A stretch of 64,000 bases of DNA from positions 1,054,001-1,118,000 of the forward strand of contig NZ_CP097635.1 of NCBI RefSeq assembly GCF_023573145.1. The letters run 5' to 3'. Source of the DNA: Aquincola tertiaricarbonis (lineage in GTDB: Bacteria; Pseudomonadota; Gammaproteobacteria; Burkholderiales; Burkholderiaceae_C). A program made the position numbers and the translations under genes. Shown here piece by piece: positions 1 to 64,000 of the stretch (positions are counted from its first letter, which is position 1; each line of letters starts with the position of its first letter). Below the pieces are notes generated by a model that was not told the DNA's origin, searched no databases, and saw nothing but the letters and a program-made list of their open reading frames with translations.

Positions 1-545
1 CTGCTCGATGCCTTCGACCGCGACGCCGGCCTGCCGCTCGTTGAGCACGATGGGCTGGTCGTAGACGATGCCCCTGCGGTCGCGTACGTGGGTGTAAACG
101 CCAGCGGCATAGGTGCGCCGGCGCGGGTCGACGCAGGCATTCCACAAGTGGCGGGACGCGTCCAACGACATCATGTCGGCCGATGCCTTGTTGCCGTCAC
201 CCCAGAGGGCCGCGATCGGGATCCTGCTCTGGAACTCGGCCACGCGCTCATTGGCGCGACGCAGGCGTCCGCCGCCCTCCAACGCACGCATGGCCACCGT
301 GAACTGCGCCGGCTCGAGCCCAGGGATCATCGAGGCGACGCCCTTGGCGTCCGCATCCGTGCCGTGAGCCAGTAGAGCACCGTACAAAGCCACGAGCTCG
401 CCAGTGGACCCAGCAGCGCCTCGCTGTACCCGGTGACGGCATCCACCTCCAGCAGCAGGTCCGGAAACTGCACGCTCCCGATGAGCTTGTAGATGGTCTC
501 GCGGGTGCGGACCGGCTCGGATTGATCGGCCAGCCTCGGCGCGCT
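1..545 (-). pseudogene. Tn3-family transposase (TnpA) remnant, frameshifted
   Basis: Reading the minus strand gives the characteristic C-terminal part of a Tn3 TnpA: FPDLLLEVDAVTGYSEALLG, then HGTDADAKGVASMIPGLEP, then KASADMMSLDASRHLWNA and YDQPIVLNERQAGVAVEGIE at the window edge. The first block is in a different frame from the rest; the frames change near position 400, where a few residues between LLG and ELVALYGALLAHG are also missing. The upstream end joins a broken toxin gene near 530. The rest of the gene lies beyond position 1. It is a dead fragment of a DDE transposase and shows that a Tn3-type transposon once entered this locus. Confidence 0.8.
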
Positions 546-615
546 CCAGCAGGAAGTCGAACAGGAATCCCAGCTCGGCGTCGGCCTCAGGCGCGAACCC
601 TGCACTGAACGTCAT
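530..615 (-). pseudogene. RelE/ParE-type toxin, N-terminal stub
   Basis: Starting at the ATG that overlaps the stop codon of the upstream antitoxin gene (ATGA), the minus strand reads MTFSAGFAPEADAELGFLFD and then FLLERAE, which is the first helix and strand of RelE/ParE ribosome- or gyrase-directed toxins. After about 28 residues the family similarity stops and Tn3 transposase sequence begins in another frame. The toxin is therefore truncated and almost certainly inactive. The family call rests on a short stretch and on the partner gene. Confidence 0.5.
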
Positions 616-857
616 TTGCGCAACTGCTTCACCCGTGCTTTGACTTTCGCCTCGATCTTGTACAGGAAAAGGTCCGACGGGATGGAAATCCCGGTGCGCT
701 CGTACGCTGCCAAAGAGGCGTCGCAGCGCGCGGCGAAGTCCGTTTGCACGCGACGGAAATCAACGGCCCGACGCACCGATGCCTCGACAAGCTCGGTCAG
801 TGTCTCACCGGACAGAAGCACCGAATCCAGATCAGCGCACAACGTCCGGCTCGGCAC
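612..857 (-). CDS. CopG/YlcI-like antitoxin of a broken toxin-antitoxin pair
   Basis: About 81 residues if the GTG at 857 is the start; a longer form from 911 is possible and the true N-terminus may be damaged. The core reads SGETLTELVEASVRRAVDFR, then a helical tail ending KVKARVKQLRK, which resembles small ribbon-helix-helix antitoxins paired with RelE/ParE toxins. These bind and neutralise the toxin and repress their own promoter. The last codons overlap the toxin start by ATGA, the usual translational coupling. Because the toxin is cut after about 28 residues, this antitoxin is an orphan here. Confidence 0.5.
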   Translation of the reverse strand: MPSRTLCADLDSVLLSGETLTELVEASVRRAVDFRRVQTDFAARCDASLAAYERTGISIPSDLFLYKIEAKVKARVKQLRK

Positions 858-865
858 GGACGTCG

Positions 866-1332
866 GGCCTGGATGCCCACGGGGTGCGGCAGGCCTTCGA
901 CACCCGCGCACCGCGCCGCGGCGTCATCGTCTTCCTCGTGACAATGGCCGTGCTGCTGACGCTGCTGCGGACGAGCCAGATCATGCCCTTCTACACCCGC
1001 GGCGCGTTGCCCGAGATGATCGTCCAGGCGAAGGCGCCGACGGCTTTCGTCTACGTGCTCGACCTCGGTGTCGTGGTGCCGCTGTCGCTACTCGCCGCTT
1101 GGTGGTTGTGGCGCCACTGGCTCTGGGGTTTCATACTCGCCAGATTCGTGCTGGTGTAGGCGGCGACGATGGGCCTGGCGCTGCTGGAGATGGCCGCGCT
1201 CGCGCTGCGCGCGGGCCTGACGATGCCACACTGTCGGCGGCTTGGGTCACGCTCGCAGCAGCGGGGCTCAGCATGGCGTGGTGGTTCATCCGGCATTGCC
1301 GCGGTGTGGGAAGTGGCTCCTCAGGAAGTTGA
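866..1332 (+). pseudogene. Small multi-pass membrane protein, nonsense and frameshift
   Basis: The reading frame beginning near 866 gives an integral membrane protein with segments such as VIVFLVTMAVLLTLL and VVPLSLLAAWWLW. At 1157-1159 a TAG interrupts the family-like string LVxAATMGLALLEM, and around 1220 the frame shifts before AAWVTLAAAGLSMAWWFIRH. Four hydrophobic segments are visible when the pieces are joined. The N-terminus is missing because the sequence begins inside the antitoxin region. It lies directly upstream of the gene at 1338, so the two were probably cotranscribed. Function unknown. Confidence 0.55.
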
Positions 1333-1337
1333 CGGCA

Positions 1338-2210
1338 ATGGTCTGGATCAAGTGGTTGGTGATGGTGCTCGCCGTGCTGATCGTCGCGCTGGGCGCGTTC
1401 GGCGCCTCGCGCTGGGCGGCGAACACGCGCGAACTGACCGAGCGGCTCGAGGCGTCGCGGGCGCCGATCGGCCCCGCGCGTTACGACGCCGCACGCGAGC
1501 TCGAAGGCCTGCCCGCGCCGGTACAGCGCTTCTTTCTGGCCGTGTTGAAGGACGGCCAGCACATGGTGAGCGCGGTGACGATCGAGCACTGCGGCACCTT
1601 CAACCTCGCTGCCGAGGGGCCCGACCAGTGGGAGCCCTTCACCTCCTGGCAGCGCAGCACGATGCGCCGGCCCGGCTTCGTCTGGGACGGGCGCGCGAGC
1701 ATGCTGCCCGGCGTGGCCGTGCACGTGCACGACGCCTACGTGGCCGGAGAAGGCATCCTGCACCCCGCCGTGATGGGCCTGGTCTCGCTCACTGAGCTGC
1801 GCGGCACAAGCCCCGAGCCCGACGGCGTGGCCGTGGGCGAGTTCATGCGCTGGTTCGCCGAAGGCGCGTGGTACCCGACCGCACTGCTGCCGAGTCAGGG
1901 CGTGCACTGGAGCGAGGTGGACCAGCATTCGGCGTTGGCCACGGCGAGCGACGGCGCGGTGAGTGTGACGCTGCTGTTCCGCTTCGATCCGCCAAGCGGC
2001 GTCATTGCCAGCGTGCGCGCCGAGGCGCGCGGCCGCACCGTGGGCCCGACCGTGGTGATGACGCCGTGGGAGGGCCGCTGGTCGAACTACGCCGAGGTTG
2101 ACGGGCTGCGGGTGCCTATGAAGGGTGAGGTGGCGTGGATCACCCCACAGGGGCTGAGGGCCTATTGGCGAGGGTCAACTGTAGACATTCGGTACGAGCC
2201 AGCCAACTAA
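1338..2210 (+). CDS. Conserved hypothetical protein, DUF6544/DUF6920-like
   Basis: 290 residues. One N-terminal hydrophobic segment (about residues 4-22, WLVMVLAVLIVALGAFGAS) acts as a signal anchor. The remainder is soluble and recalls the DUF6544/DUF6920 group: LPAPVQRFFLAVL near residue 60, a RRPGFVWDGRASMLPG stretch, then VRVHDAYV-like and WYPTALLP blocks. The start at 1338 lies six bases after the stop of the decayed membrane-protein gene and fits the anchor. No enzyme motif is recognised. The upstream partner is broken but this gene appears intact. Confidence 0.6.
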   Translation: MVWIKWLVMVLAVLIVALGAFGASRWAANTRELTERLEASRAPIGPARYDAARELEGLPAPVQRFFLAVLKDGQHMVSAVTIEHCGTFNLAAEGPDQWEPFTSWQRSTMRRPGFVWDGRASMLPGVAVHVHDAYVAGEGILHPAVMGLVSLTELRGTSPEPDGVAVGEFMRWFAEGAWYPTALLPSQGVHWSEVDQHSALATASDGAVSVTLLFRFDPPSGVIASVRAEARGRTVGPTVVMTPWEGRWSNYAEVDGLRVPMKGEVAWITPQGLRAYWRGSTVDIRYEPAN

Positions 2211-2559
2211 CCCAAACTCACGCACGGTCGAGGGGGACTTTTCACTCACCGCTACGGATCGCTGACTGTCCGGTTCTTGGAACGGAGCCCTGCGGAAGGC
2301 GAGGGATCGGGCCTGGACGTCCGGCGCCACTCGGGTGCGGACCGCCTGGCCGCTGAGTGCGGCGAACTGCTCAACCGTGCTCAATTGCTTGCGTCCCCGC
2401 ACAGTGGTCATTGGCTGGCAGGTGTCCAAGCACATGATCTGGTCAGCGCTTCAAGTGCTCGCGATTTACCATCACCAAATGACGTCCTGATAAGAACACT
2501 TCTCGAGACGTAAGCTGCGCTGAGGCGGTGGGAGCAACATCGCCAGCGCGACGGTCAGC
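2211..2559. other. Gap with no recognisable gene
   Basis: Short open frames occur on both strands but none has a family resemblance, a convincing ribosome-binding site or codon usage like its neighbours. I see no tandem repeats or RNA gene here. Confidence 0.4.
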
Positions 2560-2978
2560 TGGGCGTCTCATGCAACCGAGGCGGCCCCAGACCTTACCCA
2601 TGCCGCAACCGTCTCGGCATGGACGCCAACGATGCGCGCTGCCTCCTCCGGAGGCAGCCCTTGGTGGTACTGCAGGTGGACTGCGCGGACGACTGCGGCT
2701 TCCGCTCCCAGTTGTCAACTCACGCGCACCAGCTCCTTGTCGCCGAGCGGCTCCAGTCCCTCGTCTCGAGAAAGGTAGACCTTCGCTTTCGCGTGCGTAC
2801 GTGGCGCGCAATGAGGCTCGACCTCCAGCAGCGCACGTTGCTCCCCGCTCTCGGGCTCGGCTCCGTCAAGTCGCTCAGCTAACAGCCGGTCCGGCTTCGT
2901 CCCAAGCGGCGCCGCTTCATCATCAGTCCGTGTTCTCTGCATCCGCCTCTCATCCGTTAACGGTGGTCGTGGCGGCAA
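2560..2978 (-). pseudogene. Possible remnant of a helix-turn-helix protein
   Basis: The minus strand contains AVHLQYHQGLPPEEAARIVG followed by VHAETVAAWV, which has the spacing of a helix-turn-helix as in sigma region 4 or transposase N-termini. The open frame upstream (from 2978) is separated from it by a single in-frame TGA at 2715-2717. The whole may be one decayed DNA-binding gene. No family can be named. Confidence 0.25.
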
Positions 2979-3071
2979 TCACTGTACGTGCCTCACCCCG
3001 ACTGTGCGCCGCGTCGACCCGACCTCGCCTCCATGCGACGCGCGTCGCGCTCCGCCGGCCTCTCGCCGCGC

Positions 3072-3715
3072 CTAGTTTGGAAAAAAGTCCCGGATGTCTG
3101 CCAGCCGCGCCGAGGGATCGGCCATAAGGAAGATGGCCACCGCCTGGCGGGTGTCCGCTCGAGGCACAACTGCCTCTGGCCCGGCTTCGGTACTGCACAG
3201 TGATGCGTCGTCAGCCAGCGACAGGTGCGTGCGGCACACAAAGGGCCGATACTCATAAATGTTGCAGCGCTGGTCGGCCCCAGGAACGGGCAAGGTGAGC
3301 CCATGTGCCGGCTTGTCAGTGCCTGGGCGCTGTCGAGCTCGTCGACCGCCTGCTGCAGTGTCGACACGTTGGCCGGCTCGGCCGGCTTGCGCCGAACCAC
3401 GTGGCCAATCAGCTGGGCCTCGGTCGAAGTGATGGTCGCCGACAGGTGGCAGCAATGGCTGCATCCGGGCTGGCAGGCGGACACGGCGGCCAGGGGCTCG
3501 AAGTGCGCGGCGCCCCAGCGGTGCAACCACACGATGCGCTGGCGCTGCGTGCGCGCGTTCGCTGCGGCGCGCAACAGGCGTTCTGCTCCGACATCCGGTT
3601 GAACCGCCGCCAACTTGCTCTGCGCGGTGCGGACGGCGGCCGCCGTCCGCTCAGCACCATGGTCGCCCATGGGCTTGAAGGGCGCGCATTCTTTGGGCTC
3701 CGTTCCTGTCTGCAT
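3072..3715 (-). pseudogene. YkgJ-family cysteine-cluster protein, frameshifted
   Basis: The start at 3715 (MQTGTEPKE) has AAGGGAG five bases upstream. The protein carries the YkgJ signature CQPGCSHCCHL, followed by SPCPFLG, and in another frame ADQRCNIYEYRPFVCRTH, which together make the conserved cysteines proposed to bind zinc or iron-sulfur. Between PFLG and ADQRC, at about 3278-3281, one G is missing from a run of G, so the product is truncated unless this is a sequencing error. The C-terminal frame ends ADIRDFFPN. Biochemical role of the family is poorly known. Confidence 0.65.
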
Positions 3716-3839
3716 GCGGTCTCCCTTGCTTTCCATGTCGCCGTTGAATCTTGACTCGGAAGCGTGTGCGTTAGCCACCGGGTCTGCGGCCTCATCAGGC
3801 GGCGGCAGGCTTGCCACCGTCTGCGAACCTCCCACTGCA

Positions 3840-4215
3840 CTACCCTCACTTTAGATGCGACCCCGCGGCGTACGCTCGGTTGCCGGGAGCCTCAGCGGCG
3901 GCGCGCCACTCCCCCGGTGGCGTTTTCGTCCGGCGCCGATCACTTCTGGCCCTTTCGCGACCGTCCGTCAGAAGCTGAGTTCCGCAGCTCGTTGCCCGTC
4001 CCGGCCAACCATGACGTTGACGCGGCGCTGATGAAAGGCGCTTCGTGGACCGGCGCCGCCCTACCCTGCTTGAACGGCTGCCATTGGCAGCAGGCGTCTT
4101 GCCACGGGCGGCGCCACGCTGCTATGTGATGATAACCCGTACTATCATCAATTAAGAATTGTCGCGGTCAGCTAAAGATGCGTCATTTGCTTTAATGCCT
4201 GGGCGAGATGCCGTG
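3840..4215. other. Gap upstream of nothing recognisable; contains one AT-rich inverted repeat
   Basis: No coding frame here has family resemblance. The stretch lies beyond the 3' end of the relaxase gene and upstream of the YkgJ-like gene. The only structured signal is the inverted repeat listed at 4127-4150. Confidence 0.4.
4127..4150. repeat. Perfect 8-bp inverted repeat, AT-rich
   Basis: TGATGATA (4127-4134), eight bases, then TATCATCA (4143-4150). It is notably AT-rich in GC-rich surroundings and has the size of a dimeric repressor operator or a recombinase core site. It has no U-run and is not a good intrinsic terminator. Confidence 0.45.
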
Positions 4216-5160
4216 TCAACGGCGGTGCTCCGATGGGCGATCCCGCAGGCCCTTCTCAATGGAACGCTGCGGCGAGAGTCGAGGAACGGCGAAGCGAGGT
4301 CTCCCCTCCATAAAGTTGGCAAGATCACGTGCGAGGTTGCGATCTAGCGAATTTTTTGACCGGACAAGCACTTGCCCGATACGCGCCCAAGCTTGACGAG
4401 CTGAGAAGTGGGAAGGAGCAATGGCGATCGGGCGTCGAATTACCTCCCGCCGCAGCCGTTGCTGGTCCCGGGCCTGTCGCTGCCATAACGCCTCATCGCG
4501 GCCTTGCACGCCGCGCGTTGCAGCAGGTGTAGCCTCCGCCTCGATGCCCCAGCCGCGCAACCTTTCCGCGAAAGTCTCTCGCCAACGCTGGAGATCGGCC
4601 TTACGGGGGTTCAGCCGGTGCCCATGGTTTGACTCTGCCCGCACGCTGAGGTGCACGTGAGGATTCGCTTGGTGGTCGTGCAGCACCATGACGTACTTGT
4701 GATCTGCCAGCTCTAAGTGTGCGAACTCGCGGGTCGCGCGCTGCACAATAGACGGGTCGGTGCCACGCGGCATGGACAGCATGATGTTGTAGGCCTCGCG
4801 CCGCGTAGTGTGTTCCTCGATCGGGCTACCACCCCAGCGCCACTCGTCCACCAGCAGGTCGAGCTCTTCCCGACCCTGCACCACGTCACCGCGTTCATCC
4901 TCGATCGGCAGCCGGCCGTGTTTGCTGATGTAGTGGAAATGCGCCGTGATGGCGCACATACCTCGGCCGCCTCCGGTGACCTTGACCATCACCTGAGGGG
5001 CGCGGCGCTGCACCAGCGCGGCGATGCGCTCGCGCAGGGCAGCGGCCCGTTGAGCAGGCGAGCCGCGCAGGCGGGGCGCTGCGTTGGGCACCCGTCGATT
5101 GCCCGGATAGAACAGCCGCTCGCCCCAGTGCAGCAAGGCGGCATCGGTGGATAGCGTCAT
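4216..5160 (-). CDS. Relaxase / mobilisation nuclease
   Basis: 314 residues. The three-histidine metal motif of relaxases is present as HDHQANPHVHL (about residue 155), preceded by KYVMVL. An upstream conserved block KVTGGGRGMCAITAHFHYIS includes the region around the usual catalytic residues. The enzyme would nick oriT and lead strand transfer of a mobilisable element. The protein is short, with only a brief basic tail after the nuclease domain and no helicase or primase domain, so it would need a helper conjugation system. It is the second gene of a two-gene unit: its ATG overlaps the stop of the MobC-like gene (ATGA). Confidence 0.8.
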   Translation of the reverse strand: MTLSTDAALLHWGERLFYPGNRRVPNAAPRLRGSPAQRAAALRERIAALVQRRAPQVMVKVTGGGRGMCAITAHFHYISKHGRLPIEDERGDVVQGREELDLLVDEWRWGGSPIEEHTTRREAYNIMLSMPRGTDPSIVQRATREFAHLELADHKYVMVLHDHQANPHVHLSVRAESNHGHRLNPRKADLQRWRETFAERLRGWGIEAEATPAATRGVQGRDEALWQRQARDQQRLRREVIRRPIAIAPSHFSARQAWARIGQVLVRSKNSLDRNLARDLANFMEGRPRFAVPRLSPQRSIEKGLRDRPSEHRR

Positions 5161-5729
5161 GGCGCGCTCCGAGCGACGCGGCGGCCGTGTGTCCGCTGCA
5201 TCGGCGCATGCTCCACCGGCGGGCAGTTCATCGCCAGCGATGCTGCAGAAACGAGGAGCGCTCGCAATTCGCCGAGACCCTGCCTGAGGACCTCTGCTTC
5301 CGAAGACGTCGGATCGACGCGGCCCTGCAAGCTCAGTCGCTGCAGGCCTCTGCGTAACGCCGCCAGTTCAGCCGTCAGGGCTACCAATGCCCTGCGCTGA
5401 GCGTCGAGCTGCTCCGCAGTCGCATCGACAGCGCCGCCAGCGGCCACGCGTGCCAACCAGCGACCGGGCCGTTGGCCAGCAAGCTCAGCCGACGACAGCA
5501 CCGCCCTCACCCCGTCAGGATGCATGCGTAAGCACAAGCGCTGCGACCTGAGCCGTACGGCGGGCTCTCTTGCCTGGGCGTCTACAGCGCCCTGCGTCCC
5601 CAGCGAAGCAATAAGCACCCGTCGTACGAACTGCGACGGCATGACGCCTTCGGCCTCGGCGCGCGCCATCAGCGCACCCTTCAAGCCCTGCAAATCGACC
5701 GTGATGCGGTCCCGAGGTGAGGTGTACAT
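5157..5729 (-). CDS. MobC/TraJ-like relaxosome accessory protein
   Basis: 190 residues from the ATG at 5729, which has AAGGAGG six bases upstream. The N-terminal part reads DRITVDLQGLKGALMARAEA then MPSQFVRRVLIASLG, which fits a ribbon-helix-helix DNA-binding domain, and a second half carries a helical segment from about residue 105. Proteins of this kind bind near oriT and help the relaxase. Cotranscription and overlap with the relaxase support this. The exact family name is inferred from context. Confidence 0.6.
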   Translation of the reverse strand: MYTSPRDRITVDLQGLKGALMARAEAEGVMPSQFVRRVLIASLGTQGAVDAQAREPAVRLRSQRLCLRMHPDGVRAVLSSAELAGQRPGRWLARVAAGGAVDATAEQLDAQRRALVALTAELAALRRGLQRLSLQGRVDPTSSEAEVLRQGLGELRALLVSAASLAMNCPPVEHAPMQRTHGRRVARSAP

Positions 5730-5879
5730 ACGAGCCTCCTTCAGGACAAGCGCCAGCTTGTCCGACAAACGGCGCCACCGCGCCTATCCTGCACTAACCA
5801 CTGTCTGCAGTTTGGCGAATTGGACAGCGATCCACAGCGCTGGATTGCGGCGCTTTTCAGCGTCGGATTGACGCAGAAC

Positions 5880-6060
5880 TTGATCGAAGATCAATCAACC
5901 GAGCCGAGTCATCAACGGTTCGGTCGACACCGAGTCGATTGAATATTGGTTCGGTCATAGATGACTTGAACTGACCCGACTCGATCGTTACCGAGTCTTC
6001 GCCCACTTGAAGCTGACCATCGTCGGCTTCAGTCGATCTGTGCGGCGCTGATCGCATTGC
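5880..6060. promoter_or_regulatory. Candidate oriT / StbA-operator region with repeated 9-mers
   Basis: This noncoding stretch lies between the divergent mob and stb-like operons. It holds a perfect hairpin TTGATC-GAA-GATCAA (5880-5894) and at least six related 9-mers: CCGAGTCAT (5904), TTCGGTCGA (5919), CCGAGTCGA (5930), TTCGGTCAT (5950), CCGACTCGA (5976) and CCGAGTCTT (5991). GGTTCGGTC occurs twice exactly (5917, 5948). In plasmid R388, StbA binds arrays of 9-bp repeats beside oriT; an equivalent role here is inference. Confidence 0.5.
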
Positions 6061-6091
6061 GCAGCCTGTTGCTTCTTCAGGAGAGAGGTTG

Positions 6092-6499
6092 ATGGACGTT
6101 CGTGACGACACACCACACCCCCGTTTACAGCCGCAAGGCCCTCCGGGCCGACGCAACCTGCGTGCGAGGGCGTATGCCGCTGAGATCTACCAGCTGCAGC
6201 AACAGGGCTACACCCTGACCGCCATTCACTCGGCGCTGTGCGCCATGGGCGTGCCCGTCAGCAAGAGCACGGTGCAGCGCGAGGCGGCCCTGTATTTCGC
6301 CCGTATCGCAGCGGCCACCCTGCAGCCAGCCACGCCTGCGACGCAGGCGGCAGCGCCGCTCACGGTTGCAGCGCACGTCGCACCCAAGCCCAGCGGCACG
6401 CTCCTCAGCGGCGACCAACGCAGCGGTAAAGAGATTGCCGAAGAGTTCATGCGGGGCCAGAGCGATAACGTGTTTCTGCGCGCAAAGGGAAAGCCATGA
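6092..6499 (+). CDS. StbA-like DNA-binding protein
   Basis: 135 residues from the ATG at 6092, with AGGAGAG about 7 bases upstream. Residues 25-70 (AAEIYQLQQQGYTLTAIHSA then VPVSKSTVQREA) have the look of a helix-turn-helix, and the C-terminus ends GKEIAEEFMRGQ. It is the first gene of a three-gene unit with ATGA overlaps, in the order DNA-binding protein, ParA-like ATPase, membrane-anchored coiled coil. This layout and its divergence from relaxase genes match the stbABC operon of IncW plasmids, where StbA represses the operon and positions plasmid copies. Direct similarity to StbA was not tested. Confidence 0.5.
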   Translation: MDVRDDTPHPRLQPQGPPGRRNLRARAYAAEIYQLQQQGYTLTAIHSALCAMGVPVSKSTVQREAALYFARIAAATLQPATPATQAAAPLTVAAHVAPKPSGTLLSGDQRSGKEIAEEFMRGQSDNVFLRAKGKP

Positions 6500-7224
6500 A
6501 AATCGCCGTCATCAATTTCTCGGGCAACGTGGGCAAGACCTTGGTGGCGCGGCACCTGCTGCGACCACGCCTGCCAGGCGCAGAGCTGGTCGCCGTGGAG
6601 TCGGTCAACGCCGGCACGACCGACGGGACCGCCCTGAAGGGCAACCAGTTCGGCCAGTTGCAGGAGTACCTGCAGACGCTTGAGCACGCGATCGTCGACA
6701 TCGGCGCCAGCAACCTGGAAGACCTGCTAGCGCTCATGCACCGGTATCGCAACAGCCACGAGGACTTTGACTTCTTCTTGGTTCCCACGGTCCCCGCGCG
6801 AAAGCAGCAACAGGACACCTTGTCGACGCTGGCAGAACTGCATCGGTTGGGGGTCACGCCGGACCGCATCCGCGTGGTGTTCAACATGGTGGAGCCGGGC
6901 GCCGACGTGCAAGACGCGTTTGCCACGCTGTTTCGCTTCCTGGAGGAACTGCCAGTGGCGCAGGCGAATCCTGCATGCCGGATCGAGGTCAACGAAGTGT
7001 TTGAGCGTGTCAAAACGGCGGACGCCGAGTTGACCGCACTGGCCGACGACCCCACCGACTACAAGGCGCTGATCGCCCGCGCGACGGACATCAACGACAA
7101 AATGGCGCTGGCCAGCCGGCTGGCCACTCGGCGGCTTGCACAGGGCACGGTGCCCGAGTTGGACGCCTGTTTTGCCGCCCTCGGGCTCATGGATGATCAG
7201 CGCGCTCCGGAGCTCGTGCCATGA
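6496..7224 (+). CDS. StbB-like ParA-family ATPase
   Basis: 242 residues. It begins MKIAVINFSGNVGKTLVARH, a deviant Walker A of the ParA/MinD type (SGNVGKT). DIGASNLEDLL near residue 75 occupies the Walker B position and FFLVPTVPARKQQQDT follows, as in StbB and VirC1-type ATPases involved in plasmid stability or conjugation. Start and stop overlap both neighbours by ATGA, so the three proteins are translationally coupled. It probably partitions or localises the element; no separate ParB-like gene is present. Confidence 0.65.
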   Translation: MKIAVINFSGNVGKTLVARHLLRPRLPGAELVAVESVNAGTTDGTALKGNQFGQLQEYLQTLEHAIVDIGASNLEDLLALMHRYRNSHEDFDFFLVPTVPARKQQQDTLSTLAELHRLGVTPDRIRVVFNMVEPGADVQDAFATLFRFLEELPVAQANPACRIEVNEVFERVKTADAELTALADDPTDYKALIARATDINDKMALASRLATRRLAQGTVPELDACFAALGLMDDQRAPELVP

Positions 7225-7664
7225 GCAGCCCGAACTCCGCACGAGAGGCGCTGATCGCCGAGACGGTGGGCGAGCTCCTCGGTGCGGTGGAGCTGGTGAG
7301 GCGACTCACATCCGAACTGGATGCCGGCGCTCAAGCGCTCGATGCCGCCAGCCAACGGCTGGACGCTGGCACTCATCGGCTCGAGGCGCGGGTAGACGCC
7401 CTGGCGCACGCGGCGCAGGTAGAAGTGATGCGGCGTGTGGCGTCGAACACAAAGCAGGTGTTCCGAGACGCACAGGCGGCGCTCATCGAGGCCATGGACA
7501 TCTCAGCGCGCAAGATCTTTGACCGTGAACTGGGCAATGCCTCACAGCGGCTGGCGAAACAGCGCGACGCTTTGGCGCAGGGCGGCGTGCACGGGGTTCT
7601 GGGATGGGCGTTGGTGACGGCTGCGCTCGTTGCGGGTTGTGCGCTCGGTCTAGCCGTCACCTGA
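7221..7664 (+). CDS. StbC-like coiled-coil protein with C-terminal membrane anchor
   Basis: 147 residues. The first 115 are predicted coiled coil, with heptad-like runs such as LDAASQRLDAGTHRLEARVD. The last 20 residues form one transmembrane segment (GWALVTAALVAGCALGLAVT). It is the third gene of the stb-like operon, starting inside the stop of the ATPase gene. Similar small anchored proteins occur in stb and mob loci of mobilisable elements. Its precise function is unknown. Confidence 0.5.
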   Translation: MSSPNSAREALIAETVGELLGAVELVRRLTSELDAGAQALDAASQRLDAGTHRLEARVDALAHAAQVEVMRRVASNTKQVFRDAQAALIEAMDISARKIFDRELGNASQRLAKQRDALAQGGVHGVLGWALVTAALVAGCALGLAVT

Positions 7665-7732
7665 ACTGTGCACAAACGTCCAAGGGGCAGAAATGACAGA
7701 GAGGGCATCGTGGACGCCCTCCCCCTCTTGGC

Positions 7733-8614
7733 TCACGCCTTGAGCTTGCGCATCTCCTCAGCCAGCAACCACAGCGCCCGGTTCAGGCTCACGTTGCGGT
7801 CGATGTTGTTGACCGGTCGGGTGTGCAGCCGCCGGCCCTTGGGGCCTCGGCCGAGCTGGCCGCCGCGGATGACGTTCTCCTGCACCCGCTGGAAGGTGTC
7901 CCACAGGCTGTGGCCCAGGTCCTGCGGCCGGCGTGCTTCGATCAGTTGCTCGGCGGTGACCGGGGCGGCGGTGCGCCCTCCAAAGTCCGGCACGATGTTC
8001 TCACCGAAGCGCAGCGCCAGGGCAGCTGTCGCAAAGGCACGTTCTTCCTGCGGCTGCAGGGGCAGTGCCTTCATCGCCTCGGTGTGCTCGCCGACCGCCT
8101 GGAAGCCCTCCAGCACCCGGAAGGCGCCTTCGATGACCCGGTCCTGCACCGGGCCCTTGTGCGGGATGCGCAGGTCTTCGACCACATCGCCGACGACCAG
8201 GCCGTTGGCGCAGACGTAGCGGAAGAGCCCCGCCAGCATCTGGTAGGCGCTGGCGCCGTCGTGGCTGTTGATGAGGATGATCTCCTGTGCTTCGTCCTGC
8301 TGGTTGGGCTCGCCATGGCGCAGGCGGATCAGGTGCTTGGTGTAGTCGGCCTTGCCGGCGATGCGGCTCATGCCTTGGGCGACCATCACCGGGCGGAAGT
8401 TCTCCTTCTGCAGGCCACGCAGGACGTCGATGGTCGGGATGTAGCTGTAACGCTCGGACCGGCTGGCGTGTTTGCCGGGGGCGAAGATGGAAGGCGCGAC
8501 CTGGCGCATCTGGTCTTCGGCGAGGCCACTGTCCTGGCGCAGGACCCGGGTGCCGTAGGCGAACCGGGTGGCCAGGCTGGGGCGGGTGCCGACTTGGGGG
8601 TGGAAGGTGTTCAT
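7733..8614 (-). CDS. DUF932 domain protein (plasmid/ICE backbone)
   Basis: 293 residues. The DUF932 signature includes RYSYIPTIDVLRGLQKENF near residue 58, a RHG(x)PN segment, INSHDGASAYQMLAGLFRYV near 112 and VCANGLVVGD. These proteins are common on plasmids, ICEs and phages, often next to an SSB gene as here, and their biochemical role is unsettled. The gene is followed by an SSB gene upstream on the same strand with an 11-base gap, so they form one operon. Confidence 0.75.
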   Translation of the reverse strand: MNTFHPQVGTRPSLATRFAYGTRVLRQDSGLAEDQMRQVAPSIFAPGKHASRSERYSYIPTIDVLRGLQKENFRPVMVAQGMSRIAGKADYTKHLIRLRHGEPNQQDEAQEIILINSHDGASAYQMLAGLFRYVCANGLVVGDVVEDLRIPHKGPVQDRVIEGAFRVLEGFQAVGEHTEAMKALPLQPQEERAFATAALALRFGENIVPDFGGRTAAPVTAEQLIEARRPQDLGHSLWDTFQRVQENVIRGGQLGRGPKGRRLHTRPVNNIDRNVSLNRALWLLAEEMRKLKA

Positions 8615-8625
8615 GGTGGTCTCCT

Positions 8626-9033
8626 TCAGCGGGCAGCGGCTTGGGCTCGGTCGAGCTCGGCGACAAACGTGTTTCGTTCGCGGCGGGCGTCGGCTTCGGC
8701 CTTGGTGTCGAGGAAGTCGATCTCGTCGGCGGTGAAGACGAAGGTGTGCACGGTGCGGCCGTCCTCGGCGGTGTTGCGGTGGTTGTGCAGGTGGCCGACG
8801 ACGTTGACGTGGCTGCCGCGGCCGAGGTATTTGGCGGCGTGGTCCGCCAAGGCGCCCCAGAGGGTCCAGCGGATGGCCACCGGCGGGTCTTTCTGGTCGG
8901 TCTTGCTGCGGCGACGCTGGCTGAGGGCGGTGAAGGTGGCGCGGGCGCGTGGGCCGTCGGTTGTGGGGATCTGGTCGAGCAGCACCGGGCCGGCGAGGTG
9001 GGCATGGCGCTGGGTGATCTGGACGGGGGACAT
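8626..9033 (-). CDS. Single-stranded DNA-binding-like protein (OB-fold)
   Basis: 135 residues from the ATG at 9033, with AGGAG eight bases upstream. The order of strands is typical of an OB fold: ARATFTALSQRR, PPVAIRWTLWGALADHAAKY, GSHVNVVGHLHNHRNTAEDG and VHTFVFTADEIDFLDTKAEA. It lacks the acidic C-terminal tip of host SSB, ending RAQAAAR, as do many mobile-element SSBs. It would protect single strands during transfer or replication of the element. Cotranscribed with the DUF932 gene. Confidence 0.7.
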   Translation of the reverse strand: MSPVQITQRHAHLAGPVLLDQIPTTDGPRARATFTALSQRRRSKTDQKDPPVAIRWTLWGALADHAAKYLGRGSHVNVVGHLHNHRNTAEDGRTVHTFVFTADEIDFLDTKAEADARRERNTFVAELDRAQAAAR

Positions 9034-9861
9034 GGCAAGGCTCCTGGGCAGTGAAGGCATCGCCGGCCGCCCGGGGTGGGTGGCCTTAGGGAAGCTGATC
9101 CCTTCATTCGGACCTTCCTCGCTCCCGCCCACGGGCGGGCGGGGGGTGGGCACGGCCCCTTCCCCGGGCGAAGGGGTGGGGGATGGGCGAAGGCTTGACA
9201 GCAGCCGAAGCGGTGCGCCGGTCACCCGGCCCACCGTATGCAGATCCCCCCACAAGTCCCCCCTCGCCAGAGATCGGGGGGGACTTGTGGGGGGAGCCGG
9301 TGGGCCGACAGGCGCGATGGCTGCATGGACCTCAGAGGGTCCGAGCGCCCGCGGCCGATGTGCCAGCTCGCCTGGCGCAGCGGCTGCCGGCGGGACGTAC
9401 CCGCCCCACGCCTTGAGCCCCGGCGGCGCCGCGGCCGGCGTGCCACCAAGCGAAGTGCAACGCAGCGACTGGCGCGACGGACGAGCCGGGGCGATCAGAC
9501 CCTCCACCGCGGCCTGGCGTCGGGCATGGCGGGTGAACGGGGTGGCGTGCTGGCCGGCGCAGCCGGTCAGGACGACAAGCGGGCGGCATTCACGCGCAGC
9601 AGGAAGGCGACAAAGCCCGCGATCCCTGGGCACGGGAACAGGCCGCGGTCGTCAGGACACCGGTAAAGCCGGCTTACCACGTCGGCACGGCGAATAAGCG
9701 AACGAGGCGAACCAGGAGCCGACCTGCGGTGCTTAGGCCAACAGGTCACCAACAAAGTCGGCGCACCCCTCGGACGCCGCGCACAAGACCGGACGTTTGC
9801 GAACTCTCGCTTTCGACCCCAAGCGGACATCCTGCCGTCCGCCTCGGAGGTCCGCTGTGCA
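9034..9861. other. Very GC-rich gap with a large hairpin, no gene seen
   Basis: The region has long apparent open frames on both strands, but these reflect GC bias and have no family resemblance. It contains the 18-bp inverted repeat at 9246-9294 and several C- and G-rich runs around 9120-9200. It could hold a replication origin or simply be eroded element DNA. Confidence 0.35.
9246..9294. repeat. 18-bp perfect inverted repeat
   Basis: CCCCCCACAAGTCCCCCC (9246-9263) pairs with GGGGGGACTTGTGGGGGG (9277-9294) across a 13-base loop. There is no T-run beside it, so it is unlikely to be a standard terminator. It sits upstream of the SSB gene in the backbone of the mobile element. Confidence 0.7.
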
Positions 9862-10032
9862 GTGATTGCGGTCCCCGAGCGGCCACGCGTCGATGTCGGC
9901 TATCAGCCAGGAAGCGAGCATCTGTTGCGCTGGATCAAGCAAGCTGAACTGAGATCCGAGGACTTCCTGTTCCCGAGTCGCATGCACGGCTCGCCGCATC
10001 TGGGAACGCGGCAGTACGCCCGAAGTCCCTAA
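9862..10032 (+). pseudogene. Tyrosine recombinase fragment
   Basis: The frame ending with TAA at 10030-10032 reads LRWIKQAELRSEDFLFPSRM then HGSPHLGTRQYAR, a stretch typical of a phage-type integrase just before the catalytic HxxR box. The catalytic C-terminus is absent, since the similarity stops at about 10025. It marks a former recombinase gene and an old insertion edge just upstream of the GHKL gene. Confidence 0.55.
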
Positions 10033-10220
10033 ACTCCAGGCCCATCACGTCCTGCTTCAAGATCCGATTCAACATCGCCTTCGACGGGTTCCAGTTCCTG
10101 AAGTGAGCTGCAAGCGTGAGCGGATGACGCACGCGAGTGATCGCCCTTGTGGATGCAGCTCCGACAGCAGGCCATCTTACTCGCCAAGCGCAGGCCCGGC
10201 CATCTAACCAGAGACATAGC

Positions 10221-12212
10221 ATGGTGATTCGACAGATTTCAGGGAAGACGGAGATCAATGGAGAGGGGATCAAGAAGCATTTTCGGACCACCGATCCTTG
10301 GCGTGCGATCGCCGAACTCGCCTGGAACGGGTTTGACGCCAAGGCCCCCAACGTCAACATTCTGGTTGACGAGGGGCAGATGGGTGGCGCCACTCGTGTC
10401 GAGGTCTCTGATGATGGGGAAGGCATCGAACTCGAGAAGCACGCCGAGACCTTTGGGCGCTTCAACGACTCGAGCAAAAAGGAGGACGTGACGACACACG
10501 GTTCGCACGGGCGCGGCCGACTGTCCTTCCATCGGCTCGCCGAGCGTGCCGTCTGGTGGACTATTGCTGCAGGATCGGGGCCCGCACGCATCGAAGTGAA
10601 CGGCGCGGCGCTCACGAACTACGAGGGCAGGTCCGTCGAGCCGGCAGCACTGCCCGCAGGGATGGCTGCCCTGAAGACCGGAACGACCGCGGAGCTGGTC
10701 AACCTGCATGCAGATCTGCCGACAGCTGGCGAACTTCACAGGCTGCTGTCCACCGAGTTCGGCTGGTTCCTCGCACTGAATCCCGCAAAGAGACTCCGCC
10801 TGAATGGAACGGAAGTGGCGGTGCCGTCGCACGATCTCATCCAGCGTGAGGTCAAGGTCGATGGGCATGACTTCGACGTGTCGGTGCTTCGCTGGGACCT
10901 GAAGCCGGGCTCCGAGAAGTCCTACGTCTACGTGTTGAATTCCTCCGGCAAGACGGTGGACAAGCGGCTCAGCACGTTCAATCACAAGGGGAACTTCCAC
11001 ACAAGCATCTACGTGGGCTCGAAATGGGTGGACGATTTCGAGCTCGGCGGCGCTGATCTGGCCAGCCCTGACGCGACTGGCTACGAGTCGGATACCTGGC
11101 GGAAGTTGGCGCGCGAGCTCAACAAGATCACCAAGTCGGTGTACGAGGACTTCCTTCGGGAGCAGTTCGAACGGGAGATCGAGGGCTATGTCGCCGACGG
11201 TGTCTTTCCTTCGTACGTGGGCCTGTCCCAGGACTACAAGCAGTGGAGGTTTGAAAACACCAAGAGCATCCTGCGCGCGATCTACACCGCCGATCCGACC
11301 GCGTTGAAGTCGCTCAAGAGGAATCAGAAGAAGATCATCGTGCGGCTTTTGGACAAGCTGGCGGTCTCAAACGAGAACGACGCGATCTTCGAGGTACTCA
11401 ACAGCGTGCTGGAGCTTGATGACGTCTCGACCAAGCTACTCGCCAAGCAGCTCAGGAGCGTCTCACTGCAGAGTATCGTGTCGGCGATCGAAGTCCTACG
11501 CCGTCGTCATGAGGTGGCCGACAAGTTGCGGACGCTGATGAACGATCACTACCTGGATACCTTGGAGACGCCTGATCTGCAACGGATAATCGAAGCCAAC
11601 ACTTGGCTGTTCGGCAGCTCCTACGAAACACTTGGCGCAGAGGAAGATACATTCACCAAGATCGCCAAGTCGCTTCGCGACGCAGTGAAGGGCATCCACG
11701 ACATCTCTCTGGAAGACTTGGACGACGACCAGCCCTCAGCCATCGAGGGCGCGAACAAGCAGACAGACCTGTTCCTGGCTCGCAAGGTGCCCCATCACGA
11801 CTCGATGGGCCGCAGGATCTATCGTTGCATCGTGGTCGAGATCAAGCGCCCGAGCATCGCTCTGAACTACAAGCATCTCCAGCAGTTGGACGGTTATGCC
11901 CAGCTCATCAAGAAGCACGCGGAGTTCGGCAGCGAGGTGATGCACTTTGAACTGATTCTGATCGGGCGCAAGATTTCGGAGGCTGACACCGAGATTCGCA
12001 GCCGCATGGAAGGGCAGGTCGCGAAGGGTCTTCCGGGTCTCGTCAGCGACGACGCGCGCATGAAGCGCTTCGTCCTCAACTGGTACACCTTGCTCGACAA
12101 CTTCATGCTGACGAACCAGGCCATGATCGAGGCACTGCGGCTGAAGCGCGATTCGTTCGAAGGTGTGCCGCGCCCGGAACTGATCGCCGACATGCAGAAG
12201 AAGGCCGCCTAG
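10221..12212 (+). CDS. GHKL ATPase fused to a Shedu-like (DUF4263) PD-(D/E)XK nuclease
   Basis: 663 residues from the ATG at 10221. The N-terminal third has all GHKL (Hsp90/MutL/MORC) boxes: ExxxN as E32-LAW-N36, DDGEGI with the DxGxG of residues 64-68, and GSHGRGRLSF with the second glycine box at 94-99. The middle is helical. The C-terminal 210 residues carry EANTWLFGSSYETLG (about 458), QTDLFLAR (about 513), VVEIKRP (about 538) and LQQLDGYAQL, the pattern of DUF4263 nucleases such as Shedu SduA. It is therefore likely a single-protein, ATP-dependent antiphage nuclease. No clear ribosome-binding site is seen. It stands alone, convergent with the CoiA-like gene, and appears intact, unlike most neighbours. 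The combination is read from the sequence; the defence role is inferred. Confidence 0.75.
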   Translation: MVIRQISGKTEINGEGIKKHFRTTDPWRAIAELAWNGFDAKAPNVNILVDEGQMGGATRVEVSDDGEGIELEKHAETFGRFNDSSKKEDVTTHGSHGRGRLSFHRLAERAVWWTIAAGSGPARIEVNGAALTNYEGRSVEPAALPAGMAALKTGTTAELVNLHADLPTAGELHRLLSTEFGWFLALNPAKRLRLNGTEVAVPSHDLIQREVKVDGHDFDVSVLRWDLKPGSEKSYVYVLNSSGKTVDKRLSTFNHKGNFHTSIYVGSKWVDDFELGGADLASPDATGYESDTWRKLARELNKITKSVYEDFLREQFEREIEGYVADGVFPSYVGLSQDYKQWRFENTKSILRAIYTADPTALKSLKRNQKKIIVRLLDKLAVSNENDAIFEVLNSVLELDDVSTKLLAKQLRSVSLQSIVSAIEVLRRRHEVADKLRTLMNDHYLDTLETPDLQRIIEANTWLFGSSYETLGAEEDTFTKIAKSLRDAVKGIHDISLEDLDDDQPSAIEGANKQTDLFLARKVPHHDSMGRRIYRCIVVEIKRPSIALNYKHLQQLDGYAQLIKKHAEFGSEVMHFELILIGRKISEADTEIRSRMEGQVAKGLPGLVSDDARMKRFVLNWYTLLDNFMLTNQAMIEALRLKRDSFEGVPRPELIADMQKKAA

Positions 12213-12676
12213 CGGAGCGAGTGATTCGCGTCATGCCTAATGACCGTCAGGTCGCTGGGCTGTCGTCATCGAACTCCTCTGGGAACCAAGCTCGGGCCCA
12301 TTCGGGGTTGGCTCGCTTCCACGCTTCCAGGTCGCGTCCCTTGAGCCTCACATCGCCGGGCCGGGTGTCCAGCAGCCGCTGGCCGTTCTGTCGTGCGCGA
12401 GGCTGGTTGGCGATGAACTTGGCCGGCCTCCTCTCGGGCGTTTCGGGCCGGACAAAGATGCCACGCTTCGGATCGAGGATCAGTTCATAGACGGTTTCCA
12501 GCTTGCCGCCTTTCTTCGCTAGGCCGGGCGCCATCTCGGGGAACAGGAGCGCGAGCAGCCGGTCGTACGACGGATCGCGGAGGTAGATCCTTTCACGTCG
12601 CCGAAGGCTTGCGCGCACGTCGCCGGCCCAGCCGTCAAACCAACGCTGCTGATCCGCATCGAAACCGGGCGGATAG

Positions 12677-13861
12677 GGAAGGTCTGCACAACGCGATGCG
12701 ATGCGCCCGTCGAGCCGATTCGATGATCGTCAAGCGCCGTCTGGCTGCACCGAGGCGATTCGCGGCGTCTTCGAGGCCCCGGTTGGGCCTGCTGCAGCGC
12801 TCCGCAGGCCCCTGCAAGGCACCGCGGACGCACTCATCCCTGCGCTCCGATCAGCTGCCGCCTCGCCATCCACAGGTTTGACAGCGCGAAGAGCGTGGCG
12901 ATCTGCGCCGTGTTCTTGGCCAATCCTCGGTAGCGAACCTTTGTGTAGCCGAACTGCCGCTTGATTACCCGGAACGGATGCTCGACCTTGGCCCGGATGC
13001 TTGCCTTCCACTTCTCCAGGCTCAGCGCCTCGAAGTGCGGCGCGATGAACGGGTTGAGCTTGCGCCGCAACCCTGGCCGCATGGCCACGTGCCACTGCGG
13101 CCCCTGGGCTTCGATGCGCTTGTGCACGCCTTGGTAGCCCGCGTCTCCAAAGGCGACCTCCTCGTCACCGTGCAGCAGTGCGCCGGCCTGCGTCACGTCG
13201 TTGACGCTGGCGGCCGTGCCCACGACGCTGTGCACCAAGCCGGAGTGCGCGTCCACGCCGATGTGGGCCTTCATGCCGAAGTACCACTGGTTGCCCTTCT
13301 TGGCCTGCTTCATCTCGGGGTCCCGCTCGCCCTCGGCGTTCTTGGTCGAACTCGGCGCGGCGATCAAGGTGGCGTCGACGACGGTGCCCTTCTTCATCAT
13401 CAGGCCCTTGGCCTGGAGGATGTCGTTGACCACCCGCAGCATGTCGGTGGCCAAATCGTGCTTCTCCAGCAGGTGCCGAAACCTCAGGATGGTGGTCTCG
13501 TCGGGCAATCGCTCGACACCTTCGCCCAAACGAGCGAACTCACGGAAGACGGGCATGTCGTGCAGCGCCTCTTCCATCGCCGGGTCGGACAGCGCGAACC
13601 ATTGCTGCAGGTAGTGAACTCGCAGCATGGTCTCGATGGGAAACGGCGGCCGTCCGGTCTTGGCCTTGGGGTAGTACGGCTCCACCACCTGCATCAGCGC
13701 CGACCACGGCACCACGCGTTCCATCTCTTCGAGGAACTCGCGCTTTCGGGTCTTCTTCGTCGACAGGTTCAGGCCAAGTCCGAGCTGCTTCATGAGCGTG
13801 ATCATCCCTGGCGCAGGGCGGTCAGGCTATTCGGATCGGCACGTAGTTGTGCAGACCTTCC
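12677..13861 (-). mobile_element. IS5-family insertion sequence, complete
   Basis: 1185 bp. Both ends carry GGAAGGTCTGCACAAC as a perfect 16-bp inverted repeat (12677-12692 and 13846-13861). A 4-bp target duplication ATAG flanks it (12673-12676 and 13862-13865). The host reading frame is restored when the element and one ATAG are removed. It encodes one full-length transposase, so it is probably still mobile. Confidence 0.88.
12834..13793 (-). CDS. IS5-family transposase
   Basis: 319 residues from the second methionine (MKQLGLGLNLSTKKTRKREF); a start at 13805 is also open. Family blocks include PYYPKAKTGRPPFPIETMLR near the N-terminus. The DDE residues are expected in KKGTVVDATLIAAP (D), VAFGDAGYQGVHKR (D) and KVEHPFRVIKRQFGY (E). 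Length and motifs are typical of an intact enzyme. It is the only gene of the element at 12677-13861. Confidence 0.92.
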   Translation of the reverse strand: MKQLGLGLNLSTKKTRKREFLEEMERVVPWSALMQVVEPYYPKAKTGRPPFPIETMLRVHYLQQWFALSDPAMEEALHDMPVFREFARLGEGVERLPDETTILRFRHLLEKHDLATDMLRVVNDILQAKGLMMKKGTVVDATLIAAPSSTKNAEGERDPEMKQAKKGNQWYFGMKAHIGVDAHSGLVHSVVGTAASVNDVTQAGALLHGDEEVAFGDAGYQGVHKRIEAQGPQWHVAMRPGLRRKLNPFIAPHFEALSLEKWKASIRAKVEHPFRVIKRQFGYTKVRYRGLAKNTAQIATLFALSNLWMARRQLIGAQG

Positions 13862-15396
13862 ATAGGCGTTGACGGCAATGAGGTACAGGGAAAACTCACT
13901 CTGCCGAGCGCCCTGGGTACTCCGAATTTCGTCAAGGACGTCTGTGAGGTGCTCGTGCCCGTAGCCAACCGATCGGTTCCAGCGGATGGACAGGAGGCGC
14001 GCCAGGATGCCATCGTGCTCGAGGAGGTTTTCATCGCCGGCCTCGGGGAATCCACGCAACGCGAGCTTCTCGACAGCGTCCGCAAGGGCCTCCCGCGCAG
14101 TTGGCGCTTCGATCGGATTGCCCGTAGCTATCTGCAACGCCCTAACGGCATGGAGGTAGTCCGCCGCGATCGTCGTGAGTGGCGTCGCCCGGACCTGCGC
14201 TTCGCGCTCGGCAGTCAGTCTGGCGCGTTCCGCGATGTCCTCACGCTCCCTGCGCACGCGCCCCAGCAAGCCCTTGTAGAGCTGGTTCTGCATCGGCAGC
14301 TCGTCAGGGTGGAAAAGCCAGCGCTTAGGTGCGACTTCGTCGACCACAAACTGGCGGAACTCCTTGCGATTCACCCGCGACCGCCCGCGCGGCTGAGATC
14401 GATTGCCAACGTCGCCTCGTGGTTCTCACAGATCCGTTCCAGGCGCTCTTCATCAATGACGTTGGTGACCGTTACCTCGATCAGCAACGGGAGGTAGCGC
14501 GCGTGCTCGTCGTCGAACACCTCGCACGTCACGTCGGGGATCAGCCGGCCGTATCGTTGTTCGAGCCGGACGCAGTTGAGACGCAAGTCTTCCTCGTCCA
14601 GCAGCAGCACTCTCTCACCGTCCCACCGTCTACGCCCGGGCAAGAGGCTTCGACCCGGAGTTCCGGGACCGTGAGACGACCCTCCTGCTCCAGGATCCGC
14701 TTAACCTCGTAATGGAGCACCGTCTCACGGAGCAGCGCCGGGTCGAGGTCCGGCGGCAATTCCAGCCAGCTTGGCACGTCGTCGAAGTAGAAATGGGCCG
14801 CCTCACGCGCGGCAAGTTCGGCCTGAGCGCGAAGCTGTGCGTCGTTCAGTGGCTATGCCAGAAAACCCCGGTCGGCACCAGCTGCGCGCGCTCCCGCAAC
14901 TCGGCAGGGTCCATGCTGGCGAGCTCAGGGGCATTGGGAACGAGAAAGATCGTTGGCGGCCCAACGCCGTCGGACTGCCCGGCTTGGCCAGGGCTGCCCG
15001 TGAGATCCACAAGGAACTGTCGACCGTCATCGAGCCTCACCACGGCGGCTGCCCGGTCCGGGTAGTCCACTTCGCTGATGCGCATCCGCTGCGGCGGGGC
15101 CTCGACCCAGGCATCGTGGTACTGGCCGCTGAGGCCCATGACCTGGGCCGTCACTCGACATTTTGGCAGGTCAATCCAGCCGGCGTCCTGCAGTTGCCTC
15201 AGGACGGCGACTCGCGCGGTGAGCACCATGCAATCGTCGCGTTGGGTTCCCTCGGGATGGCGGAAGTGCGGCCTCCGCACGAATTCGGCCTTCCCCGCAT
15301 TCCTGGCGATCAAGGGGAGACCACAACTGGAGCACTCGCAACCGCAGTGAACCGCCCCGGGTATGAACTGACCCTCAGAAGTTGGACGGTTGGACG

Positions 15397-16206
15397 CTAG
15401 GCGTTCACGGCCCGCAGCCGGTACTGCACCGGGCTCGACCCGTTGAGCTTGAGCCTGATGCGCTGATGGTTGTAGTAGCGAATGTAGCGGCGTAGACCGG
15501 ACTTCAACGCTGCGATGTCAACGAATTTGTTGAGGTAGAAGAACTCCGACTTGAGGGTTGCGAAGAAGCTCTCCATGGCCGCGTTGTCCAGGCAATTGCC
15601 CTTGCGAGACATGCTTTGCGTCAGCCCGTGTGCGCTGAGTTGTTTGCGGTACGCGGGCATCTGATAGTGCCAGCCCTGATCGGAGTGCAGAAGCGGGGCT
15701 GCTCCGCGGCCGTGCAGCTTCGCCAGTGCCTTCTTGAGCATGTTCCCGACAAGAGAGTACAGAGGCCGCTCCTGCATCTCGAAGGTCACGATTTCGCCGT
15801 TGTAGAGGTCCATCACCGGTGACAGATAGAGCTTGGCGCCGCGGACGTTGAATTCGGTCACGTCCGTCACCCACCTCTCATTCGGCCGTGCTGCGCTGAA
15901 CTGCCGAGCAAGCAAGTTCGGCGATGGGGCCAACTCTCCCTGGTAGGAGCGATATCGCTTCGGCCGGACCAGCGACTTCAGGCCGAGGCTGTTCATCAGT
16001 CGCTGCACAGTCTTGTGATTCACCGCCTGGCCTCCCTGACGCAGTTCGCATGTGATGCGCCGATAGCCGTAGCGGCCCTTGTGGCGCTCATAGGCGGTCT
16101 TGATGCGCGACTTCAAGCCTGCGTGCTTGTCGCCGGCCTCCAAGACCTTGGCCTGGTAGTAGAACGTGCTCCGCGACAGGCCTGATGCCGCCAGCAGCAC
16201 CTGCAA
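15397..16206 (-). CDS. IS3-family transposase OrfB (rve integrase core)
   Basis: 269 residues as an independent frame. It contains the helical region with GRYGYRRITCELR and the integrase core with DDE residues expected in NERWVTDVTEF (D), LLHSDQGWHYQMPAYR (D) and CLDNAAMESFFATLKSEFFY (E). It is normally made as an OrfAB fusion by -1 frameshifting: a run of seven A residues (minus strand, 16287-16293, CTAAAAAAATTGG) near the end of orfA is a suitable slippery site. Ends with the family tail SSPVQYRLRAV. Confidence 0.88.
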   Translation of the reverse strand: MQVLLAASGLSRSTFYYQAKVLEAGDKHAGLKSRIKTAYERHKGRYGYRRITCELRQGGQAVNHKTVQRLMNSLGLKSLVRPKRYRSYQGELAPSPNLLARQFSAARPNERWVTDVTEFNVRGAKLYLSPVMDLYNGEIVTFEMQERPLYSLVGNMLKKALAKLHGRGAAPLLHSDQGWHYQMPAYRKQLSAHGLTQSMSRKGNCLDNAAMESFFATLKSEFFYLNKFVDIAALKSGLRRYIRYYNHQRIRLKLNGSSPVQYRLRAVNA

Positions 16207-16220
16207 CGGGTAGTCTGGCC

Positions 16221-16748
16221 TCAGCTCGAGGACGGCTTGCGCTCTTTGTGAGCGGGTTGCCGATTGCCCCGAACCAAGGCCTCCAATTTTTTTAGGTAGG
16301 CGACCTCCGCACGCAGCCGTTCAACCTCCTCAAGAAGCGCGCGGTTTGAGCTGGCACTATCGGGGTCGGGTGGCTCTGAGCTGGGCTTGCCGGGCTTCAT
16401 AAGGGGCGTTCGCCGTTTGCCTTCAAGTGCCCCGACGCCACCGCCATCAAGCGCTCGTCGCCAGACGACAACCTGGTTTGGATTGCGAATATCGTAGATC
16501 GCCGCGACCTGCCGGCTTGAGAGCTGCTCACGATCTTGATGCCTCAGCACCTGGAGCTTGAATTCAGTGGTGTAGGCGCCGCGCTTGGGCTGCAGGGCGG
16601 CCACTCCGTGTAGCCGGTAGTGGCTGACCCACGTACGGACCTTCTCCTCCGGCACTGACCATCGCCGGGCAAGCAGCTTCGCACCGCCGTCCCCAGCCAG
16701 AAAGCTCTCGACGACCTTGAGCTTGAGCCTTGTTTCGTACTTCCCCAT
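16221..16748 (-). CDS. IS3-family transposase OrfA (helix-turn-helix)
   Basis: 175 residues from the ATG at 16748. Two helix-turn-helix segments are visible (LARRWSVPEEKVRTWVSHYR, then SSRQVAAIYDIRNPNQVVVW), followed by a leucine-zipper-like stretch LLEEVERLRAEVAYLKKLEA that mediates multimerisation. The A7 slippery run for OrfAB synthesis falls in the codons for YLKKLEA. The protein binds the terminal inverted repeats. Confidence 0.88.
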   Translation of the reverse strand: MGKYETRLKLKVVESFLAGDGGAKLLARRWSVPEEKVRTWVSHYRLHGVAALQPKRGAYTTEFKLQVLRHQDREQLSSRQVAAIYDIRNPNQVVVWRRALDGGGVGALEGKRRTPLMKPGKPSSEPPDPDSASSNRALLEEVERLRAEVAYLKKLEALVRGNRQPAHKERKPSSS

Positions 16749-17004
16749 GGGACCTCTTGAACTGTGTCCAACTTCTGGGGGTCAGTTCAAAAGCGGGGCG
16801 GTTCACAGTGCGCGCCGCGCTGACTTGGCGTCAACTTAAGGATGTAGCGGGGCTGACCAGTAGCGAAATCCCGCGCCCAGGCCATGACCAGGTCAGCGAG
16901 TGCCTGGCTAGCGCCTTCGCGCCCGGTGAGTAACACCGGAGCAGGCCCGCCCATAGGCAGCCCTTCACGGCCATATCGGCCCTGACGATGATGGACAGCG
17001 CCAT

Positions 17005-17351
17005 GGATCTCCCTCCAGACCGGCACGCCGATTAGTCGAATCCCTGAGGTGCGCGCGGGCTCGCTGAAGAGCAGTTTACGGCGGCGCTGCCCTGGGGGTT
17101 GTCAGCATGTTCAGTGAGCGAGGTAAGCTCTTGCGACTGCCTGGACGCAGGGCTCGATGCCCGGTGCTGGCGGTTGCTGCCGTCCGCGGACTGAAACGCG
17201 AATGTCTCAGATCAACCTGAAGCCGAAGGCCGCTCAACGGCAGCCTACTGGTGGCCTTAAGGCAATCCGGCTTCAAGTTCCCCGCCGGCACAGGCCCCAA
17301 CGGGTACCCTTCACTCATCGATCGGGTCACTTCCACGTACGCCCGCCCGAA
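17005..17351. other. Gap without a recognised gene
   Basis: It holds the upstream region of the CoiA-like gene and the 3' flank of the membrane protein gene at 17352. Short frames on either strand have no recognisable features. Confidence 0.35.
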
Positions 17352-18206
17352 TCAGCGCCTCTTGTCATCGTCTGGGCGGATGCCCTTGAGCGAATCGGGC
17401 GATTCGGTTGCCACGGTGGTCATGACCGGCGCGGCGGCTGCTCTCTTGAGCACCGCCTTGCCCGCGTCGCTCGCCAACTCGCCGACCCGTGAAGCCCCGG
17501 CCTTGATCGCCTCGCCCGCGGCGCTTGCGCTGCCGGCCACCACATCCCCCACCTTGCCCGCAGCGTCCTTGATCGCCGCGGCGGCCTGTCCGGTCCGTTG
17601 CGCGATCAGTTCCGCGCTGTCAGACGCGAAGTCCCCGACCTGGCGGGTCATGTCATACAGCGAGCGGCCGAACGCCTCGGCGAAATCCTTGATGAACTTC
17701 TTCGACGCCTCGGCCTGCTTGGAATCGAGCAGCTCGCCGAACTTGCGGACCGAGAATTCGACGATGGAGCGGATCAACTCCAGCCCGAGCGTCAGGCCAG
17801 AGGCCAGCCGTTCGAGAATCTGCTCGCGCTCCTTGTCCGTCAGGGCGGTGCATCCGAAGTAGATCGCGCCCACCGCGCCACAGGTCATCGCGATGGGATT
17901 AGAAAGAACTGCCGCGGAGCCAACGGCTGCGACGGCGGCGAACGTGTTGCCGAGCAGCATCTGGCCAGCGGCGATCAGCACGGTCGAGGCGATATAGCCT
18001 AGCCCGAAACCGAACTTGGCTGCCTCCAGGACACGCCCGGTGCACGCGATCACCGGCCGGTCCGATGCCTTCAGCGCCTCGATGTGACGGTCGAGCCAAT
18101 CGTTGAGGTCACCGGCCACCTGATAGATCAGCTTGATGCCCTGGACGATCTTGCTGGTGGCGAAGCCTGCCACTTCAACGCCTGCCATCGCTGTGTGGAT
18201 CGCCAT
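17352..18206 (-). CDS. Hypothetical membrane protein with amphipathic helical repeats
   Basis: 284 residues. A hydrophobic block from about residue 68 to 122 (FGFGLGYIASTVLIAAGQML, then AAVAAVGSAAVLSNPIAMTC) suggests two or three membrane-inserted helices. After TDKEREQILERLA comes a long helix, and residues 205-265 form alanine/glycine-rich amphipathic repeats (AAIKDAAGKVGDVVAG, AAGEAIKAGASRVGELASDA). This could be a pore-forming or membrane-binding protein. It is divergent from the nuclease-like gene at 18481 with a 274-base gap. I do not recognise the family. Confidence 0.5.
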   Translation of the reverse strand: MAIHTAMAGVEVAGFATSKIVQGIKLIYQVAGDLNDWLDRHIEALKASDRPVIACTGRVLEAAKFGFGLGYIASTVLIAAGQMLLGNTFAAVAAVGSAAVLSNPIAMTCGAVGAIYFGCTALTDKEREQILERLASGLTLGLELIRSIVEFSVRKFGELLDSKQAEASKKFIKDFAEAFGRSLYDMTRQVGDFASDSAELIAQRTGQAAAAIKDAAGKVGDVVAGSASAAGEAIKAGASRVGELASDAGKAVLKRAAAAPVMTTVATESPDSLKGIRPDDDKRR

Positions 18207-18480
18207 GTTCTTTCCCCAAAGTTCGGCTTGGCGACAAGCTGTCGCCTGCGGTTTGATGAATCGCAGGCACGATAGCCCAACGCCCTGGTGTTTCCAAGCG
18301 GACGCCGCGGGCCGATGCCAAGGATGGGCAGCACGCGACCAGCGAGGCGTTCCGCGGAGGAGTTGGCTATGCCGAACGCTCGCATCGCGAAGCCGCTTTG
18401 ATGGAAACTCCAGCTTTCGGTTGGCACCCCGGATCGGGCATCAAGTTGACCTGCGGACGCCTTCCTGGAGCAAGGAACCG

Positions 18481-19077
18481 ATGAGCGACTGGGACTTCCT
18501 GCATGACAGGCGCGACGCGGGATCGAGCGCCGAGGACATCGCCCATGCGGCGGCGGTCGGCTATTCACCTGAGGAAGAGGTGTACCTCAGCAGGCAATGG
18601 GTCGAGTCCAAGCTCGAGGGTCAGGCACCTGACGCTGCAAACTTTCTGCGTCCCAAGGAGATGTTCCTAAGCAGGGAGGGGTTTCCGTACTCCGTCCTGC
18701 AGCAGGCCGAGATCTTCGAGGACTTGGTCGAATGCGCGGCGCGCCACTTCGACAACACCGGTCGGTATTTGCAGATTTGGGGCGAGCTCGGGGAGATCTA
18801 TGCCGAGATCAAGTATGGCCTTCGCCGCCATGCCACTCATCAGGCCGGCTCCGACGGCACGATTGCCGGCAGGCGGGTCGAGGTAAAGACAATCTCTCCG
18901 GAGAAGAGCGGTGACCACGTGCTCGTCAAGCGTGCCGGGGACTTCGAGCAGTTACTCATCGTTCGGATCGACGAAGACTTCCAGTTCGCCGGAAAGCTGC
19001 TAGAACGCAGCGAGCTGTCGAGCGGCGGCCGCCATTTCCTCAAGGGTCGGATGCAGGGCGGCGGCAGGACGTCCTGA
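18481..19077 (+). CDS. PD-(D/E)XK-like hypothetical protein
   Basis: 198 residues from the ATG at 18481, with AAGGA four bases upstream. The middle reads GELGEIYAEIKYGL (about residue 100), then GSDGTIAG (about 122) and RRVEVKTISPEKSGDH (about 131), spaced like the E, D and ExK residues of a PD-(D/E)XK nuclease fold. DFEQLLIVRIDEDFQF follows, a strand typical of such folds. It may be a nuclease or a degenerate DNA-binding relative. The neighbour on the other strand is an unrelated membrane protein; a functional link is only speculation. Confidence 0.5.
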   Translation: MSDWDFLHDRRDAGSSAEDIAHAAAVGYSPEEEVYLSRQWVESKLEGQAPDAANFLRPKEMFLSREGFPYSVLQQAEIFEDLVECAARHFDNTGRYLQIWGELGEIYAEIKYGLRRHATHQAGSDGTIAGRRVEVKTISPEKSGDHVLVKRAGDFEQLLIVRIDEDFQFAGKLLERSELSSGGRHFLKGRMQGGGRTS

Positions 19078-19575
19078 ACCGTCGCCGAACCAGCGTTTCA
19101 TTCCTGTGCCGCAACTGACCGACGAACGACCAGTTTGTCGGCCCGAAGCGGTAGTTGCAGGTCGAGCGGCTGCTTGGGCCGGAAGCGGCCAACACTCGGA
19201 TGTTGACGATCGCCTCGAACTGACCCTGCGGGGGTGCAAGACGGGTCGCGCGGAACTGCCCCGCTTCCGTGACATCGACGACATCTACACGAACAGAAGA
19301 ACCCCACCGCCGATTGCTCAGGCAACCAGCAAGTTGATGGCACGATAGGTCAGACCGTGGTTGGCACAGCCCGCGCCGGACGAGGCACTTCTAGTGCGTG
19401 TATGCGATTGGGCGCCGACCAGCAGAACCCATCAGGGCCAGCGAGCTCGTCTCGCATCGAAAGTCCGAATGTACGGGTGCAATCTTTTCTTCGTGCAGAA
19501 GTGAGCTGGTAGCTTGGCAAGCTCGGGGGCGTCCATGTACGTCCGGCCAACCCATCTTGACGATGGACGCAGAGC
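19078..19575. other. Gap between nuclease-like gene and IS66 remnant
   Basis: No frame with family resemblance was found on either strand. Part of the right half may be the 3' noncoding end of the IS66-type element, but no terminal repeat could be paired. Confidence 0.35.
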
Positions 19576-19875
19576 TCAGACCGGCGTGGTCGGTCGCCAG
19601 TGGTGCGGCAGTAGGTCAACGATCCGGCTGGCAGGCTGCGTCGGCAGCCGCTCGAGCTCGTCTCGCATGTAGGCGTACGGATCGTGCCCATTGAGCTTGG
19701 CCGGATGTATCAAGCTCATCACCGCGGCGGCCCGCTTTCCCGCGCGCAGTGAGCCGGCGAACAGCCAGTTCTGCCGTCCGAGCGCGATCGGCCGGATGCG
19801 GTTCTCCACCCAGTTGTTGTCTATCGGCATATCGCCGTCGTCCAGGTAGCGCGTGAGCGCCTCTCCGGAGGGCAC
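19576..19875 (-). pseudogene. IS66-family transposase (TnpC) C-terminal fragment
   Basis: About 100 residues survive: SGEALTRYLDDGDMPIDNNW, VENRIRPIALGRQNWLFAGS, AAAVMSLIHPAKLNGHDPYA and LPTQPASRIVDLLPHHW, which is the conserved C-terminus of IS66 TnpC with the ENxIRP block. Similarity stops upstream at about 19875, where unrelated sequence is fused, so most of the transposase and its accessory genes are gone. Confidence 0.8.
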
Positions 19876-20024
19876 AATAGGTGTCCTTGCCGCCTCCCCC
19901 GCTGAGCCGGCTGACCATGTTTTGTGTTTTTGCCATGTTTGCTGTGCAGCAAATATGGCTTTCCAGTGCAGGCCCGGCAAGTAGAGTTCGCGAGCAGCAA
20001 TTCCGCGGCAGCGTCTGCAGTCGT

Positions 20025-20588
20025 CTACAGCGTTCGCAGGATGTCTCGAATCATCTTGATTGCCGCCGGCGGCGAACGCCCGCCATGATTGCGCGCCTGC
20101 CTCTCGGCCCAGAGCGACCTTTCGAACCCGTGCCTCTCGTAGAAGCGCAAGACTGGAGGGTCATTGTCCGCATCCACGATTACGAGGCGGGCGGCGGACA
20201 GCGATTCCGCATCCAGGATTTCGCCCATCACCAGCTCGAGAATCTGAGCGCCAACGCCCTGCCCTTGCAGGCCCTGCGCGACCGCGAATCGGCAGAGCTT
20301 CACAGCGGGGAACGCCGTCAACACCACTTCATCGTGGAGACCGAGCTCCGCTTGCTCAGAGGTATTCAGTGGGATGGCGTCGTTCGCTAAGGTGAAGTAT
20401 CCGACCACTGCGTTCTGCACCTCCGGGTGGAACACGACGGTGGTCAGGCCGAGCCTATCGGCATGCATGCCGACGCTGTTTACGACGAAGTGGTCGAGGT
20501 GGTCCTTGCCGCACCGGAATGCCGCGAGTAGCTCAGGAGGGGCCTCGGTCACTGGCAGCAGCCCAAATTCACCCTCCGCCAACGGCAT
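20025..20588 (-). CDS. GNAT-family acetyltransferase
   Basis: 187 residues. The acetyl-CoA binding motif A is VKLCRFAVAQGLQGQGVGAQ (R/QxxGxG/A as QGQGVG, about residue 110), followed by AARLVIVDADNDPPVLRFYE and a RHGFERS stretch. The N-terminal half (FRCGKDHLDHFV, VVGYFTLANDAIPL) resembles GNAT toxins that acetylate aminoacyl-tRNA. Its ATG shares the A of the upstream TGA (TGATG), so it is coupled to the basic 73-residue gene, an arrangement seen in toxin-antitoxin pairs. The toxin role is an inference. Confidence 0.7.
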   Translation of the reverse strand: MPLAEGEFGLLPVTEAPPELLAAFRCGKDHLDHFVVNSVGMHADRLGLTTVVFHPEVQNAVVGYFTLANDAIPLNTSEQAELGLHDEVVLTAFPAVKLCRFAVAQGLQGQGVGAQILELVMGEILDAESLSAARLVIVDADNDPPVLRFYERHGFERSLWAERQARNHGGRSPPAAIKMIRDILRTL

Positions 20589-20809
20589 CAGCGGACAGAG
20601 GTTCGGCGGTACTGCCCAAGGAAGGCAGCGTTCTTCGCGTCGCGAACCTTGCGCACCAGCTCACCAGCCTTTTCAATCGACTCGGGAGTCGGCTTGGCGG
20701 CCAGCACCCGGCCGACAAAAGCCTTGCGCTCTTGTCGTGCCTTCACGAGGCTCTTCGCATCGGCCTTGGTGAGGCGCTTGTCGAAGATGGCGTGCTTCTT
20801 GGCTTGCAT
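20588..20809 (-). CDS. Small basic protein upstream of the GNAT gene
   Basis: 73 residues, rich in lysine and arginine, mostly helical (LTKADAKSLVKARQERKAFV, SIEKAGELVRKVRDAKNAAF). Its stop codon overlaps the GNAT start by one base, so translation is coupled. No DUF1778-type ribbon-helix-helix pattern is evident. It could be the antitoxin or simply a partner of the acetyltransferase. Confidence 0.45.
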   Translation of the reverse strand: MQAKKHAIFDKRLTKADAKSLVKARQERKAFVGRVLAAKPTPESIEKAGELVRKVRDAKNAAFLGQYRRTSVR

Positions 20810-21366
20810 GGTAGGTGGACGCCCCAGCCCTCGAAGTAGTTCCGTTGGACGTAGCGAGAAGTGTACCTGAGTGCCGCTGTCCGCGATGTGTGGTACTTCG
20901 CGGCCTTTGTGCCCTGTCGACTAGAGCGAGTAGCTCCCCCGTCGGCGTCTAAGCCCTCCTGGGAGACGACGACTCTTGTGCCGCGGAACCTCTCGGGACC
21001 GCCGAAGAGCGGCCCGTCCGGCTCGCCGTGCAGGAAGAACGCGCCCTGCAGCGACCTGCAGTGGACGCAGACGTTGGCCCAACTGGTCTCGTCCATGGTT
21101 CGCGAGTGCGTCGGCTGGTAGTTCGGAGCCGCCTTGGTCACCGCGGCCTTGACTTGCGCCGGCAGCGCGTCTGGGCTGAAGTCGTAGACAAAGGTGGGCG
21201 CCTCGACGCGCATTGGCTCCTCGCGTGGAGCGAACTCCTCGAGGTCCGCGGCCAGCAGCGCGTGCACCGGCGTCGGCTTGTGGCGCTTCCAGCATATCGC
21301 CTCATCGCTGACCAGCTCCACCGGCCCGTGGAGTCTGACTCCCTGCTTCTCTTCGCTCATCGGCAT
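20743..21366 (-). CDS. Hypothetical protein with CxxC motif, probably damaged at the C-terminus
   Basis: The frame from MPMSEEKQG (21366, or the ATG at 21360) has a plausible first 150 residues: DEAICWKRHKPTPVHALLAA, then YDFSPDALPAQVKAAVTKAA and CVHCRSLQGAFFLHG with a CxxC pair. The last 50 residues are rich in serine and arginine and overlap the 73-residue gene by 67 bases in another frame, so the original C-terminus was probably lost. I do not recognise the family. Confidence 0.4.
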   Translation of the reverse strand: MPMSEEKQGVRLHGPVELVSDEAICWKRHKPTPVHALLAADLEEFAPREEPMRVEAPTFVYDFSPDALPAQVKAAVTKAAPNYQPTHSRTMDETSWANVCVHCRSLQGAFFLHGEPDGPLFGGPERFRGTRVVVSQEGLDADGGATRSSRQGTKAAKYHTSRTAALRYTSRYVQRNYFEGWGVHLPCKPRSTPSSTSASPRPMRRAS

Positions 21367-21367
21367 C

Positions 21368-21546
21368 TCACTTCGGCAGCTCGAGCACCGGCACTCGAGA
21401 GACGGTGACTGAGAGTTCGTACTCCAGCAGTTCCACATTGGGGATGCTCCCACACGCCAGGCGCAAGTCCTCCGACATCGTGCGGCAGACGATGATGCCG
21501 CTCAGGCGCTGGCCAGGTTCGCGATGATCACGTAATTGGTTCGCAT
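21368..21546 (-). pseudogene. Short frameshifted fragment, possibly NucS/PD-(D/E)XK related
   Basis: Downstream of the methyltransferase, MRTNYVIIANLA is followed in another frame by RLSGIIVCRTMSEDLRLACG and ELLEYELSVTVSRVPVLELPK. The RGIIVC-type string and the alternating strands resemble the C-terminal end of NucS-like nucleases, but the piece is short. It probably formed part of the restriction locus. The next gene (MSEEKQ) begins eight or fewer bases later. Confidence 0.3.
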
Positions 21547-22549
21547 CGGCCCCGACACCTTAAACGTTGCCTAACTCGGCATCTTCCATATCCCGCTGCA
21601 CCACCTCCCTGATTGCCGCCATGTCACTTGGCGTCAGTCCGAAGTGAGCTGCCAGCGCGTCGTCGATGTCGGTCACCGGCGAAAGGTCGATGCTTCCAGC
21701 ATCGCGGCTCGCGATAATTATGTCCACCGCCTTCTCGACTCGCGCCACCAGTTTGGATTCGGCGTTCGGAACGGGCAGGACTCGCAGATGCGGTGCCTGG
21801 AACGGTAGGTAGCCGCCCGACATTGCGAGACCGCCGAAGAAGAGGCGATGGACGAAGGCCGCGACGTCAGAGTGCAAGTAGCCGACGAGGAACTTCAGCG
21901 TGTAGTCACCCGCTGGCCCGTAGATGCAATTCACATCCAGCCCGCCAAACTTTCCCTCACCGTCAAGGAATGCTTCGCACCGGTGAGCAATCTTCGCGAC
22001 GATGATTTTGGGCGAGCGAAATAGCGCCAAACGGTTACCAAGCGTCTCCGCATTCAGCGGCAACACGGGGTGCAAAAATTTCGCCCCCTGCTTGGTCAAG
22101 GCCTTCTGTCCCCATAGGCTCTCGAACGGGTCGATGGTTCCGGTATTGATGACTCGACAGGCACCCCTTGCCGAGTCACGCAGCTGCGTGCCGAAGGCGT
22201 CCGCCTCTCCCGCAGTCGTCATCGCGTTGACGTTCGCGACGTCTCTTAGCCAGCGGCTCTTGCTCGACACCTTCTCGAGGACGCTGCGGTGCTCTGACAA
22301 GAGCACGCCCCAGATTCGATTGGGCAGCGCATCAAGCCAACGCGAGTCAGCTGCGGGAAGCTCCGACATGACGATGTCGTCTGACGTCGTCTTGCTGCGG
22401 CCATGCATCACGTTGACCACACGCCCCTGCTCGACACCTCGCTCAAGCACTGTGACAACAGGGTAGACCGATGCCTCTTTGAACACCTTCACGTTGCTCT
22501 GAACCGCCCCGGGATTCGAGGAGGCTCAACACTCTGAGAGGATTGAGCC

Positions 22550-22873
22550 ATGAGCAAGTCGAACAAGTTCTCGCCCGAGGTGCGTGAGCGCGCGGTGAGG
22601 ATGGTGCAGGAGCACCGAGGGGAGTACCCGTCGCTGTGGGCGGCCATCGAGTCCATCGCGCCCAAGATTGGCTGCGTGCCGCAGACGCTGAACGAATGGG
22701 TCAAGCGCGCCGAGGTCGATGCCGGCGTGCGAGAAGGCGTGACGACCAGCGAGGCCGAGCGCGTGAAGGAGCTCGAGCGCGAGGTGCGTGAACTGCGCAA
22801 GGCCAACGAGATCCTGAAGCTGGCCAGCGCGTTTTTCGCCCAGGCGGAGCTCGACCGCCGCCTCAAGTCCTGA
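22550..22873 (+). CDS. IS3-family transposase OrfA
   Basis: 107 residues. N-terminal helix-turn-helix ([20 protein letters not shown] then [20 protein letters not shown]) and a leucine-zipper-like segment [20 protein letters not shown] typical of IS3 OrfA. The end [13 protein letters not shown] overlaps the likely frameshift site for OrfAB (TTTTTCG at about 22829). It binds the element ends. Confidence 0.92.
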
Positions 22874-22929
22874 AGGCCTTCGTCGACCGGCATCGCCAGG
22901 AGTTCGGGGTCGAGTCGATCTGCCGCGTC

Positions 22930-23775
22930 TTGCAGATCGCCCCGTCGGCCTATTGGCGCCATGCATCCCGTCAGCGCAACCCGGCGCTGCGCTCGCGTCG
23001 CGCACAGCGGGATGCGTGCCTGGTGCTTGAGGTCCAGCGCGTGTGGCAGGCCAACATGCAGGTCTACGGCGCTGACAAGGTCTGGCGCCAGCTCAAACGC
23101 GAGGGCGTGGCGGTGGCCCGTTGCACCGTCGAACGGTTGATGCGTCAGCAAGGCCTGCAGGGCGTGCGCCGAGGCAAGGCCGTGCGCACCACCGTTCCGG
23201 ACCTCAAGGCACCGTGCCCGCTGGACCGGGTCAACCGGCAGTTCCGTGCCGAGCGGCCCAACCAGCTGTGGGTCTCGGACTTCACCTACGTGTCGACCTG
23301 GCAGGGCTGGGTCTATGTGGCGTTCGTGGTGGACGTGTTCAGCCGGCGCATCGTGGGCTGGCGCCAGAGCAGCTCGATGCACACCGAGTTCGTGCTCGAC
23401 GCGCTGGAGCAGGCGCTGTACGACCGCAAGCCGACCGAAGGTGATGGCCTCGTGCACCACTCGGACCGCGGGTCGCAGTACCTGTCCATCCGCTACAGCG
23501 AGCGCTTGGCCGAGGCCGGCATTGAGCCCTCAGTGGGGTCCAAGGGCGACAGCTACGACAACGCCCTGGCCGAGACCATCAACGGGCTCTACAAGGCCGA
23601 GGTCATCCACCGGAGGGGGCCCTGGAAGACCAAGCAAGCGGTGGAACTGGCGACGCTGGAATGGGTGGCTTGGTTCAACCACCATCGACTGATGGAGCCC
23701 ATGGGCTACATCCCGCCGGCCGAGTTCGAGGCCAACTACCATCGACAACGCGCTGGTCAGGCCGCGACCGTCTGA
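22930..23775 (+). CDS. IS3-family transposase OrfB (rve integrase core)
   Basis: 281 residues as an independent frame; in life it is probably expressed as an OrfAB fusion in which the sequence [20 protein letters not shown] upstream is included. The DDE core residues fall in [16 protein letters not shown] (D), [20 protein letters not shown] (D) and [19 protein letters not shown] (E). The family tail [20 protein letters not shown] is complete. Likely active. Confidence 0.92.
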
Positions 23776-26166
23776 CTTAAACCAACGGGCCTCCGCGATA
23801 CCCGGGGCGGTTCACTCAGGTCGACGACCAAGGACAGCTTCATCCTTTCTCGGATGAGGTCCCTGAGCGCCTGCGCGTAGTCGACCGACAGATACTTGTT
23901 CGGGCTGATGAAGGTCAGAACACCGCCATCCACCAACTGGTTGCAGGCGAGCTCGAAGAAGCACACGTAGACGTCGAAGGCCCCTTTGGCCGAGGCATAG
24001 GTTTCCTTCAAGGCCTTCCGCGCCTCTTCCCCGTAGACCTTGCCGTGGTCGATGGCGCTGATGTAGGGTGGATTCGCGATGACGATGTCGAACTGGCGGT
24101 CCTCGTAGAACAGCCATGGAAAGTAGTCTCTGTCGTCGCCGTCCTCGGCACTCGTCAACCTGTCGATGCGACGCCGAGTCATGTCTAGCTGCGCCTTCAC
24201 CCTGGCCGACTTTGGCATCTTCTCGAGGTCTTGCGTGACGTGTCGGAGCACGTTTAGTACAAAGGCCTTCTCAGCAGCATCAATCTCTCTCGCCAGCTCA
24301 GCTTTGGGCTCGCCATGCATGGTGAAGTGAGAAGCAATAAGTTCCCGTATACGACGCTGCTCGCGAGCGTACGCCGAAGCTCGCCCTGACGTCTCGACCA
24401 GTCCAAGCTCGGCTTGCGGGTCTGAGTCGTTGGCCATCGACACGCCAGGGAGGTGGCGCTGAGCCCACTCGCGATGCCCGCCAACCAGGTCAACCAACGA
24501 GTCCCCCTGCAGGAACCGAAACTCCAAATTTGGCAACGGCTCTGGCGTGGTGGCATCGACAATTATCGACAGCCAGAAACGCAATCGCGCAATCTCGACA
24601 GCATTCTTGTCCAGGTCAACGCCACACAGGTTGTCCTGAATGATGGACTTCTTCAGAGCACCGAGTTCTTTCTCCTTCACCGGACGCAGGCTGTACCGAA
24701 GCCAGAAAATCTCGTTGAGCATTCCCATCGGGAACGCGCCTGACCCGACAGCCGGGTCGCACACTCGAACTGAAGTGAGTGCCTCAGCAATGTCTGCGGC
24801 GTGCTTCTTAACCCAGTTCTTGTCGTCGTTCCAGTTTCCAACGTCATGGGAGCGGACAAGGCGCTCTAGCTCCTGGCGCTCGCCAAGTCGCCGGCTCAGG
24901 TAACGAAGGACGCTCTCCTTGCACATGAACTCCACGACAGCCTTGGGCGTGTAAAAGGTGCCCCTCTCGCGGTTGTCTTCGAGCAGGTTTTCGAAGATAT
25001 GACCGAGCATCTCCGGATCCACGCCGACCTCCCCTTCGTCTGGCGAGTTCTCGTCTACAGTAAAGTTGAACTCGTCCAAGAAGTCGAAGAAGGCCATGAG
25101 GACCTGCTCATCCAACTCCAGTTGCTTGTGCTGCTCAATAGGGCTCATGCGAGCTCTGCGGCGGAGGCCTTCAGGCTCGAATAGCCCGCTGTTCAAGTAC
25201 GGCACACGCCGCCTAGACAACGAGCAAACATCACCTCGAGCCGAGCGGTCGGTGTTCAGCACTTCAAAGAAGAGGGGCGCCAGCGCTCCGCTGTATGCAT
25301 TAGCGCCGCCCCTCGCCGCGATAACATTTCTGACGTACCTCTTCTCGCCATCGACGTACTCACCCGGCTTTGCTGACGGGTCCGCGCCGAGCCAACCCTT
25401 TCGCTGAACGAAGTACAGGAACACGATGCGACCCATCATTCGCTTGACGAAGTCGCGCGCTGGCTTGTAGGCGGCCTCGGTCAACATTTCCTCGGCGTCA
25501 AGCGGCGGCTCTAAACCGAAGACGCGCATTGCGGCCTTGGTGGCAAGCGAACGAACGATGTTCTTGTGGTGGGTTCGATATCCGTCGAAGAAGGTCTTGT
25601 TGAGGCGCTCTACCGAGAACGCCTCTCGCACGTCATCAAAGCGCCGCGCGGCCCGCTGCTCGTAGAGGCCAAATAGGCGCTGCGCGGCCGTCGTGCCAGG
25701 CTCGCCAGGCCCTACGACGAACGAATAACGCTTCGGCGGAGTCTCGGACTTCACAACACGGCCGCCGTCCAACGCCCACTCTGCCGCCGCAAAGGTAACG
25801 CGATAGTCGGCTCCGTCGGCGCCGACGAAGAAGGCCAACACCGCCTCGACTTGCCCGGCGCTGAAAAGTTTCGAGAGACCTTGACGAAGGGTGACTCGAG
25901 CCTGAAGACGATTGGGGTTCCGCAGGCGCAGTTCGGCAACCCACATCACCCGTTCGACACCATCGTCCCCAAGAAGTCGAACGCGCCCTAGCCAGTGGGA
26001 CGCCTCGAACTCGGTGGCCCAGTCGGCCGTCGGCACTTCGACAGGGGTCGGCTTTGCACCCAGCTCTACCGACTGAAACAGGCCAGGTAGCAATACGCGG
26101 AGCCATTCGTCTCGCGTGTAAGACGTTCGGAGTTGGTCCCGAAGTGCACCGACGGACGCGAACGGG

Positions 26167-29100
26167 TTAGTCATCGAAGCTCTCGGAGATGAGGATTCCT
26201 GGTGCCGATGCAGCGGCGACGGTTGCCGTAGAGACATGCCTCGGGCCGTGTTGCAGATGGAAGTCGCTCAGGATGTCGAGCACACCGTCCAAAATTGCCG
26301 CTGTGCTGAGCTTGTCTTTGCTGGCTCGCGTCGCAAGCTGGGCGAGGCGCCTAGGCAGTGCCTGATATGTTCCGACAGTGATGGCCGCCTCAGCCAATGC
26401 AAGGCGCGCTTTGTCTCCTTCGCTGCACACCGGCGCCCGAGCGATAGCCTTCAACAGCGAAATCGCTTTTGTGTCCCGTGGACCAAGCTTGGTCTGAGGC
26501 GCTGCCGCCTCAGGTTCGTTGGCAGCCACCTCTTCGGCGAAGCGGGCGACTGCAGCCTGCACCTGCTCATGGTGCAGGGAGTGCAACCGGTAAGGCATCT
26601 CAGACGGAGGCGCGCGAAGTTCCTGCGCTGCTTCCACCACCGAAATCTCGTCGACCAGCCCTTCCGCTCGAATTCGGTAAAACCCATCGCGACGCTGAGA
26701 GCGGATGAAAGCCACCGTCGTCCTCGCCCGCTTATCGTTCTTCCGTCCGACACGAACCCTTCGCGGAAGGTGTTTGATGCGCCGAAAGTCCTCTGGATGC
26801 GTTTCCCTGAATTTGCGTAGCTCCAGCAGCAAAGTGAGCCGCTCGTCGCGCTCCTCCTCATCGAACTCGTGGTCGAACATGCCAAACGTCTCGACGACCT
26901 CTTCATCTGAGTAGATTTGGCTGTCCTCGCCGAGAGCCGAGTGGAAGGCTTGCAGCTTCATGAGCGCACGCTTCCGGAGCTCGATGTCGTTGTCTACTTG
27001 CGCTGACGGATAGAAGTTAAAGATGTGAACCGTCGGAGCCGTCGTCCCGATTCGGTTGACGCGGCCGATGCGCTGCATTAGCAGCGTCGAATTCCACGGC
27101 GTGTCGTAGTTGACGATGACGTTTGACCTGTGAAGGTTCACGCCTTCCGCCAGTACCTGCGTCGTGAGAATGATGTCGCAGTTGTCGACCTGCTGCTTCG
27201 CATTGGCATCGAAGTTCCCCCTGATATCCGGCATCAACTCTTTGCGGTTGGACGAATCGACAGCGAGGACTCGCGTGTAGCCGGCCTCGGCTAGCCGTTG
27301 CTTCAAGTAGTCTGTGGTGTCCTTAGCCTCGGAGAAGACGACGAGCTTGTTCCCCGCGTGGTTGATGGTCCTGTCGAAGAGGCGGCTCTTCAGGTAGTCG
27401 AGGAAGGCGTCGAACTTAGGGTCCTCGTCAACGCGAGACCATGCATCACACAGCATGTTCAAAGCTGCAAGGTCGGCCTCCAGGTCAGCCATGAGACCCT
27501 TGTCGAAACTGCCGGACGAGAACTGCCGCACCTTGGTGCCATCGCCCTCTGCGAGCAGTTCAAGCAGCCGTTCCTCGTCATCCTCGAGGATAAGCTTGGT
27601 GATGTTCACGTCGGACGAGATGTACACCACGCCCTTCTTGAGATTCGTGAGCATCACGCGAGTCGCATCTCTGAAGCGGGTCAGTGACTGACGGAACGCG
27701 TGGAAGCTGCTGTCGAGTCTCTTGGCCAGCCCGACCCGCATAATCTTCGCAAGTTGTGTCGCGGCCATGTCCGCCAATGGCACGTCGGCGCGCGCCTCGG
27801 GGACGAGGTACGCAAGAGCCCTGTACCGCGCATAGGTCAGCGGAGCGGCGCCCCGGCCTGCGAGCGCCGCCATAGATTGGTCGTAGAGCCGCTCAACAAT
27901 CGGCGAGAGCCGGTACATGATGGGCTCGGGCTTGTTCACACGCGGGAACTGAATGCCCTGAGCAGCAAGGTCGGCGCTGTACAGTTCGTGGCCGACAAGG
28001 TCTGAGCGGGTACGGCGAATCGTTATCTCGGACAGGACCTTGATGCGAATGTCTTCGTAGATGCCCGCCACTCGGGCTGTGGCTTGCGCCGTTGGCAACG
28101 ACTTTGCATCGGCGAAAGCCTTCTCCTTAGCGGCGAAGTACGCCTGCAAGTTCAAGACGGACAGGGTCGAGCGCCGAAGGTCTTGGAACAGCGAAATCAG
28201 ATTCCGCAAGTCAGCCGGCCGGTTGTTGAGCGGCGTTGCCGAGACGAGGATGACCTTCTTGGAAGCGCGCGAGCCATCAGGCAGCAGATGCTCACTTGGC
28301 GTCTTGCATATACGCTGCAGTTCTTCGAATTGCGCTGTGACGTCGTTGCGGAACCGATGCACTTCATCAATAACGACGAGGTCGTAGCGCTCGACATTGC
28401 GCAGGGACGACAGCTTCCCGATAGTGACAATCTTGCAGTTGTCCAACTTGAAGAGCTCGACCGTCTCCTGCCAGTTTTCTTCGATGCTGGGTGGCGTGAC
28501 GATGAGCGTGCTGGACCGGTATTCTGGAAAGCCGTTCTTAAAGAAAAATTTCTTGGCGACGAGCGTGGCGATAACCGTCTTGCCGAGACCGACAACGTCG
28601 GCAAGAAAGAAGCCTCCGTGCTGCTGCAGGAGCCGATAGCCCGCGTTGACGGCATCGGCCTGGTACGAGAGCCGCTTGAAGCCATTCGGCAGGTCAGAGA
28701 CAGCGTTCGGGTCGTATTCAATTGCCGACCCGAAATATTCGATGAGGAGCTTGTAGTAGAGCTCTGAAGGAGTGACCTGGACGCCGAGATACGTCTGCTT
28801 GTGTGCCTCCTCCACCTGCTCCGGCAGGATGCGGACCGACTCCTGCCAAAGCCGCTGGAACTCGTCGGCAGCGAACTTCACTTCGTCGTAGTAGTGAAGC
28901 AGGACGTTGAACTCGTAGTTGGTCTCCTGGTCCTCCTTCCCAAGGCCCGCTGCCGTCAGGTTGGACGAGCCAGTGATGACAGCGCCAGGCTTGTGCTCGT
29001 TGAATCCCTTCGGGAGGAACACGTAGACCTTGGCGTGAAGCTTGCGAGTCGGATGCGCGCGAATCTCGACTCGACCGCCGGCGACATCCTCGATGAACTG

Positions 29101-29433
29101 TTGGACGCCGGCTTCAACCGACTGGTCATAGGGGGCATGCTCAATATCGTCACGCAGCGAGGCCTCCACCTCGTTTCTGACTTTGGCGTCGTCGCCGGTG
29201 AAGAGGAGCCCCTTGCGGTTGTACTCCGCCATCAGGCGGTCCACGTTGATTCCAACGAGTATGCGAATGCGCGGGACCTTTGCAAGGTGCGGCTGGATCG
29301 CGAAATATCCGCTCGCGCGGAGGTACCCAATCAGCGCGTCGAACTGTTCGATATCGGCGTTGTTGTCGAAGATGCCTCGAAACTTTTCGAGGACGGTGTT
29401 GTCACCTTGATTCGTGAAGAACTTCAACCCCAT
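26167..29433 (-). CDS. PLD-domain SNF2-type helicase, restriction-linked
   Basis: 1088 residues. The N-terminal domain has a phospholipase D-like nuclease motif: HAKVYVFLPKG (about 132) and GSSNLTAAGL (about 157). The SNF2/SF2 helicase core follows: Walker A ADVVGLGKT (about 278), DEVH box (about 355), SATPLNN (about 388), and the C-lobe with EGVNLHRSNVIVNYDTPWNS and LLMQRIGRVNRIGT. It presumably translocates on DNA and cleaves it. It overlaps the methyltransferase gene downstream and forms a two-gene restriction-type system. The gene is intact although its partner is interrupted. Family resemblance is to PLD-helicases such as those of the NgoAVII/CglI class, here fused in one chain. Confidence 0.85.
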   Translation of the reverse strand: MGLKFFTNQGDNTVLEKFRGIFDNNADIEQFDALIGYLRASGYFAIQPHLAKVPRIRILVGINVDRLMAEYNRKGLLFTGDDAKVRNEVEASLRDDIEHAPYDQSVEAGVQQFIEDVAGGRVEIRAHPTRKLHAKVYVFLPKGFNEHKPGAVITGSSNLTAAGLGKEDQETNYEFNVLLHYYDEVKFAADEFQRLWQESVRILPEQVEEAHKQTYLGVQVTPSELYYKLLIEYFGSAIEYDPNAVSDLPNGFKRLSYQADAVNAGYRLLQQHGGFFLADVVGLGKTVIATLVAKKFFFKNGFPEYRSSTLIVTPPSIEENWQETVELFKLDNCKIVTIGKLSSLRNVERYDLVVIDEVHRFRNDVTAQFEELQRICKTPSEHLLPDGSRASKKVILVSATPLNNRPADLRNLISLFQDLRRSTLSVLNLQAYFAAKEKAFADAKSLPTAQATARVAGIYEDIRIKVLSEITIRRTRSDLVGHELYSADLAAQGIQFPRVNKPEPIMYRLSPIVERLYDQSMAALAGRGAAPLTYARYRALAYLVPEARADVPLADMAATQLAKIMRVGLAKRLDSSFHAFRQSLTRFRDATRVMLTNLKKGVVYISSDVNITKLILEDDEERLLELLAEGDGTKVRQFSSGSFDKGLMADLEADLAALNMLCDAWSRVDEDPKFDAFLDYLKSRLFDRTINHAGNKLVVFSEAKDTTDYLKQRLAEAGYTRVLAVDSSNRKELMPDIRGNFDANAKQQVDNCDIILTTQVLAEGVNLHRSNVIVNYDTPWNSTLLMQRIGRVNRIGTTAPTVHIFNFYPSAQVDNDIELRKRALMKLQAFHSALGEDSQIYSDEEVVETFGMFDHEFDEEERDERLTLLLELRKFRETHPEDFRRIKHLPRRVRVGRKNDKRARTTVAFIRSQRRDGFYRIRAEGLVDEISVVEAAQELRAPPSEMPYRLHSLHHEQVQAAVARFAEEVAANEPEAAAPQTKLGPRDTKAISLLKAIARAPVCSEGDKARLALAEAAITVGTYQALPRRLAQLATRASKDKLSTAAILDGVLDILSDFHLQHGPRHVSTATVAAASAPGILISESFDD

Positions 29434-29574
29434 CGGGCTCCCCTAGTGATATGCATGCGGACCACGGCGGTTCTTGTCTACTTCAATGCGTAGTCGGGCT
29501 CGAACGGCTCCTTGAGCCTCGACGCCGTGACCTTTTGGCCGAGCGATGCTTTCAAGTCATGCTCCCTCGTTAGC

Positions 29575-29760
29575 TCAGCGACTCGTCGGCCTCTTTGTGA
29601 GCGTGTGGCCAGTGGCTATTCCTAGCCTTTCACAGTGCTCGCGTACGAGCACCTCGATGAAGTTGGCGATGGTGCGGTGGTCACGCGCTGCCGCGACCCG
29701 CACCAGCTCCTTCATCTCTGGGCTCACGCGGAGGTTTAGCGTCTCTGTCTTCCTGTCCAT
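29575..29760 (-). CDS. Ribbon-helix-helix protein
   Basis: 61 residues from the ATG at 29760. The sequence RKTETLNLRVSPEMKELVRV then AAARDHRTIANFIEVLVREH is a typical RHH (Arc/MetJ or CopG) fold: one strand, two helices, with an N-terminal basic segment. It is probably a small DNA-binding regulator or antitoxin. No toxin-like partner is visible at its 3' side. It lies between the umuC remnant and the helicase gene on the same strand, so it could regulate the latter operon. Confidence 0.6.
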   Translation of the reverse strand: MDRKTETLNLRVSPEMKELVRVAAARDHRTIANFIEVLVREHCERLGIATGHTLTKRPTSR

Positions 29761-29822
29761 CCGCCCATCCTTGCATGTGCCGCACGCAATGTAACGCAGA
29801 TGTGCGTCCGGGCCGTTAGGGG

Positions 29823-31160
29823 CTACGCTCGGGCAACCGGTATTTCCGCCCAGGAGGTGGTGTACCGTGGCGTCCGCCGTTCGCGCTTCATCGCCCATCA
29901 GCGCGTGCTCGCCCTCGTCGGGCTGCCGGTGCTGGACAAGAAGATCGAGCCGCGGCCGTGCTGGGCGTTGACCGTGTCCAAAGCTCTCATTAGACGCGCG
30001 CGCCCGTCGTGCTCGTTGACAGGCTGACCATCGGCGGCCAAGCCACCGACCAGGTTGAGTTCACGCTGCACCTGCGTTTCCGGCTGCAAGTCGACCAACA
30101 TGACGCCGGCCTTCGCGAACTTGAAGCCGGTCTTGTAGATGGCCTCAAGCCCGGCAGCGGCGGCGCGAACAAGGAGACCAGACTCCGCCGTCGGCCGCCG
30201 CAGGGGCACGGTGACAGTGCGGCTGTACTGCCGGTCGCGCTTGCGGAACGGCGAGGTCATGATGAACACCATCACGGCGCCGGCGAGGTGTTGCTGCTTG
30301 CGCAGCTTCTCGGCGCCGCGCACAGCAAACGTGGAAATTGCCGCGACCAGGTCATCGAGCGCGAGGACGGGTGTTCCGAACGACCGAGAGCACATGATTC
30401 GCTGCTTCGGCGCCGGCACGTCCTCGAGCTTCACCCAGGGGTGCCGCGAAGCTCCAGCACCGTGCGCTCTAGGACGACGCTGAATCGCTTTCGCATCGTC
30501 CCGAGGTCGAGCCCCTGTAGGTCGAAGACTGTGGTGATGCCAGCGTCGACCAGTTGCCGCCCGATGCGCGGCCCCACGCCCCACACTTCGCCCACCTCAG
30601 TCGAAGCCAGCAGACCGGTCAATAGTCCCTCTGCTAGCTGGCTCAAATTACAGACCTACGCCAGTTGCTCCGGGTAGGAGCCTGGCTTCCGCTCTGCAGT
30701 CTTGGCGATGTGGTTGGCCAACTTCGCAATCGTCTTGGTCGCCCCCGGACCACACAGCATGGGATGCCGGTGACTTGAAGAACTTCGTCCCGCAGCCGGC
30801 AACCGATGGCGACCAGGTGCCCGCGGACGTCCTCAAAATCAAGGATGCACTCGTCGATGGAGTAGAGTTCCTGGCGCGCGGCATGACGCCCGATGACTTG
30901 CGTCATGCGGTCGCTCATCTCGCCGTACAGCTCGAAGTTGGCAGAAAGCGCGACCAGCCCGCCTCCTGCTCGAGGTGCCGGATTTCGAACGAGGGCTGCG
31001 CCATCTTCACGCCGAGAGCCTTGGCCTCGTTCGAGCGGGCGATGGCACATCCGTCGTTGTTGCTGAGCACGACGACGGGCCGACCGACGGGGCCGGCCGG
31101 AAGACGCTCGCAGCAGACGTAGAAGTTGTTGCCGTCGACAAGCGCGAGCACGGTCAAGTC
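29823..31160 (-). pseudogene. umuC: DNA polymerase V catalytic subunit UmuC, multiply frameshifted
   Basis: Pieces in order on the minus strand: VLALVDGNNFYVCCERLPAG, VVVLSNNDGCAIARSNEAKA, ELYSIDECILDFEDV (catalytic acidic residues), VWGVGPRIGRQLVDAGITTV and the C-terminus WAMKRERRTPRYTTSWAEIP with stop at 29823. At least three frame changes separate them, near 30960, 30730-30650, 30470 and 29920. There is no umuD beside it. It would have been an SOS-induced translesion polymerase brought by the mobile element. Non-functional unless the frame changes are errors. Confidence 0.8.
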
Positions 31161-31789
31161 CCAAAGTGTCGCTGCGGCAAGCAGTCCGTGGAATTGGTGG
31201 AGACGACATTGATGTCGACTTGTCGCTTCGGCCGCTGGCCGACGATGACCATCAGGGCACTTGTAATAGCGGCCAGGCCGTTCGACATCTTGAGCGCCAC
31301 GACGAGTTCGTGCACCGCGTTGCCGTCCGCCCGTCGCAGCGGGTGGATGCCGGCGTGGATGTAGGAATTGAGGACGTCCCAGGAGCTCGCGCGGAACTCG
31401 CGCAGTGACCGTTTCAGGTCCTCGGGTGCCTGCGATTTCTCGATGGCGGTGAGCAGCTCTGCGGCCAGGCCCAGACTCTTTGCGGCCTTGAGGGTGCCTG
31501 TCGTCAGCGGCGCAGCGAGGGCCGCAACATCGGAGGCGTCGGCCGCGAAGAGCGCCCACACCGCACGCAGAACTGCCTCGTACTGCATTCGTAGAAGGCC
31601 AATGGCCGATGCGCCGAGGCCTGCTGCCAGGGTCAGGCGCAGTGCGGCCGCGTGCTGGCTGGAGAGCAGCAATGCGTCCATCGTGACAGTGGCGCGTTCG
31701 GCTCGCAGGATGTCATTTAAGACTCCAACAGCCTGAGCCAATGCGGCATGGAGTGCGTCGCTGCGTTCCAGCAGGGGGACCAGGTCCAT
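31154..31789 (-). CDS. Hypothetical helical protein
   Basis: 211 residues. Mostly helical, beginning MDLVPLLERSDALHAALAQA and with a conserved-looking core LRMQYEAVLRAVWALFAADA followed by SSWDVLNSYIHAGIHPLRRA. No signal peptide or catalytic motif is recognised. It follows the HD-hydrolase remnant by a few bases on the same strand and its stop overlaps the decayed umuC start by a few bases. Similar proteins of unknown function are found in accessory regions of proteobacteria. Confidence 0.5.
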   Translation of the reverse strand: MDLVPLLERSDALHAALAQAVGVLNDILRAERATVTMDALLLSSQHAAALRLTLAAGLGASAIGLLRMQYEAVLRAVWALFAADASDVAALAAPLTTGTLKAAKSLGLAAELLTAIEKSQAPEDLKRSLREFRASSWDVLNSYIHAGIHPLRRADGNAVHELVVALKMSNGLAAITSALMVIVGQRPKRQVDINVVSTNSTDCLPQRHFGT

Positions 31790-31795
31790 GTTGTC

Positions 31796-32130
31796 TCACT
31801 CGTCTGCAGGTCGAGAAGCGTAGGCCTCGGCGAACACTCGCAGCATGGCGTCATTGATTCACGGGAGGCCATCGACCACCCGCTTCGCCCAGTCAAAATA
31901 TTCCTGTCGCCGGGACACTGACCAGTCCGCCGGAGGTGTCGCGGCGATGTCGCCTAGGTTGCAGGTCTTGTCCGCAAGCTTAAATAGCGCCGCGCCGGCG
32001 CTCTTGTGCGGCGCGTGCTCCACCTGCAGCTCTTTTCGTCGCTGCGTTGGCAATGACTTGTTGTCGGTGACCTCGATGACGACGTCGGTCACTGCGTCGC
32101 CAAAGCGCGCACGAAGCTCGAACAACACTT
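31796..32130 (-). pseudogene. HD-domain phosphohydrolase, C-terminal remnant
   Basis: From about 32130 the frame reads ELRARFGDAVTDVVIEVTDN, KELQVEHAPHKSAGAALFKL and ADKTCNLGDIAATPPADW, the C-terminal half of a SpoT-like HD phosphohydrolase (ADKxxN block). The N-terminal half with the first HD residues is missing. The frame ends early at 31859; the original tail INDAMLRVFAEAYASRPADE follows the stop and ends at 31796. It is physically fused to the recombinase piece above. Confidence 0.65.
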
Positions 32131-32896
32131 GGATGACGCGTATGTCTACCTTGCGTTCCAGCAGGTGTGTCGCAAAGCTGTGGCGCAGGGTGTGGGTGGA
32201 CACGCGCTTGTCGATTCCGGCGGCTTCCGCCGCCGCGTGGACGGCGCGATTGAGCTGCCGCACAGTCAAAGGATCCATCGGGTTCTGCCCGGGGAACAGC
32301 CATCCACCCGGCGGGATGCGGCCCCGGGCATGAGCCAATCGCCACCATGTGCGCAGCCGCTGCAGCAACACGGGACTGAACATGGCGTATCGATCCTTGC
32401 GTCCTCTACCCTGCTCCACCCGCAACGCCATGCGCTGGCTGTCGACATCGGTGACCTTCAGACCGATGACTTCACTGGCACGCAGGCCTGCGCCGTAGGC
32501 GACTGACAACGCCACCTGGTGCTTGACATTGTGTGCGGCCGCGATCAGGCGCGACACTTCCTGCACGCTGAGCACTGTCAGCAGGCTCTGAGGCACCTTG
32601 AGTGGCTGCATCTTGGCCATCAGGTCGATGCGCCCGAGCATGACATCAAAGAAAAACTGCGAACCGGTCAACGTGACGTTCAGCGTGATCGGCGAGGTAC
32701 CGCTGTCGACAAGATAGAGCTGGAAGCTGCGCAGCTCCTCCACGGTGGCGGTGTCGGGGGACCGCGACAGGTAGGCCGCCAGCCGGCGCACCACTCGGAC
32801 GTATGAAAGTTGCGTGTTCGCTGCCAGCTTGCGCATGCGCATGTCGTCGAGCATGCGTTGGCGTAGCGGCGTGACGCCTGATGAAGTCATGTGCAT
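31859..32896 (-). pseudogene. Tyrosine recombinase truncated and fused to an HD-hydrolase fragment
   Basis: 345 residues from MHMTSSG at 32896. The first 255 residues are a XerC/D-like recombinase: N-terminal SAM-like domain (LSYVRVVRRLAAYLSR), catalytic R in YGAGLRASEVIGL and HTLRHSFATHL. The protein then reads VIQVL and, instead of LGH...Y with the second catalytic histidine and tyrosine, passes in frame into the HD-hydrolase sequence. It is catalytically dead. Such recombinases accompany IS91-type elements. The junction at about 32130 marks a deletion or insertion edge. Confidence 0.75.
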
Positions 32897-33308
32897 GATG
32901 CTGCTCCGTCGAAGGACGAGGCGGATCGCCTCGCCTTCTAACGTCACAGAACAAGCAGCGCAACGAGCCGCGAAGGCCGCAGCCAGGCGCACCTACCGCG
33001 AGAGCGGTTTAGTCCTTTGGCCGGAAGGGAACGTTGACATGCGTCCGCTTTGGACGGCATGCGCTTGCAGTGAACATGCTTAGAGTCAAGAGAGCCATCA
33101 CCCAGCGCAGTCGTTCTTCGAACGCTGATCACACGAAGGGACATAAGCCAGTGGCCCACCGTCGGGCCGCTGAAACGGCAGCAAATCCAGCGCAGCCCCG
33201 GCACCTTATCGCAGCTATCGTTTAGGTATGCCGAAGACGCTGCATGCGCGCTCGCACAGCCGGTGCATGTCAGCGTCTGACGACGAGGTAACTGTTGAGG
33301 ACGGTTCC
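32897..33308. other. Gap upstream of the excisionase gene
   Basis: Holds the divergent promoter regions of the recombinase remnant and the excisionase-like gene. Short frames are not convincing. The part before 33309 has a GAGGA ribosome-binding site for the next gene. Confidence 0.4.
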
Positions 33309-33722
33309 ATGTTGAAACGCGGCCTGAACTATGCCGAGGCGATGGTGTACGTAGGCGTCAAGCGCAAGACGTTTGACGCCCGGTGGCGGCCGCGTTTGAC
33401 CACCATGTCGCAAGGCTCCAGTCTGATCTTCGACCGCCTGGAACTGGACCGCCTCTTCGACACGTTCAAACAGGATGAGCAGCCGGCTCACGCGGAGAGC
33501 TGGCAACACAACCTCGATGCTGCAACTAGCAGCGACGAAGCGCAGAATCCCCCTTGGAACGGACGGCCCATCACCGCGAAAGGAGTGCTTTTATGGGCCA
33601 GTCAACCGGGGGCATCCTCCCCGACAAGAGCAGCGGCGGCTGGCAGGTCGACCGCTGGTACGCCAAGACCCGACTTCGCAAGCGTGGCTTCGTTACTTTT
33701 GAAGAAGCGCAAAGGTGGCTGA
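33309..33722 (+). CDS. Probable excisionase / recombination directionality factor
   Basis: 137 residues from the ATG at 33309, preceded by GAGGA at 8 bases. The N-terminus MLKRGLNYAEAMVYVGVKRK then TFDARWRPRL is a winged helix-turn-helix like AlpA/Xis proteins. The distal part is low-complexity and overlaps the integrase start by 130 bases in another frame, so the functional domain is probably only the first 65 residues. Position immediately upstream of the integrase supports a role in excision or integrase regulation. Confidence 0.5.
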   Translation: MLKRGLNYAEAMVYVGVKRKTFDARWRPRLTTMSQGSSLIFDRLELDRLFDTFKQDEQPAHAESWQHNLDAATSSDEAQNPPWNGRPITAKGVLLWASQPGASSPTRAAAAGRSTAGTPRPDFASVASLLLKKRKGG

Positions 33723-34753
33723 TCAAGCGCCTGGACGAGCTCCGGCAAGTCCAGCTGCACGGTGAGCGACCAAGCCGCACCTTCAGCGACGCGGCAGCCC
33801 ACTACCTCACTCTGTACGAGGACAAGGCCTCCATCGAGTCCGACATTTACCACCTGAAAAGCGTCATGCCGACCATTGGCCACCTTCCGCTGGACCAAGT
33901 CCACGACGGCAGCCTCGCGCCGCACGTCGCCCGTCGCCTGGCGGAGGGCCGCGCTCACAAGACGGTCAACTTGGAGCTGAGCGTGGTCCGTCGGGTGCTG
34001 CGGCTGGCAGCCACCCACTGGCGGGATGGAACCGGCAAGACCTGGCTCGACCGGGCGCCACTGGTCACCATGCTGCCGCTGGTTGGTCACCAGCGGGAGC
34101 CTTCGCCGATCAGCTGGGCTCAGCAGCAGTTGCTGCTGTCCAAGCTCCCGCGGCACCTCGCCCGCATGGCCCTGTTCGTGTTGAACACCGGTGTGCGGGA
34201 CGATGTGGTGTGCAGCCTGCAGTGGACATGGGAGATCAAGGTGCCTGAACTGGGCATCAGCGTTTTTGAGGTGCCGCGCGCGCACGTCAAGGGTCGCCGG
34301 CGCACCCGCCTGGTGGTCTGCAATTCGGTCGCCCAGTCGCAGGTCGAGTTGGTCCGTGGACAGCATGAGACGCATGTCTTCGCCTACCGGCGCGAGCGCA
34401 TCACGAACGTCACCAAGGTGCCGGTGATGCCGTACCGCCCCGTCCAGACCATGAACAACACGGCCTGGCAGCGGGCCCGCCGGGAGGCGGGCCTGGGCGA
34501 CCTCCATGTGCACGACCTCAGGCACACCGCCGGCATGCGCCTGCGGGAGGCGGGCGTGTCGGAGTCTGCGATCGCCGACATCCTCTGGCACAGCACGCGA
34601 TCGATGACCCACCACTACAGCATGGCTCAGATCGTCGAGATTCATGCTGCCTTGGAGAAGATCCGGGACGACTCGGGCCGGTGGAACAAATCGCTGGCGA
34701 CCTTAAAGCTTGAACAACAGCAGGCGCGCGAGCGCCAGGTGGCTAACGGCTGA
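33593..34753 (+). CDS. Tyrosine site-specific integrase of the genomic island
   Basis: 386 residues from the ATG at 33593, preceded by AAAGGAG. N-terminal arm-binding segment, SAM-like core-binding domain (FSDAAAHYLTLYEDKASIES), and a catalytic domain with R in LNTGVRDDVVCSLQW, HDLRHTAGMRLR (HxxR), HSTRSMTHHYS with the nucleophile tyrosine. The second histidine position is a W-H pair as in several family members. The gene points to the 3' end of tRNA-Arg, about 105 bases away, which is the standard layout for an element integrated at a tRNA gene. It appears intact and may still excise the island. Confidence 0.85.
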   Translation: MGQSTGGILPDKSSGGWQVDRWYAKTRLRKRGFVTFEEAQRWLIKRLDELRQVQLHGERPSRTFSDAAAHYLTLYEDKASIESDIYHLKSVMPTIGHLPLDQVHDGSLAPHVARRLAEGRAHKTVNLELSVVRRVLRLAATHWRDGTGKTWLDRAPLVTMLPLVGHQREPSPISWAQQQLLLSKLPRHLARMALFVLNTGVRDDVVCSLQWTWEIKVPELGISVFEVPRAHVKGRRRTRLVVCNSVAQSQVELVRGQHETHVFAYRRERITNVTKVPVMPYRPVQTMNNTAWQRARREAGLGDLHVHDLRHTAGMRLREAGVSESAIADILWHSTRSMTHHYSMAQIVEIHAALEKIRDDSGRWNKSLATLKLEQQQARERQVANG

Positions 34754-34772
34754 GGGCATGCGGGGGTGCCAT

Positions 34773-34799
34773 GGGGACCTGAATCCCCCAAAGGTCCCC
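34773..34799. repeat. Inverted repeat after the integrase gene
   Basis: GGGGACCT (34773-34780) and AGGTCCCC (34792-34799) with an 11-base loop. There is no U-run, so its role as a terminator is doubtful. It might belong to the attachment region. Confidence 0.4.
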
Positions 34800-34809
34800 C
34801 GCAAAGAAA

Positions 34810-34841
34810 AACGCCTTAGACGGTTGCCCGTCTAAGGCGTT
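34810..34841 (-). terminator. Rho-independent terminator downstream of tRNA-Arg
   Basis: AACGCCTTAGACGG (34810-34823) pairs with CCGTCTAAGGCGTT (34828-34841) with a four-base loop. On the minus strand the stem is followed by TTTTC, so it ends the tRNA transcript. Confidence 0.85.
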
Positions 34842-34858
34842 GATTCAGAACGTTGTTC

Positions 34859-34935
34859 TGGTGCGGCTGGCAGGATTCGAACCCACGACCCCTTGGTTCG
34901 TAGCCAAGTACTCTATCCAACTGAGCTACAGCCGC
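34859..34935 (-). tRNA. tRNA-Arg (anticodon ACG)
   Basis: 77 bases including an encoded CCA. The minus strand starts GCGGCTGTAGCTCAGTTGGA, has the anticodon loop CTTGGCTACGAACCAAG with anticodon ACG, the T arm GGGTTCGAATCC and ends GCCGCACCA. All four arms pair. The 3' end faces the integrase gene, so it is the probable attachment site of the accessory element. Confidence 0.95.
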
Positions 34936-34993
34936 TGAAGCCTCACAGTATAGCGAGCATTTTTCGCTGCGGTCAATACCTGAGTAAATTACT

Positions 34994-36241
34994 CTATTCG
35001 ACCGCTGCGGCTGCCTGCTCGCAGCGCAGCGCGCGGGGCTCGTCACCCTCTTCGCGCGCCAGCTGGGCCAGCAGTCGCCAGGCCAGGCGACGGCAAGCCC
35101 CATCCAGTGCATTGTGCCCTGCCGCCTGCTCCAACGGCCGGCGGGCCTTGCCCCACAGCTGTCGTTCGGCCAACGCAGCACCCACCGCCAGCGTGACGAT
35201 GGGCTCCTGCACGAAGCTCAGCTGCGCGGCTTCCAGGCGTGGCAGCCAGTCGGGGCCGATGCCGGGCAGGCACTGCGTCAGCGCCCGCGCCACCTGGTCG
35301 CGGCCATCGGCGCCCAGGTCCTGCATCTGCTCCCAGAAGGGGCGCAGCCACTGGCGCGCCTCTTCCGGCTGGCCGAAGCGCGCGATACGCATCGCAGCGC
35401 GCGCCGCCACGTAGGCATCGCGGCGGTCGGACGATTCCAGCTGCAGCCAGGTGGCGCGCAGCTGGTCGGCATCGTGCGTGGCGTCGATCGCCTCGAAGGC
35501 CAGCGAGCGCAGCAGGCCCTGCGCCGCCACCGGCGAAAAGCCCTGGTGCTTGGCCAGCAGCCGGGCGCTGCGCAGCGCCTCCAGCGGCTGGCGCAGCTGG
35601 CGCTGGGCCTGCAGCCGCAGCCGCAGCGCCTGGGTGCGGCGGGCCACGCCCGGTGGCAGCTCGGCCAGCAGGCGCAGCGCGCGCGGGCCGTCGCGGTCGT
35701 CCAGCGCCCATTCGGCGGCCAGCAGCTGCGCGCCTTCGTCGGCCACACGGGGCAGGCCCGGGCGGCGCGGCTGGCGCAGCGCCTGCTGCAGGTGTTCGTC
35801 ACGGCGGCTGCGGTCTTGCAGCCTGTGCAGGCTGGAAGCGGCCAGCAGGTGCGCCAGTACCCGCAGCTCCGGGTCGGGCGGCATGTCGGGCGAGCTGTCT
35901 TGAATGGACAGCGCCCGCTGCGCCGCCTTCTGCGAACGGCCGTAACGGGCACCCAGGAATTCAGCCAGCGCCTCGCGCAGCGCCGACTGCGCCGCGCGCT
36001 CGCGGCGGGCCAGACGCCACTCACGTGCACGGGCCGGCAGTCCGATCAGCGAATTGACGCCGCTGATGCCCGAGACCACCGCGAAGCACAGCAGCAGCAG
36101 GCCGACGATGAAGAGATTGAGCGAGAGGTCGAGCCGCCAGCCGCTCCAGTAGAAGCTGACGAGACCGTCGTTGCGCCCCAGCGTGGAGGCCGCCACCACG
36201 GCCACCACGAACAGCAGCACCAGCCAGATGATCGATCGCAT
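34994..36241 (-). CDS. hemY: HemY-like protein
   Basis: 415 residues from MRSIIWL at 36241. Two N-terminal transmembrane segments (IIWLVLLFVVAVVAASTLG and LSLNLFIVGLLLLCFAVVSG) are followed by a TPR-rich periplasmic or cytoplasmic domain (helical pairs with ALREALAEFLGARYGRSQKA). HemY of this type accompanies hemX, hemD and hemC in proteobacteria and is thought to act in late haem synthesis, but it is not the oxidase called HemY in Firmicutes. It begins 13 bases after hemX, the last gene of the operon. Confidence 0.88.
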   Translation of the reverse strand: MRSIIWLVLLFVVAVVAASTLGRNDGLVSFYWSGWRLDLSLNLFIVGLLLLCFAVVSGISGVNSLIGLPARAREWRLARRERAAQSALREALAEFLGARYGRSQKAAQRALSIQDSSPDMPPDPELRVLAHLLAASSLHRLQDRSRRDEHLQQALRQPRRPGLPRVADEGAQLLAAEWALDDRDGPRALRLLAELPPGVARRTQALRLRLQAQRQLRQPLEALRSARLLAKHQGFSPVAAQGLLRSLAFEAIDATHDADQLRATWLQLESSDRRDAYVAARAAMRIARFGQPEEARQWLRPFWEQMQDLGADGRDQVARALTQCLPGIGPDWLPRLEAAQLSFVQEPIVTLAVGAALAERQLWGKARRPLEQAAGHNALDGACRRLAWRLLAQLAREEGDEPRALRCEQAAAAVE

Positions 36242-36254
36242 GGCGTGCTGGGGC

Positions 36255-37382
36255 TCAACGGCCGGCCGCGACGGCGGCCAGCGCGGCAAGGGTGTCGTCG
36301 GGGCGCGGCACGCCGGTCTGGCGGGCCTGGCTCATCACCTGGCGCAGCAGCTCGCTGGCGGATTGCACGCGCTTGGCATTGCGGTCGAAGTAGCGGTCCA
36401 GCGTGGCCTGGGCGTCGCGCAGGTCGGCCTGGGCGCTGTCGAACTGCCGCGACAGCAGCGCCAGCCGCGCGTTCAGCAGCCGCAGCTTGAGGTTCTCGCG
36501 GATGAAGAAGACCTGATCAGGCGCGGCCAGCACCGCGTCGGGGCTGTCGATGCGCGTCACGCGCACCAGCGAACGCACCTCGCCCCACACGGCGGCCAGG
36601 CTGCGCTCCCACAGGTCGAGGGCCTGGTCGCGCCACGAGGCATCGGGGGCGCTGGCGCCTGCGGCCGGCGAGGCCGCCGCCGCGCGGGCCGCGGCGCGGC
36701 GTTGGGCCGCTTCCGATCCCACCCGGCGCGGCTCGGCCACGGCCAGCAGCGGCAGCTCGTCCACCAGGCGCACCGCTTCGTCCAGGCGGATGCTGAGCGA
36801 GGCCACATCGGCCACGCCGATGGCCTTGACCCGCTCGAGGTCGCGCGCCACCGCGCGGCGTACGCGTTCCAGCCGCGGTTGGTTGTAGCGGGCCAGGCGT
36901 TCGTCGATCTGGCTCAAGGTGGCCACCAGCGGCTCGGCACTGCCGGTGATGGCGCTTTGCTGCAAGGCCACGCGCACCGCGGCTTCCATGTCGGCCACCA
37001 CGTTCTCGTCGCGGGAGCGGGACAGCGCCTGCATCAGCTCTTCCACCTGGCTGCGCTGCAAGGCCACCTCGGACAGCCGCGCTTCCAGTAGCGCCACCTT
37101 GGCGGCGGCCTCGCGCGAAGCGTCCTGCGACTGGCGGGCCAGCATGCGCGCCTCGGAAGACTGGCTCTGGCTGTCCTGCTGGCGCTTGACCAGCTCCTGC
37201 TCGAAGCTGCGCACGCGGCGCTGGGTGTCCCAGGCCAGCGTCAGCGCGGCGATGGACACGACGGCCAGCACCAGGGCCAGCAGGCCCAGCCAACGGGGCA
37301 TCGGGGCGCCGACCGGCGCGGAGGGCCCCGAAGCCGGGGCGGTGGCCGGCGCAGCGGCTGGCAAAACAGCGTCGTCGTTCAC
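36255..37382 (-). CDS. hemX: HemX-like protein
   Basis: 375 residues with a GTG start at 37382. One transmembrane helix (about residues 30-50, WLGLLALVLAVVSIAALTL) after a short proline/alanine-rich N-terminus, then a coiled-coil region (FEQELVKRQQDSQSQSSEAR) and a helical bundle with LVRVTRIDSPDAVLAAPDQV then FFIRENLKLRLLNARLALLS, the conserved HemX core. It lacks a SAM-methyltransferase domain despite the common database name uroporphyrinogen-III methyltransferase. It probably scaffolds haem-synthesis enzymes at the membrane. 16 bases after hemD. Confidence 0.88.
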   Translation of the reverse strand: MNDDAVLPAAAPATAPASGPSAPVGAPMPRWLGLLALVLAVVSIAALTLAWDTQRRVRSFEQELVKRQQDSQSQSSEARMLARQSQDASREAAAKVALLEARLSEVALQRSQVEELMQALSRSRDENVVADMEAAVRVALQQSAITGSAEPLVATLSQIDERLARYNQPRLERVRRAVARDLERVKAIGVADVASLSIRLDEAVRLVDELPLLAVAEPRRVGSEAAQRRAAARAAAASPAAGASAPDASWRDQALDLWERSLAAVWGEVRSLVRVTRIDSPDAVLAAPDQVFFIRENLKLRLLNARLALLSRQFDSAQADLRDAQATLDRYFDRNAKRVQSASELLRQVMSQARQTGVPRPDDTLAALAAVAAGR

Positions 37383-37398
37383 AGTCGAAGGATTGTAT

Positions 37399-38157
37399 TC
37401 ATGGGGTTTCGGCGATCTTCCGGGCCGCGGCGACCACCGCGTCGAAGCTGGGCCGCGCCGCGAACACCCGGCCCAGGCCCAGCGCCCGGGCCCGGGCCTC
37501 GATGCGCGGATGGGTGGCCAGCGCCAGGCCAGCCCGCCAGTCTGCCCCGGGCGCGAGGGTTTCCAGGTGGCCGATGGCTTCACCGCTGCTGAAAAGCCAC
37601 AGATGCGCGGCCGGGGCGGCCAGCGCGGCCTGCAGCTGCACCCGTTCCTGCGGCGACAGCCGCGGCGCAGCCCGGCGATAGGCCTGCAGGAAGTCGACGA
37701 CCGCACCGCTGGCGCGCAAGGTGTCGGCCAGCCAGTCGCGGCCGCCGTCGCCGCGCACGATGAGCACGCGGTGGCCCGCGGCCACGCGCGGCTGAAGCTG
37801 CTGCCACAGCGACTCGGAATCGAACTGCGCGGCATCGGCCGCGGGCTGCACGATGCAGGCCGCAGGCACCCCCAGCGCCTGCAGGCGGTCGGCCGTGCCG
37901 GGGCCGGGCGCGGCGGCCCAGCGATGGGCCGGCCACGGCAGGCCGGCGCCCTGTTCAAAGAAGTGGGTGGCCGCCGCCGGGCTGACGAAGACCACCCCGT
38001 GGGCCGCCGCCAACAGCGCGGCGGCGGTGGGCGAGGCCAGGTCGCCGCAGGCTTCGGTGTGCAGCAGCGGAATGGCCGCAGCCTCGAAGCCGGCGGCCGC
38101 CAGGCGCTGGGCCCAGGCGTCGGCTTGCGGTTGGGGCCGGGTGACCAGCAGGCGCAT
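37399..38157 (-). CDS. hemD: Uroporphyrinogen-III synthase
   Basis: 252 residues. It converts hydroxymethylbilane to uroporphyrinogen III. The two-domain fold is seen as [20 protein letters not shown], then [27 protein letters not shown] and [20 protein letters not shown]. The weakly conserved family has few invariant residues, but operon position after hemC settles the call. The start has hemC's stop 17 bases upstream. Confidence 0.9.
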
Positions 38158-38174
38158 GCGACGGGCGGCGGGCC

Positions 38175-39134
38175 TCAGTACCCGCTTCCCTGCCCGCTTC
38201 CGTGCCCAGCCGGCAGGTAGCCGGCAGGCGCCTGGCGCACCACCTCGGCCGCCGCCTGGCTGCCCAGCGCCTCGGCCGCGGCATCGTCGGCCACCGTCGC
38301 CCGCACGCTGGCGCGCAGCAGCGGCTGGCGGGCGTCGTCGGCATGGCCCAGGGCCACGTCCAGTTGCAGCGCGCCGTCGTCCGCCCACTGGGCATAAGCG
38401 GCCAGCGGCATGCTGCAGCTGCCGCCCAGCGCGCGCGACACCGACCGCTCGGCCTGCACCGCCAGCCAGGTGGGCCGATGAACGAGCTGCTGCAGCTGGG
38501 CGCGCAGCGCGGTGGCGTCTTCACGCACCTCGATGCCCAGCGCGCCCTGGCCGGCGCACGGAATCATGCGGCGGGTGTCGAAACGGGTGCGGATGCGGCT
38601 TTCCAGGTCCAGCCGCATCAGACCGGCGGCGGCCAGCACGATGGCGTCGAACTGGCCTTCGTCCAGCTTGCGCAGCCGCGTGTCCAGGTTGCCGCGCAGC
38701 GGCTCGATCACCAGGTCGGGCCGCTGGGCCACCAGCTGGGCCACACGCCGCAGGCTGGAAGTGCCCACCCGCGCGCCCTGCGGCAGTGCATCGAGGTCGG
38801 CGTAGCGGTTGGAGACGAAGGCGTCGCGCGGGTCTTCCCGCTCCAGCACCGCCGCCAGCACGAAGCCGTCGGGCAGCGTCATCGGCACGTCTTTCAGCGA
38901 GTGCACGGCCAGGTGGGCGCGGCCTTCTTCCAGCGCGGTTTCCAGTTCCTTCACGAACAGGCCCTTGCCGCCGACCTTGGAAAGGCTGCGGTCGAGGATC
39001 TGGTCGCCCCGGGTGGTCATGCCCAGCAAATCCACCTGGGCGCCGAAGCGCTGGGTGAGCAGCGCCTGCACATGGTGGGCCTGCCACAACGCAAGACGGC
39101 TTTCGCGGGTGGCGATCAGAAGCGGTGCACTCAT
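38175..39134 (-). CDS. hemC: Porphobilinogen deaminase (hydroxymethylbilane synthase)
   Basis: 319 residues. It condenses four porphobilinogens to hydroxymethylbilane. Motifs include [38 protein letters not shown] with [32 protein letters not shown], and the dipyrromethane-binding cysteine in [14 protein letters not shown]. Asp in the VHSLKD block is catalytic. First gene of the hemCDXY operon, divergent from ppc with a 114-base intergenic region. Confidence 0.97.
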
Positions 39135-39248
39135 GGCTTGATTATCGCTAGCGGACCCGCAGGCACCGACGTCGCCAGCATTCACGAACGGCGCTTAAAA
39201 AGTTACCATCAAATCCGTAACCGGATTACACATGAGGGACGAGAGACC

Positions 39249-42047
39249 ATGGCAAGACAAGCCCGTACCGCCCGCGCTCAAGAAGTGGATGCGGCCGAGA
39301 AGAACCGACCTTTGGTCGAAGACATCCGCCTGCTGGGGCGCATCCTCGGGGATGTGATCCGGGAACAGGAGGGCAAGGAAGCCTTCGAGCTGGTGGAGCG
39401 CGTGCGCCAGCTGTCGGTGGCCTACCGGCTGAAGAAGGACGCCTCCGCCGGGCGTGTGCTGGACCGGCTGCTGAAGAACCTGTCGGGCGACCATATGGTC
39501 AGCGTGATCCGGGCCTTCAGTTACTTCAGCCACCTGGCCAACATCGCCGAAGACCGCCACCACGTGCGCCGCCGCGAGCACCACGAAGCGCAAGGCCACC
39601 TGCAGGAAGGCTCGCTGGCGATGAGTTTCGAGCGCCTGGCCGCCGCCGACGTGCGGGCCGACGAGATCGCCCACACGCTGGACCGCGCCTACATCGCGCC
39701 GGTGCTCACCGCCCACCCCACCGAGGTGCAGCGCAAGTCCATCCTGGACGCCGAGCGCGCGATCGCCGAACTGGTGCACCAGCGCGACGGCCAGACCACC
39801 GCGCGCGACCTGCAGCAGAACGAGGCGCTGCTGCGCGCCCGCGTCACCCAGCTGTGGCAGACGCGCATGCTGCGCACCACCAAGCTGACCGTGGCCGACG
39901 AGATCGAGAACGCGCTGAGCTACTACCAGTCCACCTTCCTGCGACAGATCCCGCGGCTGTACCAGCAGATCGAGCAGGCGCTGCCGGGCCACCCGGTGGC
40001 CAACTTCTTCCGCATGGGCCAGTGGATCGGTGGCGACCGCGACGGCAACCCCAACGTCGGCGCCCACACGCTGCGCCAGGCACTGGCGCGGCAGGCCGAA
40101 GTGGCGCTTCGCTTTTACCTGACCGAGCTGCATTCGCTGGGCGCGGAGCTGTCGATCTCCAGCACGCTGGCGCCGGTGACGCCGGCCATGCAGGCGCTGG
40201 CCGATGCCTCGCCCGACCACAGCCCGCACCGCAACGACGAGCCTTACCGCAAGGCGTTGATCGGCATGTATGCGCGCACCGCCGCCACGCTGCACGAGCT
40301 GACCGGCACCGAGGCGCTGCGCCACGCGGTGCCGCCGCAGAACCCCTACCAGCGCAGCGACGAGCTGCTGGCCGACCTGCAGGTGATCGCCGACTCGCTG
40401 CGCCACCACCATGCCGATGCGCTGATCGCGCCGCGGCTGGCGCCGCTGATGCGCGCGGTGCAGGTGTTCGGCTTCCACCTGGCCACGGTGGACCTGCGGC
40501 AAAGCTCCGACCAGCACGAGCTGGTGATCGCCGAGCTGCTGGCCACCGCCCGCATCGAGCCCGACTACTGCGCGCTGGACGAAGCCGCCCGCCGTGCGCT
40601 GCTGCTCAAGCTGCTGAACGACGCCCGCCCGCTGCGGGTGCGCAACCACGCGTACTCCGAGCTGGCCACCGGAGAGCTGGCTGTGTTCGACGCCGCGCGT
40701 GAGGCGCTGGAACGCTTCGGCCGCGAGGCGCTGCGCCACTACATCATCTCGCACACCGAAGACGTGAGCGACCTGCTGGAAGTGCTGCTGCTGCTCAAGG
40801 AAGGCGGCCTGATGCGTGGCGTGCTGGACGAAGAGGCCACCTCGCAGCTCATCGTGGTGCCGCTGTTCGAGACCATCGGCGACCTGCGCAATGCCGAACC
40901 CATCATGCGGCAGTTCTACGAGCTGCCCGGCGTGCTGCCGATGATCGTGCGCAGCGGGGCCGAGCAGGACATCATGCTGGGCTACTCCGACAGCAACAAG
41001 GACGGCGGCTTCTTCACCAGCAACTGGGAGCTGTACCGCGCCGAGACGGCGCTGGTGGGCCTGTTCGAGCCGCTGAAGGCCCAGCACGGCCTCACGCTGC
41101 GCCTGTTCCACGGCCGCGGCGGCACCGTCGGCCGCGGCGGCGGCCCCAGCTACCAGGCCATCCTGGCGCAGCCGCCCGGCACGGTGAACGGGCAGATCCG
41201 CCTGACCGAGCAGGGCGAAGTGATCTCGTCCAAGTACGCCAACCCCGAGATCGGCCTGCGCAACCTCGAGACGCTGGTGGCCGCCACGCTGGAAGCCACG
41301 CTGCTGACGCCGGCCAAGAGCCCGCCCAAGGCCTTCCTGGAGGCGGCGGCCGCCCTCAGCGCCGGCAGCTTCGAGGCCTACCGCAAACTGGTGTACGAGA
41401 CCCCCGGCTTCACCGACTACTTCTTTGCCGCCACGCCGATCCGCGAGATCGCGGAGCTGAACATCGGCTCACGCCCCGCCTCGCGCAAGGCCAGCCGCCG
41501 CATCGAAGACCTGCGCGCCATTCCCTGGGGCTTCAGCTGGGGCCAGTGCCGGGTGGCGCTGCCGGGCTGGGCCGGCTTCGGCTCGGCGGTGGACACCTGG
41601 CTGGGCAGCGAAGAGGGCCCGCGCAAGGATCGGCTGGCGCTGTTGCAGAAGATGTACCGCCAGTGGCCCTTCTTCCGCACGCTGATGTCCAACCTGGACA
41701 TGGTGCTGGCCAAGACCGACCTGCGCATCGCCTCGCGCTACGTCGACCTGGTGGAAGACAAGAAGCTGGGCAAGCGCATCTTCAGCGCCATCCAGGCCGA
41801 ATGGCAGCGCACCAGCGACGTGCTGTCGCTGATCACCGGCGACCCGCAGCGCCTGGCGTCCAACGCGGCGCTGGCGCGCTCGATCGAGCACCGCTTCCCC
41901 TACCTCGACCCGCTGAACCACCTGCAGGCCGAGCTGATGCGCCGCTACCGCGCCCGCCGCGAGGGCGACCCGCAGGTGCAGCGGGTGCAGACGGGCATCC
42001 ACATCTCGATCAATGGCATCGCCGCGGGGCTGCGCAACACGGGTTGA
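39249..42047 (+). CDS. ppc: Phosphoenolpyruvate carboxylase
   Basis: 932 residues from [20 protein letters not shown] lies shortly upstream. It makes oxaloacetate from PEP and bicarbonate to refill the TCA cycle. Motifs are [13 protein letters not shown] (catalytic His), [34 protein letters not shown] and [14 protein letters not shown], ending in the conserved C-terminal RNTG. Normal length. An upstream extension is open only because of GC bias across hemC. Confidence 0.97.
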
Positions 42048-42087
42048 AGCCTGCGCTCCGTCATCTCGGCGTCACATCCGACGCGCC

Positions 42088-42109
42088 AGGCCCTTCGGGG
42101 CCTTTTTTC
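42088..42109 (+). terminator. Rho-independent terminator after ppc
   Basis: AGGCCC-TTCG-GGGCCT followed by six T residues, 40 bases past the ppc stop. Confidence 0.9.
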
Positions 42110-42130
42110 ATGGTCGAGGGGACGGCCGCG

Positions 42131-42172
42131 CTGTAGGAATTTGCCTGACAAGGGGTACGGAACAAACGGGAC
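42131..42172 (+). promoter_or_regulatory. Leader block upstream of flhD, copied at 46950
   Basis: CTGTAGGAATTTGCCTGACA and the next 22 bases match 46950-46991 at 31 of 42 positions. The block lies 145 bases before the flhD start codon. It probably contains regulatory or promoter elements of the flagellar master operon; which protein uses it cannot be told. Confidence 0.5.
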
Positions 42173-42275
42173 TCAAGTCATGGAGATGGGCCACTGTTGC
42201 CCCTTTGTTTCGGCTTCTAAAGTTCCTCCATCGCAGCAACCCCCGTGCTGCCTTGCAGAACCCGGAGCCCCCGAC

Positions 42276-42599
42276 ATGACCGCCGACCAGATCCTCGCTG
42301 AAATCCGTGAAGCCAACCTCAGCTACCTGATGCTGGCGCAGAGCCTGATCCGCGCCGACCGCGAGCAGGCCCTCTACCGCCTGGGCATCAGCGAGGACAC
42401 CGCGACGCTGATCGGCACGCTGTCGGCCGCGCAGATCATGAAGGTGGCCTCGGGCAACACGCTGCTGTGCCGCTTTCGGATGGACGACGAGCTGGTGTGG
42501 AACCTGCTGACCAGCCACGGCAAGGCCTCGGCCAACGACGCCGTGAACCGCCTGCACGCCTCCATCCTGATGGCGGGCCGCCACCAGGAAGCCGCGTAA
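42276..42599 (+). CDS. flhD: Flagellar master regulator subunit FlhD
   Basis: 107 residues. FlhD forms the FlhD4C2 activator of class II flagellar genes. The sequence QILAEIREANLSYLMLAQSL, then RFRMDDELVWNLLTSHGK, matches the family. Starts at the ATG 42276 after CCCGGAGCCCCCGAC. It lies 66 bases before flhC. A shorter homologue without an flhC partner occurs at 47076. Confidence 0.95.
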   Translation: MTADQILAEIREANLSYLMLAQSLIRADREQALYRLGISEDTATLIGTLSAAQIMKVASGNTLLCRFRMDDELVWNLLTSHGKASANDAVNRLHASILMAGRHQEAA

Positions 42600-42665
42600 G
42601 CCAGGCCGGCAGCATCGACCGGTCACACGCCAGACAACACAGCGATACAGGACGGAGCAAACATC

Positions 42666-43220
42666 ATGGCACGCAACAAGAGCATCCTCACCGAAGCCAA
42701 GCAAATCGAACGGGCGGTCACGCTGATCAACCTGGGCGCCCGCCTGCAGGTGCTGGAATCGGAAACCGACCTGAGCTATGAGCGTCTGCTTCGTCTTTAC
42801 AAGGAAGTGTCCGGCAAGAGCCCCAGCAAGGGCCAGCTCCCCTTCTCGACCGACTGGTTCATGACCTGGCAGCCCAACATCCACGCCAGCCTGTTCCTGA
42901 ACATCCACGAATACCTGAACAAGGCGGCGGAGATGGACGAGATCGACGTCGTCATCAAGGCCTACCAGCTTTACCTGGAACAAACACAAGCCCAGAACCT
43001 GGAACCGCTGCTGTCCGTCACCCGCGCCTGGCGCCTGGTCAAGTTCGTCGACAACGGCATGCTGACCATGACCAAGTGCAACAGCTGCGGCGGCCACTAT
43101 GTCACCCACCCGCATGAAATCGCCCGTCACTACACCTGCGGCCTGTGCAACCCCCCGGCGCGTGCCGGCAAGGGCAAGGCGGCCGGCGCTCTGACGATGC
43201 AGAGCAGCTCCGCGCACTGA
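42666..43220 (+). CDS. flhC: Flagellar master regulator subunit FlhC
   Basis: 184 residues. Family blocks: LTEAKQIERAVTLINLGARL, SPSKGQLPFSTDWFMTWQPN and the zinc site CNSCGGHYVTHPHEI...CGLC, two CxxC pairs. Pairs with FlhD and recognises DNA. ATG with GGACGGAG upstream. A terminator follows at 43333. Confidence 0.95.
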   Translation: MARNKSILTEAKQIERAVTLINLGARLQVLESETDLSYERLLRLYKEVSGKSPSKGQLPFSTDWFMTWQPNIHASLFLNIHEYLNKAAEMDEIDVVIKAYQLYLEQTQAQNLEPLLSVTRAWRLVKFVDNGMLTMTKCNSCGGHYVTHPHEIARHYTCGLCNPPARAGKGKAAGALTMQSSSAH

Positions 43221-43244
43221 CACGCGGCGCCGCGAAAAAAGTCC

Positions 43245-43271
43245 TCAAGAAGCCCGCAGCACCAGCCGATA
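43245..43271 (+). promoter_or_regulatory. FliA (sigma-28) promoter, upstream copy before motA
   Basis: TCAAG (43245-43249), 15 bases, GCCGATAC (43265-43272). This matches the sigma-28 consensus very well. It lies upstream of the flhDC terminator, so it may drive motA only by read-through or a small RNA. Confidence 0.6.
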
Positions 43272-43332
43272 CAAACACTGCGGGCGATCTGATCGCTCAT
43301 TTGTCTCCTCCTGGCACAGTCTCTGTGCTTTC

Positions 43333-43359
43333 ACGCGGACCCCACGGTCCGCGTTTTTT
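43333..43359 (+). terminator. Rho-independent terminator after flhDC
   Basis: ACGCGGACC-CCAC-GGTCCGCGT followed by TTTTTT. Confidence 0.9.
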
Positions 43360-43417
43360 ATTGGCGCGCCAAAAGGCCGCTGTTGCTTGGAGCGGCCTGC
43401 GGCCCCCGGCCCCAAAC

Positions 43418-43444
43418 TCAAGTGAACGGATCCCGCACCGATAA
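43418..43444 (+). promoter_or_regulatory. FliA (sigma-28) promoter of motAB
   Basis: TCAAG (43418-43422), 14 bases, ACCGATAA (43437-43444). 29 bases upstream of the motA start and after the flhDC terminator, so it is the best candidate for the motA-cheZ operon. Confidence 0.65.
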
Positions 43445-43472
43445 ACCGCGGAACCAAGAACTCGTTCACATC

Positions 43473-44333
43473 ATGTTCGTCATCATCGGCTGGCTGGTAG
43501 CGCTGGGTTGCATCTTCGGCGTGTTCATCGTCCACGGCGGCAACATCGGCGTGGTGATGAAGGCATTGCCGTTCGAGATGATCACCATCATGGGCGCGGC
43601 GATCGGCGCCATGATCGCCAACAACCAGCCCAAGGTGCTCAAGGCCACCATGAAGGGCTTCGGCGCCTGCTTCAAGGGCAGCAAGTACACCAAGGCCCGC
43701 TACATGGAGCTGATGGCGCTGCTCTATGAAATCCTGCAGAAGGCGCGCAAGGAAGGCCTGATGTCCATCGAAAAGGACGTCGAGGACCCGCACAGCTCGG
43801 CCATCTTTTCCAAGTACGCGGTGATCGGCAACGACCACCACGTGATGGAGTTCATCACCGACTACCTGCGCATGATGGTGTCGGGCAACCTGAACTCGCA
43901 TGAGATCGAATCGCTGATGGACAGCGAGATCGACACCCACCACCACGAAGCGCATGCGCCCGTCGGCGCCATCCAGCGTCTGGCCGGCGGCCTGCCGGCC
44001 TTCGGCATCGTGGCCGCGGTGCTGGGCGTGGTGAACACCATGGGCTCGGTGGGCCAGCCGCCGGCGGTGCTGGGCGGCATGATCGGCTCGGCGCTGGTGG
44101 GCACCTTCCTTGGCATTCTGCTGGCCTACGGCATCTTCGAGCCGCTGGCCGGCCTGCTGGAGCAGAAGGTGGACGAAGGCAGCAAGGAACTGCAGTGCAT
44201 CAAGACCACGCTGCTGGCCTCGATGCAGGGCTATGCGCCGCAGGTGGCGGTGGAATTCGGCCGCAAGGTGCTGTACTCCACCGAACGCCCCACCTTCTCC
44301 GAGCTCGAAGGCCACGTCAAAGGCAAAAAATGA
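43473..44333 (+). CDS. motA: Flagellar motor stator protein MotA
   Basis: 286 residues with four transmembrane helices (IIGWLVALGCIFGVFIVHGG, MITIMGAAIGAMIANNQPKV, AIQRLAGGLPAFGIVAAVLG, MIGSALVGTFLGILLAYGIF). Proton-powered stator with MotB. LLYEILQKARKEGLMSIEKD is the cytoplasmic loop that meets FliG. First gene after the sigma-28 promoter; motB starts 30 bases later. Confidence 0.95.
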   Translation: MFVIIGWLVALGCIFGVFIVHGGNIGVVMKALPFEMITIMGAAIGAMIANNQPKVLKATMKGFGACFKGSKYTKARYMELMALLYEILQKARKEGLMSIEKDVEDPHSSAIFSKYAVIGNDHHVMEFITDYLRMMVSGNLNSHEIESLMDSEIDTHHHEAHAPVGAIQRLAGGLPAFGIVAAVLGVVNTMGSVGQPPAVLGGMIGSALVGTFLGILLAYGIFEPLAGLLEQKVDEGSKELQCIKTTLLASMQGYAPQVAVEFGRKVLYSTERPTFSELEGHVKGKK

Positions 44334-44363
44334 TGACGGCCCCGCGCATCGAAGGAGCCTGCG

Positions 44364-45308
44364 ATGGCCGGTGACAGCAAGAAGCTGCAGCCGATCATCG
44401 TCAAGAAGATCAAGAAGGGCGGCCATGGTCACCATGGCGGGGCCTGGAAGATCGCTTATGCCGACTTCGTGACGGCGATGATGGCCTTCTTCCTGCTGAT
44501 GTGGCTGCTGGGCTCCACCACCGAGGGCGACAAGAAGGGCATCGCCGACTATTTCCAGTCACCGCTCAAGGTGGCGCTGCTGGCCGGCGGCTCGGGCTCG
44601 GGCGATTCTTCGCACGTGCTCAAGGGCGGCGGCCAGGACCTGACACGCACCACCGGCCAGGTCAAGCGCGGCGACATCCAGGCGCCCAAGGCCACCGTGA
44701 ACCTGCAGGCTCTGAAGGAAGAACAGCTGCGCGCCGAGCGCGCCAGGCTGGAAGAGCTGAAGCAGAAGGTCGAACAGAAGATCGGCGCCAACGCCAAGTT
44801 GTCTCCGCTGGCCAGCCAGATCCGGCTGGACATGACCCGCGACGGCTTGCGCATCCAGATCGTCGACGAACAGAACCGCCCGATGTTCGCCAGCGGCAGC
44901 GCCGAGGTGCAGCCCTACATGCGTGAGTTGCTGCGCGAAATCGGCGCCGTGCTGGCCGAGGTGCCCAACCGGCTGACGCTGGAAGGACACACCGACGCCC
45001 ACCCCTTCTCCGGCGGTGAGCGCGGCTACAGCAACTGGGAACTCTCGGCCGACCGCGCCAACGCATCGCGCCGCGAGCTCATCCTGGGGGGCCTGCCCGA
45101 CCACCGCATCCTGCGGGTGCAGGGCCTGGCCTCCAGCACGCTGTTCGTGGCCGACGAACCGCTGAACCCGCAGAACCGCCGCATCAGCATCATCGTGATG
45201 AACCGTGATGCCGAGGACCGCGTTTTCCGTACCGCGCCCGAGGTGGCGGAAGCCACCGGCGTGCCGTCGATCCGGCCCGCCTCAAGTCCCCTCGTCAATC
45301 TCCGATAA
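44364..45308 (+). CDS. motB: Flagellar motor stator protein MotB
   Basis: 314 residues. One membrane helix containing the proton-carrying aspartate in [20 protein letters not shown], then a linker and a peptidoglycan-binding OmpA-like domain ([20 protein letters not shown] and [14 protein letters not shown]). The N-terminal basic stretch [14 protein letters not shown] is typical. Anchors the stator to the cell wall. Confidence 0.95.
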
Positions 45309-45336
45309 AGCCTCATCCCCGAGAGGAAGCCCTCCC

Positions 45337-45735
45337 ATGAGCAGCACCACCGATCTCAAATTTCTCATCGTCGACGACTTCTCGACCATGCGCCGCATCG
45401 TGCGGGGCCTGCTCAAGGAAATGGGTTGCAACAACGCGGACGAGGCCGAAGACGGCGCGATCGCGTTGCAGATGCTCAAAGCCCAGAAGTTCGACTTCGT
45501 CGTGTCGGACATCAACATGCCGAACATGAACGGCTTCGAGCTGCTGAAGGCCGTGAAGGCCGACGACTCCCTGAAGCACCTGCCGGTGCTGATGGTGACG
45601 GCCGAAGCCCGCAAGGAAGACATCGTGCTGGCCGCCCAGTCGGGCGCCGCCGGCTACATCGTCAAGCCCTTCACCAAGGCCACCTTGGAAGAGAAGGTTC
45701 AGAAGATCATGCAAAAACTGGCGGCCACGGCCTGA
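45337..45735 (+). CDS. cheY: Chemotaxis response regulator CheY
   Basis: 132 residues, a single receiver domain. [20 protein letters not shown] holds the acidic pocket, [16 protein letters not shown] the phosphorylated Asp, VLMVTAEA the Thr, and [17 protein letters not shown] the Lys. Phospho-CheY binds the flagellar switch. RBS GAGAGGAAG. CheZ follows 16 bases later. Confidence 0.95.
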
Positions 45736-45751
45736 GCCCAAGGAGTACCCG

Positions 45752-46384
45752 ATGAAGATGGATGACATCGCCGCCTTGGCACCGCAAATGGCAGCACAGG
45801 CTTCGCCGGAGATCTTCCAGCAGCTGGGCACCATCACCCGCCAGCTGCACGACACGCTGCACCAGCTGGGCGTGATGCCCAAGCTGAAGGACGCCGCCGA
45901 CGGCTTGCCCGACGCGCGCAGCCGCCTGAGCTACATCGCCCAGAAGACGGCCGCCGCCGCCGACAAGGTGCTGAACTCGGTCGACAGCGCCAAGGTGGAA
46001 CACCACACCATCACCGAGCAGACGCGCGCCATCGCGGCCGCCATCGTGGCCGACCCGGTGCGCGCCGTGGCCTCGGGCTCGGTGATGAACTTCGTGGGTG
46101 AGGTGGAACGCGCCACCGCCCGCATCGACCAGCACCTGACCGACATCATGCTGGCGCAAGACTTCCACGACCTCACCGGCCAGGTGGTGGCCAAGGTGGT
46201 GTCGCTGGCCACAGAGCTGGAATCTAGCTTGGTCAAGCTGCTGGTGCAGGCCGCGCCGCCCGAGCAGGCCCAGAAAGTGGAAACCGCCGTGCTCAACGGC
46301 CCGGTGGTGAACCCCGAAGGCCGCACCGACATCGTGCAGGACCAGAGCGAAGTCGACGACCTGCTCGCCAGCCTGGGCTTCTGA
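45752..46384 (+). CDS. cheZ: CheY phosphatase CheZ
   Basis: 210 residues. Long helices and the catalytic Gln in ARIDQHLTDIMLAQDFHDLT, followed by GQVVAKVV. The C-terminal DDLLASLGF is the CheY-binding peptide. Dephosphorylates CheY. RBS CAAGGAG. Confidence 0.93.
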   Translation: MKMDDIAALAPQMAAQASPEIFQQLGTITRQLHDTLHQLGVMPKLKDAADGLPDARSRLSYIAQKTAAAADKVLNSVDSAKVEHHTITEQTRAIAAAIVADPVRAVASGSVMNFVGEVERATARIDQHLTDIMLAQDFHDLTGQVVAKVVSLATELESSLVKLLVQAAPPEQAQKVETAVLNGPVVNPEGRTDIVQDQSEVDDLLASLGF

Positions 46385-46417
46385 CACATCCGGGCGCACT
46401 CTGAGCGCCCAGCCGGC

Positions 46418-46444
46418 TCAAGACCGGCGAGAAACTGCCGTAGT
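46418..46444 (+). promoter_or_regulatory. FliA (sigma-28)-like promoter
   Basis: TCAAG (46418-46422), 14 bases, GCCGTAGT (46437-46444), 33 bases before the proline-rich gene. One base differs from the GCCGATA consensus. Confidence 0.5.
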
Positions 46445-46476
46445 CCCTCTCAGGATCAGATCTTCGAGGGGTGACC

Positions 46477-46938
46477 ATGACTCCCATCTCGCCCAACACA
46501 GCCAGCCCCAGCACGCTGATGACCCCGGCGATCGAACGGCGCCCGCTGCCGTTGCCGACGCCGGCCCCATCACCCGCTACCGCCCCTGCCCCCGCGCCGG
46601 CACCCGCCAGCGCGGGCGCCGGTGCTGGCGCAACGGCCCAGGCGGCGAACCCGGGCAGCGCGGCCGATGGCAGCGCCCCGGGCGTGGCGAGTGCACCGAC
46701 GCCTGCGCCCGCGCCACCGCCGCCGCCCATCGAACTGCCCTTCAGCATCGGCTTCGGCCTCGGCTCCAAGCATGGATCGGGCTGCACCTGCGCAGCCTGC
46801 AAGGCCGTCACGCCCGCGGCGGGCAGCAGCGCCACCACTGCGGTGGACAGCGCCGAGCGCGGCCGCCAGGCGGTGGCCGCCTCCAGCTACGCGGGGCTGC
46901 GCAATCCGCTGGGCGCCAAGGTGGATGTCTCCGCTTGA
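46477..46938 (+). CDS. Proline/alanine-rich protein with CxCxxC motif
   Basis: 153 residues from the ATG at 46477 (GTG at 46471 also possible). Residues 25-85 are Pro/Ala repeats (PTPAPSPATAPAPAPAPASA). Residues 95-115 give FSIGFGLGSKHGSGCTCAAC, a short cysteine cluster. No membrane segment. It lies in the flagellar cluster behind a FliA-type promoter, so a late flagellar or chemotaxis role is likely. Not recognised as FlgM or another named protein. Confidence 0.55.
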   Translation: MTPISPNTASPSTLMTPAIERRPLPLPTPAPSPATAPAPAPAPASAGAGAGATAQAANPGSAADGSAPGVASAPTPAPAPPPPPIELPFSIGFGLGSKHGSGCTCAACKAVTPAAGSSATTAVDSAERGRQAVAASSYAGLRNPLGAKVDVSA

Positions 46939-46949
46939 ACTGCTTGCCA

Positions 46950-46991
46950 CTGTAGGAATTGCGCCGACAAGCCGCGCGGAACTTGCGGGAC
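46950..46991 (+). repeat. Second copy of the flhD leader block
   Basis: CTGTAGGAATTGCGCCGACA and the following bases match 42131-42172 at 31 of 42 positions, and lie 126 bases upstream of the second flhD-like gene. This supports duplication of flhD together with its regulatory leader. Confidence 0.5.
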
Positions 46992-47075
46992 AGCGCGCAT
47001 GGCGCAGCGGCGGCTGACGGCCGCGACGGGCCGCTCCTACAGTAGGCGGACCCCCATCGCGGTGCCGTAGCCCCC

Positions 47076-47372
47076 ATGAACAGCAGCCAGATCCTTGCGG
47101 AGATCCGCGAAGCCAACGTCGCCTACCTGATGCTCGCGCAGACCCTGCTGCGGGCCGACCGCGACGCCGCCCTGCAGCGCCTGGGGCTGAGCGCCAGCGC
47201 CGCCGAAGTCATCGAGCGCATGACGCCCGCGCAGCTGAGCCGCGCCGCCGCCAGCAACACGCTGATCTGCAGCTTCCGCATGGACGACGAACTGGTGTGG
47301 GACCTGCTGACCCACCACGTGCCGGCGGTTGACCTGCCCGAGACCGGCGCGGCGCGCACCCGCAAGGCCTGA
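47076..47372 (+). CDS. Second FlhD-like protein
   Basis: 98 residues. QILAEIREANVAYLMLAQTL, then LLRADRDAALQRLGLSA and SFRMDDELVWDLLTHH, closely match FlhD at 42276 over its whole length, with a shorter, different tail. There is no flhC beside it. It may replace or interfere with FlhD in the heteromer. Codon use looks native and there are no disruptions. Confidence 0.85.
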   Translation: MNSSQILAEIREANVAYLMLAQTLLRADRDAALQRLGLSASAAEVIERMTPAQLSRAAASNTLICSFRMDDELVWDLLTHHVPAVDLPETGAARTRKA

Positions 47373-47452
47373 GCGACAGATTTCCGCCCGCTTATCGGCG
47401 GTTGCGCGCCCGGGCGCCAGGGCACCATGGCAGCCACTAGATTGCCCCCGCC

Positions 47453-48616
47453 ATGGCCGATTCCGCCCAGGACAAGAACTTACCCGCCAGTGCCAAGAAG
47501 CTGGCCAAGGCCCGTGAGCAGGGCCAGGTGGCGCGTTCGGTCGACTTCGGCCACTTCGCGGCCATCGCCGTAGGCGGCTGGCTGCTGGTGAAGTGGGCGC
47601 CCGACATCGCCGAGTGGATGCAGAAGATCCTGATGCAAGGCCTGCGCTTCGACCATGCGATGCTGCAGAACCCCAAGCTGATGGGCGAGCGCGCCGCCGC
47701 GCTGGGCGTGCAGATGCTGATGGTCATCATTCCCATGGGCATCGTGATGTCGCTGGTGGGCGTGGCCAGCGCCTGCCTGTCCGGCGGCTGGAACTTCACC
47801 ACGAAGCCGCTGGCGCCCACCTTCGACAAGCTCAATCCGCTGTCGGGCGTGATGCGGCTGTTTTCCAAGGGGCAGCTGCTGCAGGCGCTGAAGTCGGTGC
47901 TGCTGGCGGCAGTGCTGGGCGCCGTGGGCGCTCTGTACCTGCAGTCGCGCATCGAATCGTTTGCCGCCACGCTGACGATGCCGCTGCCCGCGGCGCTGCA
48001 GCATGCGGTGAGCGCTTCGCTCACCGGCCTGATCCAGGTGGTGGTGACGCTGGCGCTGTTCGCCGCCATCGACGTGCCCTACCAGCGCTGGAAGCTGGCC
48101 AACGACCTGAAGATGAGCTTCCAGGACGCCAAGGACGAGCACAAGGAGGCCGAGGGCAACCAGGAGGTCAAGCAGAAGATCAAGGTCAAGATGCGGGAAA
48201 TGTCGCGCAAGCGCATGCTGGCCGCGGTGCCCAAGGCCGACCTGGTGGTGATGAACCCCACCCACTATGCGGTGGCGCTGCAGTACGACGAGAAGCAGAT
48301 GGGCGCGCCGCGCGTGGTGGCCAAGGGCACCGACCTGCTGGCGCTGCGCATCCGCGACATCGCGCGCGACGCCAAGGTGCCGGTGCTGGAGGCACCGCCG
48401 CTGGCACGCGCGCTGTACCAGCATGCCGAGCTGGAACGCGAGATTCCGGCCGCCCTCTTCTCGGCGGTGGCCCAGGTGCTGGCCTACGTGTACCAGCTGC
48501 GCGCGGCCATGGCCGGCGAGGCACCGCAGCCAGCCGAGCCGGCCGACCTGCCGGTGCCGCCCGAGCTGGACCCACACAACCCCGCCTACGTGCGGGCCAC
48601 CAAGCGTCACCGTTAG
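47453..48616 (+). CDS. flhB: Flagellar export apparatus protein FlhB
   Basis: 387 residues. Four membrane helices (residues 30-210), then a cytoplasmic domain with the autocleavage site NPTH in LVVMNPTHYAVALQYDEKQM. The N-terminus KKLAKAREQGQVARSVDFGH is the export-signal-like start. Sets the export switch from hook to filament. The upstream gap of 80 bases from the second flhD-like gene contains a CTTATCGGCGG stretch but no clear promoter. Confidence 0.96.
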   Translation: MADSAQDKNLPASAKKLAKAREQGQVARSVDFGHFAAIAVGGWLLVKWAPDIAEWMQKILMQGLRFDHAMLQNPKLMGERAAALGVQMLMVIIPMGIVMSLVGVASACLSGGWNFTTKPLAPTFDKLNPLSGVMRLFSKGQLLQALKSVLLAAVLGAVGALYLQSRIESFAATLTMPLPAALQHAVSASLTGLIQVVVTLALFAAIDVPYQRWKLANDLKMSFQDAKDEHKEAEGNQEVKQKIKVKMREMSRKRMLAAVPKADLVVMNPTHYAVALQYDEKQMGAPRVVAKGTDLLALRIRDIARDAKVPVLEAPPLARALYQHAELEREIPAALFSAVAQVLAYVYQLRAAMAGEAPQPAEPADLPVPPELDPHNPAYVRATKRHR

Positions 48617-48724
48617 TACGTACCCGCCGCACGCGCGCGGCGGCGGTACGGCAACGGGTAAACGGCGGCTTTCTTCCGCTTATTCGGGCTCAAGTTTTCG
48701 GGGCGGCCGGAACAATCCCGGCTC

Positions 48725-50842
48725 ATGAACCCGAGCCTCGCCCGCCTGCAGAACATCTTCGGAGACAACGCCGCGCTGGTGCGCGGCCTCGTCGGTCCGC
48801 TGTTCGTGGTGATCGTGCTGTCGATGATGGTGCTGCCGCTGCCGGGCTTCGTGCTCGACGTGGCCTTCACCTTCAACATCGCGATGGCGCTGATGGTGAT
48901 GATGGTGGCCGCCAACATGGTGCGGCCGCTGGACTTCTCGGCCTTTCCGGCGGTGCTGCTGGTCACCACGCTGCTGCGGCTGTCGCTGAACGTGGCCTCC
49001 ACCCGCGTGGTGCTGATGGAAGGCCACACCGGCCCCGGCGCCGCGGGCAAGGTGATCGAGTCCTTCGGCCACTTCCTGATCGGCGGCAACTTCGCGGTCG
49101 GCCTGATCGTCTTCGCCATCCTGGTGGTCATCAACTTCATCGTGGTGACCAAGGGTGCCGAGCGCATCGCCGAGGTGGGCGCCCGGTTCGCGCTGGATGC
49201 GATGCCCGGCAAGCAGATGGCCATCGACGCCGACCTCAATGCCGGCCTGATCAACGAGGACGAAGCCAAGAAGCGCCGCGCCGAGGTGGGTGAAGAAGCC
49301 GACTTCTTCGGCTCCATGGACGGTGCCAGCAAGTTCGTGCGCGGTGACGCGGTGGCCGGCCTGCTGATCCTGTTCATCAACCTGATCGGTGGCTTCATCA
49401 TCGGCGTGGTGCAGCACGGCCTGACGGCCAGCGAAGCGGCCAACACCTACGTGCTGCTGGCGGTGGGCGATGCGCTGGTGGCGCAGATCCCGGCGCTGCT
49501 GATCTCGGTGGCCGCGGCCATGGTGGTCTCGCGCGTGGGCAAGGAAAGCGATATCGGCACCCAGGTGCGCAAGCAGGTGTTCGGCTCGCCCACCTCGCTG
49601 GGGCTGACGGCCGGCGTCGTCGGCCTGATCGGCGTGATCCCCGGCATGCCCAACCTGGTGTTCCTGCTGATCGCCGGTGCCACCGGCGCGCTGGCCTGGA
49701 AGGCCCGCCAGGCCGAGCTGAAGGCCAAGGCAGCGCCGGTGCCGGCACCGGGCGCGCCCGGTGCGGCGGCCGGCCCCGGCGCCGAGGCGCCGCCCGCCAA
49801 CGTGGAAGCCAGCTGGGACGACCTGGTGCCGGTGGACACGCTGAGCCTGGAGGTGGGCTACCGCCTCATTGCGCTGGTGGACAAGGAACGAAAGGGCGAC
49901 CTGCTGGGCCGCATCAAGGGCGTGCGCAAGAAGTTCGCGCAGGACGTGGGCTTCCTGCCGCCGCCGGTGCACATCCGCGACAACCTGGAGCTCAAGCCCA
50001 GCATGTACCGCGTGGCCCTGCGCGGCGCCGTGATCGGCGAAGCCGAGGCCTTTCCGGGGATGCTGCTGGCCATCAACCCCGGCGGCGCCACCCAGCAACT
50101 CATCGGCACCAAGACCACGGATCCGGCCTTCGGACTGCCCGCGGTATGGATCGAGGAGCGCCAGCGGGAGGTGGCCCAAATGGCCGGATTTACGGTTGTT
50201 GATTGCTCGACCGTCGTGGCGACCCATCTTTCACACTTGATGCAGGTCCAGGCCGCCAAGCTGCTGGGCCGCGTTGAAGTGCAAAACCTGGTGGAACACG
50301 TCACCAAGCTGGCCCCCAAGCTGATCGAAGACGTGATCCCCAAGATGGTCGGAATCGCCACTGTGCAAAAGGTCCTGCAACTGCTGCTCGAAGAAGGTGT
50401 CCACATCCGGGACATGCGTTCGATCGTGGAGTGCCTGGCCGAGCATGCGGCGGTGGTCACCGACCCCACCGAACTGGCCCGCCGCATCCGCGTGCATCTG
50501 GCCCCGGCCATCGTCCAGCAGATCTACGGCGCCGCCCGCGAGCTGGACGTGATCGCGCTGGACCCCGAACTGGAGCGCCTGATCACCCAGGCCCTGACTT
50601 CGCCGCACGGTGCCGCGCTGGACCCCGGCGTGGCCGAGAGCATCACCCGCGGCGCGGCCGACACCTCGCGGCAGCAGGAAGAGCTGGGCGTGCCCGCCTG
50701 CCTGCTGGTGCCCGACCTGATCCGCGCCCCGATGGCCCGGCTGCTGCGCCGCGCGGCGCCGCGGCTCAAGGTGCTGGCGCACAGCGAGATTCCTGACACC
50801 CACACGATCCGGATCGGTTCGATCATTGGAGGCACGGCATGA
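48725..50842 (+). CDS. flhA: Flagellar export gate protein FlhA
   Basis: 705 residues. Eight N-terminal membrane helices (first ones VVIVLSMMVLPLPGFVLDVA, FNIAMALMVMMVAANMV) and the FHIPEP-type block RLSLNVASTRVVL, followed by a large cytoplasmic domain with PAVWIEERQREVAQMAGFTV. Energises and selects export substrates. Its stop overlaps flhF by ATGA. Confidence 0.97.
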   Translation: MNPSLARLQNIFGDNAALVRGLVGPLFVVIVLSMMVLPLPGFVLDVAFTFNIAMALMVMMVAANMVRPLDFSAFPAVLLVTTLLRLSLNVASTRVVLMEGHTGPGAAGKVIESFGHFLIGGNFAVGLIVFAILVVINFIVVTKGAERIAEVGARFALDAMPGKQMAIDADLNAGLINEDEAKKRRAEVGEEADFFGSMDGASKFVRGDAVAGLLILFINLIGGFIIGVVQHGLTASEAANTYVLLAVGDALVAQIPALLISVAAAMVVSRVGKESDIGTQVRKQVFGSPTSLGLTAGVVGLIGVIPGMPNLVFLLIAGATGALAWKARQAELKAKAAPVPAPGAPGAAAGPGAEAPPANVEASWDDLVPVDTLSLEVGYRLIALVDKERKGDLLGRIKGVRKKFAQDVGFLPPPVHIRDNLELKPSMYRVALRGAVIGEAEAFPGMLLAINPGGATQQLIGTKTTDPAFGLPAVWIEERQREVAQMAGFTVVDCSTVVATHLSHLMQVQAAKLLGRVEVQNLVEHVTKLAPKLIEDVIPKMVGIATVQKVLQLLLEEGVHIRDMRSIVECLAEHAAVVTDPTELARRIRVHLAPAIVQQIYGAARELDVIALDPELERLITQALTSPHGAALDPGVAESITRGAADTSRQQEELGVPACLLVPDLIRAPMARLLRRAAPRLKVLAHSEIPDTHTIRIGSIIGGTA

Positions 50843-52431
50843 ACGTCAAGCGCTTCACGGGGCGCACTTCGCGCGACGCCCTGAACCTGGTGCGCCAGGC
50901 CTTCGGTGACGACGCCGTCGTGCTGTCCACCCGCCCCTGCGCCGAAGGCGTGGAGGTGCTGGCGATGGCGCCGGACGGCCTGCAGCAGATCGAACGTGCG
51001 GCCAGCCAGGCCGGCACCGTGCGTGCACCGGCAGTCGCCCCTGCACCCGCCCCCGCCGCCCGCGGCCACCGCGACCTGCGCGAGATGGCGCGCGCCGAGA
51101 CCTCGCGCCTGGAGCAGCGCATCGCCGCGCGCGAAGCGCGGATCGAAGAGCGCATCGAACCCCGCATCGATTCCCGCATCGACAGCGAACCGGCCGCCGA
51201 GGTGGAGCGCGACGTCGGCCGCCTGGGCATGAGCACCCTCACCTTCCAGGACTACGTGCGCGAGCGCATGCTCAAGCGCCGCAAGGCCGAGCTGCAGCCC
51301 GAGGCCCCGACCGCCGAGCCGCCGCCGGTGCGCGCCACGCTGGGCGAGCGCCCGGCCCGCACCGTGCGCCATGAGCTGCCCAACATCGAGCCGCGCCCCG
51401 AACCGCCGCGCCGCCGCCGCCCGCCAGTGCTGCGCGACGAGATCCGCCAGGCGCAGGTGCCGCTGGAAGACGAGCTGGGCGCCGCCCGCGACACCCAGTT
51501 CGAGATGATGAGCGAGCTGCGCTCGATGAAGGGCCTGATCGAGGAGCGCTTCGGCGCCCTGGCCTTCATGGAACGCATGCAGCGCAACCCGCGCCAGGCC
51601 AACCTGACCCAGAAGCTGCTGGACTGCGGCTTCTCGCCTGCGCTGATCCGCAAGCTGGCCGACGGCCTGCCCGGCGATGCGCTGGACGAAACCATTTGGG
51701 CCGCCAGCGTGCTGGAGCGCAACCTGATGGCCGCCGAGCATGAACCCCCGGTGGAAGACGCCGGCGGCGTGTACGCGATGATCGGCTCCACCGGCGTGGG
51801 CAAGACCACCACCACCGCCAAGATTGCCGCCGCCTTCGCCACCAAGCACGGCGCCGGCCACCTGGGCCTGATCACGCTGGACGCCTACCGTGTGGGCGCG
51901 CACGAGCAGCTGCGCACCTACGGCCGCATCCTGGGCGTGCCGGTGCACACCGCGCACGACCGCGCTTCGCTCGAAGACCTGCTGGACCTGCTGTCCGGCA
52001 AGAAGATGGTGCTGATCGACACCGCCGGCATGGCCCAGCGCGACAGCCGCACCCGCGAGCTGCTGGACATGGTGGGCCACCGCGCCATCCAGAAGCTGCT
52101 GGTGGTCAACGCCAGCGCACAGGGCGAAACCATCGAGGACGTGATGCTGAGCTACCAGGCCAAGGCCTGCCGCGGCGTGGTGCTGTCCAAGATCGACGAG
52201 GCCGTGAAGCTGGGCCCGGCGCTGGACGCGCTGATCCGCCACAAGCTGCGCGTGGTGGGCGTGGCCAACGGCCAGCGTGTACCCGAAGACTGGCACCGGC
52301 TGTCGGCCCAGGCCCTGGTGCAGCGCGCCTTCAAGGCCGCGCCCGCCGCTTCCTGGCGCATGGACGCCAACGACGTGAACCTGATCTTCGCGGGCTCCAA
52401 CGCCGCCCGCGGCAACTCCGCCCACGCCTGA
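50839..52431 (+). CDS. flhF: SRP-like GTPase FlhF
   Basis: 530 residues. N-terminal B domain (MNVKRFTGRTSRDALNLVRQ), a long linker, and the NG GTPase domain: P-loop MIGSTGVGKTTTTAKIAA, GLITLDAYRVGAHEQLRTYG, LIDTAGMAQRD and LSKIDEA. Positions the flagellum at the pole. Overlaps flhA and precedes the flhG-like gene by 14 bases. Confidence 0.95.
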   Translation: MNVKRFTGRTSRDALNLVRQAFGDDAVVLSTRPCAEGVEVLAMAPDGLQQIERAASQAGTVRAPAVAPAPAPAARGHRDLREMARAETSRLEQRIAAREARIEERIEPRIDSRIDSEPAAEVERDVGRLGMSTLTFQDYVRERMLKRRKAELQPEAPTAEPPPVRATLGERPARTVRHELPNIEPRPEPPRRRRPPVLRDEIRQAQVPLEDELGAARDTQFEMMSELRSMKGLIEERFGALAFMERMQRNPRQANLTQKLLDCGFSPALIRKLADGLPGDALDETIWAASVLERNLMAAEHEPPVEDAGGVYAMIGSTGVGKTTTTAKIAAAFATKHGAGHLGLITLDAYRVGAHEQLRTYGRILGVPVHTAHDRASLEDLLDLLSGKKMVLIDTAGMAQRDSRTRELLDMVGHRAIQKLLVVNASAQGETIEDVMLSYQAKACRGVVLSKIDEAVKLGPALDALIRHKLRVVGVANGQRVPEDWHRLSAQALVQRAFKAAPAASWRMDANDVNLIFAGSNAARGNSAHA

Positions 52432-52445
52432 GGACCCGAGACGAC

Positions 52446-53237
52446 ATGCGTGACTTCTACGCCAGCCGCAGCGCCCCGCTGGACCAGGCAGACGGCTTGC
52501 GCCGCCTGTTCAGCCCGACGCGCACCCGCTACATCGCGGTGGCCAGCAACCCGCACGTGGCCTTTGCCACCGTGCTGATCGAGCGCCTGACGACGGCCAT
52601 CGCCGCCAGCGGCCGCAAGCTGCTGCTGGCGGATGCGGCCGAGTCCGCCCCCGAGCCGCATGAACTCACGCAGCTGGACCTGGCCGCCGGCATCGAGGAG
52701 CTGTCCCCGCAGATCGGCTACCTGGCCGCCCGCGGCCTGCCGCTGCGCCATGTAGACACCCGCGGCTCCTGCGCCGGCCTGCTGCGCCAGCTGGCCGATG
52801 CCGCACCGCAGGCCGACGTGGTGCTGGTGCACGCCAGCGCCAGCGAACTGAGCCGGCTGTTCAGCCACCGCGCGGTGCGCCCGGTGCTGCTGGCCGCCGA
52901 CCACGGCCCCAGCGTGACCCATGCCTATGCGGCGATGAAGATCCTGGCCGCCCGCACCGGCCTGATGGCCTTCGACCTGATGCTGGCCGTGGGCCCGCAA
53001 CGCGGCCGCCGTGAACACGTGGCCCGCCAGATCGCGCAATGCGCCGACAGCTTCCTGGGCGCGGCGGTGCACGACTGGGTGGCGGTGGACCCCGCCTGCA
53101 ACGTGGCCGAAGCCCCCGACAACGCGCTGATGCGGCTGGTGCGCCGGCAGCTGGCGGACGACACCGCTGCCACCGAAGTGGCGGCGCCGGCGTGGCAAGG
53201 CCGCGGCACGGCGCCCTCTTCGCTGATGGCCAACTGA
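52446..53237 (+). CDS. flhG: FlhG/FleN-like protein without a P-loop
   Basis: 263 residues. The N-terminal activating motif DQADGLRRLF (residues 14-23), which stimulates FlhF GTPase, is present. The usual KGGVGKT Walker A of FlhG is replaced: after RYIAVAS comes NPHVAFATVLIERLTTAIAA, with no glycine-lysine pattern. The fold otherwise follows MinD/FlhG. It probably binds FlhF and limits flagellar number without ATP hydrolysis. The location between flhF and fliA is standard. Confidence 0.85.
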   Translation: MRDFYASRSAPLDQADGLRRLFSPTRTRYIAVASNPHVAFATVLIERLTTAIAASGRKLLLADAAESAPEPHELTQLDLAAGIEELSPQIGYLAARGLPLRHVDTRGSCAGLLRQLADAAPQADVVLVHASASELSRLFSHRAVRPVLLAADHGPSVTHAYAAMKILAARTGLMAFDLMLAVGPQRGRREHVARQIAQCADSFLGAAVHDWVAVDPACNVAEAPDNALMRLVRRQLADDTAATEVAAPAWQGRGTAPSSLMAN

Positions 53238-53255
53238 TTCCCTGGAGCCCTGGAC

Positions 53256-53969
53256 ATGTACAACGCCAAAGGCCGTACCGACAACAACGCGATGCTCAAG
53301 CAGTACAGCCCTCTGGTGCGCCGCCTCGCCCATCAGATGATCGCCAAGCTGCCTGCCAACGTGGAGATCGACGACCTGATCCAGGTGGGCATGATCGGCC
53401 TGAACGATGCGCTCGGCCGCTTCGACGCCGCCCAGGGTGTGCAGTTCGAGACCTTCGCCACCCAGCGCATCCGCGGCGCCATGCTCGACGAACTGCGCGG
53501 CAGCGACTGGATGAGCCGCGGCAACCGCCGCCAGCAGCGCAACATCGAAGCCGCGGTGCACAAGCTGGAGCAGAAGCTCGGCCGTGCCCCGCAGGAATCC
53601 GAGATCGCCGCCGAGATGGGCATCACCCTGGTGGAATACCAGGAGCTGCTGGGCAAGGTGCGCGGCACGCAGCTGGTGTACCTGGAAGACCTGAGCGGCG
53701 ACGAAGGCGACGACGACTACCTGGAGCGCCACGTCGGCACCGAAGATGCCAACCCGATGGCGGTGCTGCAGGACATGCGCATGCGCACCGCGCTGGTGGA
53801 GGCCATCAAGCTGCTGCCCGAGCGTGAGCAGTACGTGATGAGCATGTACTACGAGCACGACATGAACCTCAAGGAAATCGCCGCCGTGCTCAAGGTGACC
53901 GAGAGCCGCGTGTGCCAGCTGCACAGCCAGAGCATCGCGCGCCTGCGCGTCAAGCTGCGCGAATGGTGA
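53256..53969 (+). CDS. fliA: Flagellar sigma factor FliA (sigma-28)
   Basis: 237 residues. Region 2 (NVEIDDLIQVGMIGLNDALG and FETFATQRIRGAMLDELRGS), region 3 and region 4 with LKEIAAVLKVTESRVCQLHS. Recognises TCAAG-N-GCCGATA promoters, which occur twice before motA and once before 46477. Starts 18 bases after flhG. Confidence 0.97.
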   Translation: MYNAKGRTDNNAMLKQYSPLVRRLAHQMIAKLPANVEIDDLIQVGMIGLNDALGRFDAAQGVQFETFATQRIRGAMLDELRGSDWMSRGNRRQQRNIEAAVHKLEQKLGRAPQESEIAAEMGITLVEYQELLGKVRGTQLVYLEDLSGDEGDDDYLERHVGTEDANPMAVLQDMRMRTALVEAIKLLPEREQYVMSMYYEHDMNLKEIAAVLKVTESRVCQLHSQSIARLRVKLREW

Positions 53970-54022
53970 TGGCCTGACCCCCCAGGCCGCCGATCACCGC
54001 AGTACCTTCAAAGGCAGTCGTC

Positions 54023-55400
54023 ATGTTCAAGCAGTTGTGGGCCTCGGCCCCTTCCCTGGCCGAGGCGGCGCCCGCCGCCACGCACGCGCAACCGGCCGCA
54101 GCGGCGGCAGACGGCTCGCAGATGGTGTCGCGGCTGGCCCAGCACGCCTCCAAGCTGGGGCGCGAGGCGGCCGAGGTGCGGGGCGTCATCGGCGACACGC
54201 GGCAGACTGCCGAGACGCAGGCCGCCACCGCGCGTGAACTGGCGCGGCAGGTCAAGGACGTGGCCCGCGTGCAGCAGGTCATCGGCACCCACACCGAGCA
54301 GGGCGTGGCCGCGGTCGACCGCGCCCGCGTCGCGGTGCAGGCGGTGGGCAGCGAGGTGACCGGCATCGTCGAGACGCTGCGCAAGGTGGCCGAAGCGGCG
54401 CATGACATCACCCAGATCGCGTTGCAGACACGGCTGGTGGCCTTCAACGCCAGCGTGGAAGCCAAGCGCGCGGGTGAAGCCGGCCGCGGCTTCGGCGTGG
54501 TGGCCGATGCGGTGAAGGACCTGGCCGCCCGCGTGGAAGCCTCGTCCAAGGACATCATGGGCACCATGGCCCACCTGGACACCCGCATCGGCACGCTGGC
54601 CCGCGAGATCCAGGCCCCGGAGCAGCAGAAGACGAGCGGCACCGCCGCCGGCGGCACGCCGCAAAGCGGCGTGCATGCCGCGCTGGACGAAGTGGCCGAC
54701 GAAGTCGGCCGCATCGCCGCCGCCGCCGAACAGAGCCGCGGCGCCTGCGGGCTGCTGGACCAGCAGATGGGCGCCATCGAGCAGCACATGCGCCAGACCA
54801 CGCGTGCGCTGGACAACGCCATTGGCCGCAGCGAGAACCTGCTGCGCGTGAGCGAGCAGCTGATCGAGCTGGCCGCCGACAGCGGTGTGGTGACCGAGGA
54901 CACGCCCTACATCCAGGCCGCCCAGCAGGCCGCGGCCGAGGTGGGCAAGCTGCTGGAAGGCGCGGTCAAGCAAGGCAGCATCAGCCTGGCCGACCTGTTC
55001 GACGAACGCTATGTGCCCATCGCGGGCACCCAGCCGGCGCAGCACACCACGCGCTTTTGCGCACTGGCCGACCGCCTGCTGCCGCCGGTGCAGGAACGCA
55101 TGCTGCAGCTCAGCGACAAGGTGGTGTATTGCATCGCCGCCGACCGCAACGGCTACGTGGCCACCCACAACAAGCAGTACAACCACCCGCAGCGCGGCGA
55201 CCTGGCCTGGGACACGGCCCACAGCCGCTACCGCCGCATCTTCAACGACCGCACCGGCCTGGCCAGCGCGCAGAACAAGCGGCCCTTCCTGCTGCAGACC
55301 TACCGCCGCGACATGGGCGGCGGTCACTTCGTGGTGATGAAGGAAGCCGCCGCGCCCATCACCGTCAACGGCCGCCACTGGGGCGGGCTGCGGCTGGCCT

Positions 55401-55411
<11 letters not shown>
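54023..55411 (+). CDS. Soluble methyl-accepting chemotaxis-like receptor
   Basis: 462 residues without a membrane segment. The MA signalling helices carry [20 protein letters not shown] then [14 protein letters not shown]. The C-terminal part ([40 protein letters not shown]) resembles a small Cache/PAS-like sensor, placed after the signalling domain. An intracellular chemoreceptor by this reading. The tail overlaps the convergent xylB gene by 11 bases. Confidence 0.78.
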
Positions 55412-56861
<1,450 letters not shown>

Positions 56862-56933
56862 GCGGGGATGCTAGTGGGCGCCAGCGGCGATGATCGATAC
56901 CCTCTTGTCCTGAACTTCAACCCTGCTGTTGCC

Positions 56934-57383
56934 ATGACCTACCGACAAACCCGCATTGCCGCCCTCGCCTGCTGCCTGATCGCCGCCGCGCCTTTTGCCC
57001 AGGCCCAGGCCGACCTGGCGGCCACCGCCGCCAAGGAAAAAGGCGCGGTGGTGCTGCCCAGCGGCCTGGTGTTCCAGTCGCTGAAGGAAGGCACCGGCCG
57101 CACGCCCGCCGCCACCGACACGGTACGCGTGCACTACCGCGGCGTGCTGGCCGACGGCAAGGAGTTCGACAGCTCCATCGCCCGCGGCCAGCCGGCCGAG
57201 TTCCCGCTCAGCCGCGTCATCCCCTGCTGGACCGAAGGCGTGCAGCGCATCAAGGTGGGTGGCAAGGCCAAGCTCACCTGCCCGCCGGGCATCGCCTATG
57301 GCTCGCGCGGGGCCGGCGGCGCGGTGCCGCCCAACGCCACGCTGCAGTTCGAGGTGGAGCTGCTCGGCATCGCCGGCAAGTAA
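56934..57383 (+). CDS. FKBP-type peptidyl-prolyl isomerase
   Basis: 149 residues with a signal peptide (IAALACCLIAAAPFAQAQ). The FKBP fold reads VRVHYRGVLADGKEFDSSIA, SRVIPCWTEGVQRIKVGGKA, and PPGIAYGSRGAGGAVPPNAT then LQFEVELLGI. Periplasmic foldase. 11 bases before the next gene. Confidence 0.92.
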   Translation: MTYRQTRIAALACCLIAAAPFAQAQADLAATAAKEKGAVVLPSGLVFQSLKEGTGRTPAATDTVRVHYRGVLADGKEFDSSIARGQPAEFPLSRVIPCWTEGVQRIKVGGKAKLTCPPGIAYGSRGAGGAVPPNATLQFEVELLGIAGK

Positions 57384-57394
57384 GCGCTGCGCCC

Positions 57395-58585
57395 ATGAGC
57401 CTGCCCGACGACGCCACGCCCTGGCACGACCCCACCCGGCTGTTGCACGGCGACGCCGGGCTCGGCGACGACAGCGCGGTGAGCCCGCCCATCCACTACA
57501 GCGCCACCTTCAAGGCGCGCGATGCGGCCGAGTTCGCCGAGATGGCCGGCACGCCGCGCCATGCCGCCTACTACACCCGCTACGGCAACCCGACGCATGA
57601 GCGGGTGGCCGCCATCCTGGCGGCGCTGGAGGGCACCGAAACGGCGATGCTCACCGCCTCGGGCATGGGCGCCATCAGCACCACGGTGCTGGCCCTGGTG
57701 CAGGCCGGCGACCACGTGGTGGCCCAGGGCCGGCACTACATGAGCACCGCCAAGCTGTTTGATGAGGTGCTGCCGCGCTTCGGCGTGCAGGTGACCATCG
57801 TCGAGCAGACCGACCTGGCCGCGCTGGAGGCCGCGCTGCGGCCCGAGACGCGGCTGATCATGCTGGAAAGCCCGGCCAACCCCACGCTGGTGCTGACCGA
57901 CCTGGCCGCGGTGGCGGCACTGGCGCGGCCGCGCGGCATCCTCACCATCGCCGACAACACCTTTGCCTCGCCCATCAACCAGAAGCCGCATGCGCTGGGC
58001 ATCGACGTGGTGGTGCACAGCGCCACCAAATCGCTCGGGGGCCACCACGACCTGACGGCCGGCGCGGTGTGCTGCAGCCAGGCGCTGGCCGAGCGCATCT
58101 GGCCGATGCACATCACGCTGGGTTCGGTGCTGTCGCCGATGGACGCCTGGCTGCTGCTGCGCGGCCTGCGCACCCTGGCCGTGCGCATGGAACGCATGAA
58201 CGCCAACGCGCTGGCGCTGGCGCAGTGGCTGGAAGCCCAGCCGCAGGTGGAACGGGTGTGGTACCCCGGCCTGCCCAGCCACCCGCAGCATGCGCTGGCG
58301 CAGCGGCAGATGCAGGGCCATGGGCCCGTGGTGGCGCTGGCGCTGCGTGGCGGCTATGAACAGACCAGCCGCTTCGTCGCCTCATTGCAGCTGGCCACCC
58401 ATGCGGTGAGCCTGGGCGGCGTGGAAACCTTGATCGTGCATGCCGCCGCGATGTGGGGCGGCCTGATGAGCGAGGCGCAGATGGCCAGCACCGGCATCCA
58501 GCCCAATTTCGTGCGGCTGGCCGTGGGCCTGGAACACATCGACGACTTGAAGCGCGACTTCGGCCGCGCCTTGCAGCAAGTGTGA
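57395..58585 (+). CDS. PLP-dependent transsulfuration enzyme
   Basis: 396 residues. Cys/Met metabolism family: YYTRYGNPTHERVAAILAAL, then ESPANPTLVLTDLAAVAALA, PLP lysine in VVVHSATKSLGGHHDLTAGA and the C-terminal GGVETLIVHAAAM. Could be cystathionine gamma-lyase, cystathionine gamma-synthase-like or a methionine gamma-lyase; the precise reaction cannot be told from the sequence. Confidence 0.88.
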   Translation: MSLPDDATPWHDPTRLLHGDAGLGDDSAVSPPIHYSATFKARDAAEFAEMAGTPRHAAYYTRYGNPTHERVAAILAALEGTETAMLTASGMGAISTTVLALVQAGDHVVAQGRHYMSTAKLFDEVLPRFGVQVTIVEQTDLAALEAALRPETRLIMLESPANPTLVLTDLAAVAALARPRGILTIADNTFASPINQKPHALGIDVVVHSATKSLGGHHDLTAGAVCCSQALAERIWPMHITLGSVLSPMDAWLLLRGLRTLAVRMERMNANALALAQWLEAQPQVERVWYPGLPSHPQHALAQRQMQGHGPVVALALRGGYEQTSRFVASLQLATHAVSLGGVETLIVHAAAMWGGLMSEAQMASTGIQPNFVRLAVGLEHIDDLKRDFGRALQQV

Positions 58586-58588
58586 CCG

Positions 58589-58711
58589 TCAGCCGATCAC
58601 CGCGCGACCCACGTACGACAGCGCCACCACGGCGCCCGCGATGGCGGCGATCACCCAGTTGGGCACGCGGCCGTGAGGGGCAGGAGGGAGTTGGCGGCGA
58701 GGGTCGTTCAT
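58589..58711 (-). CDS. Small single-pass membrane protein
   Basis: 40 residues. A hydrophobic C-terminal segment (VPNWVIAAIAGAVVALSYVG) after a short proline/arginine-rich N-terminus. Convergent with the transsulfuration gene. Small, but the composition and position are credible. Confidence 0.4.
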   Translation of the reverse strand: MNDPRRQLPPAPHGRVPNWVIAAIAGAVVALSYVGRAVIG

Positions 58712-58897
58712 GATCGGGCTTCCACGGAACAGCAGGCACGGAATGGAAAACTCAGCGTGGCCGGTGGGCCTGAAGCGAGCTTCATGCCTGCCCGGTGAAC
58801 GCAAGGGTAAATCGCCCTGATGTCAGGCCAAACCCGTAACTGCGCCCCAAAACACCCGTTGAAGGCGGCCGGGTGCGAGCGCCGATACCATGGGCAC

Positions 58898-59335
58898 ATG
58901 CCCGCCCTTGCACCCCAAGACCGCCCCCACTGGCAACGTGTGCTGTGGCTGGCCGCCGGCGGCCTGAGCCTGCTCACCGGCCTCATCGGCCTGCTGCTGC
59001 CGCTGCTGCCCACCGTGCCCTTCGTGCTGCTGGCGGCCTTCTGCTTTTCCAAGGGCAGCGAGCGCTGCGAGCGCTGGATCTGCGAGCACCGCCACTTCGG
59101 CCCCATGGTGCTGAACTGGCGCGCCCACCGCGCGGTGCCGCTGCGGGCCAAGTGGATCGCCACGGTGATGATGTCCATCAGCAGCATCGGTGCGCTGTTC
59201 CTGGTGCCCATGCCCTGGGGCGTGGTGCCGGGCCTGTGCTGCGCGGCGGTGGGCGCCTGGATGTGGACGCTGCCGCACGGGCCGCGGCCGGGTGCCCAGG
59301 CGGTTGCGCCGGGGCGCTGGCCACCGTCAGCTTGA
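58898..59335 (+). CDS. ybaN: YbaN-family (DUF454) membrane protein
   Basis: 145 residues from the ATG at 58898. LWLAAGGLSLLTGLIGLLLP, then LLPTVPFVLLAAFCFSKGSE and a second pair of helices, fits the DUF454 family. Function unknown. Overlaps convergent dinB by nine bases. Confidence 0.85.
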   Translation: MPALAPQDRPHWQRVLWLAAGGLSLLTGLIGLLLPLLPTVPFVLLAAFCFSKGSERCERWICEHRHFGPMVLNWRAHRAVPLRAKWIATVMMSISSIGALFLVPMPWGVVPGLCCAAVGAWMWTLPHGPRPGAQAVAPGRWPPSA

Positions 59336-60640
59336 GGGCTGTCCGGCGGCCTCGTCCGCTTCGTCACCCTCCCCGAACGGCAGCTCCGGCTCCAGCGCCG
59401 CGCGCTCGGCCTCGATCTGCGCCCGGGTGCGGCGCGGCTCGGCGCGGCTGGCTGCGGCGGCGGCCTTTTGCGCGGCACCGGCCAGCGACACCGCGTCGCC
59501 CACGCCGGGGCGCGAGAGGCTGCCCACCCGCACGCCCAGCAGGCGCAACCGGCGGCTCAGGTCCACCCGCTTCAGGCACTGGCCGGCGGCCTGGCGGATC
59601 AGCTGCGCGTCGGCGGTGGGTGCCGGCAGCGTCAGGTCGCGGGTCACGGTCTTGAAATCCTCGAAGCGCAGCTTGATGCCGATGGTGCGGCCCACCCAGC
59701 GTTTGCGCTGCAGGTCGTCGGCCACGCGCGTGGCCAGGTCGGTGAAGATGGCCGACAGCGTGGCGCGGTCGCGCACCGCGTGCAGGTCGCGGTCGAAGGT
59801 GGTCTCGCGGCTCATCGACACCGGCTCGCTGTAGGTCACCACCGGCCGGTCGTCGATGCCGCGCGAGGCCCGGTACAGCCAGGCGCCGTAGCTGCGGCCG
59901 AACTGCTCCAGCAGCCAGGCGGCGTCGCACTCGGCCAGCTGGCCGATGGTGTCCACGCCCAGCGCCTTGAGCTTGGCATTGGCCTTGGGGCCGATGCCGT
60001 TGATGCTGCGCACCTTCAGCGGCCAGATGCGCGCGGGGATGTCGTCGGCCGTCAGCACCGTCAGGCCGTCGGGCTTGTCCAGCTCCGACGCGATCTTAGA
60101 CAGCAGCTTGTTCGGCGTCACCCCGATGGAGCAGGTGAGCCCGGTGGCGCGCTTGACGTTGTTGCGGATCTCCTGCGCCACCGCGCGCACGCCGCCGAAC
60201 GCATCGTGGCCCACCGCCTCCTGGGTGCCGGGCACCTCGGTCAGGTCGATGTAGATCTCGTCGATGCCGCGGTCCTCGATCACCGGCGCCACCTCGGCCA
60301 CCGCCTGCTTGAACAGGCGCGAGTAGTGCCGGTAGGCCTCGAAGTCGGTCGGCAGCAGCACGGCGTCGGGCGCCCGTTGCGCCGCCTTCATCAGCCCCAT
60401 GCCCGAGTGCACGCCGTAGTCGCGCGCCGCATAGGTGGCGGTGGTGACCACGCCGCGGCCGGCATAGTGGCGCAGCGTGGCGAACTGGCGGCTGCCGTCG
60501 GCCAGCACTTCAGGCTGGTGCCGCCGGCCGCCGCCGATGACCACCGGCAGGCCCTTGAGCTCCGGGTAGCGCAGCAGCTCCACCGATGCGTAGAACGCAT
60601 CCATGTCGAGGTGGGCGATCCAGCGGCGTACGGCGGTCAT
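59327..60640 (-). CDS. dinB: DNA polymerase IV
   Basis: 437 residues. Y-family: HLDMDAFYASVELL, EDRGIDEIYIDLTEV (catalytic acids), SIGVTPNKLLSKIASELDKP and little-finger region ETTFDRDLHAVRDRATLS. Translesion synthesis. The C-terminal tail lacks a clear beta-clamp motif except PELPFGEGDE. No LexA box noted upstream. Confidence 0.95.
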   Translation of the reverse strand: MTAVRRWIAHLDMDAFYASVELLRYPELKGLPVVIGGGRRHQPEVLADGSRQFATLRHYAGRGVVTTATYAARDYGVHSGMGLMKAAQRAPDAVLLPTDFEAYRHYSRLFKQAVAEVAPVIEDRGIDEIYIDLTEVPGTQEAVGHDAFGGVRAVAQEIRNNVKRATGLTCSIGVTPNKLLSKIASELDKPDGLTVLTADDIPARIWPLKVRSINGIGPKANAKLKALGVDTIGQLAECDAAWLLEQFGRSYGAWLYRASRGIDDRPVVTYSEPVSMSRETTFDRDLHAVRDRATLSAIFTDLATRVADDLQRKRWVGRTIGIKLRFEDFKTVTRDLTLPAPTADAQLIRQAAGQCLKRVDLSRRLRLLGVRVGSLSRPGVGDAVSLAGAAQKAAAAASRAEPRRTRAQIEAERAALEPELPFGEGDEADEAAGQPSS

Positions 60641-60699
60641 CGGGTTCGGATTGTCCGCCGGGCGCGCAAGGGTCGGCCGCGTGGCGGACAGTCCCGCCG

Positions 60700-60762
60700 G
60701 GCCGCCCCAAGGGACTGTGCTCCCCCTCGGGGGGGCGCGAGCGCAGCGAGCTTGGGGGCCAA
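60700..60762. repeat. Dispersed-type intergenic GC repeat
   Basis: TGCTCCCCCTCGGGGGGGCG followed by CGAGCGCAGCGAGCTTGGGG resembles a short intergenic repeat common in Burkholderiales genomes; CCCCCTC pairs with GAGGGGG-like sequence as a hairpin. It sits between two minus-strand genes and may act as a terminator. Confidence 0.45.
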
Positions 60763-61785
60763 TCAATACGGCGGAGCCGCCGCCTCGCCCAGCATCCGCC
60801 GGCCCAGCCATTGCAGGCCTTCGCGCAACGGCACGCGGGCCATTTCGTTCTCGGCCGGGTGCGGCGCCCAGCCCTCACCCTGTCGCCGGGCCACCGCGAA
60901 GTCGAAGGTGTAGAACGGCTCCTGGCCCATGCGCAGGTCGGTGATGTAGAGCTGGCCGCCCTCTTCACGCAGGCGGAAGAAGCCATGGCTGAACCAGGCC
61001 ATGCGGGCCACATTGGGCACGGCCTGGGCCGCGGGGTACAGGTCCATGCCACGGTCGTGGCGCTGGAAGCCGATGCGCGGCGCCGGCTGCTTGAGCCGGT
61101 CGGCCAGCGCATAAAAGCCCTCGTGGTACGCGTTGTCGGGCGTCACTGCCACCACCCGCCACACCAGCGTGGTGAGCGGGGCCGGCGTCACCAGCAGGCG
61201 CTCGGCCTGCAGGCCCGCTTGCGCGAGCGAGGCTTCGGCGATGCCACGCACATGCTGCTGCACCCCCACGCCCCAGGCCAGGTACAGCGTGCTCAGCACC
61301 AGTCCACCGGCGTTCCAGCGCAGCCCGGCCGGCGGCCGGCGGGCCAGCGCCACGCCGGTGCCCACCAGCAGCGGCACGGTGTACAGCGGGTCGATGATGA
61401 AGATGCTACCCACGCCGAACGGGTGGTTGGTGAAGGGCAGGCCCAGCTGCGTGCCGTAGACCGTCATCACATCCAGCAGCGGGTGGGTGATGAGCGCCAG
61501 CCACACCGCCAGCCACCAGGCGCGAAAGTGCTGGTGCTCACGCAGCAGCCGCGCGGTGGCCCAGGCCAGCAGTGGCGCCGCCAGCGTCAGCCAGAACAGG
61601 GCATGGCTTTCGGTGCGGTGCAGCGTCATGTTGGCCACCGCGTCGCCATGGTCGATGAAGGCGTCCAGGTCGGGCAGCGTGCCGGCCACCGCACCCACCA
61701 GGGCGGCCTTCCATACCGCCGTGCGGCGGCCCATGCAGGCCACCGAAACGGCGGCGCCCAGAGCAACTTGCGAGAGGGAATCCAT
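60763..61785 (-). CDS. YdjM-type membrane-bound metal-dependent hydrolase
   Basis: 340 residues. Starts MDSLSQVALGAAVSVACMGR, with GTLPDLDAFIDHGDAVANMT and HRTESHALFWLTLAAPLLAW, the His/Asp block of the YdjM family. Several membrane helices follow, then a soluble tail. The family is LexA-regulated in some bacteria; activity unproven. Confidence 0.85.
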   Translation of the reverse strand: MDSLSQVALGAAVSVACMGRRTAVWKAALVGAVAGTLPDLDAFIDHGDAVANMTLHRTESHALFWLTLAAPLLAWATARLLREHQHFRAWWLAVWLALITHPLLDVMTVYGTQLGLPFTNHPFGVGSIFIIDPLYTVPLLVGTGVALARRPPAGLRWNAGGLVLSTLYLAWGVGVQQHVRGIAEASLAQAGLQAERLLVTPAPLTTLVWRVVAVTPDNAYHEGFYALADRLKQPAPRIGFQRHDRGMDLYPAAQAVPNVARMAWFSHGFFRLREEGGQLYITDLRMGQEPFYTFDFAVARRQGEGWAPHPAENEMARVPLREGLQWLGRRMLGEAAAPPY

Positions 61786-61943
61786 GCGGGTGCGGGAGGC
61801 GGGCCTTCGGCGGCCCGGTGGGTTGGCAACGGCGGGCGAGCATAGCCGCCGGGCCAAAGCCCGCGCCCGCGCCAGCCCTCCCGCCGCGCTGCGGCGATGC
61901 CACAGTGGCTGACGGGGTGTCGGCGCTCGTGTTGCAATGCAGC

Positions 61944-63191
61944 ATGTCCGCCGCGCCCCTGCCCTCCGACCTGCCCGCCACCGCCACCCCGCCGCTCGAC
62001 GCCCGCCGCACCGCGCTGGCCCTGTTCGCGCTGGCCATCGGCGGCTTTGCCATCGGCACCACCGAATTCGCCACCATGAGCCTGCTGCCGTTCTTCGCGC
62101 CGGCGCTGGGCATCGACGAGCCGACGGCCGGCCACGTGATCAGCGCCTATGCGCTGGGCGTGGTGGTGGGCGCGCCGGTGATCGCGGTGCTGGCCTCGCG
62201 GGTGGCGCGGCGCACGCTGCTCATCGGCCTGATGCTGTTCTTCGCGCTGGCCAATGGCCTGAGTGCGCTGGCACCCACCTACGGCTCGATGCTGGTGTTT
62301 CGCTTTTTCAGCGGCCTGCCGCACGGCGCCTATTTCGGCGTCGGCGCGCTGGTGGCGGCCTCCCTGGTGCCGCCCGGGCGGCGCACCCAGGCCATCAGCC
62401 GCATGATGCTGGGGCTGACGGTGGCCACCATCGTCGGCGTGCCGCTGGCGAACGGCCTGGGTCAATGGCTGGGCTGGCGCTGGGGCTTCGGCCTGGTGGC
62501 GCTGCTGGCGCTGGCCTGCGCGCTGATGGTGGCGGTGTACGCGCCGCATGACCGCGCCCAGCCCGGCGCCGGCCCGCTGCGCGAGTTGAGCGCGCTGGGC
62601 CGCCGCCAGGTGTGGCTGACGCTGGGCATCGGCGCCATCGGCTTTGGCGGCATGTTCGCGGTGTACACCTACCTGGCCTCGACCTTGATCGAGGTGACCG
62701 GCGTGGCGCCGACGGCGCTGCCGATGGTGCTGGGCGTGTTCGGCCTGGGCATGACGGTGGGCACCATCGGCTGCGCCTGGGCGGCCGACCGGGCGCTGAT
62801 GCCGGCCGCCGGCGGCATGCTGGTGTGGAGCGCCATTGCGCTGGCGCTGTACCCATGGGCCGCGGGCAGCCTGTGGACGCTGCTGCCGGTGGTGTTCCTG
62901 ATCGGCTGCGGTGGCGGCCTGGCGATGCCGCTGCAAAGCCGGCTGATGGACGTGGCCGGCCAGGCGCAGACGCTGGCCGCCGCGCTCAACCATTCGGCCT
63001 TCAACACCGCCAATGCGCTGGGCCCCTGGCTGGGCGGCATGGCCATTTCAGCCGGCTTCGGCTGGACCTCCACCGGCTATGTGGGCAGCGCGCTGGCGCT
63101 GGCCGGCCTGGCCATCTGGGCCGTGGCCGTGGCCGACGACAAAGGCTTGTTCAGCCGCGGGCGCCAGACCAGCGCTGCAGCAGCGCGCTGA
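61944..63191 (+). CDS. MFS transporter (AraJ/Bcr-like efflux)
   Basis: 415 residues, twelve predicted membrane helices. FAIGTTEFATMSLLPFFAPA and GHVISAYALGVVVGAPVIAV match the sugar/drug efflux group, motif A-like ASRVARRTLLIGLML. Exports an unknown small molecule. Ends 41 bases inside the convergent mmuM gene. Confidence 0.9.
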   Translation: MSAAPLPSDLPATATPPLDARRTALALFALAIGGFAIGTTEFATMSLLPFFAPALGIDEPTAGHVISAYALGVVVGAPVIAVLASRVARRTLLIGLMLFFALANGLSALAPTYGSMLVFRFFSGLPHGAYFGVGALVAASLVPPGRRTQAISRMMLGLTVATIVGVPLANGLGQWLGWRWGFGLVALLALACALMVAVYAPHDRAQPGAGPLRELSALGRRQVWLTLGIGAIGFGGMFAVYTYLASTLIEVTGVAPTALPMVLGVFGLGMTVGTIGCAWAADRALMPAAGGMLVWSAIALALYPWAAGSLWTLLPVVFLIGCGGGLAMPLQSRLMDVAGQAQTLAAALNHSAFNTANALGPWLGGMAISAGFGWTSTGYVGSALALAGLAIWAVAVADDKGLFSRGRQTSAAAAR

Positions 63192-64000
63192 TGTCGGCCG
63201 GGCCGGTGCGGCAGCAGCCGCCGATCAGCCGGGCACCGGCCGCGGCCCACTGCATGGCCTGATCGGCGAAGGCCGGCGGATGATCGCCGGCCGCATGCGG
63301 CTGCCAGCGCTTGGCCACCGGGTCGTACACCTCGCCGGCGTTGGGATACACCACGATGGGCTTGGACGTGCGCGCACGCGCCGACGCCACCAGCGCCGCG
63401 ATGTGCTGCGGCGCGGTGCAGTTGATGCCGATGGCGGCCACGCCGGCAAAGCCGTCGAGCGCGGCCACGCAGTCGCCGAAATCTTCGCCCTGGCTGGTGT
63501 GGGCACCGTCGCGGCAGCTGAAGCTGATCCAGCCGCTGCGGGTGCTGCCCGCGGGCAGCTCGTCCATCAGCCGGGCCAGCGCCAGCGCCTCGGCCAGGCA
63601 AGGAATGGTTTCGCAGGCCAGCAGCTCGGCACCGGCGGCGGCCAGCACCTGCAGCCGCGGGCGGTGGAAGTCCATCAGCGCGGCTTCGTCCAGGCCGTAG
63701 TGGCCGCGGTACTCCGAGCCGTCGGCCCGCATCGCACCGTAAGGCCCCACCGAGGCGGCCACCAAGGGCCGGCGGCGGCCGGCGGCGGCCGGCTCCTGCA
63801 TGAACTGGTCGCGCGCCTCGGCCGCCAGCGCCACCGCGCGCTGCATCAGCGCGGCGGCCTCGGCCTGGGACAGGCCGCGGCGGGCAAAGCCCTCGAAGCT
63901 GGCCTGGTAGCTGGCGGTGGTGGCCACGTCGGCCCCGGCGCGGAAGTAGTCCAGGTGCACCTGGCGGATCAGCTCGGGCTGCTCCAGCAGCACGCGGGCC
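63151..64000 (-). CDS. mmuM: Homocysteine S-methyltransferase, partial
   Basis: Runs off the window edge. IRQVHLDYFRAGADVATTAS YQ-type block, GPYGAMRADGSEYRGHYGLD, and the zinc ligands in IGINCTAPQHI and IGGCCRTGP. Uses S-methylmethionine or a similar donor to make methionine from homocysteine. Intact as far as seen. Confidence 0.92.
   Translation of the reverse strand, partial: ARVLLEQPELIRQVHLDYFRAGADVATTASYQASFEGFARRGLSQAEAAALMQRAVALAAEARDQFMQEPAAAGRRRPLVAASVGPYGAMRADGSEYRGHYGLDEAALMDFHRPRLQVLAAAGAELLACETIPCLAEALALARLMDELPAGSTRSGWISFSCRDGAHTSQGEDFGDCVAALDGFAGVAAIGINCTAPQHIAALVASARARTSKPIVVYPNAGEVYDPVAKRWQPHAAGDHPPAFADQAMQWAAAGARLIGGCCRTGPADISALLQRWSGARG

What the first reader, a model, noticed from the sequence alone, without database searches (positions are those of the whole stretch)
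10221..12212. GHKL ATPase fused to a Shedu-like DUF4263 nuclease
One intact 663-residue protein has complete GHKL ATP-binding boxes (E32/N36, D64-DGEG, GSHGRG) at the N-terminus and EANxWL / QTDLFL / EIKRP at the C-terminus, as in Shedu SduA. GHKL (MutL/MORC-like) ATPases linked to restriction-type nucleases are known as a class, but this domain pair as a lone gene in a decayed island is a strong candidate for a single-gene antiphage system. It is one of the few undamaged genes in its neighbourhood, suggesting selection.
Basis: partly seen in the sequence, partly recalled or inferred. Interest (0 to 1): 0.75.

Follow-up and report, generated by a model that had tools for sequence, protein, structure and literature searches.

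The report
GHKL-gated Shedu-type phage-defence nuclease
A single intact bacterial gene joins an ATP-driven clamp domain to a DNA-cutting domain of the Shedu phage-defence family; the reading of the first scan is essentially right, but this kind of one-gene defence protein is already described, so it is a new member of a known kind.

The parts
10221..12212 (+). GHKL ATPase - Shedu-type nuclease gene, 663 aa, ATG start, intact
   Evidence: 99% identical copy in Aquincola tertiaricarbonis (L006)
10221..10715 (+). GHKL (Bergerat) ATPase domain, about residues 1-165
10314..10328 (+). GHKL motif I: E32 (catalytic base) to N36 (Mg-ATP)
   Evidence: 83 of 84 identical; the roles are recalled from the GHKL family
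10410..10427 (+). GHKL motif II DDGEGI, residues 64-69
   Evidence: D64, G66, G68 in 84 of 84
10500..10517 (+). GHKL motif III GSHGRG, residues 94-99
   Evidence: G97, G99 in 84 of 84, G94 in 83 of 84
10716..11090 (+). S5-like transducer domain, about residues 166-290
   Evidence: full-length model matches Hsp90-family N plus middle domains over residues 13-315, also MORC and GyrB
11091..11540 (+). helical linker, about residues 291-440
   Evidence: secondary structure of the models; low confidence at 383-419
11541..12140 (+). Shedu-type PD-(D/E)XK nuclease domain, about residues 441-640
   Evidence: hhalign against a profile of 14 SduA_C-positive proteins, prob 95.6, E 1.2e-8; 8ps4, 8ps5, 8ti8, 8ti9 top rows of VIA-align
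11592..11609 (+). E458-A-N-T-W-L helix motif
   Evidence: E458 84 of 84 in the family; not E in L099, L100 and L106
11766..11768 (+). D516, expected metal ligand of the PD-(D/E)XK site
   Evidence: 84 of 84; 10 of 10 in the wider set
11838..11852 (+). E540-I-K542-R-P, ExK motif
   Evidence: E540, K542, P544 84 of 84; 10 of 10 in the wider set
11883..11897 (+). Q555-xxx-Y559, motif of RecB-like nucleases (label recalled)
   Evidence: 84 of 84; 10 of 10

Best explanation
A one-gene anti-phage (or anti-mobile-DNA) nuclease of the GHKL-Shedu kind (paraMORC3; Shedu type I-D in the wording of PMC12137116). Shown here: an intact GHKL ATPase plus S5-like transducer fused to a Shedu-type PD-(D/E)XK nuclease, both sets of catalytic residues conserved, the gene inherited alone, under purifying selection, patchy, with homologues near defence genes. 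Inferred from GHKL and Shedu work: ATP binding dimerises the N-terminal domains and closes a clamp on DNA; the clamp recognises a feature of invading DNA (ends, or an unusual topology or structure); closure or hydrolysis releases the C-terminal nuclease, which nicks or cuts the bound DNA with a metal held by D516/E540/K542. The clamp takes the place of sequence recognition and a methylase, so no partner gene is needed.
For: GHKL domain above the curated cut-off; Hsp90/MORC/GyrB/TRAP1-like fold of residues about 1-315. C-terminus homologous to Shedu: hhalign prob 95.6, E 1.2e-8 for one comparison, aligning the E458 helix, D516 and EIKRP; N-terminal half as control 0.1, 10 shuffles at most 0.4. 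The four best rows of 996 chains aligned are Shedu. Nuclease residues 84 of 84. dN/dS 0.092, 0.062, 0.069 against three relatives. At E 1e-10 and over 150 bases, L008 shares only the gene with the whole window, L007 the gene and one 248-base stretch. Neighbouring ORFs of homologues: PADLOC at E 1e-20 hits 100 families among 149 ORFs, 4 among 108 control ORFs; named in 6 of 10 scanned singly: PglZ, BrxL, DRT UG5, MzaE, PtuA, PDC-S71. C5-methylase hits in 3 of 91 family loci, none adjacent. Copies at 35-45% identity on 25 IMG/VR contigs. Precedent with phenotype: VcSduA, E27A and K557A both lose protection (PMC12137116).
Confidence: 0.8

Rival explanations
1. A type II restriction enzyme with a GHKL domain (HgiDII/BbrUII kind) whose modification methylase was lost or lies elsewhere; it would cut a fixed sequence.
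For: The distant L106 branch, also GHKL plus a nuclease over the SduA_C cut-off, has one of its 120 listed relatives named 'BbrUII/HgiDII family restriction enzyme' (P0239); M.HgiDII and M.BbrUII are 5mC methylases (PMC5867850 passages). Full-length profiles of the two branches align (prob 97.5, E 7.8e-12). Other distant relatives lie near methylases (L097, L098), and five Phaeobacter plasmid matches overlap features named ATP-binding protein and type ISP restriction/modification enzyme.
Against: In this family C5-methylase hits occur in only 3 of 91 loci, none next to the gene (other methylase kinds were probed with one partial protein only). The gene is shared alone between relatives. No restriction-enzyme model hits P0001 in NCBIfam at E up to 10. 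L106 and P0001 are far apart by BLAST (N-part 5e-5, C-part 0.52).
Confidence: 0.08
2. A DNA repair enzyme (MutL-like), as public names such as 'DNA mismatch repair protein' suggest.
For: Names given by sources to several homologues; MutL models hit the N-terminus; GHKL fold shared.
Against: MutL equivalog score 28.7 against a cut-off of 180. Found in 3 of 399 genomes of the order, own included, which is not the pattern of a repair gene. C-terminus is Shedu-like.
Confidence: 0.05
3. A mobile element's own weapon: the same enzyme, selected to exclude competing plasmids or phages for the element that carries it rather than to protect the host.
For: Copies at 35-45% identity on 25 IMG/VR contigs; distant relatives (21-29%) on plasmids (30 of 33 records listed) and 2 phage records (24%); a stretch of 8.5 kb 99.95% identical between Providencia and Alteromonas loci; relaxase and a sub-threshold NikA-like match upstream in the window.
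Against: Compatible with the best explanation rather than against it; the relaxase region is not shared with the closest relative (homology starts at 9811).
Confidence: 0.07

Closest known systems
VcSduA of Vibrio cholerae VSP-II WASA (PMC12137116)
   Same: Single gene, N-terminal GHKL ATPase with motifs I-IV, clamp-like middle domain, C-terminal DUF4263 PD-(D/E)XK nuclease; acts without a partner (section 12 read)
   Different: Sequence not compared directly; its E27-K557 spacing (530) differs from 510 here and from all branches seen (500-517). Phenotype known there, not here.
paraMORC3 family (Iyer et al. 2008, PMC2292703)
   Same: GHKL plus S5 plus C-terminal restriction-fold nuclease with E-D-ExK motifs; a subset standalone, mainly in proteobacteria and bacteroidetes (section 5 read)
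   Different: Discussed there with restriction-modification systems; the section read makes no Shedu link
Classical Shedu SduA (E. coli 8ps4/8ps5, B. cereus 8ti8/8ti9)
   Same: Nuclease core: profile E 1.2e-8 against SduA_C-positive proteins, best structure rows
   Different: The 14 SduA_C proteins used are 318-548 aa, shorter than 663; their N-terminal parts were not scanned. E. coli SduA is a homotetramer whose N-terminal clamp binds DNA ends (PMC12904381 passages)
BbrUII/HgiDII-named GHKL nucleases (L106, P0135-P0254)
   Same: GHKL plus ExK nuclease, about 660 aa
   Different: About 20% identity overall, different GHKL motif III (GRKGIGK); one relative bears a restriction-enzyme name

Membership tests
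Shedu (SduA nuclease core, DUF4263) | Pfam SduA_C (PF14082) over its cut-off | tested here: not met
   No hit for P0001, none in the whole genome (the model does ring in other genomes), 1 of 50 family members at E 0.024
Shedu (SduA nuclease core, DUF4263) | Homology of the nuclease core to SduA_C-positive proteins by profile comparison | tested here: met
   prob 95.6, E 1.2e-8 against a profile of 14 proteins; controls at most 0.4
Shedu (SduA nuclease core, DUF4263) | Shedu nuclease fold | tested here: inconclusive
Shedu (SduA nuclease core, DUF4263) | Conserved D-ExK-Q catalytic residues | tested here: met
   D516, E540, K542, Q555 84 of 84
Shedu (SduA nuclease core, DUF4263) | Protection from phage | not testable with these tools
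   needs plaque assays
paraMORC3 | GHKL ATP-binding motifs | tested here: met
   PF13589 52.5 bits; motifs conserved
paraMORC3 | S5 domain after the GHKL domain | tested here: met
paraMORC3 | C-terminal restriction-fold nuclease with E-D-ExK | tested here: met
   E458, D516, E540-x-K542 in 84 of 84
paraMORC3 | Standalone gene in proteobacteria | tested here: met
VcSduA subgroup | Close sequence kinship with V. cholerae VcSduA | not tested
   sequence not in hand; only the residue spacing was compared, and it differs
MutL | NCBIfam MutL equivalog over cut-off | tested here: not met
   28.7 bits against 180
Type II restriction enzyme (HgiDII/BbrUII) | Linked modification methylase | tested here: not met
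   C5 methylase in 3 of 91 loci, none adjacent; other methylase kinds probed only with one partial protein

The most novel reading that the evidence does not exclude
The family is a Shedu branch separate from VcSduA's, in which the GHKL clamp senses a feature of invading DNA (for example topology or end-bound state) different from that sensed by other Shedu proteins: a defence family that the libraries scanned here do not recognise.
Probability: 0.3. Interest if true: 0.5.

Novelty: new member of a known kind. Interest (0 to 1): 0.35.

Why it matters
The protein family (596 proteins at E 0.001 among 7996 candidates scored) carries source names such as 'ATP-binding protein' and 'DNA mismatch repair protein'. 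In 50 members scanned, Pfam SduA_C reached E 0.024 in one and PADLOC SduA models at best E 1.2e-4. Recognising it as GHKL-Shedu extends the reach of a published one-gene defence type and supplies well-conserved sequences for asking how a MutL/MORC-like clamp switches a nuclease on only for foreign DNA.

Tried and rejected
Direct Pfam, PADLOC and NCBIfam scans did not name the C-terminal domain. Sub-threshold HSDR_N_2 hits in relatives point to the same nuclease superfamily (5 of 50 members; 7 of 10 proteins). Foldseek with the C-terminal model gave nothing at E 0.001. Comparison of our profile with the single Shedu proteins L101 and L102 was weak (prob 0.2 and 32) and became clear only with a 14-sequence profile.

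I looked for VcSduA by its E27/K557 numbering among Vibrio relatives without success. The 227 of 227 genomes that match there do so mostly through the GHKL part of other proteins; 12 listed matches are near full length. Phage records: 2 of 50,697 hold a relative, at 24% identity.

L025, which seemed to have another N-terminal domain, has a frame with no match to the family before residue 304 and no Pfam domain at E 0.001, so I read it as a truncated copy. Of 91 fetched family loci (L006-L096), 80 have an intact frame over 600 aa besides L025, and 10 do not (L031, L032, L046, L053, L056, L058, L061, L068, L071, L094), some because the contig ends.

Parts given and rows dropped: A1 holds 50 of the 121 proteins then in hand; scan those 50. 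A2 holds the window's fragment and 71 of 72 distinct locus fragments. Five of 19 SduA_C ORFs were left out of the Shedu profile (L103, L119, L121 short or without the motif; L122, L123 GHKL fusions), and L104-L107 were not in that set. Neighbour scan: 149 of 170 ORFs, from 40 of 45 picked loci; ORFs over 900 aa dropped in test and control alike. The control is 108 ORFs from 20 stretches that I placed at round coordinates in genomes of the own family and class, whereas the test loci cover more of the proteobacteria. The PADLOC tally counts models, and several hit one protein, so 100 against 4 overstates the contrast. Six separate proteins are named (6 of 10 scanned); DarT and DarG models hit two ORFs each. 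Only 25 of 100 families were shown there, and 25 of 86 in the Pfam tally, so neighbours were not listed in full.

Full report
What is there. The window is G000:C1:1054001-1118000 of a 7.1 Mb genome. Its closest named relative here is Aquincola tertiaricarbonis MIMtkpLc11, whose copy of the gene is 99% identical (L006). The ORF at 10221-12212 (+) encodes 663 residues without interruption. The genome shows one copy at E 0.001.

N-terminus. Pfam HATPase_c_3 matches residues 26-117 with 52.5 bits against a cut-off of 25, and HATPase_c with 31.1 against 26.4. The AlphaFold2 model (50 sequences, pLDDT 72.5, pTM 0.50) matches Hsp90, TRAP1, MORC4, MORC2 and GyrB over the GHKL and the following S5-like domain.

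Conservation. In 84 sequences E458, D516, E540, K542, Q555 and Y559 are identical throughout, and E32 and N36 in 83; the exception is probably L025, whose upstream frame is not homologous. In a wider set of ten proteins that I sort into five branches, E32, N36, D64, G66, G68, G94, G97, G99, D516, E540, K542, Q555 and Y559 are invariant, while E458 is not (A or Y in L099, L100, L106). dN/dS is 0.092, 0.062 and 0.069 against L006, L007 and L008; nonsynonymous change is low in each of the three domains, though L006 differs by only about 17 changes.

A gene that stands alone. Against L007 (82% DNA identity) the match to the window runs from 10208 to 12218, and against L008 (77%) from 10209 to 12208. 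At E 1e-10 and over 150 bases nothing else of these 22-kb loci matches the window, apart from one 248-base stretch of L007. L006 is collinear with 9811-12677, 13862-15349 and 16806-19191. The two gaps are insertion sequences (a DDE_Tnp_1 type, and an IS3-like pair), each flanked by a short duplication and absent from L006. The gene is rare: full-length matches in 3 of 150 genomes drawn from the family, own included, and 3 of 399 in the order at E 1e-40, own included, one of these three being 26% identical with a stop inside.

Neighbourhoods of homologues. From 40 loci, 149 neighbouring ORFs were scanned with PADLOC at E 1e-20: 100 families were hit, against 4 families (mad3 and RtcR-type regulators) for 108 ORFs from 20 arbitrary stretches of genomes of the own family and class. 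Many models hit the same protein and the taxa are not matched, so the counts exaggerate. Ten ORFs scanned singly gave six with hits: PglZ and BrxL (L009), DRT UG5-nitrilase (L013), MzaE (L017), PtuA (L038) and PDC-S71 (L055). On a Psychrobacter plasmid a distant relative (21%) sits beside a restriction-modification pair and close to Drt2, and on a Deinococcus plasmid another (28%) lies 1.5 kb from a methyltransferase. In the family proper, C5 methylases were found in 3 of 91 loci and never adjacent, which speaks against a restriction enzyme with a methylase partner; other methylase kinds were hardly probed.

What is known. Iyer et al. 2008 (PMC2292703; abstract and section 5 read) named paraMORC3: GHKL, S5 and a C-terminal restriction-fold nuclease with E-D-ExK, a subset standalone in proteobacteria and bacteroidetes. 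PMC12137116 (section 12 and passages read) showed that VcSduA, with a GHKL domain and a DUF4263 nuclease, is a single-gene defence system; E27A and K557A abolish protection, and it is placed in Shedu type I-D after Gu et al. 2025, which was not held. A review (PMC12904381, passages) says that E. coli SduA binds DNA ends and that differing N-terminal domains are thought to set specificity. Word searches for paraMORC3 (2 papers), SduA with GHKL (0), HATPase with DUF4263 (1) and two of Shedu/GHKL/DUF4263 (5) listed no title on this particular branch; three of the five were seen as listings only.

Verdict. Observation confirmed and interpretation supported. The kind is known, so novelty is modest. 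The mechanism (an ATP-closed clamp that licenses a metal-dependent nuclease on invading DNA) is inferred from fold and precedent. Whether this branch is the same as VcSduA's or a sister is open: the spacing between the two catalytic residues is 510 here, 500-517 in all branches seen, and 530 in VcSduA by its published numbering.

Noticed in passing
21560-29433 (-): Remains of another defence-like cluster: a relative of helicase-related/SNF2 proteins (26167-29433), an N-6 DNA methylase relative (23757-26237) and a sub-threshold TaqI_C piece (21560-22492), with an IS3 transposase (22489-23460) between the last two.
   Followed up: partly
12678-13861 and 15350-16805: Two insertion sequences with short target duplications, absent from the collinear relative L006; both lie outside the GHKL-nuclease gene.
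   Followed up: yes
4216-5768, 7733-9633: Mobilisation and plasmid-like genes upstream: relaxase, sub-threshold NikA-like, DUF932 and SSB matches; not shared with L006, where homology begins at 9811.
   Followed up: partly
about 34859-36000: GC rises from about 0.63 to 0.75 right after a tRNA-Arg gene (34859-34935), a possible edge of the island.
   Followed up: no
L106, L122, L123: Other, very distant GHKL-nuclease fusions with SduA_C scores of 29.2, 27.5 and 22.3 bits (cut-off 27); a relative of L106 is named BbrUII/HgiDII family restriction enzyme. Suggests that such enzymes and GHKL-Shedu share one origin.
   Followed up: partly
L060, L062, L063, L067: A divergent homologue (37%) lies in a stretch of 8.5 kb 99.95% identical between Providencia (L062) and Alteromonas (L063) loci, and about 97-98% over 6.0-6.4 kb in Marinomonas and Psychromonas loci: transfer across orders.
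   Followed up: partly
L025, L061: Copies in Mitsuaria keep the nuclease half (81% and 47% identity) without an intact GHKL half.
   Followed up: partly
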